Shown: piece by piece, positions 1 to 64,000 of the stretch | How the letters are laid out: every line of letters begins with the position of its first letter | Position numbering within the stretch: the stretch's first letter is position 1 | Source: Tubiluchus corallicola | Lineage: Eukaryota > Priapulida > Priapulimorpha > Priapulimorphida > Tubiluchidae | Length of the DNA: 64,000 nt | Direction of reading: 5' to 3' | NCBI GenBank assembly: GCA_030141605.1 | Contig: JAQGDQ010000048.1 | Coordinates: forward strand, 186,001 to 250,000 | Made by a program: the position numbers and the translations under genes | The notes under the pieces: model-generated | Seen by the model: the letters and a program-made list of their open reading frames with translations, nothing else | Databases searched by the model: none | What the model was told of the DNA's origin: nothing

Positions 1-75
1 TGGTGCGATGAGGTGGAGTGGTATGGTGTGGTGCAGTGTGGTGTGATGGGGTGGAGTGGTGTGGTGTGGGTTGTG
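1..75. repeat. GT/GA-rich minisatellite cut by the left edge
   Basis: The first 75 bases are degenerate repeats of short words such as ggtgtggtg and ggggtggagtggt. The array is truncated by the window edge. The short ORF across it is an artefact of the repeat. Confidence 0.7.
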
Positions 76-559
76 TGTTGATTTGTGCACAAAATTCTTT
101 TTGTGGGGTTTGGCTAGTAATAATAGTAATAATAATAATAATAATCTCTCTCTCGCTCTGGAATGACAGTATCAAGACATTCCAAATTATTTCAAACCTA
201 AAACAATCATAAAATAATTATCGCTTAGTACGTAGATCTATGAAATTCACACTCGTTTCCGTAGTGATTCGCAGTTCCCACGCAAATACTCACTTAATTA
301 CTCTGTGGATGCACACATTCTAGATTCTGAGGCTATATTGTAATGATAACTACTATAAATCTATAACGCAATAATGAAAATGCACCTGCTTAAGACAACA
401 TAAAGAGCGCCGCACGTATGATGTTAATTAATGCTAGTTACCCGTTGACCATGTTAACAAGCGTTGCGTTGCATCAAAGAATTATATTATAACAATGTCA
501 ATACTCTTTCGATATTGGTAAGTTTGTTGATACAATTTGCAGTCTCTCTATTGAACAGG

Positions 560-770
560 AAGTAGGGGTGTTCGAAGATTGCGGTGGAATAGGGTTCGGG
601 TCGGGTTCGGGATCGAATAGGGATCAGTAGTCGGGATCGAGGTGCGAAACGCTGAATGAATTCAATTTCGTAATATTTCGGGTTTCGGGATGAAGCGCTC
701 AGTATCGAGGCTTGAGACAGGACTGAATGTTCGGAAACTGAGTTCGGGGTTTGACGAAAGTTCGAGGTGT
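560..770. repeat. TCGGG/GGGTTCGG-rich degenerate repeat, possible hAT end
   Basis: This stretch is rich in gggttcgg, gggatcga and ttcgggg words, unlike its AT-rich surroundings. It opens with taggggtgttcgaa, resembling the hAT-like terminus at 40998 (taggggtgagcat). No matching right end was found, so assignment to a transposon is an inference. Confidence 0.35.
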
Positions 771-847
771 ATGTGTACCTGATAATATGACTATCGTTTA
801 TTGATGGTAAATTAAATTAGTGCTGACGGTTTAAATTAAATTAAATT

Positions 848-1030
848 AGACCAAATGGTTTAGTCTATTGGTAACGCATCCGCTTTCCGTCTTGCAGGTC
901 GTGAGTTCGATAGAGCTGCCGATTCATACCAAAGACTTTAAAAATGGTACCTGCTGTTGCTTTGCCTGGCGCGTGGTATTTAGGGTAAAAGTGGAATAAT
1001 AATAGTCTCTGTTATATAGTTGTAGGTTTA
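848..1030 (+). repeat. tRNA-derived SINE-like element
   Basis: Positions 858-930 look like a tRNA-related head: an A-box-like tagtctattgg near 861, a pseudo-anticodon region, and a B-box-like gagttcgatag near 903. A tRNA-unrelated body follows (ggtacctgctgttgc, tttgcctggcgcg) and then an AT-rich tail running into the (TTA)n tract. A head, body and simple-repeat tail is the usual layout of a tRNA SINE. The tRNA part would not fold as a functional tRNA. Confidence 0.6.
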
Positions 1031-1081
1031 CTATTTACAGTCGGCGAAATTTGTTAACCCAAAATCCGACTTTAAATAACG

Positions 1082-1329
<248 letters not shown>

Positions 1330-3430
1330 CGGTAAATAAATTTCTGAAATACCAATTTTGTAGACACTCATTATTGATTAATCAGCAATAATTAGTGCAT
1401 GAATGCTCGAGAAAATCGTCATTGGCTTGCCAAAACACCAGGACTGCTATGTTATTACACAGTTTCTAAGCTAAAAAATGAACTTAATGGTCAGTTTCTG
1501 AAAATAAGACTGGGACTTTTCAATTTAATGATCAGCTTAGTTTAATTCTGTCTTTAATGATTTCTTAATTCTTTATCAATAATTCTATAATTATTAAATA
1601 TTTTTTTAATTTAATCATTCTTCTACACGTATTTAATAATTCTTTAATGAAATCAAGACTTATACCATTTAAATGACACCAAATTTGAAATTATTACGAA
1701 GCATTTCTCATTTTTTTTCTGATTTTTATGACTGATTGGTTCCACGTAAATCTGCAAGAAGATAACTTTCTAGACACAGCAAGTCAGAAATGTAAATATA
1801 TTAAATTCCTGCCAATGCACAATATTTAGCTGTATACACAAAATGTCATCATATGCGAAGCCATAGATACTAGAACAAACAAAACTATTTACTGGATAAT
1901 AATTAAAAGCTGAAGCCGTGTGTTTCCAGACAGGAAATTAACTTAGTGTCAATGCTGTAGCAGTATACACATATAAGAAAGAGCCGATTGTGAATGCGCG
2001 TACGATTTTCGCAGTGAAGCTGGCATCGAAGCTTTTTCTTAAAAACACGTTTATTTATAATCAGGTATTTATAAATCGTGCAAAAGGGCTTCGTGAAGAG
2101 GGTTAATTGAAGCACAAATACGTCGCTTAACGTAAAGAAGAAAAATAAAAAAATCAATAAATTACAGCATGGTTCAACGTTAGGCTATAAGCACATATTT
2201 TTAATCTTGCAACTTTTTTGCTCCGGCAAATTGCAAGTTGGGAAAACCCGACTACGTGCGCACAAACAGTTTTTATCTGAGCATTTTGAATGACGGGAAA
2301 CGTGATTTAAGGGACTGAGTGCACTTGTGTTCATGCATTGTTAATTCACAAAACAAAACAAATACTGGTGAAAAACAGGCAGTTTAAGCACCACTTACGC
2401 ATGAGCTTTCTCAATAAACTTATCCCACTATATAATAAATTCGGGGCTGCCAGAAATAAATTTAACAGACAGGTCAACCTCACAAAAAGGACATTTTATT
2501 TGACGGCAACGGTGATTATAGCGATATTATTTTAAATAATAATCATTAGATCTATTTTTATTATTTAGCCGAATTATATTTCACACTGGCTTAGAATATG
2601 GTTTAACCTTGATATTTTAGATAGCTTTTTTTTAGAAAAGGCCACTTTCTGCCCCAGTTCAACCAGCCAGGGAGGGTGGCTGCCTCCACTGCCACTTTAC
2701 TACTGGCGCTCTTGAGTACTGTAAATTGTAGTAAGGGTGTGCGTGTAGTACACTAACAAGCAATGTTATACGTAGTACGACTATTTCGTCGTCTGCTAAT
2801 TATTTGTTGCTCCAAATGATCTTTTTTATTTGTCTTTATCACAATGTAATCCATTTTTGGCACAGAGATTTGATACATCAGTGATTGATAATTCATTGGT
2901 TATCAGTTGCAAGAAAATATGTGATAGGTAATAAAGTCAGTGATTGGTTACTTGTCGGTGATCAGTTACTATTATCAAATCTATTTTTTGTGATGGGATT
3001 AGCATGGGTGACGGTTATGGCGAACAACCACATTTAATGTTGGTGTGCTACTAGACTGCATTTAATGAAAAAACTATTTCCACAAAAAGCCAGCATTAAA
3101 TGGATTTGCGCTCTCATTACAGACAATGCGTATTTCATCTGTTACAAGAGAAATTTCATGCAACGAAACGATAACGCAGCCTCTGTCCAAGAAAAATCTT
3201 ATATGAGATTCATATTCTAGGTAAGTGGAAATGGTGTTAACAGGCCAGCCTTCACGCAAAGTTTTGCAATCTCATTTTAAAGTCGCGAATCAAAATTTGG
3301 CGCTTTTTTCAATTGTCAATTACTCTATCGATTTTTTTTGTAGAATTCAGCACTCAAAAATGAATAAAGGATCCAGCGCTCAAGAGCCTTTTCAATGTAT
3401 ATGATTGTGAATACTTTAAGTCGTTTAGCA
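1330..3430. other. gene-free AT-rich stretch
   Basis: No ORF here resembles a known protein and no exon with paired splice signals was recognised. A patch near 2640-2710 (ccagccagggagggtggctg) is GC-richer than its surroundings and may be an old repeat. 2870-2970 contains loosely repeated gtgattgat/ggttatcagtt words. Confidence 0.6.
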
Positions 3431-3549
3431 GTGAACAACGAACTACATTTGCTTTAATCATGTCTCATGGTTGTGAACTTCTTAATTTAATCCAATATAG
3501 CTCTACAATATCAAGCGAAAGGATAGAAAAAATGAAGGTCTGATAAACA

Positions 3550-4766
3550 ATGAAAATTGTGAAAATTAGTAAAACTTATATTTTTATATTAGGCGGTCAC
3601 AAAATTACTAAAAATGCATTCATATTACGCAGCGATAACCTACAAATTGTCCAAAACGATACCTATTTAGGAATAACCTTTAATGCCAATGGCTCCTTTA
3701 ATACAGCTAAACAAGAGCTGCATAATAAGTCCGCCAAAGTTTTTTTCAAACTTAGACAAAATGCATGGGTACAAATACAGAAATAAATGCAGTAACGAAA
3801 TTATTTGCCACTCTGATCAAACTAGTTGCACTGTACTCGTGCGAGATTTTGGCATCCTTTCCTTTTACAACAAAACAGTGCAGAAGGATCATGTAATATG
3901 TATCGAAAATATATATGATTCTTTGCTAGCAGAACTTCTAAACGTAGAATTATGCAAATTTATGCTGGGCGTCGGAAAAGCTTTGGAAAAGCGCCGTACG
4001 ATGTGAACTTGGTATATACCCACTATGCATACCCACATCATTATCGAAAGTGTAGAATATTAGATTAGCCAATTAAACATGCCAGAAAATTCTATGATCT
4101 CACTTTGAAAATATGATACTTGTGAACAACGATATGGACTGTTGGTTACTCTTTGTTAAAGATATATTAACCCATATACAGGTTTTATAAACATTTGGGA
4201 ATGTCAGAACGTATCAGATACCACTCAGTTTGTTAAATCAGTTTGTTAAATATTTAAAACTTAAAACTTTTATCAAACTCTTAGTCTTACTGGAAAAATA
4301 ATATATCCAAAAAAGGGAAGAGTGGAAAAATAATAAATTAAGAATGTACTCAAAGTTCAAATCCCCTTATCAATGTGAAAAATACTTAAAAATAAATAAA
4401 AATCCCGTCCATAGATCTAACTTCACTAAAGTGCATATAAGTGCTCATAATTTTTTCATTGAAAAAGGACGCCACCAATGCCAGAAAATTCCTGTTGAGC
4501 AACGAATATGCCAGGTTTGGAATACTCAAGAAATTGAAACCATCTACTATTTCGTACTACGTTGTAACAAATATAATTATATTAGAGAGACTTTGCTTAG
4601 GGAAATTTGTATTTTGTGTCCCACTTTTATGTCACTTACTGATGAGGATAAATTCAAAGTCAGCATGATCACGCCTTCTTGGCCAAAATTTAACTTGTTT
4701 GTTTTTTACATACTCAAATTTGTCATACTCAAATGTATGACATTTCACACAGGCATAAATCATTAG
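3550..4766 (+). mobile_element. Degenerate non-LTR retrotransposon, reverse transcriptase C-terminal region
   Basis: The frame at 3550-3786 carries the RT thumb-side signature TYLGITFNANGSF followed by an AKQELHNKSAKVFFKLR helix, typical of LINE ORF2 downstream of the catalytic core. The match continues after a frame change near 3787 (LIKLVALYSCEIL, then CKFMLGVGK) and again at 4344-4670, where HNFFIEKGRHQC and an HC-type tail with FVLRCNKY resemble the C-terminal region of the same elements. Several frameshifts and stops show it is dead. The clade cannot be told from this piece. Confidence 0.75.
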
Positions 4767-5540
4767 TTGTCGTTAAGCGGACACCGAAGCAAGCTTTTAT
4801 GCAATTCATGTGCAAAGTGTTAACGCTCCTTAGGTTGTCTTTTAACTAGGATTCACATCCGTAGTGATGCAAAACCATAGCGCTGCCTGTAAAACGCTTC
4901 TCTTCATAACGATTGAAGCATCCTGAAATCTGCTGTAAAAGCTCGAAATTAAAGTAAATCTGTTAACCGAATTTTAGCATGTTGAGTTAATACATGTCTA
5001 AATTTGTATCCTCTATAAATGGCTAACCAAGACAAACGTAGATGATACAATGGATATATTAATAGAGCCACTACTCACTTTTATTGAATTTCTGTCATGA
5101 GTTGTGCCATTTACCAAATAAATTTGGTTTTAATTTGATTAATAATCATGCCGTACTCCTCGCAAAATAGTAGTAGTACTATTTACTGACCTTAAAATTA
5201 ATATTTACAACCTTTGACGGGGATAGCAAAATTGAAACATTTCATAGTCAAACATTTTCTCATTTTCAGAAAAAAGCAACATTATAGAAAGGTTAAAACA
5301 AATTTTCATTTTGTGTCAGTGAAAAAAGATAAGAATATATGATAATGATTGAGCTGAAACTAGAAGATGATTCAACAATGTAGATAGAGACAATGTAAAT
5401 GAGCTTACAGAATTTTACAATTACAAATTATAACAATTCATTATGGTACTTGCAAAAATTGGTGTGTTTTTTATTCATAAACTTTTAAAATGTTGAAGCA
5501 GATCTCCAATACAAAATTGGAATTCATGATTGACGTTAAG
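4767..5540. other. gene-free AT-rich stretch between LINE remnants
   Basis: No exon or structured repeat was recognised here. It separates two LINE fragments lying in opposite orientation. Confidence 0.5.
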
Positions 5541-5544
5541 GATG

Positions 5545-5895
5545 TAAAGTCTATATTGCTGAACTGCAGTACTCGTGCCTTTGTAGCAACTTCTCCTTGT
5601 TAGCACTGAATCATCATCAGTAATAAGGAGTGCCTACTACTAAGAAAATAATCTGTGCTAGTGCTCTTCAGCAACCTGATTAGGGGTTTACTGAAGAGAA
5701 CAAATAACAAGCAGCTGGTTAGTGCACCTTGACGCACACCAATATTTGGCTCTTGTTCGATTCAAATCAGTGCTTTAGTCGTTGCGTATATGACTCGGAT
5801 GGCTTCTAGCATTCTTCTTCCGAAACCCAGCGACATAAGTTCTTGCGGTAGTTTAGATCTTGGTACGCGATCGTAAGCTACGTTGAAGTCATTAT
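5545..5895 (-). mobile_element. Non-LTR reverse transcriptase core fragment (minus strand)
   Basis: Reading the minus strand from about 5890 gives DFNVAYDRVPRSKLP, then LGFGRRMLEAIRVIY, then PNIGVRQGALTSCLLF near 5740. This is the order of RT motifs in LINE ORF2 (palm motif A, helix, the GxRQG motif). A frame change is then needed to reach a DD-SVL sequence near 5610, corresponding to the catalytic xxDD box. The fragment has stops and a frameshift and is not functional. Its orientation is opposite to the RT remnants at 3550 and 9300. Confidence 0.7.
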
Positions 5896-5984
5896 CACTT
5901 ACATTATCACATTATCATTACAGCATTAAAGACATAACATAATCGGTTAGAAATTTTGTTTTTACTTTATGCTTTGCTGTGGTG

Positions 5985-6195
5985 TTACAATATGCGTTAA
6001 ACTTCAGGTTGTTTATTATATTGTGCGTTTTTGGAGTCTTACATTTTGAGTTAATTTTTTGATTATATTGTTAGTTAATTTTATTACATTATCGGTTATT
6101 TAATACATTATGCGTTCATTTTTAATACATTGTGCGTTAATTTTTTGGTATTACATTATCGGGCGTTTATTACATTATCAGTTATAACAAGCTTA
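5985..6195. repeat. Degenerate tandem repeat with TTACATTATCGGTTA-type units
   Basis: A unit of roughly 25-35 bases recurs with variation: ttacattatcggtta, aatacattatgcgttc, aatacattgtgcgtta, ttacattatcgggcg, ttacattatcagtta. Spacing is irregular, so this is an old, diverged tandem array. Confidence 0.55.
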
Positions 6196-8580
6196 ATTAA
6201 TAATGCTTGATACAGCGGTGTAGTGTTGTGGGAATACATGGAATGGCGCGTTTCTTGCACTGTTTGGAAGGGGGGATAGCGCTTCTTCACTGTTTCAAGT
6301 TAATTTTACCGACATTTCAGATATAGTCTGTCCATGCGTAGGCCTATAAAAAATTTTTTAGTAGAAATGTGTTTGAATACAATAGTTACATACTCATTAA
6401 GTGCAGCATTACGTCAAAATTATGAAAACGAGTCATAATTTGCAAATTCGTGTGATTCGACTATTATATTTTAGTAACTGCATACTTGGAACTATAAGCA
6501 GTTGCTATTATTTATTCGTTTATAAAATATACAATTTTATAAAGACAGGAAGGCAGCTGGGTTAAAGCACCTTGTTGATCCTTTTTCGAGTGCAACAGTT
6601 ATTTGAAAGCGAAATTAAAAAACTAACAAGTACGAGATTCCCTTTTGAATTGTAAGTTGCCGTATCGCCATGCTGTATTCAGTATTTTTTACATAAACGA
6701 CTTTACTTTGATGTGTTTTAAAAAGTAGGTAAACCTAAATTGCACTTCTTGTACTTCTGTGCAAGTATTAACGTTTAGGTTTGGCTGCTATACTTCGGCA
6801 AAATTTAGGCGTAATTCTTCTGCTTCTGTGAACGTTTAGGTTTCACTGTTACACGTTGTAGACCAATTTACTCTTTCTCGTGTAACATAATTTATTGATG
6901 TGTTTGCAAATTAAGGGTTGCAAATTGATTTACTTTTTTTCGCAACAGCAACAGCAAATAGATACACCTTAAACATAAATGAATCCAATAATAACTACTC
7001 AACCTTTACTAACTACTTCTATATCAGATGCAACCGACCTGCAGTCACTTACCTAAGACAAAATCAGAATCCAAATTGTAGATCGGTTTGTCTGCCTCTT
7101 GGACGGCATCGCTCATTGAAATGGTCAACAACAAAAACAACAAAATCGGGTTCAACAGCAATCTACCTTTCTTTGAAGCCATTTTCGCAAATATTTTGGC
7201 TACCTTTCAAAATGTTGTCATTGACTTCAGTTTCTCCGTCTTTATTAGAAACTTTTGATCAAGCCATCGTATCGTCGATTAGTAAACACTTTTGTTTATT
7301 ACAACAATAATTTATACTAATTAACCACTACGCACGACTTTGCTTGACTGGCGTACACAAGACTTCTATTGAATATCGAACTCTCGTCTTTATTTGTTGC
7401 CGCAAATGAGCAGTGTGTGTTTGCTGTTCTTTTGCTCAATAATAATGACGGAGTTAGCATGTTTGTTCAACCTGCCAGGAAAGTTCTGATTCCGTTGATA
7501 TTCGAAAGTGATTAGTTCCTTAGCGTAACGATGCAAGAAGATTCATGGAACGTTAGTGACGTGTTCTGCTCTCAGCATCCAACCACGCAGCTTTGTCTTT
7601 ACTGCAGCTGGCTAAGAATAAAACGATGCGCGCAGGTGCACTTATTCCGCGAAACTGTAAACATGACAACGAGAAAATAGTTCTAATCAAGCAAAAAGGC
7701 TTCTACGATTCGACTGTAATAAGACATTAGTGTAAAATCAAAGCTTTGTGAAATCGCATTTTGCAGCATCAGTGTAATATTCATGCAACGAAAGCCCCAG
7801 CGGTTACTATAGTTACATACGATTTTTTTTCTATTTGCCTTGTATGACGTACATACTCGTTAATTACTTACTTACTGATTAGAATATTTGTTACTTGACA
7901 TTCAAAAATTAACATTTTTGTTGATTACTTATAGACTTATTCACCAGATTGACGTCTTATAATTTGTATTTTCTTCATTTACTTGCAAATTTATTTAATT
8001 ATTTCATATTTATTTCATTTATTTCATTATTATTTCATATAAAATTTGATGGTTTTTATTTTCTTGATTGTCATTATCAGGGTGAAATTGGCAGAAACAT
8101 AAAATTACATATTCCTATTCATATTCTTGAGTTGCAGAATTCGATTTGTCGTTACTAGTCTGATCTGCCTTTTGTTACTCGGGTAATTGTCACTGACTTG
8201 CGTAAAAAACAGAAAAGTAAAAATGAAAAAAAGAGATGGTAAGAATACACTAAATTAGATGAACTTTTATTTACGGTTAAAACTTAAATAGTTTGTTCTC
8301 ACTCATAATGTGATGCTACCCAATTAATTATCATCTGTCTTAAGTGCAATAATTTCCGTTTGCCAGATCATATTTAGTCTTTGTATTCGTGTTTTATTTT
8401 TACACGAACGAAATGTAGAATCTACAGCAACACTAAAGTAAATTAAAATCATTCCTTTCTGCATACACTAAGTGAATTTCGATAAGTAACCTTTAGATAA
8501 TGCATAAAATAAATAAAAACAAAACCTTTTTAGTCTGATAGTTTTAAACAACAATTTATTAATCAGCAAATTATCGACCG
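6196..8580. other. gene-free stretch
   Basis: The longest open frame (6918-7310) has a low-complexity Ser/Thr/Asn composition, no splice partners and no recognisable domain, so I do not call it. No RNA gene or paired repeat was recognised. Confidence 0.5.
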
Positions 8581-8674
8581 CACCTCCCCCCCCCCCCATT
8601 ATTATGCGCCCCACTAAGCGTAGTCTTTTGTCGACCTTACCTTAGAACAGTTTGAAGTGTCACGTTCTGGTTTA

Positions 8675-8866
8675 GGCATTTTTGTGATGATTCGATCCAT
8701 TACGAAGCCATTGCATATCAGCACTGCATAGCAGCTATAAGTAGCTGGTACGGAATGGCCTCGTTGGTTCTGTCGGCAGACGGACGGGTGCGTCTACCAC
8801 TTAAGCACCTGTTCCGTAGTCATGATCAGCATGAGGAAAGGCAGGAAAAGTTTCTGGCTAGAGTTT
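8675..8866 (+). other. Candidate isolated coding exon or old gene fragment
   Basis: After an AG at 8674 the frame stays open and unusually coding-like for about 190 bases: balanced codons, higher GC, and a charged stretch with LPLKHLFRSHDQHEERQEKF near its end. Beyond about 8866 the same frame turns into AT-rich, Phe-rich noise. A convincing donor is missing and I do not recognise the family. It could be an exon of a gene with distant exons or a fragment of a mobile-element ORF. Confidence 0.25.
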
Positions 8867-9289
8867 ACCTTAATTTTTTTTGTTTGAATTTTTATATTTC
8901 TTTTCTATTTTCTCATCTACAATATTTGTCTGATCTGACTTGCCACCTCCGCAACAGTGTTATTAAGCATCTCAAATCCTGCATTCGTGTCGTTTTCGTA
9001 ATTTTACGAACTAGTAGATGTAAGTTTTTTGCACAACTAATATTTGACATAATATTAGTTCCTAACTTGACTACTATGTTACGGGCAGGCTTTGCTGTTC
9101 CATTCGTTTGTTACGTTGCTATTTTACTGATTATTTGTACATGTAAGCCATAGTTACAAAGTTTATTGCTGCTATTATCAGGTGATGATGACGAGGGTGA
9201 TGAACCCTGTCCCACATATTATTTGTACATATCAATGTCTTAAGTATATTAGTTAACGATTCTTACTTATTCGTTCTAGATTAAATAAT

Positions 9290-10420
9290 CCCGAAAGTTG
9301 CCCAATTAATTTAATTAAAAATAAAGACTGTGATAAAATTATCTTTGCGGTATATTACCATTCACCAAATCAATCGGCTATTTTTATTGTTTACTTTATA
9401 AAAGCATGAAATTCTAATCTTGATAAAGCGTTCAAAATGTCACATGCGAATGGTTCGCAGCTGATGAGAATAATAATTACGGAACTGCAGGGCATGATGT
9501 ACTTCTAAATCATAATTTATTTCCGTTAACTGACATACCAACTCATTTTTACGGTTTTGAAAGACACTCTTGCATTGATTTAATTATTACAGACTCATCC
9601 AACTACTCATTGAAATCTTTAATAAGGTCCATTGGCATACTTGTCCAATGTATACTGATATCATTGATGAAATTTATGATGTATGGTCTAGTTCAGTTCC
9701 AAATAATATCAAAGAGATGATACTGAATTTGCTAAGGTTACTGAGGTGACAGCAGTTCCTAATAATAAACCGTGTTATAGTAAACGCCTTTTTCTTCAAA
9801 GATAAAAATCAATAGATTATACAAGAACCCATATAACCCATATAAGAAATTCTACTGATTGGGCTAATTGTAAAAGATCGCGAAATTCTTATACGCTAGC
9901 TTGTAGAAATGCCAAAGAGAAATTGTGAGAATCTGATTTATGCGTCACTGTGCCATCCAAATACGTCCAGTAAAGGAATGCTTGAAAATTACTAAATAGT
10001 TATTAGGTAAGAAAGGAATAAATCATATGCCCCCACCCCCCGATTGAAAATGATGCAGTTTATTGTGACAACGCTGATAAGGCTGCTAAATAACCATTTT
10101 TCTTTAACAATTACCACTGATACTTCCAATTTGGCAGTGCCTCACTATGTACATAATGACACTCTGCCTATATTAAGTCATATTTCTTGTTTACCTGAAG
10201 AAATAACAACTATAATTAACGGTCCAGATTCTAATAAAGCGTGTGGGTATAATGGGATTACAGCCAGGATGCTGAAACTGATCTCTTCATTTATAACAGA
10301 CACTCTTTGTTTCATTGTATGTAAATCGTTTGACTTAGGAGAATTTCCGTCAGTATTAAAACAAGGTAACATAACGCCAACACACAAATATGGCATCAAG
10401 AATGTTATTTGAAAATAACC
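9290..10420 (+). mobile_element. Degenerate non-LTR retrotransposon: endonuclease to RT N-terminus
   Basis: At 9330-9400 the frame reads IIFAVYYHSPNQSAIF, close to the VYRPPNQS motif of LINE apurinic-type endonucleases. At 10200-10395 it reads PDSNKACGYNGITARMLK, then SFDLGEFPSVLKQGNITP, the conserved entry to the RT domain (K-G-DGI...G-FP-WK-A). The order endonuclease then RT matches a jockey/CR1-like ORF2. Stops and frameshifts between the two parts show decay, and the element breaks off after about 10412. Confidence 0.8.
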
Positions 10421-11872
10421 CACAAAGGCACATTAGTAATAGGAAGAGCACTAATGGCAGCAGCAGGCAGGCAGCTGCAACAACAGTCCTTCTCCCCAAC
10501 CTTGCCTGCCTTTTTTTGACGGATTTACTTTTTATTTGCCATAACGTTTTATTTTGTTATAACTTTTGATTAATTATTTTTTGTTGCTTGCCTATTTCAC
10601 GTAGATTGCATTTTGGCTTGGTGTTTTTATCATCCATTTTTTATTTCTGTCTTTTTGGGTATTTTCCAAATACCAATGATTACCCGCTGAATTTAACAGG
10701 AAAATGTATACACCGGGTTTATTCGAATAGACCTCCAGTAGGCCTACATTCCCTTTCCAGTTTGACGAATGTCGTAAGACTATGTGTCCGCAAAGGGACG
10801 GGTCATTCTTGATTCGGAACAAACAGGCAGGCAGGAACCCCGGAACAAACTGGTTTTTGTTGATAAGAGGTCGCAAATTTAAATGGAAAATTTTCAGCTA
10901 TAATATACGATTTGGTAATTCTACTCTGAGTAAACTGTCTCTAATGGAAAATTTGGGTCCAACAGAATGCCAACGTGCTAAGTTTTGTTTGTTATCTAAT
11001 CTTAAACACACACGATTGAATAGTTTCTTAAATAAATAGGAAAATGATACATGTTTGGTGCAACGGAACGATCTTTCTTCAAGGTCTGACAGAGAAATTA
11101 CTAGACCATTATACCTCCGCACGCAGTCTCAGTTTAGGCCTACTTTTGCTAACCTGGCTAAACGATTCGTGATAACGACTATGATTCGTCGGCAAAGTCT
11201 CACGTAGTTACTGCAAGAAAAGTAGGCCTAAATGCCACTTTGCATCAAGGGCAGATCTGAGTTTAGAAGTCGAGCTTCTACTGAGTCTGGGAGGAGATCT
11301 TTAGTGCAGCTTTTGTCAGGTCTGACCTGTGCTTTTTCCCTGCTAAGTTATTTCGGTGGCGCGAACTGACAAGGCTTTTAAACGGCGATTTTCTTTTCTA
11401 AATAACATAGATAAGATTTTATTTTTTAGTTGCTTACATTGAAAATTGTTACAGACTACTATTGCCACAATGTTCCAAACCTTAGTATTAAGAAGTGGTA
11501 AATTAAACTAGGTATAGTTGCACATAATTACATAGCTAAAAACTATTAAATTAACTCACAAATATATTAGGGAGATTAAAATAATAGACTCGGGTCTATA
11601 AGTATGACCTAACTATAATATTCTATAATACGTAATATTTAAAATTATGATTAGCAAATAAAATAAATTAAGAAGTTATGACTGATCAAAATCATAAAAG
11701 GCAGTAGAAAATTAAGAGAAAAACAAATCAAAATCATAAAATATAATGTATATACTACAGGAAAATACTGATCAAAATCGAAAGTAAAAAACGTCTAGTA
11801 TAATTTATGACATTCATCTCTAGTAAAACGTTCGCTCATTTAGTCAGTTTTGTTTTTAAACCTTCACATAAT
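10421..11872. other. gene-free stretch with a small inverted repeat
   Basis: 10458-10510 is CAG/CAGGCAGG-rich. At 11133-11147 the sequence tttaggcctactttt recurs inverted at 11218-11232, giving a hairpin of about 100 bases centred on TAGGCCTA palindromes; another copy of aggcctac is at 10740. No coding exon was recognised. Confidence 0.5.
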
Positions 11873-12800
11873 CAAGGCCGCCTTTAGATAGCTCGACGCC
11901 CTAGGCAAACGCATTCTTAGTGCCCGTTCCTCAAACGTCAAACCTTCCTACACGGTCCCCATTCACCTCACCCACTAAATTGGATTTTTGCTGTTATGAT
12001 AGAAAGTATAATGATAACTGCACGTTAAGCATATACAGGTATTATAGAATACTAATTAACTGCATTTAATTATCTATCTAATGTTGATTTCATTTGAAAC
12101 TGAATGTGAGCGCACTTATCCGATCTTCACGAGCAATCGTTTTTTCTGCAATTTCTGCCGCACATGTACATACTGCTGTAAAGATTTTCACTCAGCATTT
12201 TCATCAGCACATCTTTGAAACACTAAATTCTCTTTTATATCCATTTCACGAGTTTCGTCGTCTTCATAGCCATAACTATGGCCTAGTTGCTAATACTTCA
12301 TGGGCGAATCATTTTGCTGTTTAATGACAGCCAGCTTTTTACCTTCCGTTCACATCCCCTGTATTACTCTCCTGAAGACTTCCATTTTTATAGGTTTATC
12401 TGCCATAATTAGGTAAATACCAAGAGACATTCTTTTATTAAACGAAAGAGTCGTTTACTTCTGTACTGCTTTTATGCACACAAAATAAACTGGGGGCAAA
12501 TGTAGTGAAACCCTTCAGTAATATCAGCATCTAGTGAAATAATCTTAGCAAGCCAGACAAAGCAAAAGTAGAAAGTGTTTTGATGAAGGAATAGAGCTTG
12601 GTGTTAGAGTGAACGAATCACATATTTTGACACAAGTTGTTTCTTTTATTAATGTGTTGTGAACTTGAGCAATTTCACACTGTTATTGCTTATATTAAAG
12701 CTAAAGTTAAAGACTAAACAATAGTTCCAGAATTTGTAGCACCCCAAAATTTGGCACCCTAAGCAATTGTCTAGTTTGCCTAGTGGTAGAGCCGGCCCTG
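11873..12800. mobile_element. Non-autonomous hAT-like DNA transposon (928 bp)
   Basis: The left end is caaggccgcc and the right end, read inverted, is cagggccggc: 8 of 10 bases match, and this is the familiar hAT-type terminus. Just inside, both ends share a ctaggcaaac block and a tta-g-gtgcc block. The flanks are an 8-bp near-duplication: cacataat at 11865-11872 and caaataat at 12801-12808 (7 of 8). An 8-bp target duplication is the hAT hallmark. No transposase was recognised inside, so it is non-autonomous or decayed. Confidence 0.75.
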
Positions 12801-13599
12801 CAAATAATACCCTAAATTTCAAGGAATTGTCCAACACGCCCGAGTATTCTAAGGTTACCTTTCTATAATTTGTTCTCGCTTTGTTTCGTAAAATTGTCCA
12901 CCAGAAGCTTGTTTAGTGTTACTAAACTACATATTTCCTTTTCATTTTTCTTTGAATTTTCTCTGGTACTATTACTATTTGGTGTATCATGTATTGTTTT
13001 TCTATAGTCAACATATTCTCCAATCGGAATAATTTTGCCACCTCAAGACGATTTTCTTAGCTTATACCATCTATATGCTGCTCTAAGATAACACCAGCTG
13101 CTTTGTTGGCGTGTAATATTTATACTGTCTTATTTGTTTCGGGAATTGCCCCATATGTTGACTACAGAGAAGAAGAACTCTTGGGACTCACCTAACGAGT
13201 TATAATAGATTAGTAGGTATTTAGATACCCTGTTATTCACTAAGCGTGCAGATTACATTCACACAAAATCAATAGTTCATTAAATGCGAACAGACTTTGT
13301 TTTTATAGATAACTAGACCTAGTTTTATGTCTAGGCATAGCTACTTTTTGCTTGCGAACACGGCAGGCATATAGGTAGATCCAGTCCATGGTTGCAAGCA
13401 AACTTTTTGCTCGAAGAGAATTGAAAATTTTTAGGAAGTAAATTCTGAGTAGCTTTCATTTCAAATATATATTCTGTCCATTAAAGTCCGTTTTTTTGGA
13501 TTATTTAATCTGTGTTGTGTCCATGTGAGGGTTTCATGTCTGTGCAGCCCTAGACAGTCGCCTTTGACAATATGCCGCGCTGATAACGACACGTAGGCA

Positions 13600-13624
13600 T
13601 GACGTCACTGCAACAATTATAAAG
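13600..13624 (+). promoter_or_regulatory. CRE and TATA box of the hemerythrin gene
   Basis: A perfect palindromic cAMP-response element tgacgtca lies at 13600-13607, followed by a TATA box tataaag at 13618-13624. The ATG is at 13696. This spacing suits transcription starting around 13650, giving a short 5' UTR. Control by CREB/ATF-family factors is inferred from the site alone. Confidence 0.65.
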
Positions 13625-13695
13625 GTCAGCATCACGTTTTAATTGCTTTACATTCGCGAAGACGTCTCGCAGATATCCTTCGAAAGTGCAGAAAA

Positions 13696-13749
13696 ATGGG
13701 TTTTCCAATTCCAGAGCCATTTTGCTGGGATGAGAGCTTTAAAGTTTTC
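13696..13749 (+). CDS. Hemerythrin coding exon 1
   Basis: This exon encodes residues 1-18, the N-terminal arm ending DESFKVF. It ends in phase 0 at the donor gtaagt. Confidence 0.93.
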
Positions 13750-16700
13750 GTAAGTTGTGAATTCTATTTACAGTTTACGCCGAGCCTGTATCACACGGAG
13801 CTTGATTAGTGTAATTTTTTTGAAGAAAAATATAATTATCTCGTTATAATGATATAGCTATCTCAACGTACCACGGCATTGTAACGATTTAATACCTCCA
13901 TTATAACAACATATATAGTTATCTCGTTATAATGAAGTAGTATCTCGTTATAATGACATAAAGATAACTTGTTATAACGACTTATAACAAGATACCGCCT
14001 CATTAAAACAATATACTACCTCGTTATCGCGACTATCTAACTAACGCACTTGACCTCAATTAAAGTTATTAAAGTTTATGCATTAATAACTCCTTTGTCA
14101 GTTTTTTTACGCACAAGAATTTCAGCATTTTACATTCAAAAGTATAATTATAAGGATTAGACATACAAGAATCGTTAAATAACAATTTATTTACCTTGGT
14201 GTTAGTTACCGATAATGACACGTTCCTGAAAGCACTAATTCTCTCATTTTTCTAAAATACATCAGAAAACTAAAGCCTAACATTTAACTGTTTTGAGATA
14301 TAAATCAACACACTTGTAAGCTAAAAACATGTCAGCTGAACATTTTCGCCGTTGACTCGGCCTCTAACACAGTGCTTTTGCACTCCAGGCATAGCCACAT
14401 ATTCACGTATAACGCAACCATAACAAAACTTTTGATTTAATTAATTGGGGGTTAGTTGATAAGAATAAACTAACGTCAGCACGTAGCAATATTGGGCGAA
14501 GACTTGGGATAGAATCTTCGGACAACTTGGGAGTGAGTGGATCTTCGCTATAACAAGATAATTATGTTTTTCTTCTCAAAATAAAATTGACACTGAGCTC
14601 TGAAGTATCTAATGTAAAATCTTAGAGCTGAAAAATCCCGCTCTTTAAATGGGAAAGATGCTGTGTAGTTTGTCTTTCGTTTTTGTGCTGTTCAACGCTC
14701 TGTAAAATGGTTATGGTGGGACTGAGATCAAAATTTAGCTCATTTTATAGGATCTGAAACGAGGCACTGAACCGACAGAGTTCACTTAGGCACATTAAGA
14801 TGCGTCTAAACAAGTAAAGTAACTTGGTCAGTATTGCTAAAATCAGTTTTTTCGGCAGTCGTTCATCTGTAGACTAACCAGGTTCGGCGCTGCTTAATTT
14901 CATAGCTAAACACGCATCGTGAGCACTGAATACTAAGTTGTTCAGGTCACACTTACTATTGACGAACAGCTTAGACGTAGAGTAACGGAGTGGGACTAAT
15001 ACCAATCTCGTTGTACTCTTATTAACGGTATTTCAGCCATTTAATAAAAGTTGATTTTACTAACATGAGGGTCCTCGTCGTGTCAGAGTGACATTCAAAG
15101 TGGTCATTCTTACACGTCAGGCCTCACCGATAATATAAGTGTCGTTTGTTTAGACTATCTGGCATTCCCGAAAGAAGCAAAGCTGTGCAGCAAAAGTAGT
15201 TTTACGTGCAGATAATTTTGGCCTGCTGGTAAGACGGGATTTGTGCCACTCCAGAATTATGCAAGTTAAATTGCCACGCAAAGCCGTCATTCATGCAAGT
15301 TTAGGCTATTGGGAAAGCGTGTTACTCATATACTTTCGCGACGAATTATCGGGTGCGTCCGATAGTCTAAACAGGGCTTAAGCTAAACTCTGTTAGTACA
15401 TAATACCATGTACTAGGTCAGTACGCAGCCATTCGACAGGTGGCACTTTAAAAGTAGCGGATATTATATTCTCTTGTGACCTGTCTCGTGATATTAACTA
15501 AACTTTTCTGCGTTTGTGGCACCTTTTCTGTGTTGCGTATAAAAATAACAAAATTATTAAAGTTGTCTTTCAAAAGTACTGTTTTGTTACTTTAGCTACA
15601 TAATACCTCTCGCTATTTACGTGTAGAATGGATATGCAGTACTTGTCGCATGCGGTTTCTGACATTAATTGCTATAATTTAAATAGGTTTGATTTTGCCT
15701 ACGACAATCGCACTGCCTACGATAAAGCAGTTATGTACTGTATTTTAAATTTCATGTTACATTTCCTTTAAACATTTCAAGGTTAGTTTATTTCGTTCGC
15801 CTTGTATTAATTCAGTAGGGCCTGTCAAAGTGTATTAATGATCAATAAACCATTACAATTAACTAACTAACTAATTGTCCAATTAATATTTTTTCCAAAA
15901 AACGAAATAATAAAAACGCTACTCGTAAAATGCAAAATGTGCGATGGTAGAACATTTTTCTTAATGTTTCAGTACGATAAACTAGATGAACAACACAAGC
16001 AACTGTTCAAAGGCCTCTACGATGTAAACAAAGATCCTGGCAATGCCAATAAAGTAAGAGAACTCAAAGACAGCGTTATTGAGCACTTCAATACCGAAGA
16101 GGTATGTTGTAAATAAATGTTATTACCGCTTTAAACAGTTTTAAATTACCCCCAATTTCGATACCTTCACTTCACCTTAATATACGCCGAGGATATCAAA
16201 TTACCTACACTGTTTTACATATGCGATCGAGCTCCCTAAGTGCCTGTGGTGTGCTAAAAGTACATAGACGCCAAAAGCGCCAGGTTGTCAACCCATCTTA
16301 GCAAGTGTTGCAGCGAGAAAATAGGATGCGAAGTTAGGAGCCATTCTTCTGATGTGTGTTGTTAATTTGACCAGTCTAAGTGCATACACAGATTTTATAG
16401 TGAAAATTTTTTGTGGCTGTATGAATGCGTATGTATGTTTTACACTAAAATTCGTTTTATACTTTTAGTATAGTTTAGCAAAAAATTGCGTGCTCTTAAA
16501 ATCACCGAATTTCAGAAATTAATGCAGAAGTGTAAATACGAGGATTATGTGACTCACAAGACGTATCACGATGATTTTGTTGAAAAGCTAGGTGGACTAA
16601 CTTTACCAGTTCCGGAAGACGCTATCAAGTGGGCTAAAAGCTGGTGAGTGCTCATTAATATATGTAATAGTATCCTCCATTTCCAGATTCGTCGTCCATT

Positions 16701-19700
16701 CTCCCCCCTCGCTCTTTCTCTCTCTCTCTCATTCGCGCTCTCTCTTTCTGTCTCTCGCTCTCTTTTCTTTCACTCTCTATTACATCAAGCTTTAAAAGAA
16801 AGCAAGTGTTTAGAAACACAAGCAGAGGAAGAAAATCTTACAAATATCCCAACGACTAAAAATTACTGTAAGTGAAAATTTGTGCCCCTCTGTCGGAAGA
16901 AATATCTGTAGACTAAGTCCGCCAGGCCCAGTCCCCGGTTACTTTCCAGCCCTGCGGCCCTTGCCCAGAAGCTAAATTTATGTCTTTCGTTCGTCAACGT
17001 TCTCTGTAAATAGAATATTGTGCACAGCCTAGTGACATCTACTGACGAAAAGGATTAGCGTCGCATTAGGACCTATACAGCAATCAACTACACATGCCCG
17101 TAGCAAAACACTTAAAATTAATGGGAACACCATTACTGAAACTACGAACACAAAATTGTTGGTAATAATTGTAGATAACAAATTAAAATGGAATCTTCAA
17201 TTGGAAAAGTATTCCTTAAGATGTCAGCTAGCATTACATACTTGCGACAAGTTAAAGGACAACTAAATTCTAAAACCAAACTGCATATATACAAAGCTTT
17301 TGTTCTACCGCATTATACCTACGCTTGCAATTTATACAATAATGCTGAAACGCAAACTTCGAACAAAATAAATACTTTTCAAAATTATGCCCTAAGACTC
17401 ATTACTGGTATCAGTAATAAAAACGCCTATGTGCTTTTAAAAAATGAATAAGCAAGTCAGTCAATCAAGAAAACTTTAAGAATACCAATAATCCAATTAC
17501 ACCCGAAATTTCACACCATGGTTTTCTTCTACAAATACACAAATAACATTAACATAGTGTTCTTAAGCAGCAAACTACCTCTGCTTCTAAAAATAGAGAA
17601 AAACAACAGGACTAACAATATTGGACAAATTACCACTAAAAATAAATATGGCCACGATAGAATAGATAAGACAGTAATAACCATTTGGAATAATCAATTA
17701 TTTAGCGAAAAACAAGAATCCACATTAAAAAATGATAAGAAAAGGTTAAAAAAGAGACTAATGACAACCTACGCAATACCCCAAAATATAAATGATTTTG
17801 ATAGTCTGTTGACAATTCTTATATTTTTCCACGACCATGTATTTAATAGCCCGAAATGCCTAAAATAGACATCATCTGCTTATCTACGACATTACAATTA
17901 TGACATAGAATATTGTTCATTTTATACATGATAAAAAGTAACCAATTTTGCCATATTCATCTTTTTAGTATTCTCTTAATTCTGTAAATATGTAAATTTT
18001 GTACATAACCTGTGTTTAGAAGTTTTATAAGTTAATAATAATTTTATAATGTTGTAGTTCTTTTCTTCATAGTATTAGTTGTAGTTGACGCTATTGCCAA
18101 TATTCACTTAAGTCGCATACACAGTATATGATCGACTGGTATGCTACCTCCGAGACGCAGTATACATTACTTATGTGCAATGTATTTTTTCACTTCGTAT
18201 ATAAGTTTTATTTGGCAAATAAAGACTTTATCCATCTATCTATACCCTAATGCTCCATTTTAATTAGGACATATGACGATATAATCTAAGAAAGGACGAA
18301 AGCTTCTTTAGGGCAACTTCACGGAAGCAGGCTATACCTATCTAGAACATCTTTTTGAAATACCTCACTGACCTTGTCGAACCATGGGCGCCAAATTGAT
18401 ATTAAATTTTACTAAAAAATTTCTTGTATAAATTTCGCAGCTATGTTCTGATAGCTATAATAAATCAATAATTACGTAAATCATAAATTAAGTAATATAT
18501 TACACCCAATGATGAATGTTAGTAGAGGCACCGTAATACTTAGCATAATTCATTACCCTAGAAATCGACTGTTATATCCGCCTCTTCACGTCATCGTATG
18601 TACGTCTCCGTCATGCTTTATTTACGAAATGAAGTCGATGTAGCAAATGATCGTACTTCTGCCTTGATGAAGCTCATCAAGACAACACATTACTCGCAAA
18701 TCGTGCAGATTACAATGAAGCACGTGTATCGGGTTGTGCACGATAAGTTCTGACTAATAAATGCAAGTAAATTATTCGCATTCTCCGGACATTATGAAAA
18801 GAACTAGAACACCTAGCCTAAGCTTAAGCCTTGCCCAAACTAGTTTCGTTAGTTAAATCGAAGACACAGCACATTGATTAATCTACCTTGTGATGCGCAC
18901 GTATGCATGCTTACGAGAACCTATACCTCGTTTGCTCAGCGAATTCACGCGAAAAAGTTTTGCTTTCTGTCGTAAGTAGGTGTTCAATTTACACGTAAGC
19001 AGGTGTTGCGACTAGTGCAGATGGGGCAGGCCTGACTAAATGTAAGGTAGTCACTGGAGATTCCTTGGCCGAGCAATAAGTTTACATAAAATTTTACTTT
19101 AAAGAGGGATCTGCCGACCAACTTCAGATAGTGGCTTCGCAGCAAGGGTAGTCTACGGGGGGGGGGGCGCTACCACTTCAAGATGGTATTGCTTCTTGTG
19201 GGATTCTGTATTAACACTTGTCGGTTAATCGTATTAAATGCAACAGGACAAGATGCAACAATAATAATTATAGTATATTGTAATCACGTTTAATGACAAA
19301 ACATTAGGCACGAAAATCAAACCGATGAAATATGTCATTAAAGCACAATACATCGAAACAAAACATTGGCAAAAATTTCCGAAAAAGTTATTGGGCAAAA
19401 GCGAAAACAAAATTAAGCAATAGCACCAAAAATAAACAGTGTTCATTATTAAACATATTATAATGACTTGGTAATATTTCCATTGGAACATAAACTAAAC
19501 TAACCGTAGCAAATGTTCGTCTAAGGGCTTATCCTAACTACCACCCACCCCTGGGGAAATGCTAGCAAGTTAACGAGTTAAGAGTAGCATTCAGGGCTGT
19601 GACGTCACGTGTAAATTAGCAGCATCCGGAAACATTTCGTGGCTAATCCTCATGCATAATTTCAATGTCTGGCATGACTTCAGCTCGTGTAGGATCACGT

Positions 19701-21227
19701 TTATATTGAACATTTATCAATTGTGAATACCATTAGTCCATCTGTACCCATGACACGCTGCATAGTAACGGCAAACAATAAATCAACTTACAGATCGGTA
19801 TCCCGTGGGATAGTCTGAAGCTCTAGATACCTCTTGCTGGCCTTAAATAAACAAGAGAACTGTCGTGGTGTCCTTCTCGTCTATCGCTCAACCGGTAGTC
19901 CTCCAGCCACAAGTACTATCACCATAACATCGGGTGCTTGAGAGTCCATTAACTGTCCAAAATCATCACCCATCAACTATGACAGCAGTAATCAAAAGTA
20001 GTAAAATGGACAAACATTGTCGTTCGAAAGTTCAGCAAAACTGCCATTACGAAAAGTCTGACCTATGTAATGTTTTCAGGTCCAGTACCAAAGCTCAACT
20101 GTTTTCTACCTTATACACCTGTATCGTGACGAGTTTTCTGGGTCACCTCTCCGCATTCAAAAGTTGATCAGACGGCTTCATATCGCGCACAAAATTGAAT
20201 GCTACAAACCAACCCGCAGAACTTAAATTCCTAAATCTTGGGTTTAAAGGGCAACTGAACCATTTTTAATACTTGTTTTCAGGTTTAGTTGATAATATGA
20301 CAATAGCTTGGTTGTCATATTAATTATTATTATTGATAACACCATCATTACATTATTTCTCATCAGACTTTCTGGGGGAAAATAAACAGTATGTTACAGC
20401 AGGTTTTGGTGAATCGCGCATAAGCCTTGCGTCAGGAAATATCTCTGTACTGTTCGGATTTTTCGCCGTTGACAAACAATCATAGGGCTATGTACCCACC
20501 GTGGCTTGGCATTTGCGACAGAGAAAACGGATCATGGCCTCATAGGCTGTTAGACCCTCATAACAGACTAACTAAGTTACTAACTATAACAAATTCTAAA
20601 TAGTAGAATGCCGTACATTATAAGCATGCAACTTAAAAATAAACAGGACGATTTTCCAGATCCTATCTCATTTTGTAATATTTTCTAAAATATATATTTT
20701 ATTATTGAATGTGAAAGCCACTATAAGGTCTGTACTCAAGTAACTTGAACTGCATCCCCATTATTCTACCTACATATTTACCCTTGCCTAATCGTGCGTA
20801 TTATGATTTTGTTTTCTCTTCCTTGCATATTTGATTATTTCATATCGGTATATTTCCTGCATGTGTTGCGGTTTGGAAATCGCGTTTTACATTTTGTTAT
20901 TTTCTTAATTAAAATATAATACTCACATTTGTATGTGAGCTTATGTGACTTTGAAGACGAGCTTTTAAATAATTTTAGCTCTTGACAATTCTTATTTGTA
21001 TATATAGGCAGGACGCACCAGCTTGTTTTTATTTGTAAATAACAAACAAAAAACTGGACTATAGGTACTGTTTCATGGGCTAGAAACTACAGTTACGCAA
21101 TGACAGTAAGTGCAAACAATAATAAACCCGCATTTACTGGTATTTTTATTAACGAACAGTCATTCGCTATTTCAGGTTAGTGAATCATATCAAAGAAGTC
21201 GATTTCAAATACAAGGGGAAATTATAA
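13696..21227 (+). CDS. Hemerythrin / myohemerythrin, 4 coding exons, 120 aa
   Basis: This encodes a non-haem di-iron oxygen-binding protein. Coding exons are 13696-13749, 15973-16101, 16516-16643 and 21176-21227; each junction has GT-AG signals and the joined frame is 363 nt with a single terminal stop. The seven residues that hold the two irons in characterised hemerythrins are all present at the right spacing: His26, His56, Glu60 (HFNTE), His75, His79 (HKTYH), His108 and Asp113. The start MGFPIPEPFCWDESF and end KYKGKL match family ends, and 120 aa is the usual length. No signal peptide is seen, so it should be intracellular, as for myohemerythrin or coelomocyte hemerythrin; the two cannot be separated here. 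The ATG is the first after the TATA box. AATAAA signals follow at 21754 and 21805. Confidence 0.95.
13822..14575. mobile_element. Foldback/MITE-like element with 30-bp terminal inverted repeats, in hemerythrin intron 1
   Basis: The left arm 13822-13851 starts gaagaaaaatataattat and the right arm 14546-14575, read inverted, starts gaagaaaaacataattat; 26 of 30 bases match. Next to the left arm lie further copies of atctcgttataatga (13925, 13950) and inverted copies ttataacaagata (13980). The interior has no recognisable coding sequence. I could not define a target-site duplication, so the superfamily is open. Confidence 0.65.
15147..15373. mobile_element. Small inverted-repeat element (about 227 bp), in hemerythrin intron 1
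   Basis: The sequence tgtttagactatc at 15147 recurs inverted at 15373 (gatagtctaaaca). The similarity extends to about 20 of 25 bases and ends in cccga on both arms. This is the layout of a short MITE. No clear target duplication was found. Confidence 0.5.
15973..16101 (+). CDS. Hemerythrin coding exon 2
   Basis: This exon encodes residues 19-61, helices A and B, with iron ligands His26, His56 and Glu60. The acceptor is tttcag and the donor gtatgt; both boundaries are phase 0. Confidence 0.94.
16516..16643 (+). CDS. Hemerythrin coding exon 3
   Basis: This exon encodes residue 62 through most of Trp104, helices C to the start of D, with ligands His75 and His79. It ends in phase 2 inside the Trp codon at the donor gtgagt. 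Confidence 0.94.
16700..16785. repeat. CT-rich microsatellite in hemerythrin intron 3
   Basis: This is a (CT)n/(TCTCGC)n pyrimidine tract just after exon 3. An open frame of Ser-Leu repeats across it is not a gene. Confidence 0.8.
17095..18245 (+). mobile_element. Non-LTR retrotransposon 3' end in hemerythrin intron 3
   Basis: From about 17100 a frame reads KTLKINGNTITETTNTKL; it shifts near 17190 and continues as KMSASITYLRQVKG, LHIYKAFVLPHYTYACNLY and FQNYALRLITG. These are the conserved post-RT motifs of jockey/CR1-like ORF2. A second block at 17518-17868 continues the C-terminal tail. The element ends with aataaagactttatc and a short (ATCT)n tail at 18227-18245, the normal LINE 3' end. 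It is 5' truncated with a few stops, and it looks the least decayed of the LINE copies here. Confidence 0.85.
18246..21175. other. Remainder of hemerythrin intron 3
   Basis: No exon or RNA gene was recognised. A G run lies near 19157-19166. The short ORFs are low-complexity and lack support. Confidence 0.5.
21176..21227 (+). CDS. Hemerythrin coding exon 4
   Basis: This exon completes Trp104 and encodes residues 105-120 (LVNHIKEVDFKYKGKL), carrying ligands His108 and Asp113 before the TAA stop. The acceptor is atttcag after a 4.5-kb intron. Confidence 0.93.
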
Positions 21228-21753
21228 GAACTTGTTAGACCACTTCAACAAGACGTACATCGTAAGTGGAAGCTGTAATGCAGCATGGTATCTTGATCAA
21301 GTCTTCAACCTTGATTAGTATTTGCAAACATAATTTCAACAGGTTTTTGCTGAGACTGAACGCGATTTCTTTATAAAATACATTTAATGTTAATTGCATC
21401 TTTTTGTTTGATGAATGTAAATTCCTTTTTTCATGTAGTACAGGATGCTCATACAAAAACAAACCAATCCATAAGTAACACAGAGGAAGCCTAATACAGA
21501 AAGAAAACAGGGAATGCACTGCAACGTGCTTTATCCCAAGTTGACAACTGCATGTTTAAGTTGTGAGAAGAGAAATTTTATTTAATGGACAGTTGCTGCC
21601 ACCATTCACATAAAAACAATGATTAACAAGAGAGCATGAAATATCAAATCTGAATTTAATTCTGTAACACTGTAAAACACATACAACAAAGAATAGAAGA
21701 ATACATTCACAACAATAACAAGTCTATTATAGACAGTAGTAATTAAGTATTAA

Positions 21754-21810
21754 AATAAATAACACACGAATATGTAATAAAAAACAGTTGTAACAAATAT
21801 TAACAATAAA
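21754..21810 (+). terminator. Polyadenylation signals of the hemerythrin gene
   Basis: Plus-strand AATAAA hexamers occur at 21754-21759 and 21805-21810, about 530-580 bases after the stop. Use of either is inferred from position only. Confidence 0.4.
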
Positions 21811-21916
21811 AACAATGCCATCACTCCAATTTATAGATCCAATTTATAGATGCATATGCAAATAAGGGCCTCAGATTTGTCTTTAGTATTTAAGATAAAA
21901 TGATCGTGGAAAGACA

Positions 21917-22056
<140 letters not shown>

Positions 22057-22714
22057 AGCATTAAATAGCAATTTCAAAAACCATACTCTACCTAAATATT
22101 TTGTACCATAGTTTATCTATGGGACCAAAGTAGATCATATATATAAGTCTTGTAAATCTTGTAAATCCAGCAACACATGACATACAAAGTACAAGAATAA
22201 CATTTTGGTTCAATAAAATATGGTACATACCACAGAATGCTGTCTGGTTCCAAGATACAACTACAGTAAAACAGGTAAAGTTGTAACACGGTCATTGTTC
22301 TTTCCATTATTCTAACAAATAAGCAGAAATGATTATCTGTCTACCTCCCTTTCAACGTTGACTATTCAATGAATAAGCTGCTAATAAAAAAGCGGTTGGC
22401 AGAGATAAGCAAAGTAGAAATGCTGATGAAAACAAAATGTAATAATATTACCAGAATTAATAAATACAAAGTAAATATGGACTTTTACTACACTAAGTTA
22501 AGACTTAAAAAACTTAAAAAAAAATCTAGTTGTCAACTAAACATCAGTTCTTAGTTCTCAGCTTCAGTGTGCTGATTCTGGGTTCCAGTCTTCCCAATGT
22601 TCTAGTTAAAAAGATCCAGACCCAGAGTTACCAATGAACAACTCAGAAAAAGTCAGACAATCACTTCCAAAATTACAGAAATTAAGCACTCAACAGCAAT
22701 AAAAACCAGTCAGT

Positions 22715-22999
22715 TCAATTGATAAACACACGAAGAAATCTATTGTAGTCAACAGACCCTAGCAGATCTCTGTCATAGAATGAAACTACATGATAAAACT
22801 CATCATTGCTATAGTTAATGTCAAACTGTTGCAAAATACGGCGGAAATCTCCAATCTTAACACGTCCAGTATTCATCGGATCAGCAGTTAAGCACTTTCG
22901 CCGGATAGAATTCCAGTTATCAGCAATGCGAGTGTGGTAACGCAACATCGCTTTGGAGAAGTCGGTCTGTACATCTCCAATTGCATCAAAATTGACATC
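22715..22999 (-). CDS. EF-hand gene coding exon 20 (last)
   Basis: This exon encodes about residues 975-1068 and the TGA at 22715-22717. It holds a full EF-hand pair: DPMNTGRVKIGDFRRIL and YDRDLLGSVDYNRFL. In both loops position 12 is not Glu (Asp, Arg). Confidence 0.9.
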   Translation of the reverse strand, partial: DVNFDAIGDVQTDFSKAMLRYHTRIADNWNSIRRKCLTADPMNTGRVKIGDFRRILQQFDINYSNDEFYHVVSFYDRDLLGSVDYNRFLRVFIN

Positions 23000-24610
23000 C
23001 TAAAGATATAAAAATAAGTGCTATAAGCAGCAGTTATTTAAAATAAACGATTAGATCCATCAATTCTAGCTTTGCACCGCTTAAATGTTGTGCTATGGCC
23101 AGTTAAATTTTGCATAGTTTCATCTTTCTCTTGAATGTAAATGGTGCCAATTGGCGGTGTGATTTTACAAAAATAATTCATGCTTACATTGTCTTACAAG
23201 TCTGCATAGCTCGGTGGCAAAGCATGCAAGTTTTAATATTACAGTCGGTGTTCAAGTTTTGATTAACACACAGTTGTTTAACATAAACTGCCAAGTTTAT
23301 TAGCTCTAATCTTTCACAATTAAGATTCATTATTTAAAGGATTCACACTGTTAGTTTGATTTACTGCCAGTTGAAACATTACCTCATAGTGGGGCAAGCA
23401 AACAACAACCAGCTGATATAAGACTGAAACATTGTTTATATAAACTGCATTTTAAACATGTACTCCCACTTTAAATTTAGGCAACAACCTTGAATTTTAT
23501 CATTAGATAGGTGACTTCAGTAGTTGAGCTGGTTATTGTTGACTGCTGAGCCACTTGTAATTGGTTTTTTCTTCTCGTGCACATAATCCTGGCTCTGTGA
23601 GACATGCTACACCTCACAAATCAAGTTAGCATCATGGTTATCACTTGATCGCATTTCACTTAACTACTAGCAGTTCCAAGAAATACGAGCTATAAGGATT
23701 AGACTGTATATCTAATCAGGAACATTAAGTAGGAGGTATATGAAATAAACTGCTTAAGTTAAGCACAAATGGATCAGGAACTAGCAGGCTAAATAATAAG
23801 ACTTCAGTGATTTTCATTACGGTGATTGCAAATTATATCCTAGGGCCTTAACAGGACTTCAAGATCTAAGAGATAATAGAAAATCCACATAAAGGGATCT
23901 AGACAAGATCCTGATCTAAGTTGATTGTATACCTATTAAAAGTATAACAGCTTAACTTATTTTTTGGAAGATTTCAACAAAAAAATACGTAACTTTCAAA
24001 ATAAACTTCTTCAACACTTTTTAGCATTATTTCAATTATGTCAAGCCAAATGCTCATTTACAGATATCAAAAATATCAGACCAGATGAATGATTAATCTT
24101 GAATTAATGATGGAATTAAGAGAGTTAATAAAACAAATTGACAGAACAAATGGCTGAACGAAAAATGCTATGACACAGCCTGTAAATTAGCCAAGATTAA
24201 AATAATAATAAAGTGTTAAGTAAGTCATAAATAGCAGTTTACGTGAATGAATGAAAGATAGAAAGGCAAGCCAAGCAGGATGATCCATAATGCCAAAAAA
24301 AGTTTAGCAATTTATCCAAACAGAAGGCAGCATATTGAGAATGGCTAAACAAATTGCACAAAACCAAAAGACCAACAGAGAGTAACATACTACTCAAATA
24401 TACTGACTAGACATGAGCACAAGATGAAAAATCAACCTGAACAAAATGATTGAGTTTGAGTAAGTGGTTAAAGGTTAAACCAGGCATATCAAACAAATCA
24501 TATAGCTGCAAGCATGCAATAGCTAATAAATTAGGCAATTCTGTAGTGTAAATTATATAAAAAACAATATTTCAAAATCATGGAATGCAAAATGTAGAAT
24601 ATTTTGAGGT

Positions 24611-24666
<56 letters not shown>

Positions 24667-27600
24667 TTTTTTTCCTTCAAATTATATGAAATTAACAACA
24701 ATAACTTCCACTAGATATAATGAAACAGTCACAATGAAATCCTGGCAAACTAAGAATTAGGAACTGAAAGTCGAAACCTCAGGATCAAAGCAAAATGAAA
24801 TTAAAGAAGAATCTGTTCTTCTGCATCTTTAGTTAAAGAATCCACATTGTCTGGTTAAATTTTAATTCATAGTGTTAAATTAGGCACATTTTAGTACATC
24901 ATGCAGTTAAGTGAACACAACTAAATGCAATAAATAGTATTTCTTCAAACCAAAGATTTAATTAATTAATTAATTTCTTCTTTTTTGTGCATTTATTTCA
25001 CACATTTCTCTGTATCTCTCTATAATAACTTTGCAAACAAAAAATTAGAATGCGATAGTGGCCATTTGTTCTTGTTACACAAAACTGATACGCTGTGTAC
25101 AAAAATTGTGTTTGCAGTTCCTTGCTTCTTGATGCATTCTCTCCTACAGGGTTTTTTATGTTAAAGCTACCACTTGATTTATGCTCTCTATCATTTTTTG
25201 TATGGGATACAAATATTTAACGGATACACATTTCTACAATGGAAACTATCGGACACAAAAAATCTGTTTCTGTGCAGGACTTTGCTTGTGAACATGGGAA
25301 AACTAACACAAACAAATCATAAAAGAACTTTGTACATGTACCAGAATTTGAAAAAGTTGTGTAACATGTGTTCAAAATAATATTTTCACATTGCACACTA
25401 ACTGATTAGCACCTGGCAGTTTCCATTACAGACGTGTGTTTGGTCATAAGTTGTAAATAGCAACAGAAAGATCACACATAATACATTAAATCATTCAGTT
25501 TAGCCAAAATTTTTACCTCTGATTTATTACACAGCATTTTCAGTTTATGACTTTCTGGGATCATTTTCTTATTATTGAGTACTATGTGGCGTACAAGATT
25601 GCAGTAATGAACTCGGCCCTTTTCCAAAGCATCATGCTTGTATAATAAAGAATGCCACTCATTCACCGAAGCCTTTACATCAAATTTTTCCATTATTTCT
25701 GGAAAAAAACAAAAATAAATTTGGTAAATGTTACCTATGCAGACATAGCAAATGCTGACTTTTTCCTTGTCACTATGAAAGTCTTGCCCACTGAAATGCA
25801 CTATAATTTAACCTTGTTATAAATAAACAAAACACCAACAATTACAGGAATCAACAAACAAACAAACTAATGAGTGACAAAATGCCCAATTAGCTTAGAA
25901 AAATAAAAAAAAGAAAAAATACAAAAAAAATGAAAGGATAAATGACTACATGAATGCATGAATGAATGAATGAATGAATGAGTGAGTAAATGAATAAATA
26001 AAAGGATGAAAAAATGAGTAAATGAATGAACAAACGAACAAACAAACGAATGAATGAGGAGCAAATAACTAAAAACTTTTCAAAGGAAAGCTACATTCAG
26101 TATCATTAGATGGTTACCAATTTACCTGCAAACTTTATCAGAGACAAAGTACTTTTGTCATCTGTATCAGCTCTTCGACAAACTTTGTAGACTTTCTTCC
26201 AACCTGACAAAAGAAAAAAACATCTGTGATCCAACTTAAAATATGCTGCAATTATAATTTGCCAAAAATCGTTGATACTTATTTAGTGCCAACTTTTGAT
26301 GCTATTGCATATCCATTGACCCAATTGGACAGACGTTCAAACAAATCAACTTATATTTGCATTGTCTGCCAAATTATGAGTACACTAGTAGCTGGTTAAA
26401 CAATGCTATGTCACGCACAGAAAAGCTTGGCAATCTGCCAACACACCTAAAAATTTCACTGGCAATAGGCTGAATGCTCGCATATGCAACTTGACAATGA
26501 TGACATGACACGATACTTTATGATTTTAAGCACAACAAGCATTTATGATGTCACATGCCAGCTACGAGTTACCTCATACTGGCAATTGAGAAAAAAACTA
26601 GGATAATGGTAGGCAAAGTGTTAAAATAATTTGTAGTAATTGGTCATAATTAGTCTTTAGACATGTGTTCCCATTTTCACCTTTCTACCATAGCCCATGC
26701 ACAGTGAGTGGCTATTAATTTGGCTTGGTTTGGGCAAATTGCATAAAAATATAACATCAATAGTATGTATTTATCCAATTCAATGCCTTGCAAAAATCAT
26801 AATCTGAGCACAGAAGTTAACAAGTTTGTGTTTATGATTATGGCAATTGTTGTATCTGTATTGGGCAAACGTAAATTATAAAGAATACAAATCCACATTA
26901 CAGAAGAATTGAAGAGAAAGTAATAAAATATGCAAATCAACGTGACAAAAAATATTTTTGTACATAAGAAAACCCAGATACTTGTTCAGAGTAGTATTTA
27001 GCAAATAGTTACGTGTGAACAATGTTTCTCTTTTACGTATGTATCATACATTAACAGCATATATATACAGTTACGATATAATTGACTTTAATCCAGAAAC
27101 GATGGAGTGTATTTGCCGCTTAATAAAACTAAGTTTTCAATCATCAAACAAAAACCGTATTATAAATCACTGATATTGCTGGAAGCATCCCTCACTTTTA
27201 TTCATCAACATGTGCAGTTGCTTGTTCAATATATCGATCACAGCCTATAAAGAGAATTTTTTTCTATATCATTACAGAATAAAATGTGTGAATAATATAG
27301 ATATAATTGTCATAAAAGCTGTAGAGATGAGCTGCAGTCAAAATATGAATTGAATGTTTGTTCAAAGACTGTATTAATGTGAAGCAGCTGCAATAGATTA
27401 ATTATTGTTTTTGCACACTATTGATATATCAGTCTTTTACATAAAAAGATATTAACTGGACTTCAAATCAGAAATGGTGTATTTTATAACTTGTATTCAG
27501 AAATTACAAATTTTATTTTTCTGTCAAAGTAGTTATCAGAAAATTTATCACTTTCATCAAACTAAACTTCCAGAAAGAAATGCATCGTATTACATTTCTG

Positions 27601-30600
27601 ATACATTAATAGCTTGGCAGAAAATTCCATCAGTTTCACTTTTTTCGTAGAAAACAGTCATTTTATGTTTGTATATCTTCCAAGCACTTAACTAGTAAGG
27701 ACTGATAAAGTTAACTCGGCAAATATGTACAAAACAATAAAAAATTGGAAAATGACAGTGATGTAATGACAGAAAATGAAAGTCTAAAGACAGATAATCC
27801 CGTTACGAAAATTTACAGCAGCTTTATTACCTTATCTACATTAACTGGTTTGCTGCCAGCTGAAGCAGAATGGCAACTCTTTTCCAGTATCACAGGTTGA
27901 CCTGCAGAGCTAGGCATTTCACGTTTCATAGATGCAGAGCGGCTGCACAACCCTTCCCCAGAAACAGATTTGTTAATTATCTGTAACGTAAGTCAAGAAT
28001 TAAGTAAATGATAACTACTCCAAACCACGTAGGTTGGTAAATATAACAGGTAACCTTGAACAAATGGCACAGAATTTTTCTCTCCAGAATGTGGTTTCAG
28101 GTACCCTCAACAAAAAATTGGCCAAATCTAGATTGGTACTTTTGAAACATATATATAAATCCAAGATGGCACCTGCTGGGGCCAAAAAACTGTTATATTT
28201 CTTAAGCAATCGAGCCTAGATGGAAAATATGTATTACTGACTGAAAGGAAAATGCACTAGAGGATTCCAAAGATGTTGTAATTTTTCATTTATGATGTCA
28301 TTATGATCACTGCTTCCTTGTTGTTGAAAATGGGACACTGGCATTGATCTTTCAGTACAGAAATTATGTGGTGTACTTTTTTATCGGTCATTAGGATCAG
28401 TGATTTAGAAGGCGCAATCGACTTTTGGCCCTCACATTCAGTGCCAAACAAATGACGTAAATCAAAATTGATGATATGCGAGATCAATCTATAACTGATA
28501 TTGAATGCTGTTGCAACTACTGATACAGTAGGTGCCACTTAACAGATTCAAAAATGCCTGGTACGGGCCGCTCCTATGCAAGTGTACATAAAAACTGTCG
28601 ATAACTGACTCAAATAACTCCACATATTGACTCAATATTTTTGCTTCACATGCTTCAGTAAGACACTTTCCTGTGACTAATAAGCTCTTATGACTTTTAT
28701 ATCATCTTAGTTCACTTTTGTCCTACAGTATACATAGAAACAATCATGTTAAGTACCATTTTGTTTTTAAGTAGGAACGTTTATCATACTGCTACGATGC
28801 TAGCCTAATGGTTTGCTTTGACCCACCCATCCACTGCAATTAATCTCGTTACCCAAGAATTCCCGAAAGCTAAACATTTAATCACTTGCTCAGCGGTTTG
28901 CTTTTCAAGCTCTGGTTGTGTTTGCCAGAAAGTTTAATCAGTTAGATGTTGCTGTTATGCCTGGGACGCAGGTACAGTACAGTAAGTACGTCACAATTGA
29001 CGTCTAACATAATGTCAATCATTTTCGTTGACTACCCAATCAGTGTGCAAATTATCTCACACACCCCTGCAGCAGGTACGTTCGGGATATTTAGCTACAA
29101 CTCCGTCTAACACTGTTATGAAAAATGCTCAAATTTTCTTTATTTAGTGGGAGAAACATTTGCCTAGTTCTAGATTTTATTATTGTCAATTGAAATTTCA
29201 AGTGATTTAGTGGAAATATATAGTCTAGTTTCGTTTATAGGAAGAAATGCACAATGCTTAAATCTATGAGTTGCTGATTAAACAATTCTGCAATAAAAAA
29301 TACGCAGTTTAGTTTAGTTTATGGTGTTTCAAGTTAGATAAAGACAACTATTTGATTAACTTATAATAAGGACAAAACAAAATGTTTTCTTTTCTGACCA
29401 GTTTTTATAAACCTTAATGCGATCTTCACAGTCAAAATTAATTCAAATGTGGTCAAAACTTATATTATACATCAATGTAATATTAGCTAATTTTATGCTA
29501 TTTTTTTGGTTATAATCAAGGTAACCTGACAAACAGAAAAATACAAAAACTTAATAAATCTTGTGGACGAGCACTTGATCAATTAATATAGAAAAATACA
29601 TCGCAGGCTTGATGTTCCTATGTTTAAAGGCAAGAGAAACAAAATATTTTTGTTGCTCATTCATTGTAAAGCAAGGCTAACTGGCTTAGTTTCTTTATTA
29701 TATTTATGTCTCTGTATTTTGTAGTCCTTTGAAACTTCGTCTCTACATTCTGTTTAAATTGAAAAGTTATTTTTTGGCTACTTGAAGCGTTAATTTCATG
29801 TTAAAATAGCTGCTGCTCTGTAAATTTGTGTTTATGAAAAAGAGCAATCAGTTTATCTGCTGATTAGACATTAGTTGTGACTGTCATGTTGTTTAGTTTA
29901 GTTTAGTTTAGCTTAGACAGTTGTTGTCCTGCGTAAGCTGTTGTCTGGAATGCTACTGAGCGTGTTTACGTTGCAGTGGGGGGGGGGGGGGGGTGTAGGG
30001 GGTAGGGGCAGACCGTTAGACCAATATGTTTGACATCAATTATAGCAAGCGGTAGCTTAGGCGAAACTACAGATGAAGCTACTTGCGGGTAAACACCGGC
30101 ACCACTAACAGTTTAAGCATGCCAAGCACTAAGTATTGTATGGGAATTTGTGCATCATACAACAACAAATTTTAAACGTTTTTAATTATGAGAATTTTGT
30201 GAGCCAACTTCTTCACAATAAAAATGAAAAGCCAACTTTAAAGGAATTTTTGTAATTTTATTGCTAATTCACTTATATAAATTAACATTTTAAAATATTT
30301 TTTCCAATTTTAACTGCGCAAAGGAATTTAGGCATTACTTCATGTCTCATTAAAAAATTACAATGTATAGAAAGCTAGTGACACATACTTCTATACCAGT
30401 AATACTGCACCCATCGGTTAATAAGTTCAGTTGGTTAATTGGGTCAAAACACTTCGGTCCCAAAGTGTGTCTCTTAAGCGGCGCCTACTGTATTAAAAAT
30501 CAATTTTCAGCAACAACAACAACAACGAAGCAGTGATGTTCTTAATTACTTCATAATAGTATTGCAACATCAAAATATAACTGATTTTTGGCACCATGAG

Positions 30601-33600
30601 GTACCATCATCGATTAAGCAACTATCCCCAAAGTACCAATCCTGATTTTAGCCAATTTTTCGCTGATGATGCCTGAATCCACATTCCAACAGAACGTAAA
30701 GAGGAAAATTCTCTTGCAATTTGCTCTAAGTACCCCCTTACTAGGAACTATTTTTACCAGTGGCGACCTGAATCTAAAATTTCTACCTGGAAAACTTGTA
30801 AAAGGCCCCAGTCAAAAGGAAACTACTTAATTTCATAACATAGCGAAAGGAATCAAATAAAAATAAAGGTTTTAGGCAAATAAAATGTTACATCTATTCA
30901 ATATTGTAGTACTTATTTATGTTAATGCGTGCATAATACAAATACTAGAAAATTTTAATAATCTTATAATAAAAACGAAAATCTCAATCATAGAACAACC
31001 AATCCAAGTAATTTACAGAGCATAATTTTAAATCGTTTTCAAAGTGTAATTAAAATTGGAACAAGCGCATTTTTAATATGTATGCACTCGACCATTCCTC
31101 GTTTTTGCAATATATAATTTCATTGCTGATCTTATGTCATATCAATTTGTAACGGGAATGTATATATATATATATATATATATACACGGAATTGAGAGTC
31201 GAATCCCGGTAATAATCGGCTTATTATGATTCTCGGTGATACAATGATTTTTTTATGTTCCTGCCAAGCTTATAATAGAACATAAGTAATCTCGTATGGT
31301 TACTACAAAACTCATTATTACGAAAAGCCCTAATTTGTGCGATGTTTTCTCAAAGTCTTGCCAATATAATTTTAACGTAAACAAACACTGTAATACGATT
31401 TTCAGTCTTTCTCTAAAACGTTTGTACAGTAAGTTGCCTGCCCCGTCTAGACAGTAGACACACTTCACCTTTTACCACGATGACCATGTATACCTACAGT
31501 TTATATTTGGTTTTACCTGGCATACCGTGCACTTGAAGAAACTAATATTGTAACTTGAAATAAAATACAGTAAGATTAGTGATTTGCTAATTCTCTCTTA
31601 TTATCTACCTATCTATTTATTTATTCTCTCCCCATATCTCTCTCTTGCTCTCGCTCTCCCTCTCCTCTCTTTCACTCTTTGTTTATCTAGCATTAAATTA
31701 TCTTCAAATTGTCAGTGTTATTTCTAATGTTTCTGAACTTATTTTTCGTTTAACACTAGCTGTCTTTATTAGTGTATTTAGTTAATAATGATCTACTTCC
31801 AGAAAGAAAGTGAAAATTATGCAATGCTGCCAACCAGCTATCAACCTTATGTATAAGTTGGTGTAACACAGTAGCCAGGTTACGTCAGGCTAGCCACCCA
31901 GCAATAAAATGCTGATAGCTTGGTTTACTAAAGGAAATATCTGGGATGATGAAGGGTTAAATAATTACAGATATGTTCACTGAAATCAAAAGACGACACG
32001 TGTAGGGAATATACCCATGTCAGTTAATTCTTTATTTCTAAAGTGATGGTCCATCACTTTGCGGCCACTGGGCAATTTCCCAGTATCCTGGTGGACCAGT
32101 CTGCCACTGATTTTTACCCATCTAATGGCTCATAAATACATGCAACCAGTGGGTTCAAAGCCTGTAACAGCAACCTAGAAGAACTAAGAAATGACTAGAG
32201 AATAGAAAAAAAATTAAGTTTCATATTTCTGTAAAAAAAGTTAGGCATTTACCACCTCAGCTGGTGCCGTATTTGGCCGTTCCTCTTCTTCACGTTTTTC
32301 TGCCACCAATAAATCACTTGCTGAACGTCTAGTAGGCACAAACGTCTTTCTTTCTGTAACCTCTTCAACCTTCAATTCCCTGAACTGACCACGCACGTAG
32401 CTGGCCATTTCCTTATTTTTCCTGGCTGTTGTCTTGTAACCAAAGTGAGGACTTTTTAGAGTATGAGCCTGGTCACAAAAATATCAAGCAAACTGAGAAA
32501 GTTGATAATGCAAAACTATACTGCATGAGAGATCATTAAAAACCTCCCAATGATGCAAATGTAAAACTTCTGCTGCTAAAGTAATATCCCTCAAAAACTG
32601 TTATAAATAATATTTATTACAATGAGACCTGAAAGGCTAAAACACTATCATATCAAATAGGATTTGAAATACTGATTGTTTTAAATTCTTGATTACCTTT
32701 TATTTGGGCCCTGCTAGTTTAGGTAATTTTAAGGTCCGCCATTTGATGGTTATCGTTTCGCGTCACACAAACTGCCCTCATTTATGTCATTGTGTAAACA
32801 CAATGGCTTACTAATGCAATGCATTGTTGTTGGTAAGTTCTGCTTATTATTTGTGGCACAGCTTTGCTTTATTACATTTTTAAAAAGTGCATTCATCAAA
32901 CGAAAACATTAACAATAATAAAGCAAATGAAAACATTTAGACGTAAATGCAAAGCACTAAGCTAATAAAGAGGTAAAAATCTTAGAGAAAAAACATAAAA
33001 ACTCACATGGTATTCTTTTTTGGAGGGTATATTTTGTTGTACAGGTTTAGCATCACCCCCAGATAAATTAGAGTCATTGCCATCACTAGTCAAACACTCA
33101 TCATTGCCACTTCCACTGTGAGGTGTTTTTATGAGATATTTATTGAGAAATTGTTTATAGTCCAAGTTGCCATAAGCATTGATCGGCTGAATGTACCAAA
33201 ATGTGTTAAACTGCAAAGGAAATTATAGTAACCACTAATTAGTAAGGATAGCACAACATATATAGCAGTAAATACAAGTCTTACCATGTAAACTTTATAA
33301 GATACTACAACAGGGTAAGATTTTCTTAACAATTAAAGAGCAAGTCAAATAAAATAGTAGCATACAATGGTCAGGTGTTCTAGCAGAGTAATCATCATTA
33401 CAATTATAGCACCAATCAGGATTATCTCGTAATAAATTAGTGCACCTAATCATCATAAAAATCTGTATAGTTATTTGACTAGAAAATCACATTCTTATAT
33501 TTTTAAACTTAGAGAAATCTTAGATGTCAACAGAGGCCAAACAGTAATTAAATAGGAATTTAATAATTAGAATATATCACATACAAAAATTTATTAAAAA

Positions 33601-36600
33601 TGCATTTGTTTTTAACTAGTGAAGAAAGTTGTTGCAACTGACTGCAAATGGCATGAAAATTGTGTGAATTTTGCAAGGAAGATGCAGTGCAACCATGACC
33701 ATCTCGCAAAGAAAGCCAGTGCTACCAGAACAAGTTTGTCACACATCACCTGTACGTTAACTGGCTTAATATACTGAAAAACCTTAACATCACTTGGTTA
33801 ACTTACGGCACTAGGCAGCTGCAATACCACATAAAACTTTTTTTGTTACACTTTGTAGACAGAGCTATTCCTCAAAAATAGTTCTCCTGCCAGTCCATCT
33901 CCAAAACGTTTTTTGTGAGTAATCTCAGGAATTCTCATGATCCAAAATGTTCAAAATTGAACAACTATAACTACATATAATAATAAGGTTGTAGTCTTAG
34001 TCAACTCAGCCAGCATACAATTTTATTTTTCACTTTCATTTCATATTTTATCGGTCAATTTATGGTTTATAATCAAACTTGCCTCTCTTTCTTCCTCTCA
34101 ACACACTTATTAGGATTTTTCAATAATCAAATCAAAAGTTGTAACAGTAACTCAAGCTTTTAATTACTACAGAACTAATAGGCAGTGACACTGGTGCATT
34201 TGAGATGCTCGTGACATCATCAAGCATTTTAAACATTCAACTTCCCCTTAGAAAAAGGTTATGAAATCTATGAAATCTACATTTTGACAACCAATTACAT
34301 TTTGCCTTTAGTTTAACATTAATAAGCATGATTTCACCTACTCCACTTTCTGATATAGGACAGTGGTGAAGATGTAATATCTTCTTCAAGTCTGACTTGC
34401 TGACAACTCCAAGTTTAGCATAGTCTGACTTTCTGCACGACTTCATCAAGTTCTTGTAATTTCTGGTCACAAATTTCTTCATCATCTCTTCGCCTTCTAG
34501 ATGAGCTGCAGCCACTACCTAAGTACAGTCATATACAACTCATAATATGATATAACTTAATCTACTTGCCTGTCTGTGTCTATGTCTGACGGCATTCATC
34601 TTGTATCACATTACAAACATCTGTACGACAAAAGTGGTCATTCTTAGGATTGCAAATTGCTACATGTCATCAGTTTCTAGAGAGTGGATTTTACATTTTT
34701 TGGTACAATATATGAGCATTACATCTTTGTTTGAAATCATGACTAAGTTTGCATTTTTTTCAGCACCTTTATTGAGCACTGTTACCTGTTGTGACATGCG
34801 TAGCTGCTGTATTCATTAATTACCAAAAATGATAGCAAACTAAACATGTAGCTCAGTAGCACACTTAAAATGGCAAACCAATTTCCATTGTTCAAACTTA
34901 GACTTGCATTAATATAAATTCAATAAACAGCAGCTCTAATGTCACGCATGGTATCTGCTTAGACCATTCCGCAGTTCCAGAACCAGCTGCCCGGCTGAGC
35001 TGAAAGCGCACGAATCAAAAGTTTGCGACCCTGTTTTACATCAAAGTGATACACGAAAAACTTGTGATGTTCATCTGGGAAAATGAAAGGCAGCATTCTG
35101 GTTACAGTCACTGAAAGTTTTTAATTTTTAATGCTCCAGCAAATGTGCTGTTACAGCCATATTTCTACAGAAAATCAAGACAATTTTCAGATGCTTCACA
35201 AGTTAGCAGTCTCTAGAAGTGGTCCAGGCACTCACAATTCCTGAGACTGTACTGTGATGAATTTACATGTACAGATAGTTCCTGGGACTGCAAATGAAGA
35301 ATTTGGATGTATAGACAGTTCCATGGATACCAAACTTGAAAGACAAGAAAAATGAAAAGTTGAAATACAGCTCGAATTTGAACCAGGGACCTTCTTGGTC
35401 TTATTTGGCAGATGTGTAGAAAACTGGGTGCTAGGCATTGATCAAGGCAGCCACAGTTCAATTTTTGTAGCTGGCCAACCAAATTCAGCATTTCGAATGT
35501 TAGACCATACTACACCATAGAGTCATACTAACTAATTAATTACATCAATTTAGATTTTGATCAACTTTGAGCCTGAAGTCCTGTGGGTTGATTAATTATT
35601 TATTATAATGTATCAGCTGATTATATATAAATTGTATGCCAAAGCACAGGGAATTAATTTTATTGCATCTTCACTAAAAAACTATAATTTCACAGTAAGT
35701 TTCACAGCACGGCAACTGACACTTTTTCATTAATGCCCAGCATACTGATATAACAATCATATCATTGAGTAAAATAACTACTGAGCCTTTTTTCTAATGA
35801 TATGTTAGGCAGTTTCTTGTAGTCCAGTAGTCCGTGTAGTCTGGCAGTCCGGTAAGTATATAACAGTTATACATTTTCTGTAATAATTGGTAAATTGCAA
35901 CCAGAAATGTGCTTCCCCATCCATGTCTACAAAAATTTTTACATTATAGCCTGCTATCAACGAGCAAGAGTTTGTGAAACTGGGCCATGGATTTAGCACA
36001 AGTTACCGAACTATGACTGTGTAATGGCGCAAAATCTCTAATGTTGGATAAAAATGTACAGTGTTCCCTCGCTACTTTGCGGTTGCGTTTATCGCGGACT
36101 CGCTGTTTTGCGGGTTTTCAAAAATATTAATGTAAAATAATTATCACGGTATTTTTGCTGTTTCACGGATTTTTGCAGTACTCTGTCTAAAGTATTTTAG
36201 CACACAAGTAGTACATATTGTACAGTAATGTATAGATTTGATGAATTTTGCATAAAAAATCACAAAATGTATAAAGATATATTAAAAATAATAATTCTAA
36301 TATTAAAAGAATATTATAAATCATAAAAAAATTACTATTTACAGTAAATAGTGTATTTATTCGGCGGATGAATACACACCAAAAACGAAATGTAGTACTT
36401 GTGCCCGCTTGAGATGCTACTTGCCGACGTGAGATTGTACAAAACACACGATTGGTTGATTGATAAGTATAGCGTCCCTACTTTGCGGAAATTCACTTAT
36501 CGCGGGCGGGCCTGGAATGGAACACCCGCGATAAGTGAGGGAACACTGTATATGACAATCGTGAAATGTGCTACCAGTCCCAGAACCCGTATGGATGGGC

Positions 36601-39600
36601 CAAACAAGACAACAAGACCAAAAATTTTACCAACAACCAGTTTTCTCACAAAAATCAAGCACAGCACATTCCTCCGTTGCTGGTAGTATAGATCGTGGGC
36701 TTGTGACATATCTATGTTTAAACGAGTAATTATACTTTTTAATCGAATTATATTCTTTACAGCTCGGGAAACTCAGCATAATGACTATAACTTGCGGTTT
36801 AATACAGAAAATGATACTAAAACATACAACACTTTTAATAAGACTTTCTTATCTTACAACATCCACATGCTTAAATGCGAAGATAAGTTCGCACACAGAA
36901 TTAAATTAAACAATAAATGATAAAGTATTCAAATAAGTATTTAAAAATATGCCAAACCTCTGCTTGTGACTCTTCCAACAACATTTCCTCAATAAAAGTG
37001 CTGTAATCTATGAAGCCTCTTTTTGAACGATCTTTGATTAGAAACAAAAACTGCTCATCTGTAAGTTTAAAATTGAATGTTTCTAAAATGCGGCGAAAAT
37101 CAGTAACTCGCACCCAACCATGCCAACCCTTGTCAAATTCTTTAAATATCTGAAATGCAAAATATTAGTTATGTTATAGACTTGTGGCCAATCACCTACA
37201 CAGTCAGTATGTGATATATATTTAATTATTCCAGGAAACATGTTATTAAGTTCACAAAGAAACATTTTGATGAATACTAGTTATTTTTAACAATAAGCAA
37301 TCCTGCAATCAATGTTTGTTTACCCGTAGAAAGTTTGCAATACTTACAAGTGATACATTCCGTACGTTTCTCTTAAAAAGTTCCTTTAATTTTTCTCTAA
37401 CTTCATATCCGGTCATCTGCTTACTAGCAATGACAGACGCTGGTTTGTCTTCATCCCGTAATGCCAGCAGAGTTTCATAATAGTTTATCTTGCCATCTTT
37501 TACTGGTATGCCCACTCTGCAATATCATAATTGATATTTCTCACAATTAAGTTGTTAAATAGTCTTAACCCTTTTACTACGGAAGGCGGCACACTGTTCC
37601 TTAAGTTTTCTTGCAAGGGACGGAAGGTGGTAGACTGCCGCCCAAGCTTAGCACTAAGCGCAGTTACCCAGGTTTGTTTATTTCACTGCTACGGCCATGG
37701 AAAAACATTGTAGAAAAATTTAACAGTCGAGGGATTGGTGTTGTTTCGTAACAAGTAATGCTAACCAGCCAGTCAGCGTCTGAAGTCAGATGCATTCCAT
37801 AACACTGTACTGTATAATACGTTCTTATGCAAAATTGCTCGTTGATAGTTGGCGAAACGTGCATTTGTTCCGCATTTTAAATAAAATAATTGTGTATTAT
37901 GAATTAGTAATACAACTTTTCTGAAAATTGGCTTCTAAATATAAGAATGTGCTTATTTGTGTCGGTGTGCACATGCAAGCACGCATGAGTGCATATATGT
38001 GTACGCAGATGTGTGTGCATGAGTATAAATAAAACTAATATTCAATATTAGTGTTTAATAACAAATGGTTATTTGTTTGTTTATAAGATTCTGTTTTAGT
38101 AACACACCACAAGTAGTTATTGTCAAATGTGCAAAAGCCAATGCAGCCCTGGTAAAAAGCAACAACGTAGTGCAAGGGTTGTAATTATAAGTAATAAGAG
38201 GGAATTATTTGGACAATCCATGTACAGTTTTAGCTGTGATTACATGTTACAGGCATCTACATATTTCCACACTAAATCAAAAATGTGTATTAAGGGTGAA
38301 AAGGTAAACAGACTTATAAAGTACTTTGGTAGTACATTTCTTACATTTTAAAGATTTTAGGGCTTTCCTAAGACAACAGTTTTAACCAAGCACGCACTTG
38401 TGTCCTACAACGCTCCTAAAAATAGTGGAAAACAATCTTTTTTTGCTAACGCAACTTGTAGCTATACAAAACTAATTTCTGATTGACCCAGAACTGACTG
38501 CATTGCAGCAGGGAATTACTGTAATAAAAACCAACGCAAAGGCTGCTAATAGGGAACAAAAGTGAGCATCAAAATCTATAGAGAAAATCATCCTAGCCAT
38601 CCTTCCCAATATTGGACTGGGTGATAACATTTTGCTAGAGGAATGAAAAAATGAGCAAAAGTGCATAACCATTTATTACGTCAAAGTACTTTGAAACACT
38701 GGGGAAACTATCATGATCTAAAAATCTTCTGTAGAAGCCTCATACAGAGTCTGCCTGTAATGGTGACATGCAGAACTCAAGACTCTCCTTGCAGCATGTT
38801 TTGCAGATCTCTCACAAGCTATATGTTGAATACCATTTGATGTTTTTTAACATATTAGCATCCACTTTGTCTATCAAGACAGCTCCAATATGTTTGGCAG
38901 TGTTGAGATCTGATGAATTTCCAGGAAATCAAAAAATTACTCCAAAAGTTTTCAGGCGACTAATTGGATCATATCCCTGAAGATGCAAGACTGTGAGACA
39001 TGCAAAGCTTTCCCACTAAATTTTCAAAGGTATGATAGGTCCTCAGCACTTATTTCATGTAATAAATTGTTGTGTACTCATTGCTGAATATACATTCTAA
39101 TAACTTCATAACCTAAAAACAAAAGTTAAATTACAAAATGATAGTGTACCTGTCCAAAATGGCATTAAAGTTGTTTGGTGAAAACACGAAACCAAGGTTC
39201 TGTAGTATCCTATGAACACCTTTTATAGACAGCATACCATCATGTGCAAAATCATACCTCTGAAAAGCTGTGTGCACTTCATCAAACCTCGTATGTAAGC
39301 GAGCCCTGCAAAAAATGGAAAATTTTAGTATTTGGTATTTCAAAAGCATTTTCGACAGTATGTATCACTGTTTAGATTGGTAAAACAGGTTACTCATATA
39401 AAAATAATTTTGGCAAGTGCTAGCTTTCTTTTGCTACCACACCTGAGTCTCTTTAGTATTTTGCGTTGCCAGTGGTCCTCAAAACCTTTTGCAACTGGAG
39501 ATGCCGGTTTATCAACAATTGGCTCGTTCACCTGGTTGCTCAAATCTTTCCAGAGATTGCCTTCCAATGCCTTATGTTTCTTGTATGTGTCACCCTAAAC

Positions 39601-40521
39601 ACGTAAATTACAGACAATTTCAGGAAGTTAATCTTAATAACAAAATAACATAATAATCTAGAACAATTTTACCAGTGTTTTTCTTTTTTTGAAACATAGC
39701 AGTTCTTATTTTATTTGGCATATATGAAATTTATATAAAATTTCTCATAATTCTAAAATAACATTTTTTCAAATTTACACAAACAAAAAAGTACAGTAAA
39801 TGTAATACATTATGTCTATTATCTACATTTATAAGTCAAAAATAAAGAAAAACAAAAAGTGTTGATTCAATAAAGCGTACAAAATCAATCATCTAAGTTA
39901 CGAAGCCAATAATTAGCTTCAATATGCAAAAATCTGACAGCATTCTAATGAATGTAAAACATCAATTGGTATGAACACAAATTGCAGATTAACATGCACC
40001 ACATATGCATTATTGTGCCAACATGCAAAATCATGGGAGGCAGTAACTGCAAACTAACCAAAGCAATTCAAACATCAAATAGTATAGAGCAGTCACAAAA
40101 CTGGTTTGAAACAAAGGCACCCATCATTATTCTGCACAGTATGACAATTACGCAAAAAGTATTGACTAATCAAGCTTACCTTGTCATACAATCAAAATCA
40201 CCCAAAATAAAAAAATGAACTCCTTTAGCAAAAGAGTTATCAATACTAATTACTACAACAACAAAGAAATAACTGCATAATGCTTGAGCATAGCAATAGA
40301 AATATACTGTGCAATAAATGTGCAATAACAGAACAAATTAAAAGAAAAAATATTAAATGGCAAAAAAGAAAGGCTTGACATGGCACATGTAAGCTACATA
40401 TGTATCTATCTATATTTATCTATCTATCTATATATATATATATATAGATATAGATATATATATAGATAGATAGATATAGATATAGATATATATAGATGTA
40501 TCTATACAGTAAAGACAGTAA

Positions 40522-40555
<34 letters not shown>

Positions 40556-43500
40556 TAAAGAGTGCTCTATGTATTAGCTAATGCAAAAACTGCATTTTTT
40601 CATTTTCCACTAACCGACTCCCAGGCAAATTCGCGTTGCCCAGGTACCATTTTCATTGTTTCAGGTGGCCAAGGTAATGGGCTATCAACAGTCGAATTGT
40701 CCTAGAATAAACAGCAGCAAATGTTAGCAAAAATTAGTATACGGCATAAGTAATATACAAATTCAGTATATTCACGAAACTTATTTTGCAAAAACATTAT
40801 GTTTTAAATAGACATTCTTAACATCTCGTGTGGCATTGATGTCAGTTGTTTATGAGTTGTTAATAGCAAAAGAACTATGCAAAATCTTCTTGATTCTCAT
40901 ACAGTTAGCTACTTTGTTCTTTATTGTTTATTCTTCATAAACACATTTTGTTTAATAATTCGTTAGCCTTGCAAACTAGGGTCAAGAAACTCACAGGTAG
41001 GGGTGAGCATCAAACGTTTCGAACTCGATTCGAACGCATTTTGTAATTCGAATCCGATTCGAACCTAACATTATAAATTCAAATAATTCAGCACTTTAAC
41101 CACATACATTCTTTTGTCATTAAAACATTTTAAACATCACGCAATTAGCATACTTTAGTAGGTGGTGGTTTTTGGTGCAATTGCTAAACTAATTGCTAGT
41201 GCTTTTATTGCAGAACAAAATCGAGTAATAGGGCCCATCTTTTGTAAAACTGCTTTTTACTGAAGGCACAATAATTTGTTCGAAAATCTTTCCAACTCAA
41301 TTTGAATTTGATTCAAATTCGAAATACTGAAATTTGATTCGAATTCGATTTCTGGTAGAAAATGCTCACCCCTACTTACAGGGTGGGTAGCCCTGGGTGG
41401 AAGAAGGGCAGCAGTGAGGCAAACTCTAGTTGAGATGCCATGGGCAGAAGGCGTTGTTTCATTTTTGTTACTCTGCATCTTCTCCAAGGGCTCTTATTTC
41501 TTTTCAGAATTTTCCCACAGACGTTTAGGTATTATGGGAAAGATGTGCACCTTGTATTTTAAAAAACTGGGACTCCTGAAGCGATGTGGCAACAGGCATC
41601 ATTCTGTTTTTCATTTATCCTGCATCTCCTCTTAGGGCTCTTACTTTTAATTTTTTTCAGAAGTATTTAGGAATCATGGGATAGATAAATCCGTAAATTC
41701 CTTAGCAGTCCAAGATAGGCGCCAAAATGTGACAATCAGGCCAACTAGCATTACATCGCTACTCCTCCTAAGGCTTTCATTTTTCTTCAAACTTTCTTCA
41801 CAAATTAAGCCTGGTAGGGTAGATGAGCAATGTGCACCTGGGGTTATAAAAGGTTGGGATTCCTTAAGGGCCCCAAGATAGCAGCCCAAAGCCAGAAAAC
41901 GGGGGCATGACCAGGTCATGACATGGGCAAAAGTATTAAAACAAGGGAAAATCAAGCAAGTTGGAGTAACGTAACTTGCAGGGCAGGTACCTGAGGTGTC
42001 GCTTCTTTCTTAGGCTCTTTCTCCTAATACAGTTTTTAAGCTACAGCCACAATTTTTGGTAAGTGACTAGATAGGCCCAAGTTTTTATGCATGGTTGAAT
42101 ACGGTTTATTTGGGCAGTGAAAAAATTTTCCTCTAAGGACCAAAAACTCAAAATGAATGGGTTGGCACAGATGTTTTTCCAGTCTTGAAGAATAATGGCT
42201 TATAGTACAATAAATGAATGGTCTCAATGAGACGACTAAACCGAACTGTATAATTAGTACCATGCAAGGAATGTATGGGTGATCTCTGACCTCACTAGGG
42301 GCAAAGGGGGGGTAGAGGAGATAAATGCCTTCCAGTATCAAGTGTCAACCGAAACTAGCTTGCATCAAATCAAATGAAAGGTCTCAATGAGATAAACTGA
42401 ATAATGTAAGTTAGTAGGAGATTGGTTGGCCTATGACACATGAGTCACATTTGAAAAGTTGTTGCAATTTCATTGTGAAAAACAGCATCTAGGTAATCAA
42501 ACAACACAAATTCAATTAAATCAAAATTATAACTTTCAAACACAAGCTGACAGCTAACGTCAGAAACATTGTCAACCAGTTTGCAATTATAATTGCTACA
42601 TTATAATTGCTGAAGATTACTAAGAAAGCATGCATCAAATTAAATAGATTTAATTAAACAGAAAAAACACAGCTTGCAGAGTTTTTTAGTGAATTTATTA
42701 CAAAACAATAACAGCTTTTGAAAGTTTACCATAATAGATTCACATCAAAGATTCATAATAAATGCACATGCGTTACACAGTAAACAACAAATTTCAGTGT
42801 AAAAACAAAACAAATACATGAATAAAACATAATGAGAGACAGAATAATCAGAAAGGTATGTATGAGTTCAAAAAAAATTATAAATGTCAGAAGTTAGAGT
42901 GCTGAAATTAGACATTTAAGAAATAACAGAAATACTCTCTAAAACAGAAATTTAGAATTATGATTTTCTAAATGATAAATTCATGCATTTAATCAAAAGT
43001 AAAATAACGTGGATATTAAGTTTACAACATCCCTCAAGTTTTTTCATACAAACTGTTTCAGTAAAAGAAATTAGGAAATAATTATTTGTAGACAATAAAT
43101 GTGTACATATTTGCTGATAAACACGAGCTGATAATAGATTGGCAGAGGAAATTTCAGTAAACGTAAACAAACACATGCAAATAGTAAAAAGGCTAGAAAA
43201 GACTTATAAAAGTTTTTTAATTAAGTTTGTTTCTGGCTGTATATTGGCCTATGTCTCAGGGGCTGATGGCTGATAAGTACTTTTCTACACACTCGCACTG
43301 CACCGGGGTGAAGTTCTTGACACCTTTCTCAGACAGCATGTGAGCTTTACAGGAATGACTACCCACGGACATTTCGTGTTCTATTTCAGGTGGTATTCTT
43401 TTTCCGCCAGAGGTGGCAGGGGGAGGGGACCCTGGACGAGGAACTTGTTTTTCCCTGGTGGGTGCAATCTTAGCCTAAAAATATATAACAAGCATACAGA

Positions 43501-46500
43501 ATCCCACAAAAAACAATCAGATTGCAATACTTACTGATAAGTCGTCACTTTGACAAAAATATATGTGATACAAAACCTATGACTCGCTTACTAAAAACTG
43601 CAGTATTGTCTCAGATACCGGAAGGCCACATATACAATATGTAATTTTGTACCATATACAAATGAGAATGCATCTTATATAGCCAACTAGTCAAGTTAGC
43701 TGCCTATATTGTCACATCAAAACAATGTGTAAAAGCAACTAAAAGTATAAGATACAGCAATGTAAGAGACAGATACATATTATAAGTACAGCAAAGAAGC
43801 AACTGATGGTCTGTTTTTAATTGTCTAGCATGCATTTGCACATGCATCAGTAACTTCTTGCCCTCACTTCTTACCTGTACTTCTGATGGCCCTCCAAACA
43901 GATCAACGAAGCGTTGCTTATGAACAAAGTTACTATGCTGCGGATCGAGGTCCATGAGGAGCTGTCTGAGACGATCATCAGGTATTCTGCTCATATGCAG
44001 CATAATCAAAATATCACGCAAACGTAGGCGAGTTATTTTGCCAGAACCATCCTATTCAAAAATACATCAGTCCATGTCAAAAATAAATTATTCTTCCTAA
44101 ATCAAAACAAGAACACAATCTGTCATGTCGTGGGTTTATGATTAGATGATGACCATGGGTTCTTAAAGGGGGCGAAAAGTGAATTTTAAACTATACCCCA
44201 AAGAACTTTCTATACAAAGTTATATTAGTTAACTTTATGCCTACTTGTTTGAAAGACGTATATAACTGGGAAAGAAAATTCTTAATAATTTAAAATATTC
44301 GCGTCACCTGGTAAAATGAAAATGAATGCATTGCCATCCCAGTACGCACAAATAATTCTCCAAAAAACACATTATTGACCTTACTAACGATATAAAGTAA
44401 TTTAAAGTTACTTCAAATTGGTGGATGTTTTGACTGCATCAAAAACTATCGTAAGATTCAGTTTCTGTGACAGGAGATGATTCATGTAACAGCTTTTGTT
44501 TTTAAAATAAGAAACATTTTTCAAAATAGTTAACATCATATGTGTAATTGAGTATAGTGCTGATTGACATTAAAAACTTCGATGAATTCAAAACTTGTCA
44601 CTTTTTCACCAGTGGTCTATAACTCAAGGATATAAAAGGCATAATATTGCCTCCATGAAGTCGCCAATGTTTGAAAACTTAGGAATTGCATTTTGTTTTA
44701 GTAAAATGAACAGTATAATTTTTTGACAGGTAACCAGTTGCCAATCTAATAATTAACTAAGTCTTGCTTGGCTTCTTTTCCAAGCAATCGCACAACGTGG
44801 TCACAGAGTCAATTACAAGGAAAGTTCAAATTAAATACCAGTTTAATTTTCAGAATTAGCAAAGCTTGATAGAAGCACTTTGCAGATCCATCAAACAGTG
44901 TAAGTAGAAAATGGACGTAAAAAAGTATGAAACAAAAATGCTTAAGTGGAAATGGGCTGTTAACACACAATTTTTGTATGGAAATCCAACACGCTAGCTG
45001 TTAGACTACAAAGGATCTTCATGAATTCAGATGTTTACTAAATACTAAACACATTTGTGAAACATGCCAAGTTTAAACACGACGTTTACCCTGAAATTAA
45101 TTAACTGATTTTTGCATTCATTTAGCTGTTTAGAAAAAAACTTACATCATCTTCTAACAGAATTCTTTTTCTTTCTAAAGAGTTATAAAACTTCCTTAAA
45201 CATTCCTATAACAGGCTCAACGAACACTTTTTCTCGATGATGTTTCGCGAACATTTTAACACTGATATTGGATCTTCTTATCTTTAACCTGTGATCTTGA
45301 GGTCCAGCGCCCACTAAAATTGGCAAAACTTATACCATACCATTCGTCTTACTTGACACTGGAAACATTTGTGTCCGCGACCCCCTCAATTTTGGTCTTG
45401 GTTTTTGCCCTTTACCAGAAACTTTTCTCCTATGCAAAGGGTCCATATTCAGCTACGCACAAGATCTCAAACCCTCCTAACTACACACCAAAAATTGTGG
45501 CCCTAGCTCAAAAACTGTAGGAGGAGATCCAGAATAAAGAAAAAAATAAGCCCTACAAACTCCATGTTGTTAAACCCGCCAAGGGTGACAGGTTACACAT
45601 ATACATAAATACCCCTAGCTAGGGAGTGCGTCCTGTGAGTTTCATCATCCTAGCCCTGCACATGTGCGAGTTATTAAAGAAACAAAATGGGGTAAATCAA
45701 GAAGATTCTGCTGTAAGCAGAATCTTAACTATTCCTTAGAGAAGAGTGTGCCATTAATGCTTATTGTTTCAAATTTTGTTTAATGTCATCTAAGCTTGTT
45801 TCAAATGACTTCTGTATAAAATGGCTGCACCTAACAGTCATTGCAGGAGTTTAAATCTACAAATTTTATATAATATTATCATTAACACAAGCTCTGTATA
45901 CAGTAAAATACATCATGCAAGTGATACTTAATTTCAAGAATTTTTTAAATGTTATCTATGAAGAATGTTTTCTTGTGCTTTAATCGATAATTTAGGCACA
46001 ACAATTAAACATTTATAAAAGATGTACTTCAACATAAAGCCGAAGAAGGATAACGACACAAACAGAAACTACAAACTTCTGATCCAAGCCCCTTCTGATA
46101 CAGTCCCTAACAATGATATGATTTCGCAAACCATGGGCATGAACGATAACATGCTTCCAATCTTGGCAAGACTTCTAAAACAGATGCTTTTTATATTCGT
46201 TATCAAAATAAGTTATCTTAAGTTTTTTGCACGTATTTACACTTCAGCACACTGAAAGCCGAAATGAGCATTCAATCGCAGATATATATATATCAGTTTT
46301 TACCAACATAATGACAACATTGTCATCAGTATAGTTCTCAATAGCTTTCTCAAAAAATAGCAAAAATAAAGCAAACAGCACCTGCAGGAAACAAAAATTA
46401 TTATAATAAATTGCAAATATTGCAGACCAGTGCCAGATAACCTAAACAAACTTAAACAAACTTATGCAAACTGATTGCAATCATAGAAAGCTCTATGTTC

Positions 46501-49500
46501 GGGTCAGATAAGATTTAATCAAAATAGGCACAGATCGACTATATATCCTGCTACAACTGACAAAACTCCCTTTAATTTATGATAAGAAGACACAGAATGC
46601 AAAAATAAGCAAAACTTACCCTATCATAAACATCAAAAGCAAATGAAGCTGAGCCATATTTGGAGCGTATGCGCTGACCAAGTTGATGAATGAATCTTTG
46701 ATATTCCACCATTGAGGCATTGTTAAAAGCTTGACCCAGAATCCAAGCATTTCTACAAGAAATATAACTTATATATGCTCAAAATATATGCACATTTGTA
46801 ATTGACAAGTTAATATTAAAAAAATCATTTTAATCAAATTAATTAACCTACAGTATGAACCTACTAGGTTCTCTTTAAGCAAAGTAATTTATGATAGCAT
46901 TCTGAAACCATTATACTGTTATTCTAACTTTTTAGTTTCTATTCTTAGTATAATTTTCGAAAATTTTGCAACAACAGAACACTAATTTCAGCTACTATCG
47001 TGCCACATAACTGATGCTCTTATAGTTAAACAAATGTTTGCTGTTATAAAAATATACTAATCAACTGTTAGTACTCCAATTTAGCTACTGGTTTTAAGAA
47101 AGAAAAACGATGCAGAAAAATTGGAACATACTCTTCCACTCCACATTATAAGTTATAGCTTGATGAATAATTCTGTAATGATGACATGGTACTCATCAAA
47201 CCATATATAAAAATAAAATTATTTGTGACAAGAGTGAGTAAGAGCTTTATTTAATACTTTGCTGTAGGTAATGTAGGCCCATATGTATCCTGCTCCTTTT
47301 TTGCGTCTCTTGGTGAGGCAACTCTGTGGGGAGACATTGGTTTTGGAGCTGCCTGTCTATTCTGAATGTAAAAACCCTACAAGCAAATAAACAAAATTCT
47401 AAAAGATACTCTGCGTTCCACAAGAAATGAGACCGAAATTCAAGAATAATGGCAGAACTGAGATTTTGAATAAGCCAACAGTTTCTTAATATGCAAGTCT
47501 CAGGCAATTCGTAACAAACAATTTAGTAATAAAGTGAATCAGAAAATGGTAATTTCGTTATATTACTAAGCTCACTATTTACTAAAAAAGGTATTTAGCT
47601 AGTATTGGCAAAAAGCTATATAATAAAAATGGTGGTGAAAATTCAGTTCTATCAACATGGAATAATTCAATTTTCACAACCAATGAGCCACTGAACAGGC
47701 AGAAGTTTCTCAATGATGTTTGGATGTACCTCTTTCCATGATCAAGTCTCAATTAATTAAGTTTCGACCCATGAAGAGAAATATCTTTTACTTACCTCAA
47801 TCTCCTTCTCATTTCCAAAAAGCTCCAGGAAACGTTGCTTTGATATGTGGTTGGTATTTTGAGGATCAAGAGTGACAACGAGTTTTTTTAAAGCATGTTC
47901 CGGAAGCCTTACATTTAGGGATGGAACAAATTCTGTGAATCGCATTCGAGTGATAGCGCTACGTGTGCCCTGACCACAATAAACAGCACAAATTAGCTCA
48001 AATAACTGATACTACATTGCAAACAATCACGATGTGTAGCACATCCTGGAGTAATAATCATCAGGGGATGGCTACACACGCAAGTGAATCTAAAAACTTC
48101 CCATCATATTAATGCCTTCCTGTAAATGGCTGGGGGGCCGCGTCATACATAGGCAGAGTGGCTGCTTCCTTGTCATTTTAATTATTGTTACTATTGGCTT
48201 CTAGTCTTAATTAGTTGTCTATTTGGTATCATATTGTTGTTCCGTTTTCTCTAGTGTATCATTATACTTTGTCATTACTTGCACATTAATTCCTCTTGGG
48301 CGGCCAACTTGTTTCTAACTTGTTTGAATTGTTTATATTATACAAGCTTTGTGATTTTGAAGTTCGTTGTTAGTTGTCTGCCTGCTGCTCGTTTACCTTT
48401 GTTTAGCTAGTACTTTTTTTTTGCAAATCTGCAGACTGTAGACTAGTATTTTGTGTAGTAGACTAGTACTTTGGTATTTTGGCTTTTTGTGATTTGATGT
48501 GGTTTTGGATGCAAATTCTTAGTTTTTACTAATGGCTTAAGTTTTCTGATTTGTCATTCTTCATTGTTATTATATTTTTTTGCATTTGTTGCATCATGTG
48601 TAAAATGAAGTCTAGTCATTTATATTATTTCAGTATTTAGCATATTTTTTCATAGCAAACCATGGAACCATGGAGGTAAACAGTTACTAACCACTTCTGA
48701 TATAGACGATTAAAGTGAGTTGTGAATCAGCTTCACTCTCACAACTACAGCATCCTGCCAACTTTAAAATAAAAATTCCTCCTAAATCAAATATGCCTTC
48801 ACTGCCACAGAAACTATGAAATACCAGCTGATTAAAAAAATCTTTCACTCTTAAAAGAAATTGAATATAGGGCCTCTGTTTCAACACAAACTATCTCACT
48901 AACTTCAATTATCTGCTTTGATCTAAGATCTTTTTCAGTACCACTTTGTACATGAAGTTTTTCACTGTCCTTACTAAGGCAGGTGCAGCATAATCGAGCA
49001 TACATAGAAAATGGGAAAATAGAAATTAGCATAAATAGAAACTTTGAGTTCAAATCTAAATGAGCAATATAGCAATGCGCAAAACTAGAAGCAAAGGAAA
49101 TATATCTCAACTTCAGCGAGAATTTTATTTAGCCGCGCTATTCTAAGATTGCATCACCATTACACGGCAAAGAAGCTAGCTTCCTGCCATGTGTCATAAC
49201 ATGTATGCTGAGCTACCACAAACCCAGGCTACAGGTCAACAGATACCAGTTCCAACTTGTTTAATCAACAACATATCCTGTACCTACTAAATCAAATCAG
49301 TAAAGAGGTCTCAATCAGTTAGTTTATCTGACAGTGAAATACATTAGATAAGACCAGGGCCCGGTTTCATAAAGCTGTCACTAACTTAACAGTTAAGTAA
49401 ATGTAATAACGATGTCATTAACTTATGAAGGCTTTGTGAAACAAACTCCAGTATATATCCTGAACTCAATAAGCCTTGTAATATAAAGCTTATAAATAAC

Positions 49501-50998
49501 TACAATTAAACAGAAATCATTAGTTCTCACTTAAATCAAATGATGTTCATGGAAACAATTGTGTGTGTTGATAAAGTTAGTTAAGAAAAATGCCAGCAAC
49601 TCACATCGTCTGCACAAATGTCAAATGCTTTGGACGCAGAACCAAAATTTCGGCGTATACGCTCACCAAGACATCTGATCAACTGACGTTCTGCTTGTGC
49701 TTCTTCATCAAGAAAACCTTGTTTTTGAAGAAAGGCAGACCTAAATAAGCAAGTGAAAGCACCCTTTACAACTAAAAGTACATTTAACACTGCAGAGTAT
49801 AGACTGGTTTTACCAGTTTAGTCAAACCTTGTCCTTGAGAACTAACTCTCAATGAAAACTTGGTGCTTAATGATTGATAGATGTCTGGTTCAATTATTTA
49901 TGTTTTCTTAAAATTTTAAGGCAATTATATATGCATCACTATCAGCACAAATGAAATCGGTTTGGCAGACAAATGTTTATAGCGACCTACTCTCACTGAC
50001 ATGCCTTTTCGGAGCTGTCAAGGGGGTACAGAATGAACAGAGTGAGACTTCACATTAGATGCGCTTTAATTTAAATTCAGGAATAATTATTTGGATGTGT
50101 TATATTACTTTTTATCTACTTAATATTTAGGGAATTTAACTTTTGATTTAACATAACCTAATTAAGTCTGGTGATTAAAAACAATGATGCATAATTGTTG
50201 TATTGTAACATTACTTACAAGTTTATGTTCTCAACTTACTTGCTTCGCAAAAATTTCTAACTAGAATTCAACATATGTAATGGATAAAAACAATATTGCA
50301 CAATTTACATGAATTCTCTCAATTGCTCCTAGCCAACCAATATTCACAGTATGACCTAAACCATAACAAAATTTAATCAAAAAAATTAAAAGGAATGTCT
50401 TCGCTACCATTGCTCAACAAAAGATAATGGTGATGGATGAAAAGTCGAAAACTTAAGTCACAATCAAGTGGCTTACATTCTAAAATGAGTTTCAATGGTA
50501 TGATTTATTATAAAATAATAATTATTAGTGAAAAAAAACAAAGATAAAAGTAGTGTCTCATTTAACTGAGTGAAATTCATGGATTCGTTGATTTACAGGC
50601 GTGAAAGCATTGCAAGCTAAAATGTGTGTTGCTTTTTTCATGGTCTCAAAAACTGTTTGTAGTGTGCAAGGATAAGGTACAGCAGTGCAATACTTAGTGA
50701 TAGTAACATTATGGAAGACCAAAACTACCTTAACTAAAATGGTTTTTCTAAATTACCTTTTACCATACTGATACGGACTATAGCTCAAGTCATATTGGCC
50801 TGTCCGACGATCTTGATCGGATGAGGTATGAGGTCTTTCTCTCCCAGGAACATTATCTGATGTCTGTGGTCTACTTTCAGCCATGCTTGACTGTGGACGC
50901 TCTTGGGCACTTATAGGCACAATAGGCTCAGGTGACATCCCTCCAGGAGTACGTGAATTCCCGCCTTCAACAGCTAAAGCACCCCCTTGGTTTGCCAT
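22715..50998 (-). CDS. EFCAB6-like: EF-hand repeat protein, EFCAB6-like; 20 coding exons, 1068 aa if fully spliced
   Basis: The predicted product is a large protein made of repeated paired helices with EF-hand loops, most like EFCAB6, a protein of ciliary and sperm axonemal doublet microtubules. Coding exons in transcript order are listed separately; they join to 3207 nt with one stop. Residues 1-81 are a low-complexity Pro/Ser/Thr-rich head. EF-hand-like units follow at about 82-184, 224-327, 440-615, 616-700 and 888-1068, with linkers rich in Lys, Pro and Ser. Many loops keep Asp at position 1 and Gly at 6 but lack Glu at 12, so strong calcium binding is doubtful for most. Human EFCAB6 is longer (about 1500 aa). 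Donors of exons 4 and 7 are weak. The family call rests on domain layout and similarity recalled from sequence, not on a search. Confidence 0.8.
23000..25516. other. Intron 19 of the EF-hand gene
   Basis: AT-rich sequence with a (TA)n tract at 24615-24664. No nested gene was recognised. Confidence 0.6.
24615..24664. repeat. (TA)n microsatellite
   Basis: An uninterrupted TA dinucleotide tract of about 50 bases within an intron. Confidence 0.95.
25517..25698 (-). CDS. EF-hand gene coding exon 19
   Basis: This exon encodes about residues 914-974, with the helix-loop stretch LYKHDALEKGRVHYCNLVR, an EF-hand-like unit with a degenerate loop. It enters in phase 1 and leaves in phase 0. Confidence 0.88.
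25935..26060. repeat. (GAAT)n-type microsatellite
   Basis: Degenerate tetranucleotide repeats (gaatgaatgaat, gagtaaatgaat, aacaaacgaa). The Phe/His/Ser-rich minus-strand ORF across it is an artefact. Confidence 0.9.
26126..26203 (-). CDS. EF-hand gene coding exon 18
   Basis: This exon encodes about residues 888-913 (WKKVYKVCRRADTDDKSTL), the first half of the EF-hand unit completed by exon 19. It enters and leaves in phase 1. Confidence 0.85.
27196..27244 (-). CDS. EF-hand gene coding exon 17 (49 nt)
   Basis: A micro-sized exon encoding AVIDILNKQLHMLMNK. The acceptor is tttatag and the donor gtgagg. Its phases (0 in, 1 out) are exactly those needed to join exons 16 and 18, which is the main support for so short an exon. 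Confidence 0.75.
27831..27980 (-). CDS. EF-hand gene coding exon 16
   Basis: This exon encodes about residues 822-871, a Ser/Lys-rich linker with no EF-hand. Both boundaries are phase 0, so the exon could be skipped without changing frame. Confidence 0.85.
27981..32255. other. Intron 15 of the EF-hand gene (4.3 kb)
   Basis: No nested gene was recognised. It holds (TTTAG)n repeats at 29890-29915, a G run of about 16 at 29978-29993, a possible single transposon end near 30440-30490 (cggcgcctactgta), a (TA)n tract at 31161-31184 and a CT-rich tract at 31625-31680. Confidence 0.55.
32256..32468 (-). CDS. EF-hand gene coding exon 15
   Basis: This exon encodes about residues 751-821, a highly charged linker (KVEEVTERKTFVPTRRSAS, then EKREEEERP). 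Both boundaries are phase 0. Confidence 0.88.
33007..33210 (-). CDS. EF-hand gene coding exon 14
   Basis: This exon encodes about residues 683-750. It starts with a degenerate EF-hand half (PINAYGNLDYKQFLNKYL) that pairs with exon 13, followed by a Ser/Gly/Asp-rich linker. The donor is gtgagt and both boundaries are phase 0. Confidence 0.88.
34318..34518 (-). CDS. EF-hand gene coding exon 13
   Basis: This exon encodes about residues 616-682, with helix-loop-helix CRKSDYAKLGVVSKSDLKK. The loop keeps Asp and Gly but is otherwise degenerate. Donor gttaaa is weak, but the frame continues correctly into exon 14. Confidence 0.85.
35385..35495 (-). repeat. Possible tRNA-derived SINE remnant
   Basis: On the minus strand a B-box-like ggttcaaattc lies inside aaggtccctggttcaaattc, preceded by a tRNA-arm-like stretch. 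The A box is not clear and no flanking duplication was defined, so this is tentative. Confidence 0.35.
36059..36548. mobile_element. pogo/Tigger-like non-autonomous DNA transposon (490 bp)
   Basis: The left end is cagtgttccctcgctacttt and the right end, inverted, is cagtgttccctcacttatcg; the first 13 bases are identical. Both are flanked by TA (36057-36058 and 36549-36550), the Tc1/mariner-superfamily target duplication. CGCGGATT/ATCGCGG-type words inside each end resemble Tigger termini. No transposase was seen. It sits in the intron between exons 12 and 13 of the EF-hand gene. Confidence 0.8.
36958..37149 (-). CDS. EF-hand gene coding exon 12
   Basis: This exon encodes about residues 552-615, a full EF-hand pair: FDKGWHGWVRVTDFRRIL and IKDRSKRGFIDYSTFIEEM. 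Both loops have Asp1 and Gly6, but position 12 is Asp or Thr. The donor gtttgg is weak. Confidence 0.9.
37348..37516 (-). CDS. EF-hand gene coding exon 11
   Basis: This exon encodes about residues 495-551. It begins with the second half of the EF-hand pair opened in exon 10 (VKDGKINYYETLLALR) and then the next helix (EVREKLKELF). It enters in phase 2 and leaves in phase 0 at gtaagt. Confidence 0.9.
39150..39305 (-). CDS. EF-hand gene coding exon 10
   Basis: This exon encodes about residues 443-494, with the EF-hand unit FQRYDFAHDGMLSIKGVHRI. The loop has Asp, Asp and Gly in place but Gly at position 12. Phases are 2 in and 2 out. Confidence 0.9.
39443..39594 (-). CDS. EF-hand gene coding exon 9
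   Basis: This exon encodes about residues 393-442, a linker ending in a charged helix (EDHWQRKILKRLR). It enters in phase 0 and leaves in phase 2. Confidence 0.87.
40398..40550. repeat. (TATC)n/(TA)n microsatellite
   Basis: Mixed tatc and ta repeats in the intron between exons 8 and 9. Confidence 0.9.
40615..40701 (-). CDS. EF-hand gene coding exon 8
   Basis: This exon encodes 29 residues (about 364-392), a Pro/Trp-containing linker (PLPWPPETMKMVPGQREF). Both boundaries are phase 0, so it is skippable in frame. Confidence 0.8.
40998..41374. mobile_element. hAT-like MITE (377 bp) with 8-bp target duplication
   Basis: The left end is taggggtgagcat and the right end is its exact inverse, atgctcaccccta. 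Inside each end are attcgaa-rich stretches. The flanks are ctcacagg (40990-40997) and cttacagg (41375-41382), 7 of 8 identical, the 8-bp signature of hAT elements. No coding content. It lies in the intron between exons 7 and 8 of the EF-hand gene. Confidence 0.85.
41470..42135. repeat. Degenerate tandem repeat, units of about 130-170 bp
   Basis: A block with (c)tctt(a)gggctctta near its start, then ttaggtatcatggga, aaaactgggactcct and caagataggcgcc, recurs at about 41480, 41620, 41755 and 42000 with divergence. The last unit carries ccacaatttttggt, which recurs in opposite orientation near 45485, so the family is also dispersed. Confidence 0.6.
43256..43474 (-). CDS. EF-hand gene coding exon 7 (7'), with optional read-through terminus
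   Basis: If the donor gtgggt at 43366-43361 is used, the exon is 43367-43474, encodes a Pro/Lys-rich linker (residues 328-363, ending IPPEIEHEMS) and joins exon 8 in phase 0. If not, the frame stays open to a TGA at 43256-43258, adding 36 residues (start VGSHSCKAHMLSEKGVKNF) of coding-like, GC-rich sequence and giving a truncated protein. Both are compatible with the sequence. No canonical AATAAA was seen just downstream. Confidence 0.65.
   Translation of the reverse strand, partial: AKIAPTREKQVPRPGSPPPATSGGKRIPPEIEHEMSVGSHSCKAHMLSEKGVKNFTPVQCECVEKYLSAISP
43875..44051 (-). CDS. EF-hand gene coding exon 6 (duplicate of exon 3)
   Basis: This exon encodes 59 residues (about 269-327). With the end of exon 5 it forms the most canonical loop in the protein, D-R-D-G-S-G-K-I-T, lacking only the acidic residue at position 12 (Arg). 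The second half, LLMDLDPQHSNFVHKQRF, aligns with LVVTLDPQNTNHISKQRF in exon 3. Phases 0/0, as in exon 3. Confidence 0.9.
45390..45540 (-). repeat. Dispersed repeat, inverted copy of the 42.0-kb unit
   Basis: accaaaaattgtggccctag at about 45487 is the inverse of the matching segment near 42045-42060 (tagctacagccacaatttttggt), and similarity extends over the neighbouring cagttttt and tcctccta words. This is an interspersed repeat in the intron between exons 5 and 6. Confidence 0.55.
46304..46381 (-). other. Candidate 78-nt cassette exon between exons 5 and 6
   Basis: The segment is open, a multiple of three, bounded by ctgcag and gtaaaa, and fits phase 0/0 between exons 5 and 6. It would insert 26 residues, a hydrophobic run then EKAIENYTDDNVVIML, into the EF-hand loop. 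The hydrophobic start argues against it, so I leave it out of the main model. Confidence 0.25.
46620..46752 (-). CDS. EF-hand gene coding exon 5 (duplicate of exon 2)
   Basis: This exon encodes about residues 224-268. HQLGQRIRSKYGSASFAFDV aligns with RCLGERIRRNFGSASKAFDI of exon 2, and both exons enter with one base of a split codon and leave in phase 0. It can therefore follow exon 4 (through its weak donor) or exon 1, but not exon 3. Confidence 0.88.
47251..47376 (-). CDS. EF-hand gene coding exon 4, possible alternative last exon
   Basis: After acceptor ttgtag the frame reads FYIQNRQAAPKPMSPHRVAS, then on to KKEQDTYGPTLPTAK. A weak donor gtatta after 47258 lies in phase 2 and would join exon 5 correctly (39 codons plus 2 nt). 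Without it, the next codon is Tyr followed by TAA at 47251-47253, which overlaps an AATAAA on the minus strand (47246-47251). This looks like a switch between a short protein of about 225 aa and the long form. Confidence 0.7.
   Translation of the reverse strand, partial: GFYIQNRQAAPKPMSPHRVASPRDAKKEQDTYGPTLPTAKY
47796..47969 (-). CDS. EF-hand gene coding exon 3
   Basis: This exon encodes 58 residues (127-184): the end of one EF-hand-like loop (GTRSAITRMRFTEFV) and the next (LDPQNTNHISKQRFLELFG). It duplicates exon 6. Phases 0/0, donor gtaagt. Confidence 0.9.
49357..49448. repeat. Small foldback repeat of the CCCGGTTTCATAAAGC type
   Basis: gggcccggtttcataaagct at 49357-49376 is mirrored imperfectly by gctttgtgaaacaaa at 49431-49445, giving a hairpin of about 90 bases with taacttaa words between. 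It lies in the intron between exons 2 and 3. Confidence 0.55.
49605..49740 (-). CDS. EF-hand gene coding exon 2
   Basis: This exon encodes about residues 81-126: a Gln/Glu-rich helix (LQKQGFLDEEAQAERQLI) then LGERIRRNFGSASKAFDI leading into an EF-hand loop whose second half is in exon 3. Acceptor tatttag, donor gtgagt. Confidence 0.9.
50757..50998 (-). CDS. EF-hand gene coding exon 1
   Basis: This exon encodes residues 1-80 plus two bases of a split Arg codon. It starts MANQGGALAVEGG and is Pro/Ser/Arg-rich with repeated RPQTS/RPHTS words, ending YSPYQYGKR, with no domain. The ATG is 10 bases inside an exon that seems to start at 51008 (acceptor aaacag). Upstream coding cannot be excluded but none was seen. 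Confidence 0.85.
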
Positions 50999-51008
50999 GT
51001 TGTCCGCA

Positions 51009-53225
51009 CTGTTTACATGAGCATTACGTTAACACTGCTGTGCATAACTAATAAAAAAGAAAACTTGTAGGTTTTGCTAAGTGAAATGTGCTTAATCACA
51101 AACATTTGTAGTAGTCAGTAAAAAATAATAAATAAAAATTAACTAAAAATAATTTAACAAACTTTGACAATAAAATTCAATTAAAATTCCAGGTCAACAC
51201 TATTGAACATTGCTCATCATATTCCTATTGCCCAGTAAAGCTGCCCTTGCCATTTTGTTATCTGCAGAATCTTCTAACACCTAGTTTGAAATCCAAGGCC
51301 AATTTTTCCAGTTGGGGAAAGAATTTTCAAAATAAGATTAAAAATGAAGTTGAAGTGCCATGTATCGAATCTGGGCAAGGGAGCAGAAGAGTTCACCATA
51401 GTATAAGCTTTAAACATTAAGCCTGGCTAGTAAATGGATAGTTAACTACTAAGAAAGTAGTTTTTGACGATTTAGTCTGCCACACTTTCCCAGTTATGTA
51501 TCTTGTTCATGGAGGAAGCATGTAACTAAATATGGAACTAATGCGCCTGTACATAAATGACACAAAAGCAGATTTAATTCTGTCAATTTCAGATTTAATA
51601 ACGTGAAGATATTAGTAGTGTTGAAACTAAAAACTCGACTGGCAAAGATGTTTTAGTTTCAACTTGGATACAATAGAATCCACTTAATAAATACACAGAT
51701 AATAAATCCAGCCCTTTATTGTGACCACTATTCCTGGAATGGAACTGTATTATACTTTAACCAAGTAAAATCTGCCATTTATTAAATCGAAACTTTGCTT
51801 TATAAATCCATTTTGTGCACTGTGAAGAGAACAAAATTGTAACGTAGACTACACAGTGACGCTGTCCAGGATTTAACTTGAACTAGATCAGCATCTTTGT
51901 TCTAAGTACTTTTTACAACTTTACATGACTGTGGTAATGAAGATGATGAAGCAGGAATTACTGTATTAGTTGCTGAAATACGACATGCACTGGAAACACT
52001 GTACTGTGAACTGCAGAACAGTGACTATTTAGAAACGCTATATTTCACCAAACTCAAGCAAGACATTCAATCGAATCTTTGAAAAACTTGCACACTAAAG
52101 CATACCACAATGAACATGTTTCAGCTTTAAACTTATCTACATATAACATAATGGTCTGCAATTGCATATTCATGTTGCATACGTAATTAGGTTAAACTAA
52201 AATCCCGATTCTAACTGAAAAACTGTTGTGCGCGATATTAAAGTGAAATGTATTGCAGTGAAGTGAAAATTTACACAGTTGCAAGTGTGCTCTGCAGGTT
52301 GCACATGTCTTTAAGCAAATTATGCTAATGTGATGTGAAGGCTTACTGTGAATGGCCATGGGTGCACTTTTAGTTTTATCAAGACTCTTAAAAATTTCTT
52401 CTGCTTAATTTCATAGAATCGTTATTTCAAAGCTAAACAAAGATGCACATGATAATTAGATCTATATAGCTAATGATGATGATGATTGTGGCATGATTAA
52501 TCTTTTATTCTAAAATATATGTTTACATAAATGGGCCTCTTATTGCAGACGAAGATTATTTAACTTAAATACTTATACATTAATATATATATATACATTG
52601 ACACATTAATGATACAACGTTAATAGCTATTACTAAGACTGCCAAAAATTTTACAACTTGCCACTATTAAAATTATTACGCAATATGCCAAATCGCTAAT
52701 TAGCCTTGAGCTGATATTCATAACAATGATTATAGAGAATATGGGCATCTATGTGAGCACATCTATGCCAAGTTTGCGTATATGAGCTGCATCATTGATA
52801 GTACAGAATAATTTCTGTACAATAATATTAATAAAATGAACTAATCTTATCTTGCAGATCAATTATACATTTAGATATTATTACATAAATTATGTCAATA
52901 ATAAAATTTCCCTTTAAGATATAAATTTACATAGGCGTCAACCAAATAGAGTGAAATTAGTTTGAATTAAAATTAACAGAGTTGAGTTAATTATGCCTAC
53001 ATCAGAACATGCAGTTGTAATTAATATCATTCAATCTAGGTAATAATGCCTGCACTAAGCACACTTACTTTTCCTTAAAAGTAAGAAATGATAATAAGAC
53101 CTATACATTTACATCTTTGCTACAATTTGAACCCTGACCCACGCTCTGGATTCTGATTCAAACAATCATTATGATGGCGCAGTCACAATAAATTCCTCTA
53201 CCTAATATTAAAAAACGTTTGATAC
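51009..53225. other. Likely first intron of the EF-hand gene
   Basis: This intron is inferred from an acceptor at 51009-51010 (minus strand) and a donor gtatca at 53225-53220. No other exon was recognised. 51660-51800 contains cacttaataaat-type words of the sort seen in decayed Tigger-like elements, but I could not define ends. Confidence 0.45.
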
Positions 53226-53580
53226 CTGTTACAAACTGGCAGCTTAAAACGCAAACAAACGAATTTATCCCACGCGCGGCTGTCCTTTGTAATAAAAGGT
53301 TCAGCGCGGTAGAATGATAAACCTAAAATTAACACGTGCAATGGCGATTTGTTTACGACAGCAACTATGTCGTTTTAGTAACTCCTAGCAACCAACGCGT
53401 TTCGCCTAGTTGCTAAGAAGCAGCTGCCTTTTGCGCTAGCGGGAAAGAGGATCCAGCATTGCAGCGGCTCCAACGTACGGACTTGGAAACGTTTCAACCT
53501 ACTGATGACCAGTTGTTAATTCCGGTACCCAGTCGTGCAGCTAGCCCGGGACGGCTCTTGAGCCTGACCATCCAACCCGC
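53226..53580. promoter_or_regulatory. Probable divergent promoter, with minus-strand 5' UTR exon
   Basis: This is among the most GC-rich non-repeat sequences in the window, with several CpG-containing words (acgcgcggctg, accaacgcgtttcgcc, gctagcgggaaag). It precedes the minus-strand EF-hand gene and faces the plus-strand membrane-protein gene. A minus-strand donor after gtaacag (53226) suggests a non-coding first exon here. Transcription starts are inferred, not seen. Confidence 0.5.
53378..53392. promoter_or_regulatory. RFX X-box-like site
   Basis: gtaactcctagcaac fits the RFX X-box pattern GTNRCC-N(0-3)-RGYAAC with one mismatch (T for C at the sixth base) and spacing of three. RFX factors drive ciliary genes, which fits the EFCAB6-like gene. 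A further half-site gttgct lies at about 53410. Confidence 0.5.
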
Positions 53581-56500
53581 TGCAAATTAAATCCTTATGT
53601 AGGAACATTTTAGAATAGTAAAATTTAGCAGTGCTGCCTCGTGAAGTCAATAAAAGAAACTACTACTGTATCACCTATATATTGTCGAGATATCAATTTA
53701 TCATCAAAGGGCTTGCCTTGCATAATTCGTAATTAACTTTGAATCTCAAACTGACTGAAAGTTTCCATTTGTAGGCTTCATTAGCCAAAAGCTCTTTCTT
53801 AAGTTTTCAATCTGCGATATTGGTATTATTAAGGCAGCCAAGTCGCGTACTCCTATTCTACATGCCGACTTTTTTCGTAGTATCAGCAGGGTGATGGGCG
53901 ATTCTATTTCGGGCAAAAGAAAGGAATATTTTATTTCACTGTGATCACATTTTGTGCAAAGTTTAGCTCGTGGAAAATCAGGGGAAATATTTAAGGGGTA
54001 TAATTACATTATCAAAGCAGATTGGACTGAATGGCCTGAAAATTCATGCTACCTCAATACATCCAAATACACTTGGAGCTAAAAGCTGAAAGAGAGTGGT
54101 TATATAGAGACTAAGATGATCCCAGAATGTGTCACTAATCAATACTCAAAAGACAAAAATTAAGAATGTGGCTCACTGTAAGGCAGTGCCAATATATGTT
54201 GAAGCACTTCAGTTTCATCTTGATCTTGATTACATTGACCTTTTATAATTATATTTGAGTTTCCATTCATACTCTTGATCAAGTTTACATGGCTGTATGT
54301 GATGTCTGAGACTGTTCATTAAACGTGGAGAATAAAAGAGCTTCTCTATTAATTCAGCAAAAATTTGTTGCTATAAAAAATTGTTCCATACTGTTACTTA
54401 TTGTTTTCAGCACGGGCCAATTAAGAAGTTATGTTACATTCTGTATTGAACACAAAATCACGGTAAAGGTAATAATGAATAATAATACTGCTATCTGTAG
54501 TGAATACGACTAAATCAAAGCGAATGAATGGTCCTATTACATTATTTACATGCATATTTTTCCTTCATAATTACTGTGCATCGTTCAAATTATAATCAGT
54601 AATACAATATGAACAACCCTACTTGCATTAAATGGTGCTTGAGACTTTATTTTTAGCAAAAAACTAGCTTGGAAATTATTGTTTTATTTTATTTTAATGC
54701 CCCTTTTGTAATAGCGCTTTTACAAATTTTAGCAAAGGCTTCAGTGTCAGAGCGCCGTCGTTACAGTAGAGCTTCTCGTAAGAATAAAAAAACACGGCGT
54801 ATGTTAAACGACATTCACAGTCTTTGCAAAATTGCTCGCGGTCGTGGTGGTCGGTCATACTCATATCTGTGTGTTGCAGGCCATTTAATAAAAAAGTAAG
54901 AACTATTAGAATAATCAGCGATTGTCCACAACTCACAAGTGTCTGAGAAAGTTTATTAAACTTGTGGTGAATTTGTATTAAAACCTTTCGAGTTTAACTG
55001 ACTGTTATAGATTGACCAATTGTTCCGTTGCATCGTCAAAGTAAAGGTGGCCGCTTTGGTTTAATACTACTTACTAGTAAACTTATCAAACATTTGACGT
55101 AAAAATGAGTAGCAGTTATCCAAGGGGAAATTATGTCTCAGAAAGTTTTGTCTTTGTGGTTATTAAAATCAAATTATCAAAAAATTAAGACAACAAAATG
55201 TAAAATAAAAAGTTAACTGTACCGGTAATTTTTGGGAACAACTGAGATTTCCTGTGCTGATATTGCATTTCACAGTGCTTTATGCATGTAAATATGTTCT
55301 TTTGTACACAAGAAAAAAGCTCAGTAGCACAGAGAAGTGCTTAATTTTCAATATTTCAATAACTGTAATACCCTTTAGTGTAACATAGATCATGAGACTC
55401 ATGAATGCTACTATACTGTTGAGAGTAGTACTACTAATTGTGCTACTGTTGGTACTGATGACCAAGGAAGCTAGGCACTTTGTAAAGTTGTGTGCGAGCT
55501 TTCAGAATGCGTGTGACGCATATCTGATGCATGATAGTTGGCAGGTCTGTGCTTGCCTACATTGTCCAAGTGCCATTGTGACTGTGACATTTATCACTTA
55601 AAAGAAAGGCTGCTGGAAATGTAGGTTTATTTGGATGCTCATAGAAAATGTTACAAAGATTTAAGAATACAGTGCAATAAGCGGCACATCTAATTGCCAT
55701 AGGTTAGTAAAACCACTTTATTGCACGGTGCCTTGCAATTTCATTGCTCCTTTTCATCTTATCCAAGATGAGCACTGTAATTTTTCAGCATGTGCAAGAG
55801 CAGCTCTCTTTGTCAAATGATAAAGTATAACACTGCTTATTTTGACCATCTAATAAGGTTGGGACATGCCTCCAAAATGAACTGAAGCTACATTAGCGGC
55901 CGGCGGCTTATAGAGCTCACCCACAGACGCATTGCAGATGGCATTTATTATTTCACAACTCACTGTACCTATTGCTCCGTACTTGTTGCCACCGTATCTG
56001 TTACCTTGTATTCCGGCCATTGTCCCTTTGTAGGCCATTCCGTGTGACTGAGTTTACTGTGCCAGCATTTTTTAATTCTTGCAGTTGCAAATGATGACTG
56101 CATCAAAGAGGTGCAGAAAAATTAAAAGTGAAACTTTCTGAGGTCATGAAATGTAGTAGACTGGCTTTGTTTGCCCTGCTTTGAGCTGCAAGTCCCAAGT
56201 TCTACAGTGGAACTTTCAGTTTATAAATTTAGTCAAAGATGAACACTTTACTAGCAATGCTGCTGAAATAAACATATTATAAGAAGAGACTCAAATAGGA
56301 TGGCTCTATGATTTTAGTGAGTTGATTACAAAGATTTAACATTTTTATTTTGCCAACTTGTCGTCAGATAAACGTAGTTTTTGCAGTGCTTTTCCTGCAT
56401 TGCAACATAAAAACCGAGATAATTCATCTGGTATCACATCGCTATTTGCAACACATGGTATAATAATAGTTTAGAAATACTGAAAACCTTAATAAACAAA

Positions 56501-57105
56501 TCATTCTTAAATTTGAAAATTTTCAAACTTTAACCTGACTTAAATTGGCTGACTGTAAAGAATTCTATGTTTCCTTTATAGATATGTTTAAATGGGCATT
56601 ACGCCTGCTAAGTCATGTTATTCAAAAGCAGTTGTTAGGCAAATTTAATTTTGTGTAGCAGTTCATAATGCTGTGCATTTTTTTATAATAAATTATGTCC
56701 TGAATAAATTAATGAATAGCATCAGAGTGACAGCGGCCATTAGAACATCGGTTGTGGAATGCTAACCTGTGAAAATGTACAGCAGTAACTCATTAAACTA
56801 AGCAGTAAGAGTGTGTGCTATGCAGATCCAGTTTCGCACAGCCTGGGCACACATTTCGAAAAGCTATGTGGTCCTTGTGCAGATGTTGTAGCCCTTACTT
56901 TACTAAAATTTGTAAACATTCTTTTTGTATTGTGGTTCTTTTGGTTCCAATAACTACAAGTTTTAAAACAGAATTCACAGTATGTTCATATTTAGCTTTA
57001 GAATTTAGGAATTACTTCTAGTTTTCATTAGGAAACTTGAAGCTCTACATAATAATGATAATTATAATAATCTATACAATAACTATTAAAATTGAATCTT
57101 TTCAG
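53581..57105. other. Intergenic or 5' intron region with two unproven ORFs
   Basis: Two stretches look coding but are unsupported. At 54736-54862 (plus), after an AG, a basic segment reads VSERRRYSRASRKNKKTRR; no good donor follows. At 55850-56038 (minus) a 62-aa ORF from ATG to stop has Gly/Tyr-rich then IINAICNASVGELYKPPAA; I do not recognise it. The rest shows no exon. Confidence 0.4.
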
Positions 57106-59412
57106 GTGCTGTTTTTGAATTTATCTGCCAAGATGGGTAAACCTATGCCGTATCCATACACACTCCCAGCGATGTTTCGGCAGTTTCCATACAAGATGCA
57201 TATAACCCAGAATAATTTTATTAAGTTTTATTTGATTGGGGTTGTCTTGTCCTTTCCACTGTTTTACAAAATTCATAAGTTATGTAAGTTCGATTGAATT
57301 TTTTATTTTAAAGGCCAAATACAAAGTTTTAAGATGGGTTTGAATTCACATATCAATGTTTGTCAATATCTCGAGATTATTCAGCAAATTATTACATATC
57401 TGAGCTCAGACCTTTCTAGAATGTACACACATAAACTTGCACATGAATATGAGCACTCATTTATAGTGATCTATATTTTCAGCCTCGTTTACATGATTAT
57501 CAAGAATATTTATCAAACTTCTGTCTATCAATAATAGAACAAAGATTAGAAACAAATTCTTCGAAATGCTTTACCTTTTTATTCCGAATGTTTTAAATGA
57601 AATAAAAACATAAAGCACATCCACGAATCCATATATAATCTTTTTTACAATCTTTTGTTATTATTGGTGATAATAGGAGCTATATTTTGTTAAATTAATC
57701 CTTGACTACATACCCGGTGTGCAGGAGCATTCTAAGTGTTTTTATTATACAGTGTTTTTATTATACAGTGTTTATTATACATTCTAAGTGTTTTTATTAT
57801 ACAATAACATTTAGTTTTAAATTTTACTAGCAGTCGTCCTATTCAGTGTTTATATGTTACACTTTTTTGTTAGTGTGTTTGCTACACACTAATGTTATTT
57901 GATCTCGTATGTTATTTCCATTGTCTCTGTTCACTATAATTTTAATTACAGTATTTCAGTACAGTAACACCTTCATATGAATAGCCAAGTGTGAAGGTGT
58001 ATGTGCTTTGAGACTCGAATTAAGCAACATTGGGGCTGGCCAATCCAAAACTTTTAACTTTCTCTTATCATACCTTCAGATTAAAATTAATAAAGGCCTA
58101 CTGCTGATACAGTCTGTAACATGTTTGCATGAAAACATGATGAGTTTTTCTGGGAATAGAAAGCCCACATTTTGGCTTTCAGAAAGCTGTAAGCAAATTT
58201 GTAATTGATTTTTGTTGTTGTTATGAGATGAATTCACTAGATTTAATTCTCATTTTGTTTTGCAGCTAATTCTCCGGCCAACAAAGCTGCGTGGGAGAAA
58301 ACAAAACAAAAATGGGCTGGTAAGAGAGTTTAAAGACTTCCTGTAGCTAGCCACTTTTTTAATAATTAGCAAAACATAAATGACAGTATGGAATAAAATA
58401 ATGCAATATAAAAATATTTTTATTAATTGTTTGCACATATTATTGTCTTCAAAATTCTGGATCACCTGTTTCCTCATCCTCCTGTATACTATTTTTTGTA
58501 ACTTACGTATGCTTGTCACTGCTGTGATCATTCTGCACCTAATGTTGTCACTGAACTGTTTGTATGATAGTTAAATGAATGAGTCAGTGTTCCATATATA
58601 GGTGTACGCTCACCATTGTTATTGGTTGTGTTTGCATTATTAAGGCAGAAAGTGATGATGACGATGAATGGTATTTATGTAGTATATCTTTGTCAGAGTT
58701 CATCTTGAGGACGATGGCCCAATAAATGAAAGCTTTATTATAATTCAGTTCATTTTATATAAACTGCATTTAACTGTCGGAATTTACTGTTTCCTTTTTA
58801 CTGGTGATTAAATATAAGTTTATCTAATTGGAAAGCTGCACTGAATGCAACAATGAACTCATTAAATATTGAATTCTTTTTCATCAAGCAGCGAATTCGT
58901 TTATTCAAGCAACGGCAACAGGACTGACAATTCTGTAAACTGACATACAAACATTTCCATACGTTTTGAATAAAAATTGCTTTTTGGCGGAAGAAACAGT
59001 TAAACGAAAAACTAATTTTGTAAATGTAATTGCTGTATGTTTGCTTTTTCATGTCTTTTTTGCCAGCAAATAGTAATAAGTAAGATATTATTAAGTCAAA
59101 CATGCATTTTTGTATACTTCTGATACGGTTTATGCAGTGTAAGTGAGTGCTTCTATAGGCAGCTGTATGATAAAATCATCATTATGCAATCCATGTTTTG
59201 CTAGTTTTGGCACATACGGAATATGCTTGCTGTTAAATTTAATTGTGAACTTTGCAAATTAACTATTTGTTTAGAACAATTGCTGCAGAAAGTCCAGATT
59301 AGACAACAGCTTATTATGTAGCCTGTCTACCATTATTCTAACATTTTATTACAATTGAATTTCATAGATTTGTGTTTTTTTTACAGAGGAAGATGCAAAA
59401 CATCATCACTGA
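57106..59412 (+). CDS. 76-aa single-pass membrane protein, possibly mitochondrial; family unrecognised
   Basis: Coding parts are 57133-57283, 58266-58319 and 59387-59412, all with good GT-AG signals (gtaagt, ttttgcag, gtaaga, tttacag) and consistent phases (1, 1), giving 231 nt with stop. The first exon appears to start at 57106 after a ttttcag acceptor, so at least one upstream non-coding exon is expected. The protein has a Pro/Tyr-rich head (MGKPMPYPYTLPAMF), one hydrophobic helix at about 31-46 (KFYLIGVVLSFPLFYKI), then a charged tail (AAWEKTKQKWAEED) ending in three His. Size and layout resemble small accessory subunits of respiratory-chain complexes, but I cannot match it to a named one. 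Confidence 0.8.
57133..57283 (+). CDS. Small membrane protein coding exon 1
   Basis: This exon encodes residues 1-50 plus one base, including the whole transmembrane helix. The ATG context agatgg is the first in-frame start after the acceptor that does not run into the intron-derived Ile-rich sequence. Confidence 0.82.
57729..57804. repeat. Short tandem repeat, attctaagtgtttttattatac units
   Basis: gtgtttttattatac recurs four times in 76 bases, with two units preceded by attcta. It lies in the first intron of the small membrane-protein gene. Confidence 0.8.
58266..58319 (+). CDS. Small membrane protein coding exon 2
   Basis: This exon encodes NSPANKAAWEKTKQKWA with split codons on both sides, the soluble tail after the helix. 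Confidence 0.82.
59387..59412 (+). CDS. Small membrane protein coding exon 3 (last)
   Basis: This exon encodes EEDAKHHH and the TGA stop; the first Glu codon is split with exon 2. Confidence 0.78.
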
Positions 59413-61347
59413 CAGACAGCAATTTAGAAATCATTTTTAAATTAGTTAGTGTGTTAGAAGGTTGCTGATGCATATTGGAAAACATCAAAGATTTATCTTG
59501 TAGAAGAATTAAGAATTGCTTATGATTAACAAATTTTGATTGAGGAGTTAATATAAGATTGTTTTTGTCATTTGTTAAATTTGATAACTTGCAGGACTGT
59601 TGTTAAAAGATAGTCATGGATAAGAACTCTGTTAAGATTTCATCGTGTAGATGTTTGCTACTAGTATTACATATCCGTTGTGCCATCACTTGTTTCTTAG
59701 TGCAACTTGACTATACATGTAATTTGAAAAACTTAAAAAAAATGAAGAAAAAATGGCTATGTTTTATCTAAAAAAGTTATTTTCTGTAAAAGTTTGTGCA
59801 GTTGTTTGATTAATTGTTCATTAATGCAGCTATTTGGTCTATAGTTCATGAAGTACAACAACTGCTTAATGTTGAATGCATGTAAAGTGAAAATGAAAAG
59901 ATTAATGCTTTATAGCCATAAGCTCTTGGTTTTGAGTTTTTATTCAGCTGTTTGAGGGGTGACTAATTAATTGTTTGATAGCTTGTATAAGCACAGAGTC
60001 TGCAACAAAAGGAGGACTACTTCCAAAATACATCGATAAAATCAAAACTATCGATTAAATGACAACAGCGATTTGGTTGCTTCAAGCTAAAATGCAAAAT
60101 AATGCATGAACTTTTCCCTATAATACTATGCATGTGTCAGGTTTGGCTAGGTCTCAGTAGTGTTTGAGAAAGCAAAAAATAATGTGACCCTACTGATTTC
60201 CAAGGCCAAGAATACCTTAATGACTAAGTCATTAATACATTTGTGACAAGTTTGATTGGCTTTGTCTCAATCCCTTTGAACTGTAACAAAATATTCGAAT
60301 TTTAACATTGAATCATATCGACCTTTAAGATCAAGTGCATCATTGTGGTGACTTTTTTTCTCCGGTATTATTCATGAGAGGAGTTTGATTACCTTGGGAA
60401 GTCATTCTCAATAGTCTTTAGGACAATTATAATACAAAATTAATAATTATGGTTTTCGTGGTTATGTATCATGTATTATAATTATTGTAAAGACATAGGT
60501 GTAAGAGCATACCAACTTTGAAGGTCAAGACTTAACACCACTCATAATTATGCTAATCATAAGTTTGATTGGTTCAATTGACCTTAAACATAATAAATGT
60601 TATAATGAAAAGTGTTTAGACTATTTTGATTCATGGTGTTTGGATGATTGAAATTTTCTCTTAGAGATGGCGCAGTCACAAATTTCTAAGTTGTTGTAGG
60701 GCGCGGAATACGGCACCAGCCGAGGTAAAACATTTTCGCTAAAGCGCATGTGCAAAATTTGCTTGAAAGCAATGTTGCACATGGTCAGCCCAAGTAGGGC
60801 ACTAGATTTCCATCGAAAATTATGACATACTAAAACATAAAACTAAATTTGTTTTTAAAAAAGTAACTTTGTAATAATGATGGATGGTCCTTGACAATTT
60901 ACAAAATATGTTTTACAATCATCATTGTTATTAGCTCCATTAATATCATCATAACATTAAACAAAAATCTAATGCTTTAAAGAGAGAAACTATGTAGGCC
61001 ACATAGCTCGCTAGCCCGTTTAGTAGAAAACAATTATTTGTCCAATAGGTAATGAAACGGATAACCTGTCTGTGAAACGAGACAAAATAAAAATGATATA
61101 CCTTAAACAAATGTTGAAATTGCCTAAAAAGCTTACTATTAATTTTTTCGCTTAAAAAGCTTAAGCTTAATAGCAAAAATATTAATATGGAAGCCGAATT
61201 TAATATTGGACGTTCTGCTAGCTCAGAATAAGATTCTTTTATTTTATCAGATGTGCATAATGAATTATTCGACGTATAATGACGCTTTCAGTTATATTTA
61301 TTAAATAAACAAGGACAAGGAACTCAATTGGTAACCTGTCTCTAGTG
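59413..61347. other. 3' flank and gene-free stretch
   Basis: No exon was recognised. The beginning is probably the 3' UTR of the small membrane-protein gene; a canonical AATAAA close to the stop was not found. Confidence 0.5.
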
Positions 61348-61470
61348 TCCTGCTTGAGCAACCCATGTGCCACGACTCCTACTTGGACTAGCCCATGTAC
61401 GACGCGTCCTACTTGAGCTAGCCTATGTACGCCAATTATCCTACCTCGGCTAGTGTCCTACTCTGCTCCC
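61348..61470. repeat. Minisatellite, about 30-bp unit, about four copies
   Basis: Units begin tcctacttgagctagcccat and continue with gtacgacgc; they start at about 61348, 61377, 61407 and 61439, with a partial unit at about 61456. The array is more GC-rich than its surroundings and flanked by unrelated AT-rich sequence. Confidence 0.75.
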
Positions 61471-63180
61471 AACAGTAGTGATTGAAAACGGCACGATTCA
61501 CAGTTGAGGTGATATCTTATTATTCGTTCTGCTAAAATCTGCTCGTAAATGATATTCTTATGTAGGAGTATATTGACGTATTGAAGCTCCCTAGTTATAA
61601 AAGAGAGCTCCGATAACGTGACAGGGCAGCGAGCATACCAAAACTGGGTTACGTTAATACAAAACTGCGTGTCTGTTATGTTAATACAAACTGCTTATGT
61701 GACACACAGCACTATGTCAAAGCTAACAATTTGCAAGACAATAAAAGGAGGCTAACTAATGTTTACAGTGTAACTATTATATCACGAAGAAAAACGGTAC
61801 GGCTACAGGCTGTATAATGCCATATCACCATTTTCATTAAGTAGGCATGTACTTTTCAATGGTGTGCAGGGCACATGGTCAAAGGCCGTATGTCGTAAAA
61901 ATGGTCAAAATCCGTATGTTTTGTAAATGTCACAATAAGCACGGATCCGTATTTGTTGCAAAAATAGCTACGAATTCGGATCCGTACCTTTAGCCACAGC
62001 CTTCTTATGACCACCACATTTGTTTTGTATAGATCACGGGCATCATCCCCCAAACATTTACTTGACTTAGCTGTTACAAACAAATAGATCTTAGTTGTAT
62101 CTTGTATCTATTACACATTGGGCACATTAGATTAGTTATATGGGCACTTTTGAATTTACTTCAGTTCCAACATATTTAATTTAATTTTCTTATAATAATT
62201 CAGGGACATAATTTTGCTTTTTAAATTCATTATGATTGTGAAATCTCAATTTTGTCATTTTATTGCATTTTACTCTGAACTCCTCTGCTACCTTTTTGCC
62301 ACTTTATTTTTAAACATCTTTTTCCATTCAGACTTCTTGCTTTTAATTACTTGTTCCATATCCCCACTGTTTATTTCATGATAATTAGCAATTTTACAAT
62401 CTGATCATACCAACTTTGTTCATACAATCTATTTTTTGTTCCATAACTATTTGTTTAGCAATTTTGTCATCATCAGAATTCATTAAACGATGAAAAACAT
62501 TAAGTTTTCGTTCTCAACTCTATTTTTAATTGGCCAGCAGTTTAAGTGGGATAAAATGCCCCAATATGGGTTTGTTTTTTCTCACACGACAATTTTGTTA
62601 AAACCTTAAACTGAATACTTTTTAACCATTTCCATTCTGTATTTGTTAGATTTGTCCACGTTTCACTGTTATATAACAACGCCGGTATCACCATTGTCTC
62701 TTTTGATTTATATACCAAAACTAGGTTACTTTAATGCAAAACTGCATATCTGTTCTTAATCGCTGGAACTTTTATTGTTAAAACAGATTTGTAATTATCT
62801 TCCCATTAACTTTTAATCTTTATCGTCATTTAAGTAATACAACTCATGTACTGATAATCTTGGCAATGCTGTCTTACGAGATAGTCTTTGACCTTTGATG
62901 AGTCAGTTAAATTTATCCATCTGATTATTTTGTGATCCGCGCTTCCAATGACATTCACGAAGGCAAAAGAGCAATCAAGCCAACATTATGTTAAAGTTTT
63001 TTCACAACATGCATTGCAGAGTTGGAAAATATTGTTTGTCTCATTGATCTGTCTCTGTGTTTTTAGAGCCAGGGATTTGGTTTCTGTGAAAAAGAAATTT
63101 AAATGGAGTGGGGTACTACACTGCCTGACTAGCTTTTTTCGCAGTCACACTGTATAAAATTTGATTAGTTTAGTACACTT
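61471..63180. other. gene-free stretch
   Basis: 61870-62000 has partly repeated ggtcaaaggccgtatg, ggtcaaaatccgtatg and cggatccgtat words, possibly an old foldback. Otherwise no exon or RNA gene was recognised. Confidence 0.5.
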
Positions 63181-63185
63181 GAATT

Positions 63186-63911
63186 ATGAGGCCTGGCAGA
63201 AATCAAATGCATCTGAATCCTATTACAGTAAGTCATGATAATAATCTTACTTTGCGTGTACTTGACTACGTAATTTTATCTTACTATAGTTTTTTAGTGA
63301 TTATGCTAAGTTTACATTTTATTTGTTTGAGTAGGCTGCTTAGGACATATTGTGATGTGCCTGTGTATTGTAATTGTTACACTAAAGTGTTTTGATTCTG
63401 AGCTTTATGAATGCTTAATTTTAGAATAATTTGAAGAAAGCAACAGTGAACACACATTGTTTCTCCAAAATTTATTTTTTTATGTGTGCTCGTTTTTGCA
63501 TATTTCTCAATAATTGGACTAAAACTGTTCATCTCTCACTGTTAAGTGATTTAACGACTATTAATGAGTATTGCTTCTATATTACTAGAATTTTGTTTAT
63601 ACAGTTCTGCACTTTGCAACTAGAAGTGAACACTCAGTGTAGAATCTAGTTCATTGTGAAGGACAATCATCTAAGAAGAGACACTGAAACTTGTAGGGGT
63701 GTCTTAGTCAATATCAGGTGTGTTCGGAAAAAATTAGCCAGACTGCTGGACTTCCACCAAAATGATGTATAAATAATGCATAAAATCTAGTGCTTTGAAG
63801 ATAAAGAGTTTGGCTTATAACATTTATCTCTTAATAATTATTTTTATTGCAGCATCAATTAAAAAACTGTTATTTGGATACTGAACCACACAGACCATCA
63901 AGTCAACCTTG
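63186..63911 (+). CDS. Candidate 5' end of a gene running off the right edge
   Basis: An ATG at 63186 opens a 14-codon exon (MRPGRNQMHLNPIT) ending at a perfect gtaagt donor after 63227. A second candidate exon at 63853-63911, after attgcag, continues in phase 0 as HQLKNCYLDTEPHRPSSQP and ends at a gtaaaa donor in phase 2. Without that donor the next codons are Trp and stop. I do not recognise the product; two short exons are thin evidence. Confidence 0.3.
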
Positions 63912-64000
63912 GTAAAAACTATAATCATTTGTAAATTAGTATCGTAAGCAAGTACATTCAGTTAGTTGTAGTTGTTGCCTGCTTTGCCTGGCTTTGACCA

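What the first reader, a model, noticed from the sequence alone, without database searches (positions are those of the whole stretch)
43256..49740. Duplicated three-exon module inside the EF-hand gene with matching phases
Exons 2-3 (LGERIRRNFGSASKAFDI; LDPQNTNHISKQRFLELFG) and 5-6 (LGQRIRSKYGSASFAFDV; LDPQHSNFVHKQRFVDLFG) are clear paralogues with identical intron phases and each is followed by a Pro/Lys-rich exon. Because exon 3 ends in phase 0 and exon 5 needs two bases, exon 3 cannot splice to 5. The modules must be bridged by exon 4's weak donor, or used as alternatives after exon 1.
Basis: partly seen in the sequence, partly recalled or inferred. Interest (0 to 1): 0.7.

Follow-up and report, generated by a model that had tools for sequence, protein, structure and literature searches.

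The report
Duplicated EF-hand cassette in EFCAB6-like gene
An animal gene related to the cilium protein EFCAB6 carries two old copies of the same two-exon EF-hand unit whose reading frames hinder joining them directly, so the cell probably uses one or the other, a known kind of gene-splicing choice.

Summary
The observation mostly holds. On the minus strand, exons 2+3 and 5+6 encode paralogous EF-hand pairs (38% identity over 104 columns), entered in phase 2, split in phase 0, left in phase 0. The Pro/Lys-rich exons that follow (4 and 7) show no detectable homology, so a two-exon duplication is shown, not three. The unit sits at the 5' end of a gene model running to 22715 that is EFCAB6-like (PDB EFCAB6 2e-61; Pfam EF-hand_11 above cut-off).

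Joining exon 3 to exon 5 at the main sites gives a stop at codon 194. The proposed bridge, exon 4's donor AAA|GTATTA, scores like a median GT (-5.25 bits; 18 other predicted donors 0.71 to 7.82) and is followed at once by TAA and ATTAAA/AATAAA: exon 4 looks terminal. Exon 1 is the best-scoring first exon of the phase exon 5 needs. Best reading: exon 1 splices either to 2-3-4 (225 aa) or to 5-6-(7)-8... (882 or 939 aa). No transcript or orthologous genome was available. New member of a known kind (duplicated, alternatively used EF-hand exons).

The parts
50757..50998 (-). exon 1 (coding part): ATG, 80 codons + 2 bases, low-complexity N-terminus; donor AAG|GTAATT, leaves 2 bases
   Evidence: donor 3.2 bits, coding score +22.3 in frame, negative in the other two; in-frame stop upstream of ATG
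49605..49740 (-). exon 2: first half of EF-hand pair, copy 1; needs 2 bases, ends phase 0 inside the EF loop
47796..47969 (-). exon 3: second half of EF-hand pair, copy 1; phase 0-0; donor GAG|GTAAGT
47251..47376 (-). exon 4: Pro/Lys-rich tail ending in TAA; read here as a terminal exon
   Evidence: acceptor 7.3 bits, coding +7.5 in frame (-4.3 and -11.0 in the others); its phase-2 donor at 47258 scores -5.25
47246..47255 (-). ATTAAA and AATAAA poly(A)-signal words overlapping the exon 4 stop codon
46620..46752 (-). exon 5: first half of EF-hand pair, copy 2; needs 2 bases
   Evidence: first 13 residues, upstream of its first Met, match those of exon 2
46620..46673 (-). exon 5 from an in-exon AG: alternative phase-0 acceptor that would allow 3 to 5 splicing
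43875..44051 (-). exon 6: second half of EF-hand pair, copy 2; phase 0-0; donor CAG|GTAAGA; with exon 5 it makes the loop DRDGSGKITRLR
43304..43474 (-). exon 7 read as internal: Pro/Lys-rich linker, phase 0-0, donor CCG|GTGCAG (1.1 bits)
43256..43474 (-). exon 7 read as terminal: runs to TGA
   Evidence: its last 15 codons have no coding signal (-1.4), a weak argument against this reading
40615..40701 (-). exon 8, phase 0-0; can follow exon 3, 6 or 7 in frame
22715..39594 (-). exons 9-20 of the EFCAB6-like gene (39594-39443, 39305-39150, 37516-37348, 37149-36958, 34518-34342, 33210-33007, 32468-32253, 27980-27831, 27244-27196, 26203-26126, 25698-25517, 22999-22715 with stop)
   Evidence: gene model; EFCAB6 similarity. 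Exon 17 (27244-27196) is weak (-2.4)

Best explanation
This is the 5' end of an EFCAB6-like gene in which a two-exon unit coding one EF-hand pair was duplicated in tandem long ago (shown). Both copies accept the same two bases from exon 1 (shown by phase), and cannot be joined to each other in frame at their main sites (shown). The first copy is followed by an exon with a stop and poly(A)-signal words (sequence shown, use inferred). Inferred mechanism: the splicing machinery pairs exon 1 either with exon 2, giving 1-2-3-4 and a short 225-residue protein, or with exon 5, giving 1-5-6-(7)-8-...-20 and the long protein of 882 or 939 residues. Copy 1 has a degenerate EF loop and copy 2 keeps DxDGSGxI (with Arg, not Glu, at position 12), so the choice may also swap a calcium-insensitive for a possibly metal-binding module, as reported for alpha-actinin.
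For: Paralogy and equal phases. Joining 3 to 5 at the main sites breaks the frame at codon 194, while the single-copy isoforms tested stay open: 1-2-3-4, 1-5-6-7 to its TGA, 1-5-6-7i-8..20, 1-5-6-8..20, 1-2-3-7i-8..20, 1-2-3-8..20. Exon 4's donor is at the median of 3723 GTs against 0.71-7.82 for the 18 other predicted donors. Exon 4 reads as coding in its frame (+7.5 against -4.3 and -11.0 bits with a codon model trained on exons 8-20 only) and ends in TAA overlapped by ATTAAA/AATAAA. Exon 5 appears to be entered in phase 2 from upstream coding sequence: its 13 residues before the first Met match exon 2's (score 12; p 0.0024 in 200,000 shuffles; 8 of 7746 sampled stop-free peptides of the window do as well). 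Exon 1 is the best first exon leaving two bases upstream of exon 5 (29.3 with the clean model; its own inner ATGs 18.6 and 14.3; next independent candidate 10.6; donors above 0 bits only). Fewer changes at codon position 2 (34 of 102) than at 3 (67 of 102), with both copies open and well spliced, points to constraint on both.
Against: No transcript, protein or orthologous genome was available, so use of either junction is not shown. AATAAA occurs once per 561 bases on this strand, so a signal at the stop has a chance of several per cent. Splice matrices are human-like and typed from recall; the organism is unknown. Exons 7 (as internal) to 19 came from scans that required donor scores of at least -1.5, so their donors are not an independent yardstick; those of exons 1, 2, 3, 5 and 6 (3.2 to 7.8) were fixed by reading frame and homology. 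Other first exons for exon 5 cannot be excluded: weaker candidates exist at 62359-62292 (10.6) and 56020-55983 (8.9), and a tiny one would not be seen. The in-exon acceptor at 46673 scores as well as exon 5's main acceptor, and the automatic best path used both modules through it.
Confidence: 0.48

Rival explanations
1. Two genes: exons 1-4 are a small complete gene (225 aa), a tandem paralogue of the 5' end of the EFCAB6-like gene, which has its own unseen promoter and first exon before exon 5 (or starts at exon 8).
For: Exon 4 looks like a true last exon with poly(A)-signal words; 1-2-3-4 is a complete ORF; exon 8 contains an in-frame ATG.
Against: No first exon leaving two bases scores well from 47800 to exon 5 (best -0.1, inside exon 4; next -2.0); exon 1 is the best one upstream (29.3, next 10.6). 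Only about 500 bases separate exon 4 from exon 5.
Confidence: 0.25
2. Both modules in one protein, through exon 4's GTATTA donor or through exon 5's inner acceptor at 46673.
For: Both give open frames, 1082 and 1016 aa. EFCAB6 chains match in several EF-hand stretches, so another module in series would be ordinary.
Against: Exon 4 donor -5.25 bits, median of all GTs of the strand. The 46673 route discards the first part of exon 5, whose start is conserved with exon 2.
Confidence: 0.13
3. Plain mutually exclusive cassettes inside the long form: 1-2-3-(7)-8 against 1-5-6-(7)-8, exon 4 being minor or unused.
For: All four forms are in frame; exon 3 has the highest-scoring donor of the model (7.8).
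Against: Exon 4 has a strong acceptor (7.3 bits, reached by 0.11% of AGs) and coding signal, so it is unlikely to be idle. Skipping 5-6 would need a mechanism.
Confidence: 0.1

Closest known systems
EFCAB6 (EF-hand calcium-binding domain 6, a ciliary doublet microtubule inner protein)
   Same: Exons 8-20 (without 17) match EFCAB6 chains at 2e-61; the two best stretches follow the chain order, residues 958-1242 and 1316-1496 of 1497; PF08976 EF-hand_11 above its cut-off. PMC8595878 (three passages seen) places EFCAB6 at the inner junction of mammalian doublets.
   Different: The single-copy model here has at most 939 aa against about 1500; weaker stretches match other EFCAB6 modules too, and no one-to-one counterpart of the tandem pair could be named.
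Tandem duplicated EF-hand exons of ACTN1/ACTN4 (PMC9741552, passages seen)
   Same: Homologous exons used as substitutes, one copy of the EF-hand losing calcium binding.
   Different: Substitution is established there and only inferred here; here the unit is two exons and copy 1 is followed by its own stop exon.
Mutually exclusive terminal exon clusters, e.g. Drosophila pip (PMC9013439, passages seen)
   Same: Tandem duplicated exons, including 3'-terminal ones, chosen one at a time.
   Different: Here only the internal exons are demonstrably homologous; exons 4 and 7 are not.
OGDH exons 4a/4b (PMC7969005, start of abstract in the listing only)
   Same: Mutually exclusive exons giving calcium-sensitive and -insensitive forms.
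   Different: Single exons of an unrelated enzyme.

Membership tests
EFCAB6 | best sequence match to EFCAB6 among solved chains | tested here: met
   of 22 sequences at E 0.001 or better the first five are EFCAB6 (2e-61 to 2.2e-57), then an EF-hand protein of 275 aa (3.3e-26), then RIB57 (1.2e-6). The 682-aa query lacked exon 17 and exons 1-7
EFCAB6 | Pfam EF-hand_11 (PF08976) domain | tested here: met
   37.5 bits, cut-off 21.7. That this family is typical of EFCAB6 is recalled
EFCAB6 | the two duplicated modules themselves are EFCAB6 modules | tested here: inconclusive
   two-row profile has EFCAB6 as top hit (1e-5, 28.8 bits) but no stretch passes on its own, and a myosin light chain follows at 2e-5; single module 1: EFCAB6 top at 0.015; single module 2: the 60 hits shown of 262 are mainly calmodulins
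EFCAB6 | about 1500 residues with the full series of EF-hand modules | tested here: not met
   single-copy models 882-939 aa. Upstream of exon 1 (51-64 kb) the search with a recalled human sequence gave one hit only, plus strand, E 2.2. The model may be incomplete, and length may vary among animals
EFCAB6 | location inside ciliary doublets | not testable with these tools
   needs experiment
mutually exclusive duplicated exons | tandem homologous exons with equal flanking phases | tested here: met
mutually exclusive duplicated exons | joint inclusion breaks the frame | tested here: inconclusive
   broken at the main sites (stop at codon 194); open through exon 4's GTATTA donor or the acceptor at 46673
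mutually exclusive duplicated exons | one and only one copy in each mRNA | not testable with these tools
   no transcripts held
calcium-binding EF-hand | canonical 12-residue loop with acidic position 12 | tested here: not met
   no canonical loop in either module; copy 2 keeps the first eight positions (DRDGSGKI) with Arg at 12; Pfam EF-hand_6 above cut-off (27.2 against 25) in the protein with copy 2 only

The most novel reading that the evidence does not exclude
A frame-enforced switch at the start of a ciliary EFCAB6-like gene: choosing EF-hand copy 1 also ends the message early at its own poly(A) exon, so the same decision selects both a calcium-insensitive module and a short stand-alone protein, while copy 2 (better loop) is committed to the long microtubule inner protein.
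Probability: 0.3. Interest if true: 0.45.

Novelty: new member of a known kind. Interest (0 to 1): 0.3.

Why it matters
If true, it adds a case in which an old exon duplication couples EF-hand choice to early polyadenylation, in a cilium protein for which I saw no such splice forms in the listings of three paper searches (10 of 11 papers, 10 of 28, 8 of 10,926; titles and abstract starts only, plus passages of PMC8595878). It is testable by simple junction counts. It does not need any new principle.

Tried and rejected
Bridging by exon 4: rejected as the main route (donor at the median of all GTs). A hidden exon of phase 0 to 2 between exons 3 and 5: the best candidate other than exon 4 and its shortened forms scores -0.15, against 14.9 to 39.6 for 14 exons used as a yardstick (nine of the 14 had also trained the codon model). 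Homology of exons 4 and 7: not shown, though too short and biased to exclude. A third copy of the module in the window: no match better than E 0.66 outside the four exons. Recent duplication with shared introns: none seen by blastn. Relatives in viral contigs (92 pattern matches, none confirmed) and in prokaryote genome contigs (167 pattern matches, none confirmed); no eukaryotic collection was on hand. tRNA scan (bacterial code) and Rfam at gathering threshold: nothing. Pfam on seven plus-strand ORFs, one hemerythrin-like and six that look like transposon remnants: no match at E 0.01.

A fault found on re-checking: the codon model was trained with one exon (25698-25517) in the wrong frame. 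I repeated the coding scores and the first-exon scan with all of exons 8-20 in frame; the figures in this report are the repeated ones, and the margin of exon 1 over the next first exon fell from 35.4 against 9.6 (which had left that exon out) to 29.3 against 10.6. The best path was not recomputed.

Full report
What is there. The window is eukaryotic DNA by its exon structure (34% G+C). The gene lies on the minus strand. Exons 1 to 7 are at 50998-50757, 49740-49605, 47969-47796, 47376-47251, 46752-46620, 44051-43875 and 43474-43256 or -43304. Exons 2+3 and 5+6 encode 103-residue EF-hand pairs with 38% identity over 104 columns, 79.7 bits; under the settings of the control 75.5 bits, against at most 21.6 for 2000 shuffles of module 2. 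No third copy was seen in the window.

Phases. Both modules need two bases at their start, are split in phase 0 within the EF loop and end in phase 0. The split falls after 45 codons in module 1 and 44 in module 2. Exon 3 joined to exon 5 at the main sites shifts the frame and stops at codon 194. A third duplicated exon is not supported: for exon 4 against exon 7, 1017 of 2000 shuffles score as well. Of 102 aligned codons, 46 differ at position 1, 34 at position 2 and 67 at position 3, and blastn sees no DNA similarity between the modules, so the duplication is old and both copies appear constrained.

The gene. A codon-and-splice scan of the minus strand extends the model to exons 8-20, ending at 22715. 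The translated exons 8-20 (without exon 17) match EFCAB6 chains of solved cilia at 2e-61 to 2.2e-57, including the C-terminal end (residues 1316-1496 of 1497), and carry Pfam EF-hand_11 at 37.5 bits against a cut-off of 21.7. The model is shorter than mammalian EFCAB6 and I call it EFCAB6-like. A profile of the two modules has EFCAB6 as its best hit (1e-5) but without any stretch passing alone; module 2 alone finds mainly calmodulins.

Exon 4. Its donor that leaves two bases and keeps the exon, AAA|GTATTA at 47258, scores -5.25 bits; 53% of the 3723 GTs of that strand do as well. The 18 other predicted donors score 0.71 to 7.82; those of exons 7-19 came from scans with a floor of -1.5, so exons 1, 2, 3, 5 and 6 (3.2 to 7.8) are the fairer comparison. 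The acceptor of exon 4 is reached by 0.11% of AGs, and the exon has coding signal in its frame with a model trained on exons 8-20 only (+7.5 against -4.3 and -11.0). The stop TAA (47253-47251) overlaps ATTAAA (47255-47250) and AATAAA (47251-47246). AATAAA occurs once per 561 bases, so this is suggestive only. I read exon 4 as a last exon.

How exon 5 is reached. Its first 13 residues, before its first Met, resemble those of exon 2 (score 12, p 0.0024 in 200,000 shuffles; 8 of 7746 sampled stop-free peptides from the window score as well), so translation probably enters it from upstream in phase 2. The best first exon leaving two bases between 64000 and 46760 is exon 1 (29.3; next independent candidates 10.6 at 62359-62292 and 8.9 at 56020-55983; donors above 0 bits only). 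Exon 1 to 2 and exon 1 to 5 both make an arginine codon at the junction. Hence the reading that exon 1 is shared and chooses between 2-3-4 (225 aa) and 5-6-(7)-8... (882 or 939 aa). This choice is inferred, not shown.

Exon 3 to 7 or 8 is also in frame. Exon 5 has an in-exon phase-0 acceptor at 46673 that scores 1.38 against 1.26 for the main one, so exon 3 to exon 5 is not strictly impossible, and the automatic best path took it. Exon 7 has a modest internal phase-0 donor at 43304 (1.1 bits) leading to exon 8, and otherwise runs to TGA at 43256. Two separate genes are not excluded.

Calcium. Neither module has a complete canonical loop. Copy 2 has DRDGSGKITRLR, good up to position 8 but Arg at 12; copy 1 lacks the pattern. 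Pfam EF-hand_6 passes its cut-off in the protein with copy 2, and no family is found in the one with copy 1 up to E 1. This resembles alpha-actinin, where one of two swapped EF-hand exons keeps calcium binding (PMC9741552, passages seen).

Verdict. A real, old, tandem duplication of an EF-hand exon pair, of a well-known kind, with a somewhat unusual stop exon behind copy 1. Ordinary in principle, worth a junction count.

Noticed in passing
15871-16113 +: Exon-like ORF matching myohemerythrin (3.2e-5 in solved structures; no Pfam match at E 0.01), which fits an invertebrate such as an annelid, sipunculan or brachiopod (recalled distribution).
   Followed up: partly
46931-46985: Imperfect palindrome of about 54 bases between exons 4 and 5 (self-match on the opposite strand, E 0.005).
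   Followed up: no
41000-41380 and 36060-36545: Two elements with inverted ends (ggggtgagcat...atgctcacccc; gtgttccctc...gagggaacac), MITE-like, in introns of the EFCAB6-like gene; seen by eye.
   Followed up: no
1076-1336 and 21834-22116: Long microsatellites, seen as ORFs of one or two residues (ATT-type and TG-type).
   Followed up: no
3547-4763, 9427-10409, 17036-17865 +: Plus-strand ORFs that look like non-LTR retrotransposon remnants by eye; no Pfam match at E 0.01 for the six tested.
   Followed up: partly
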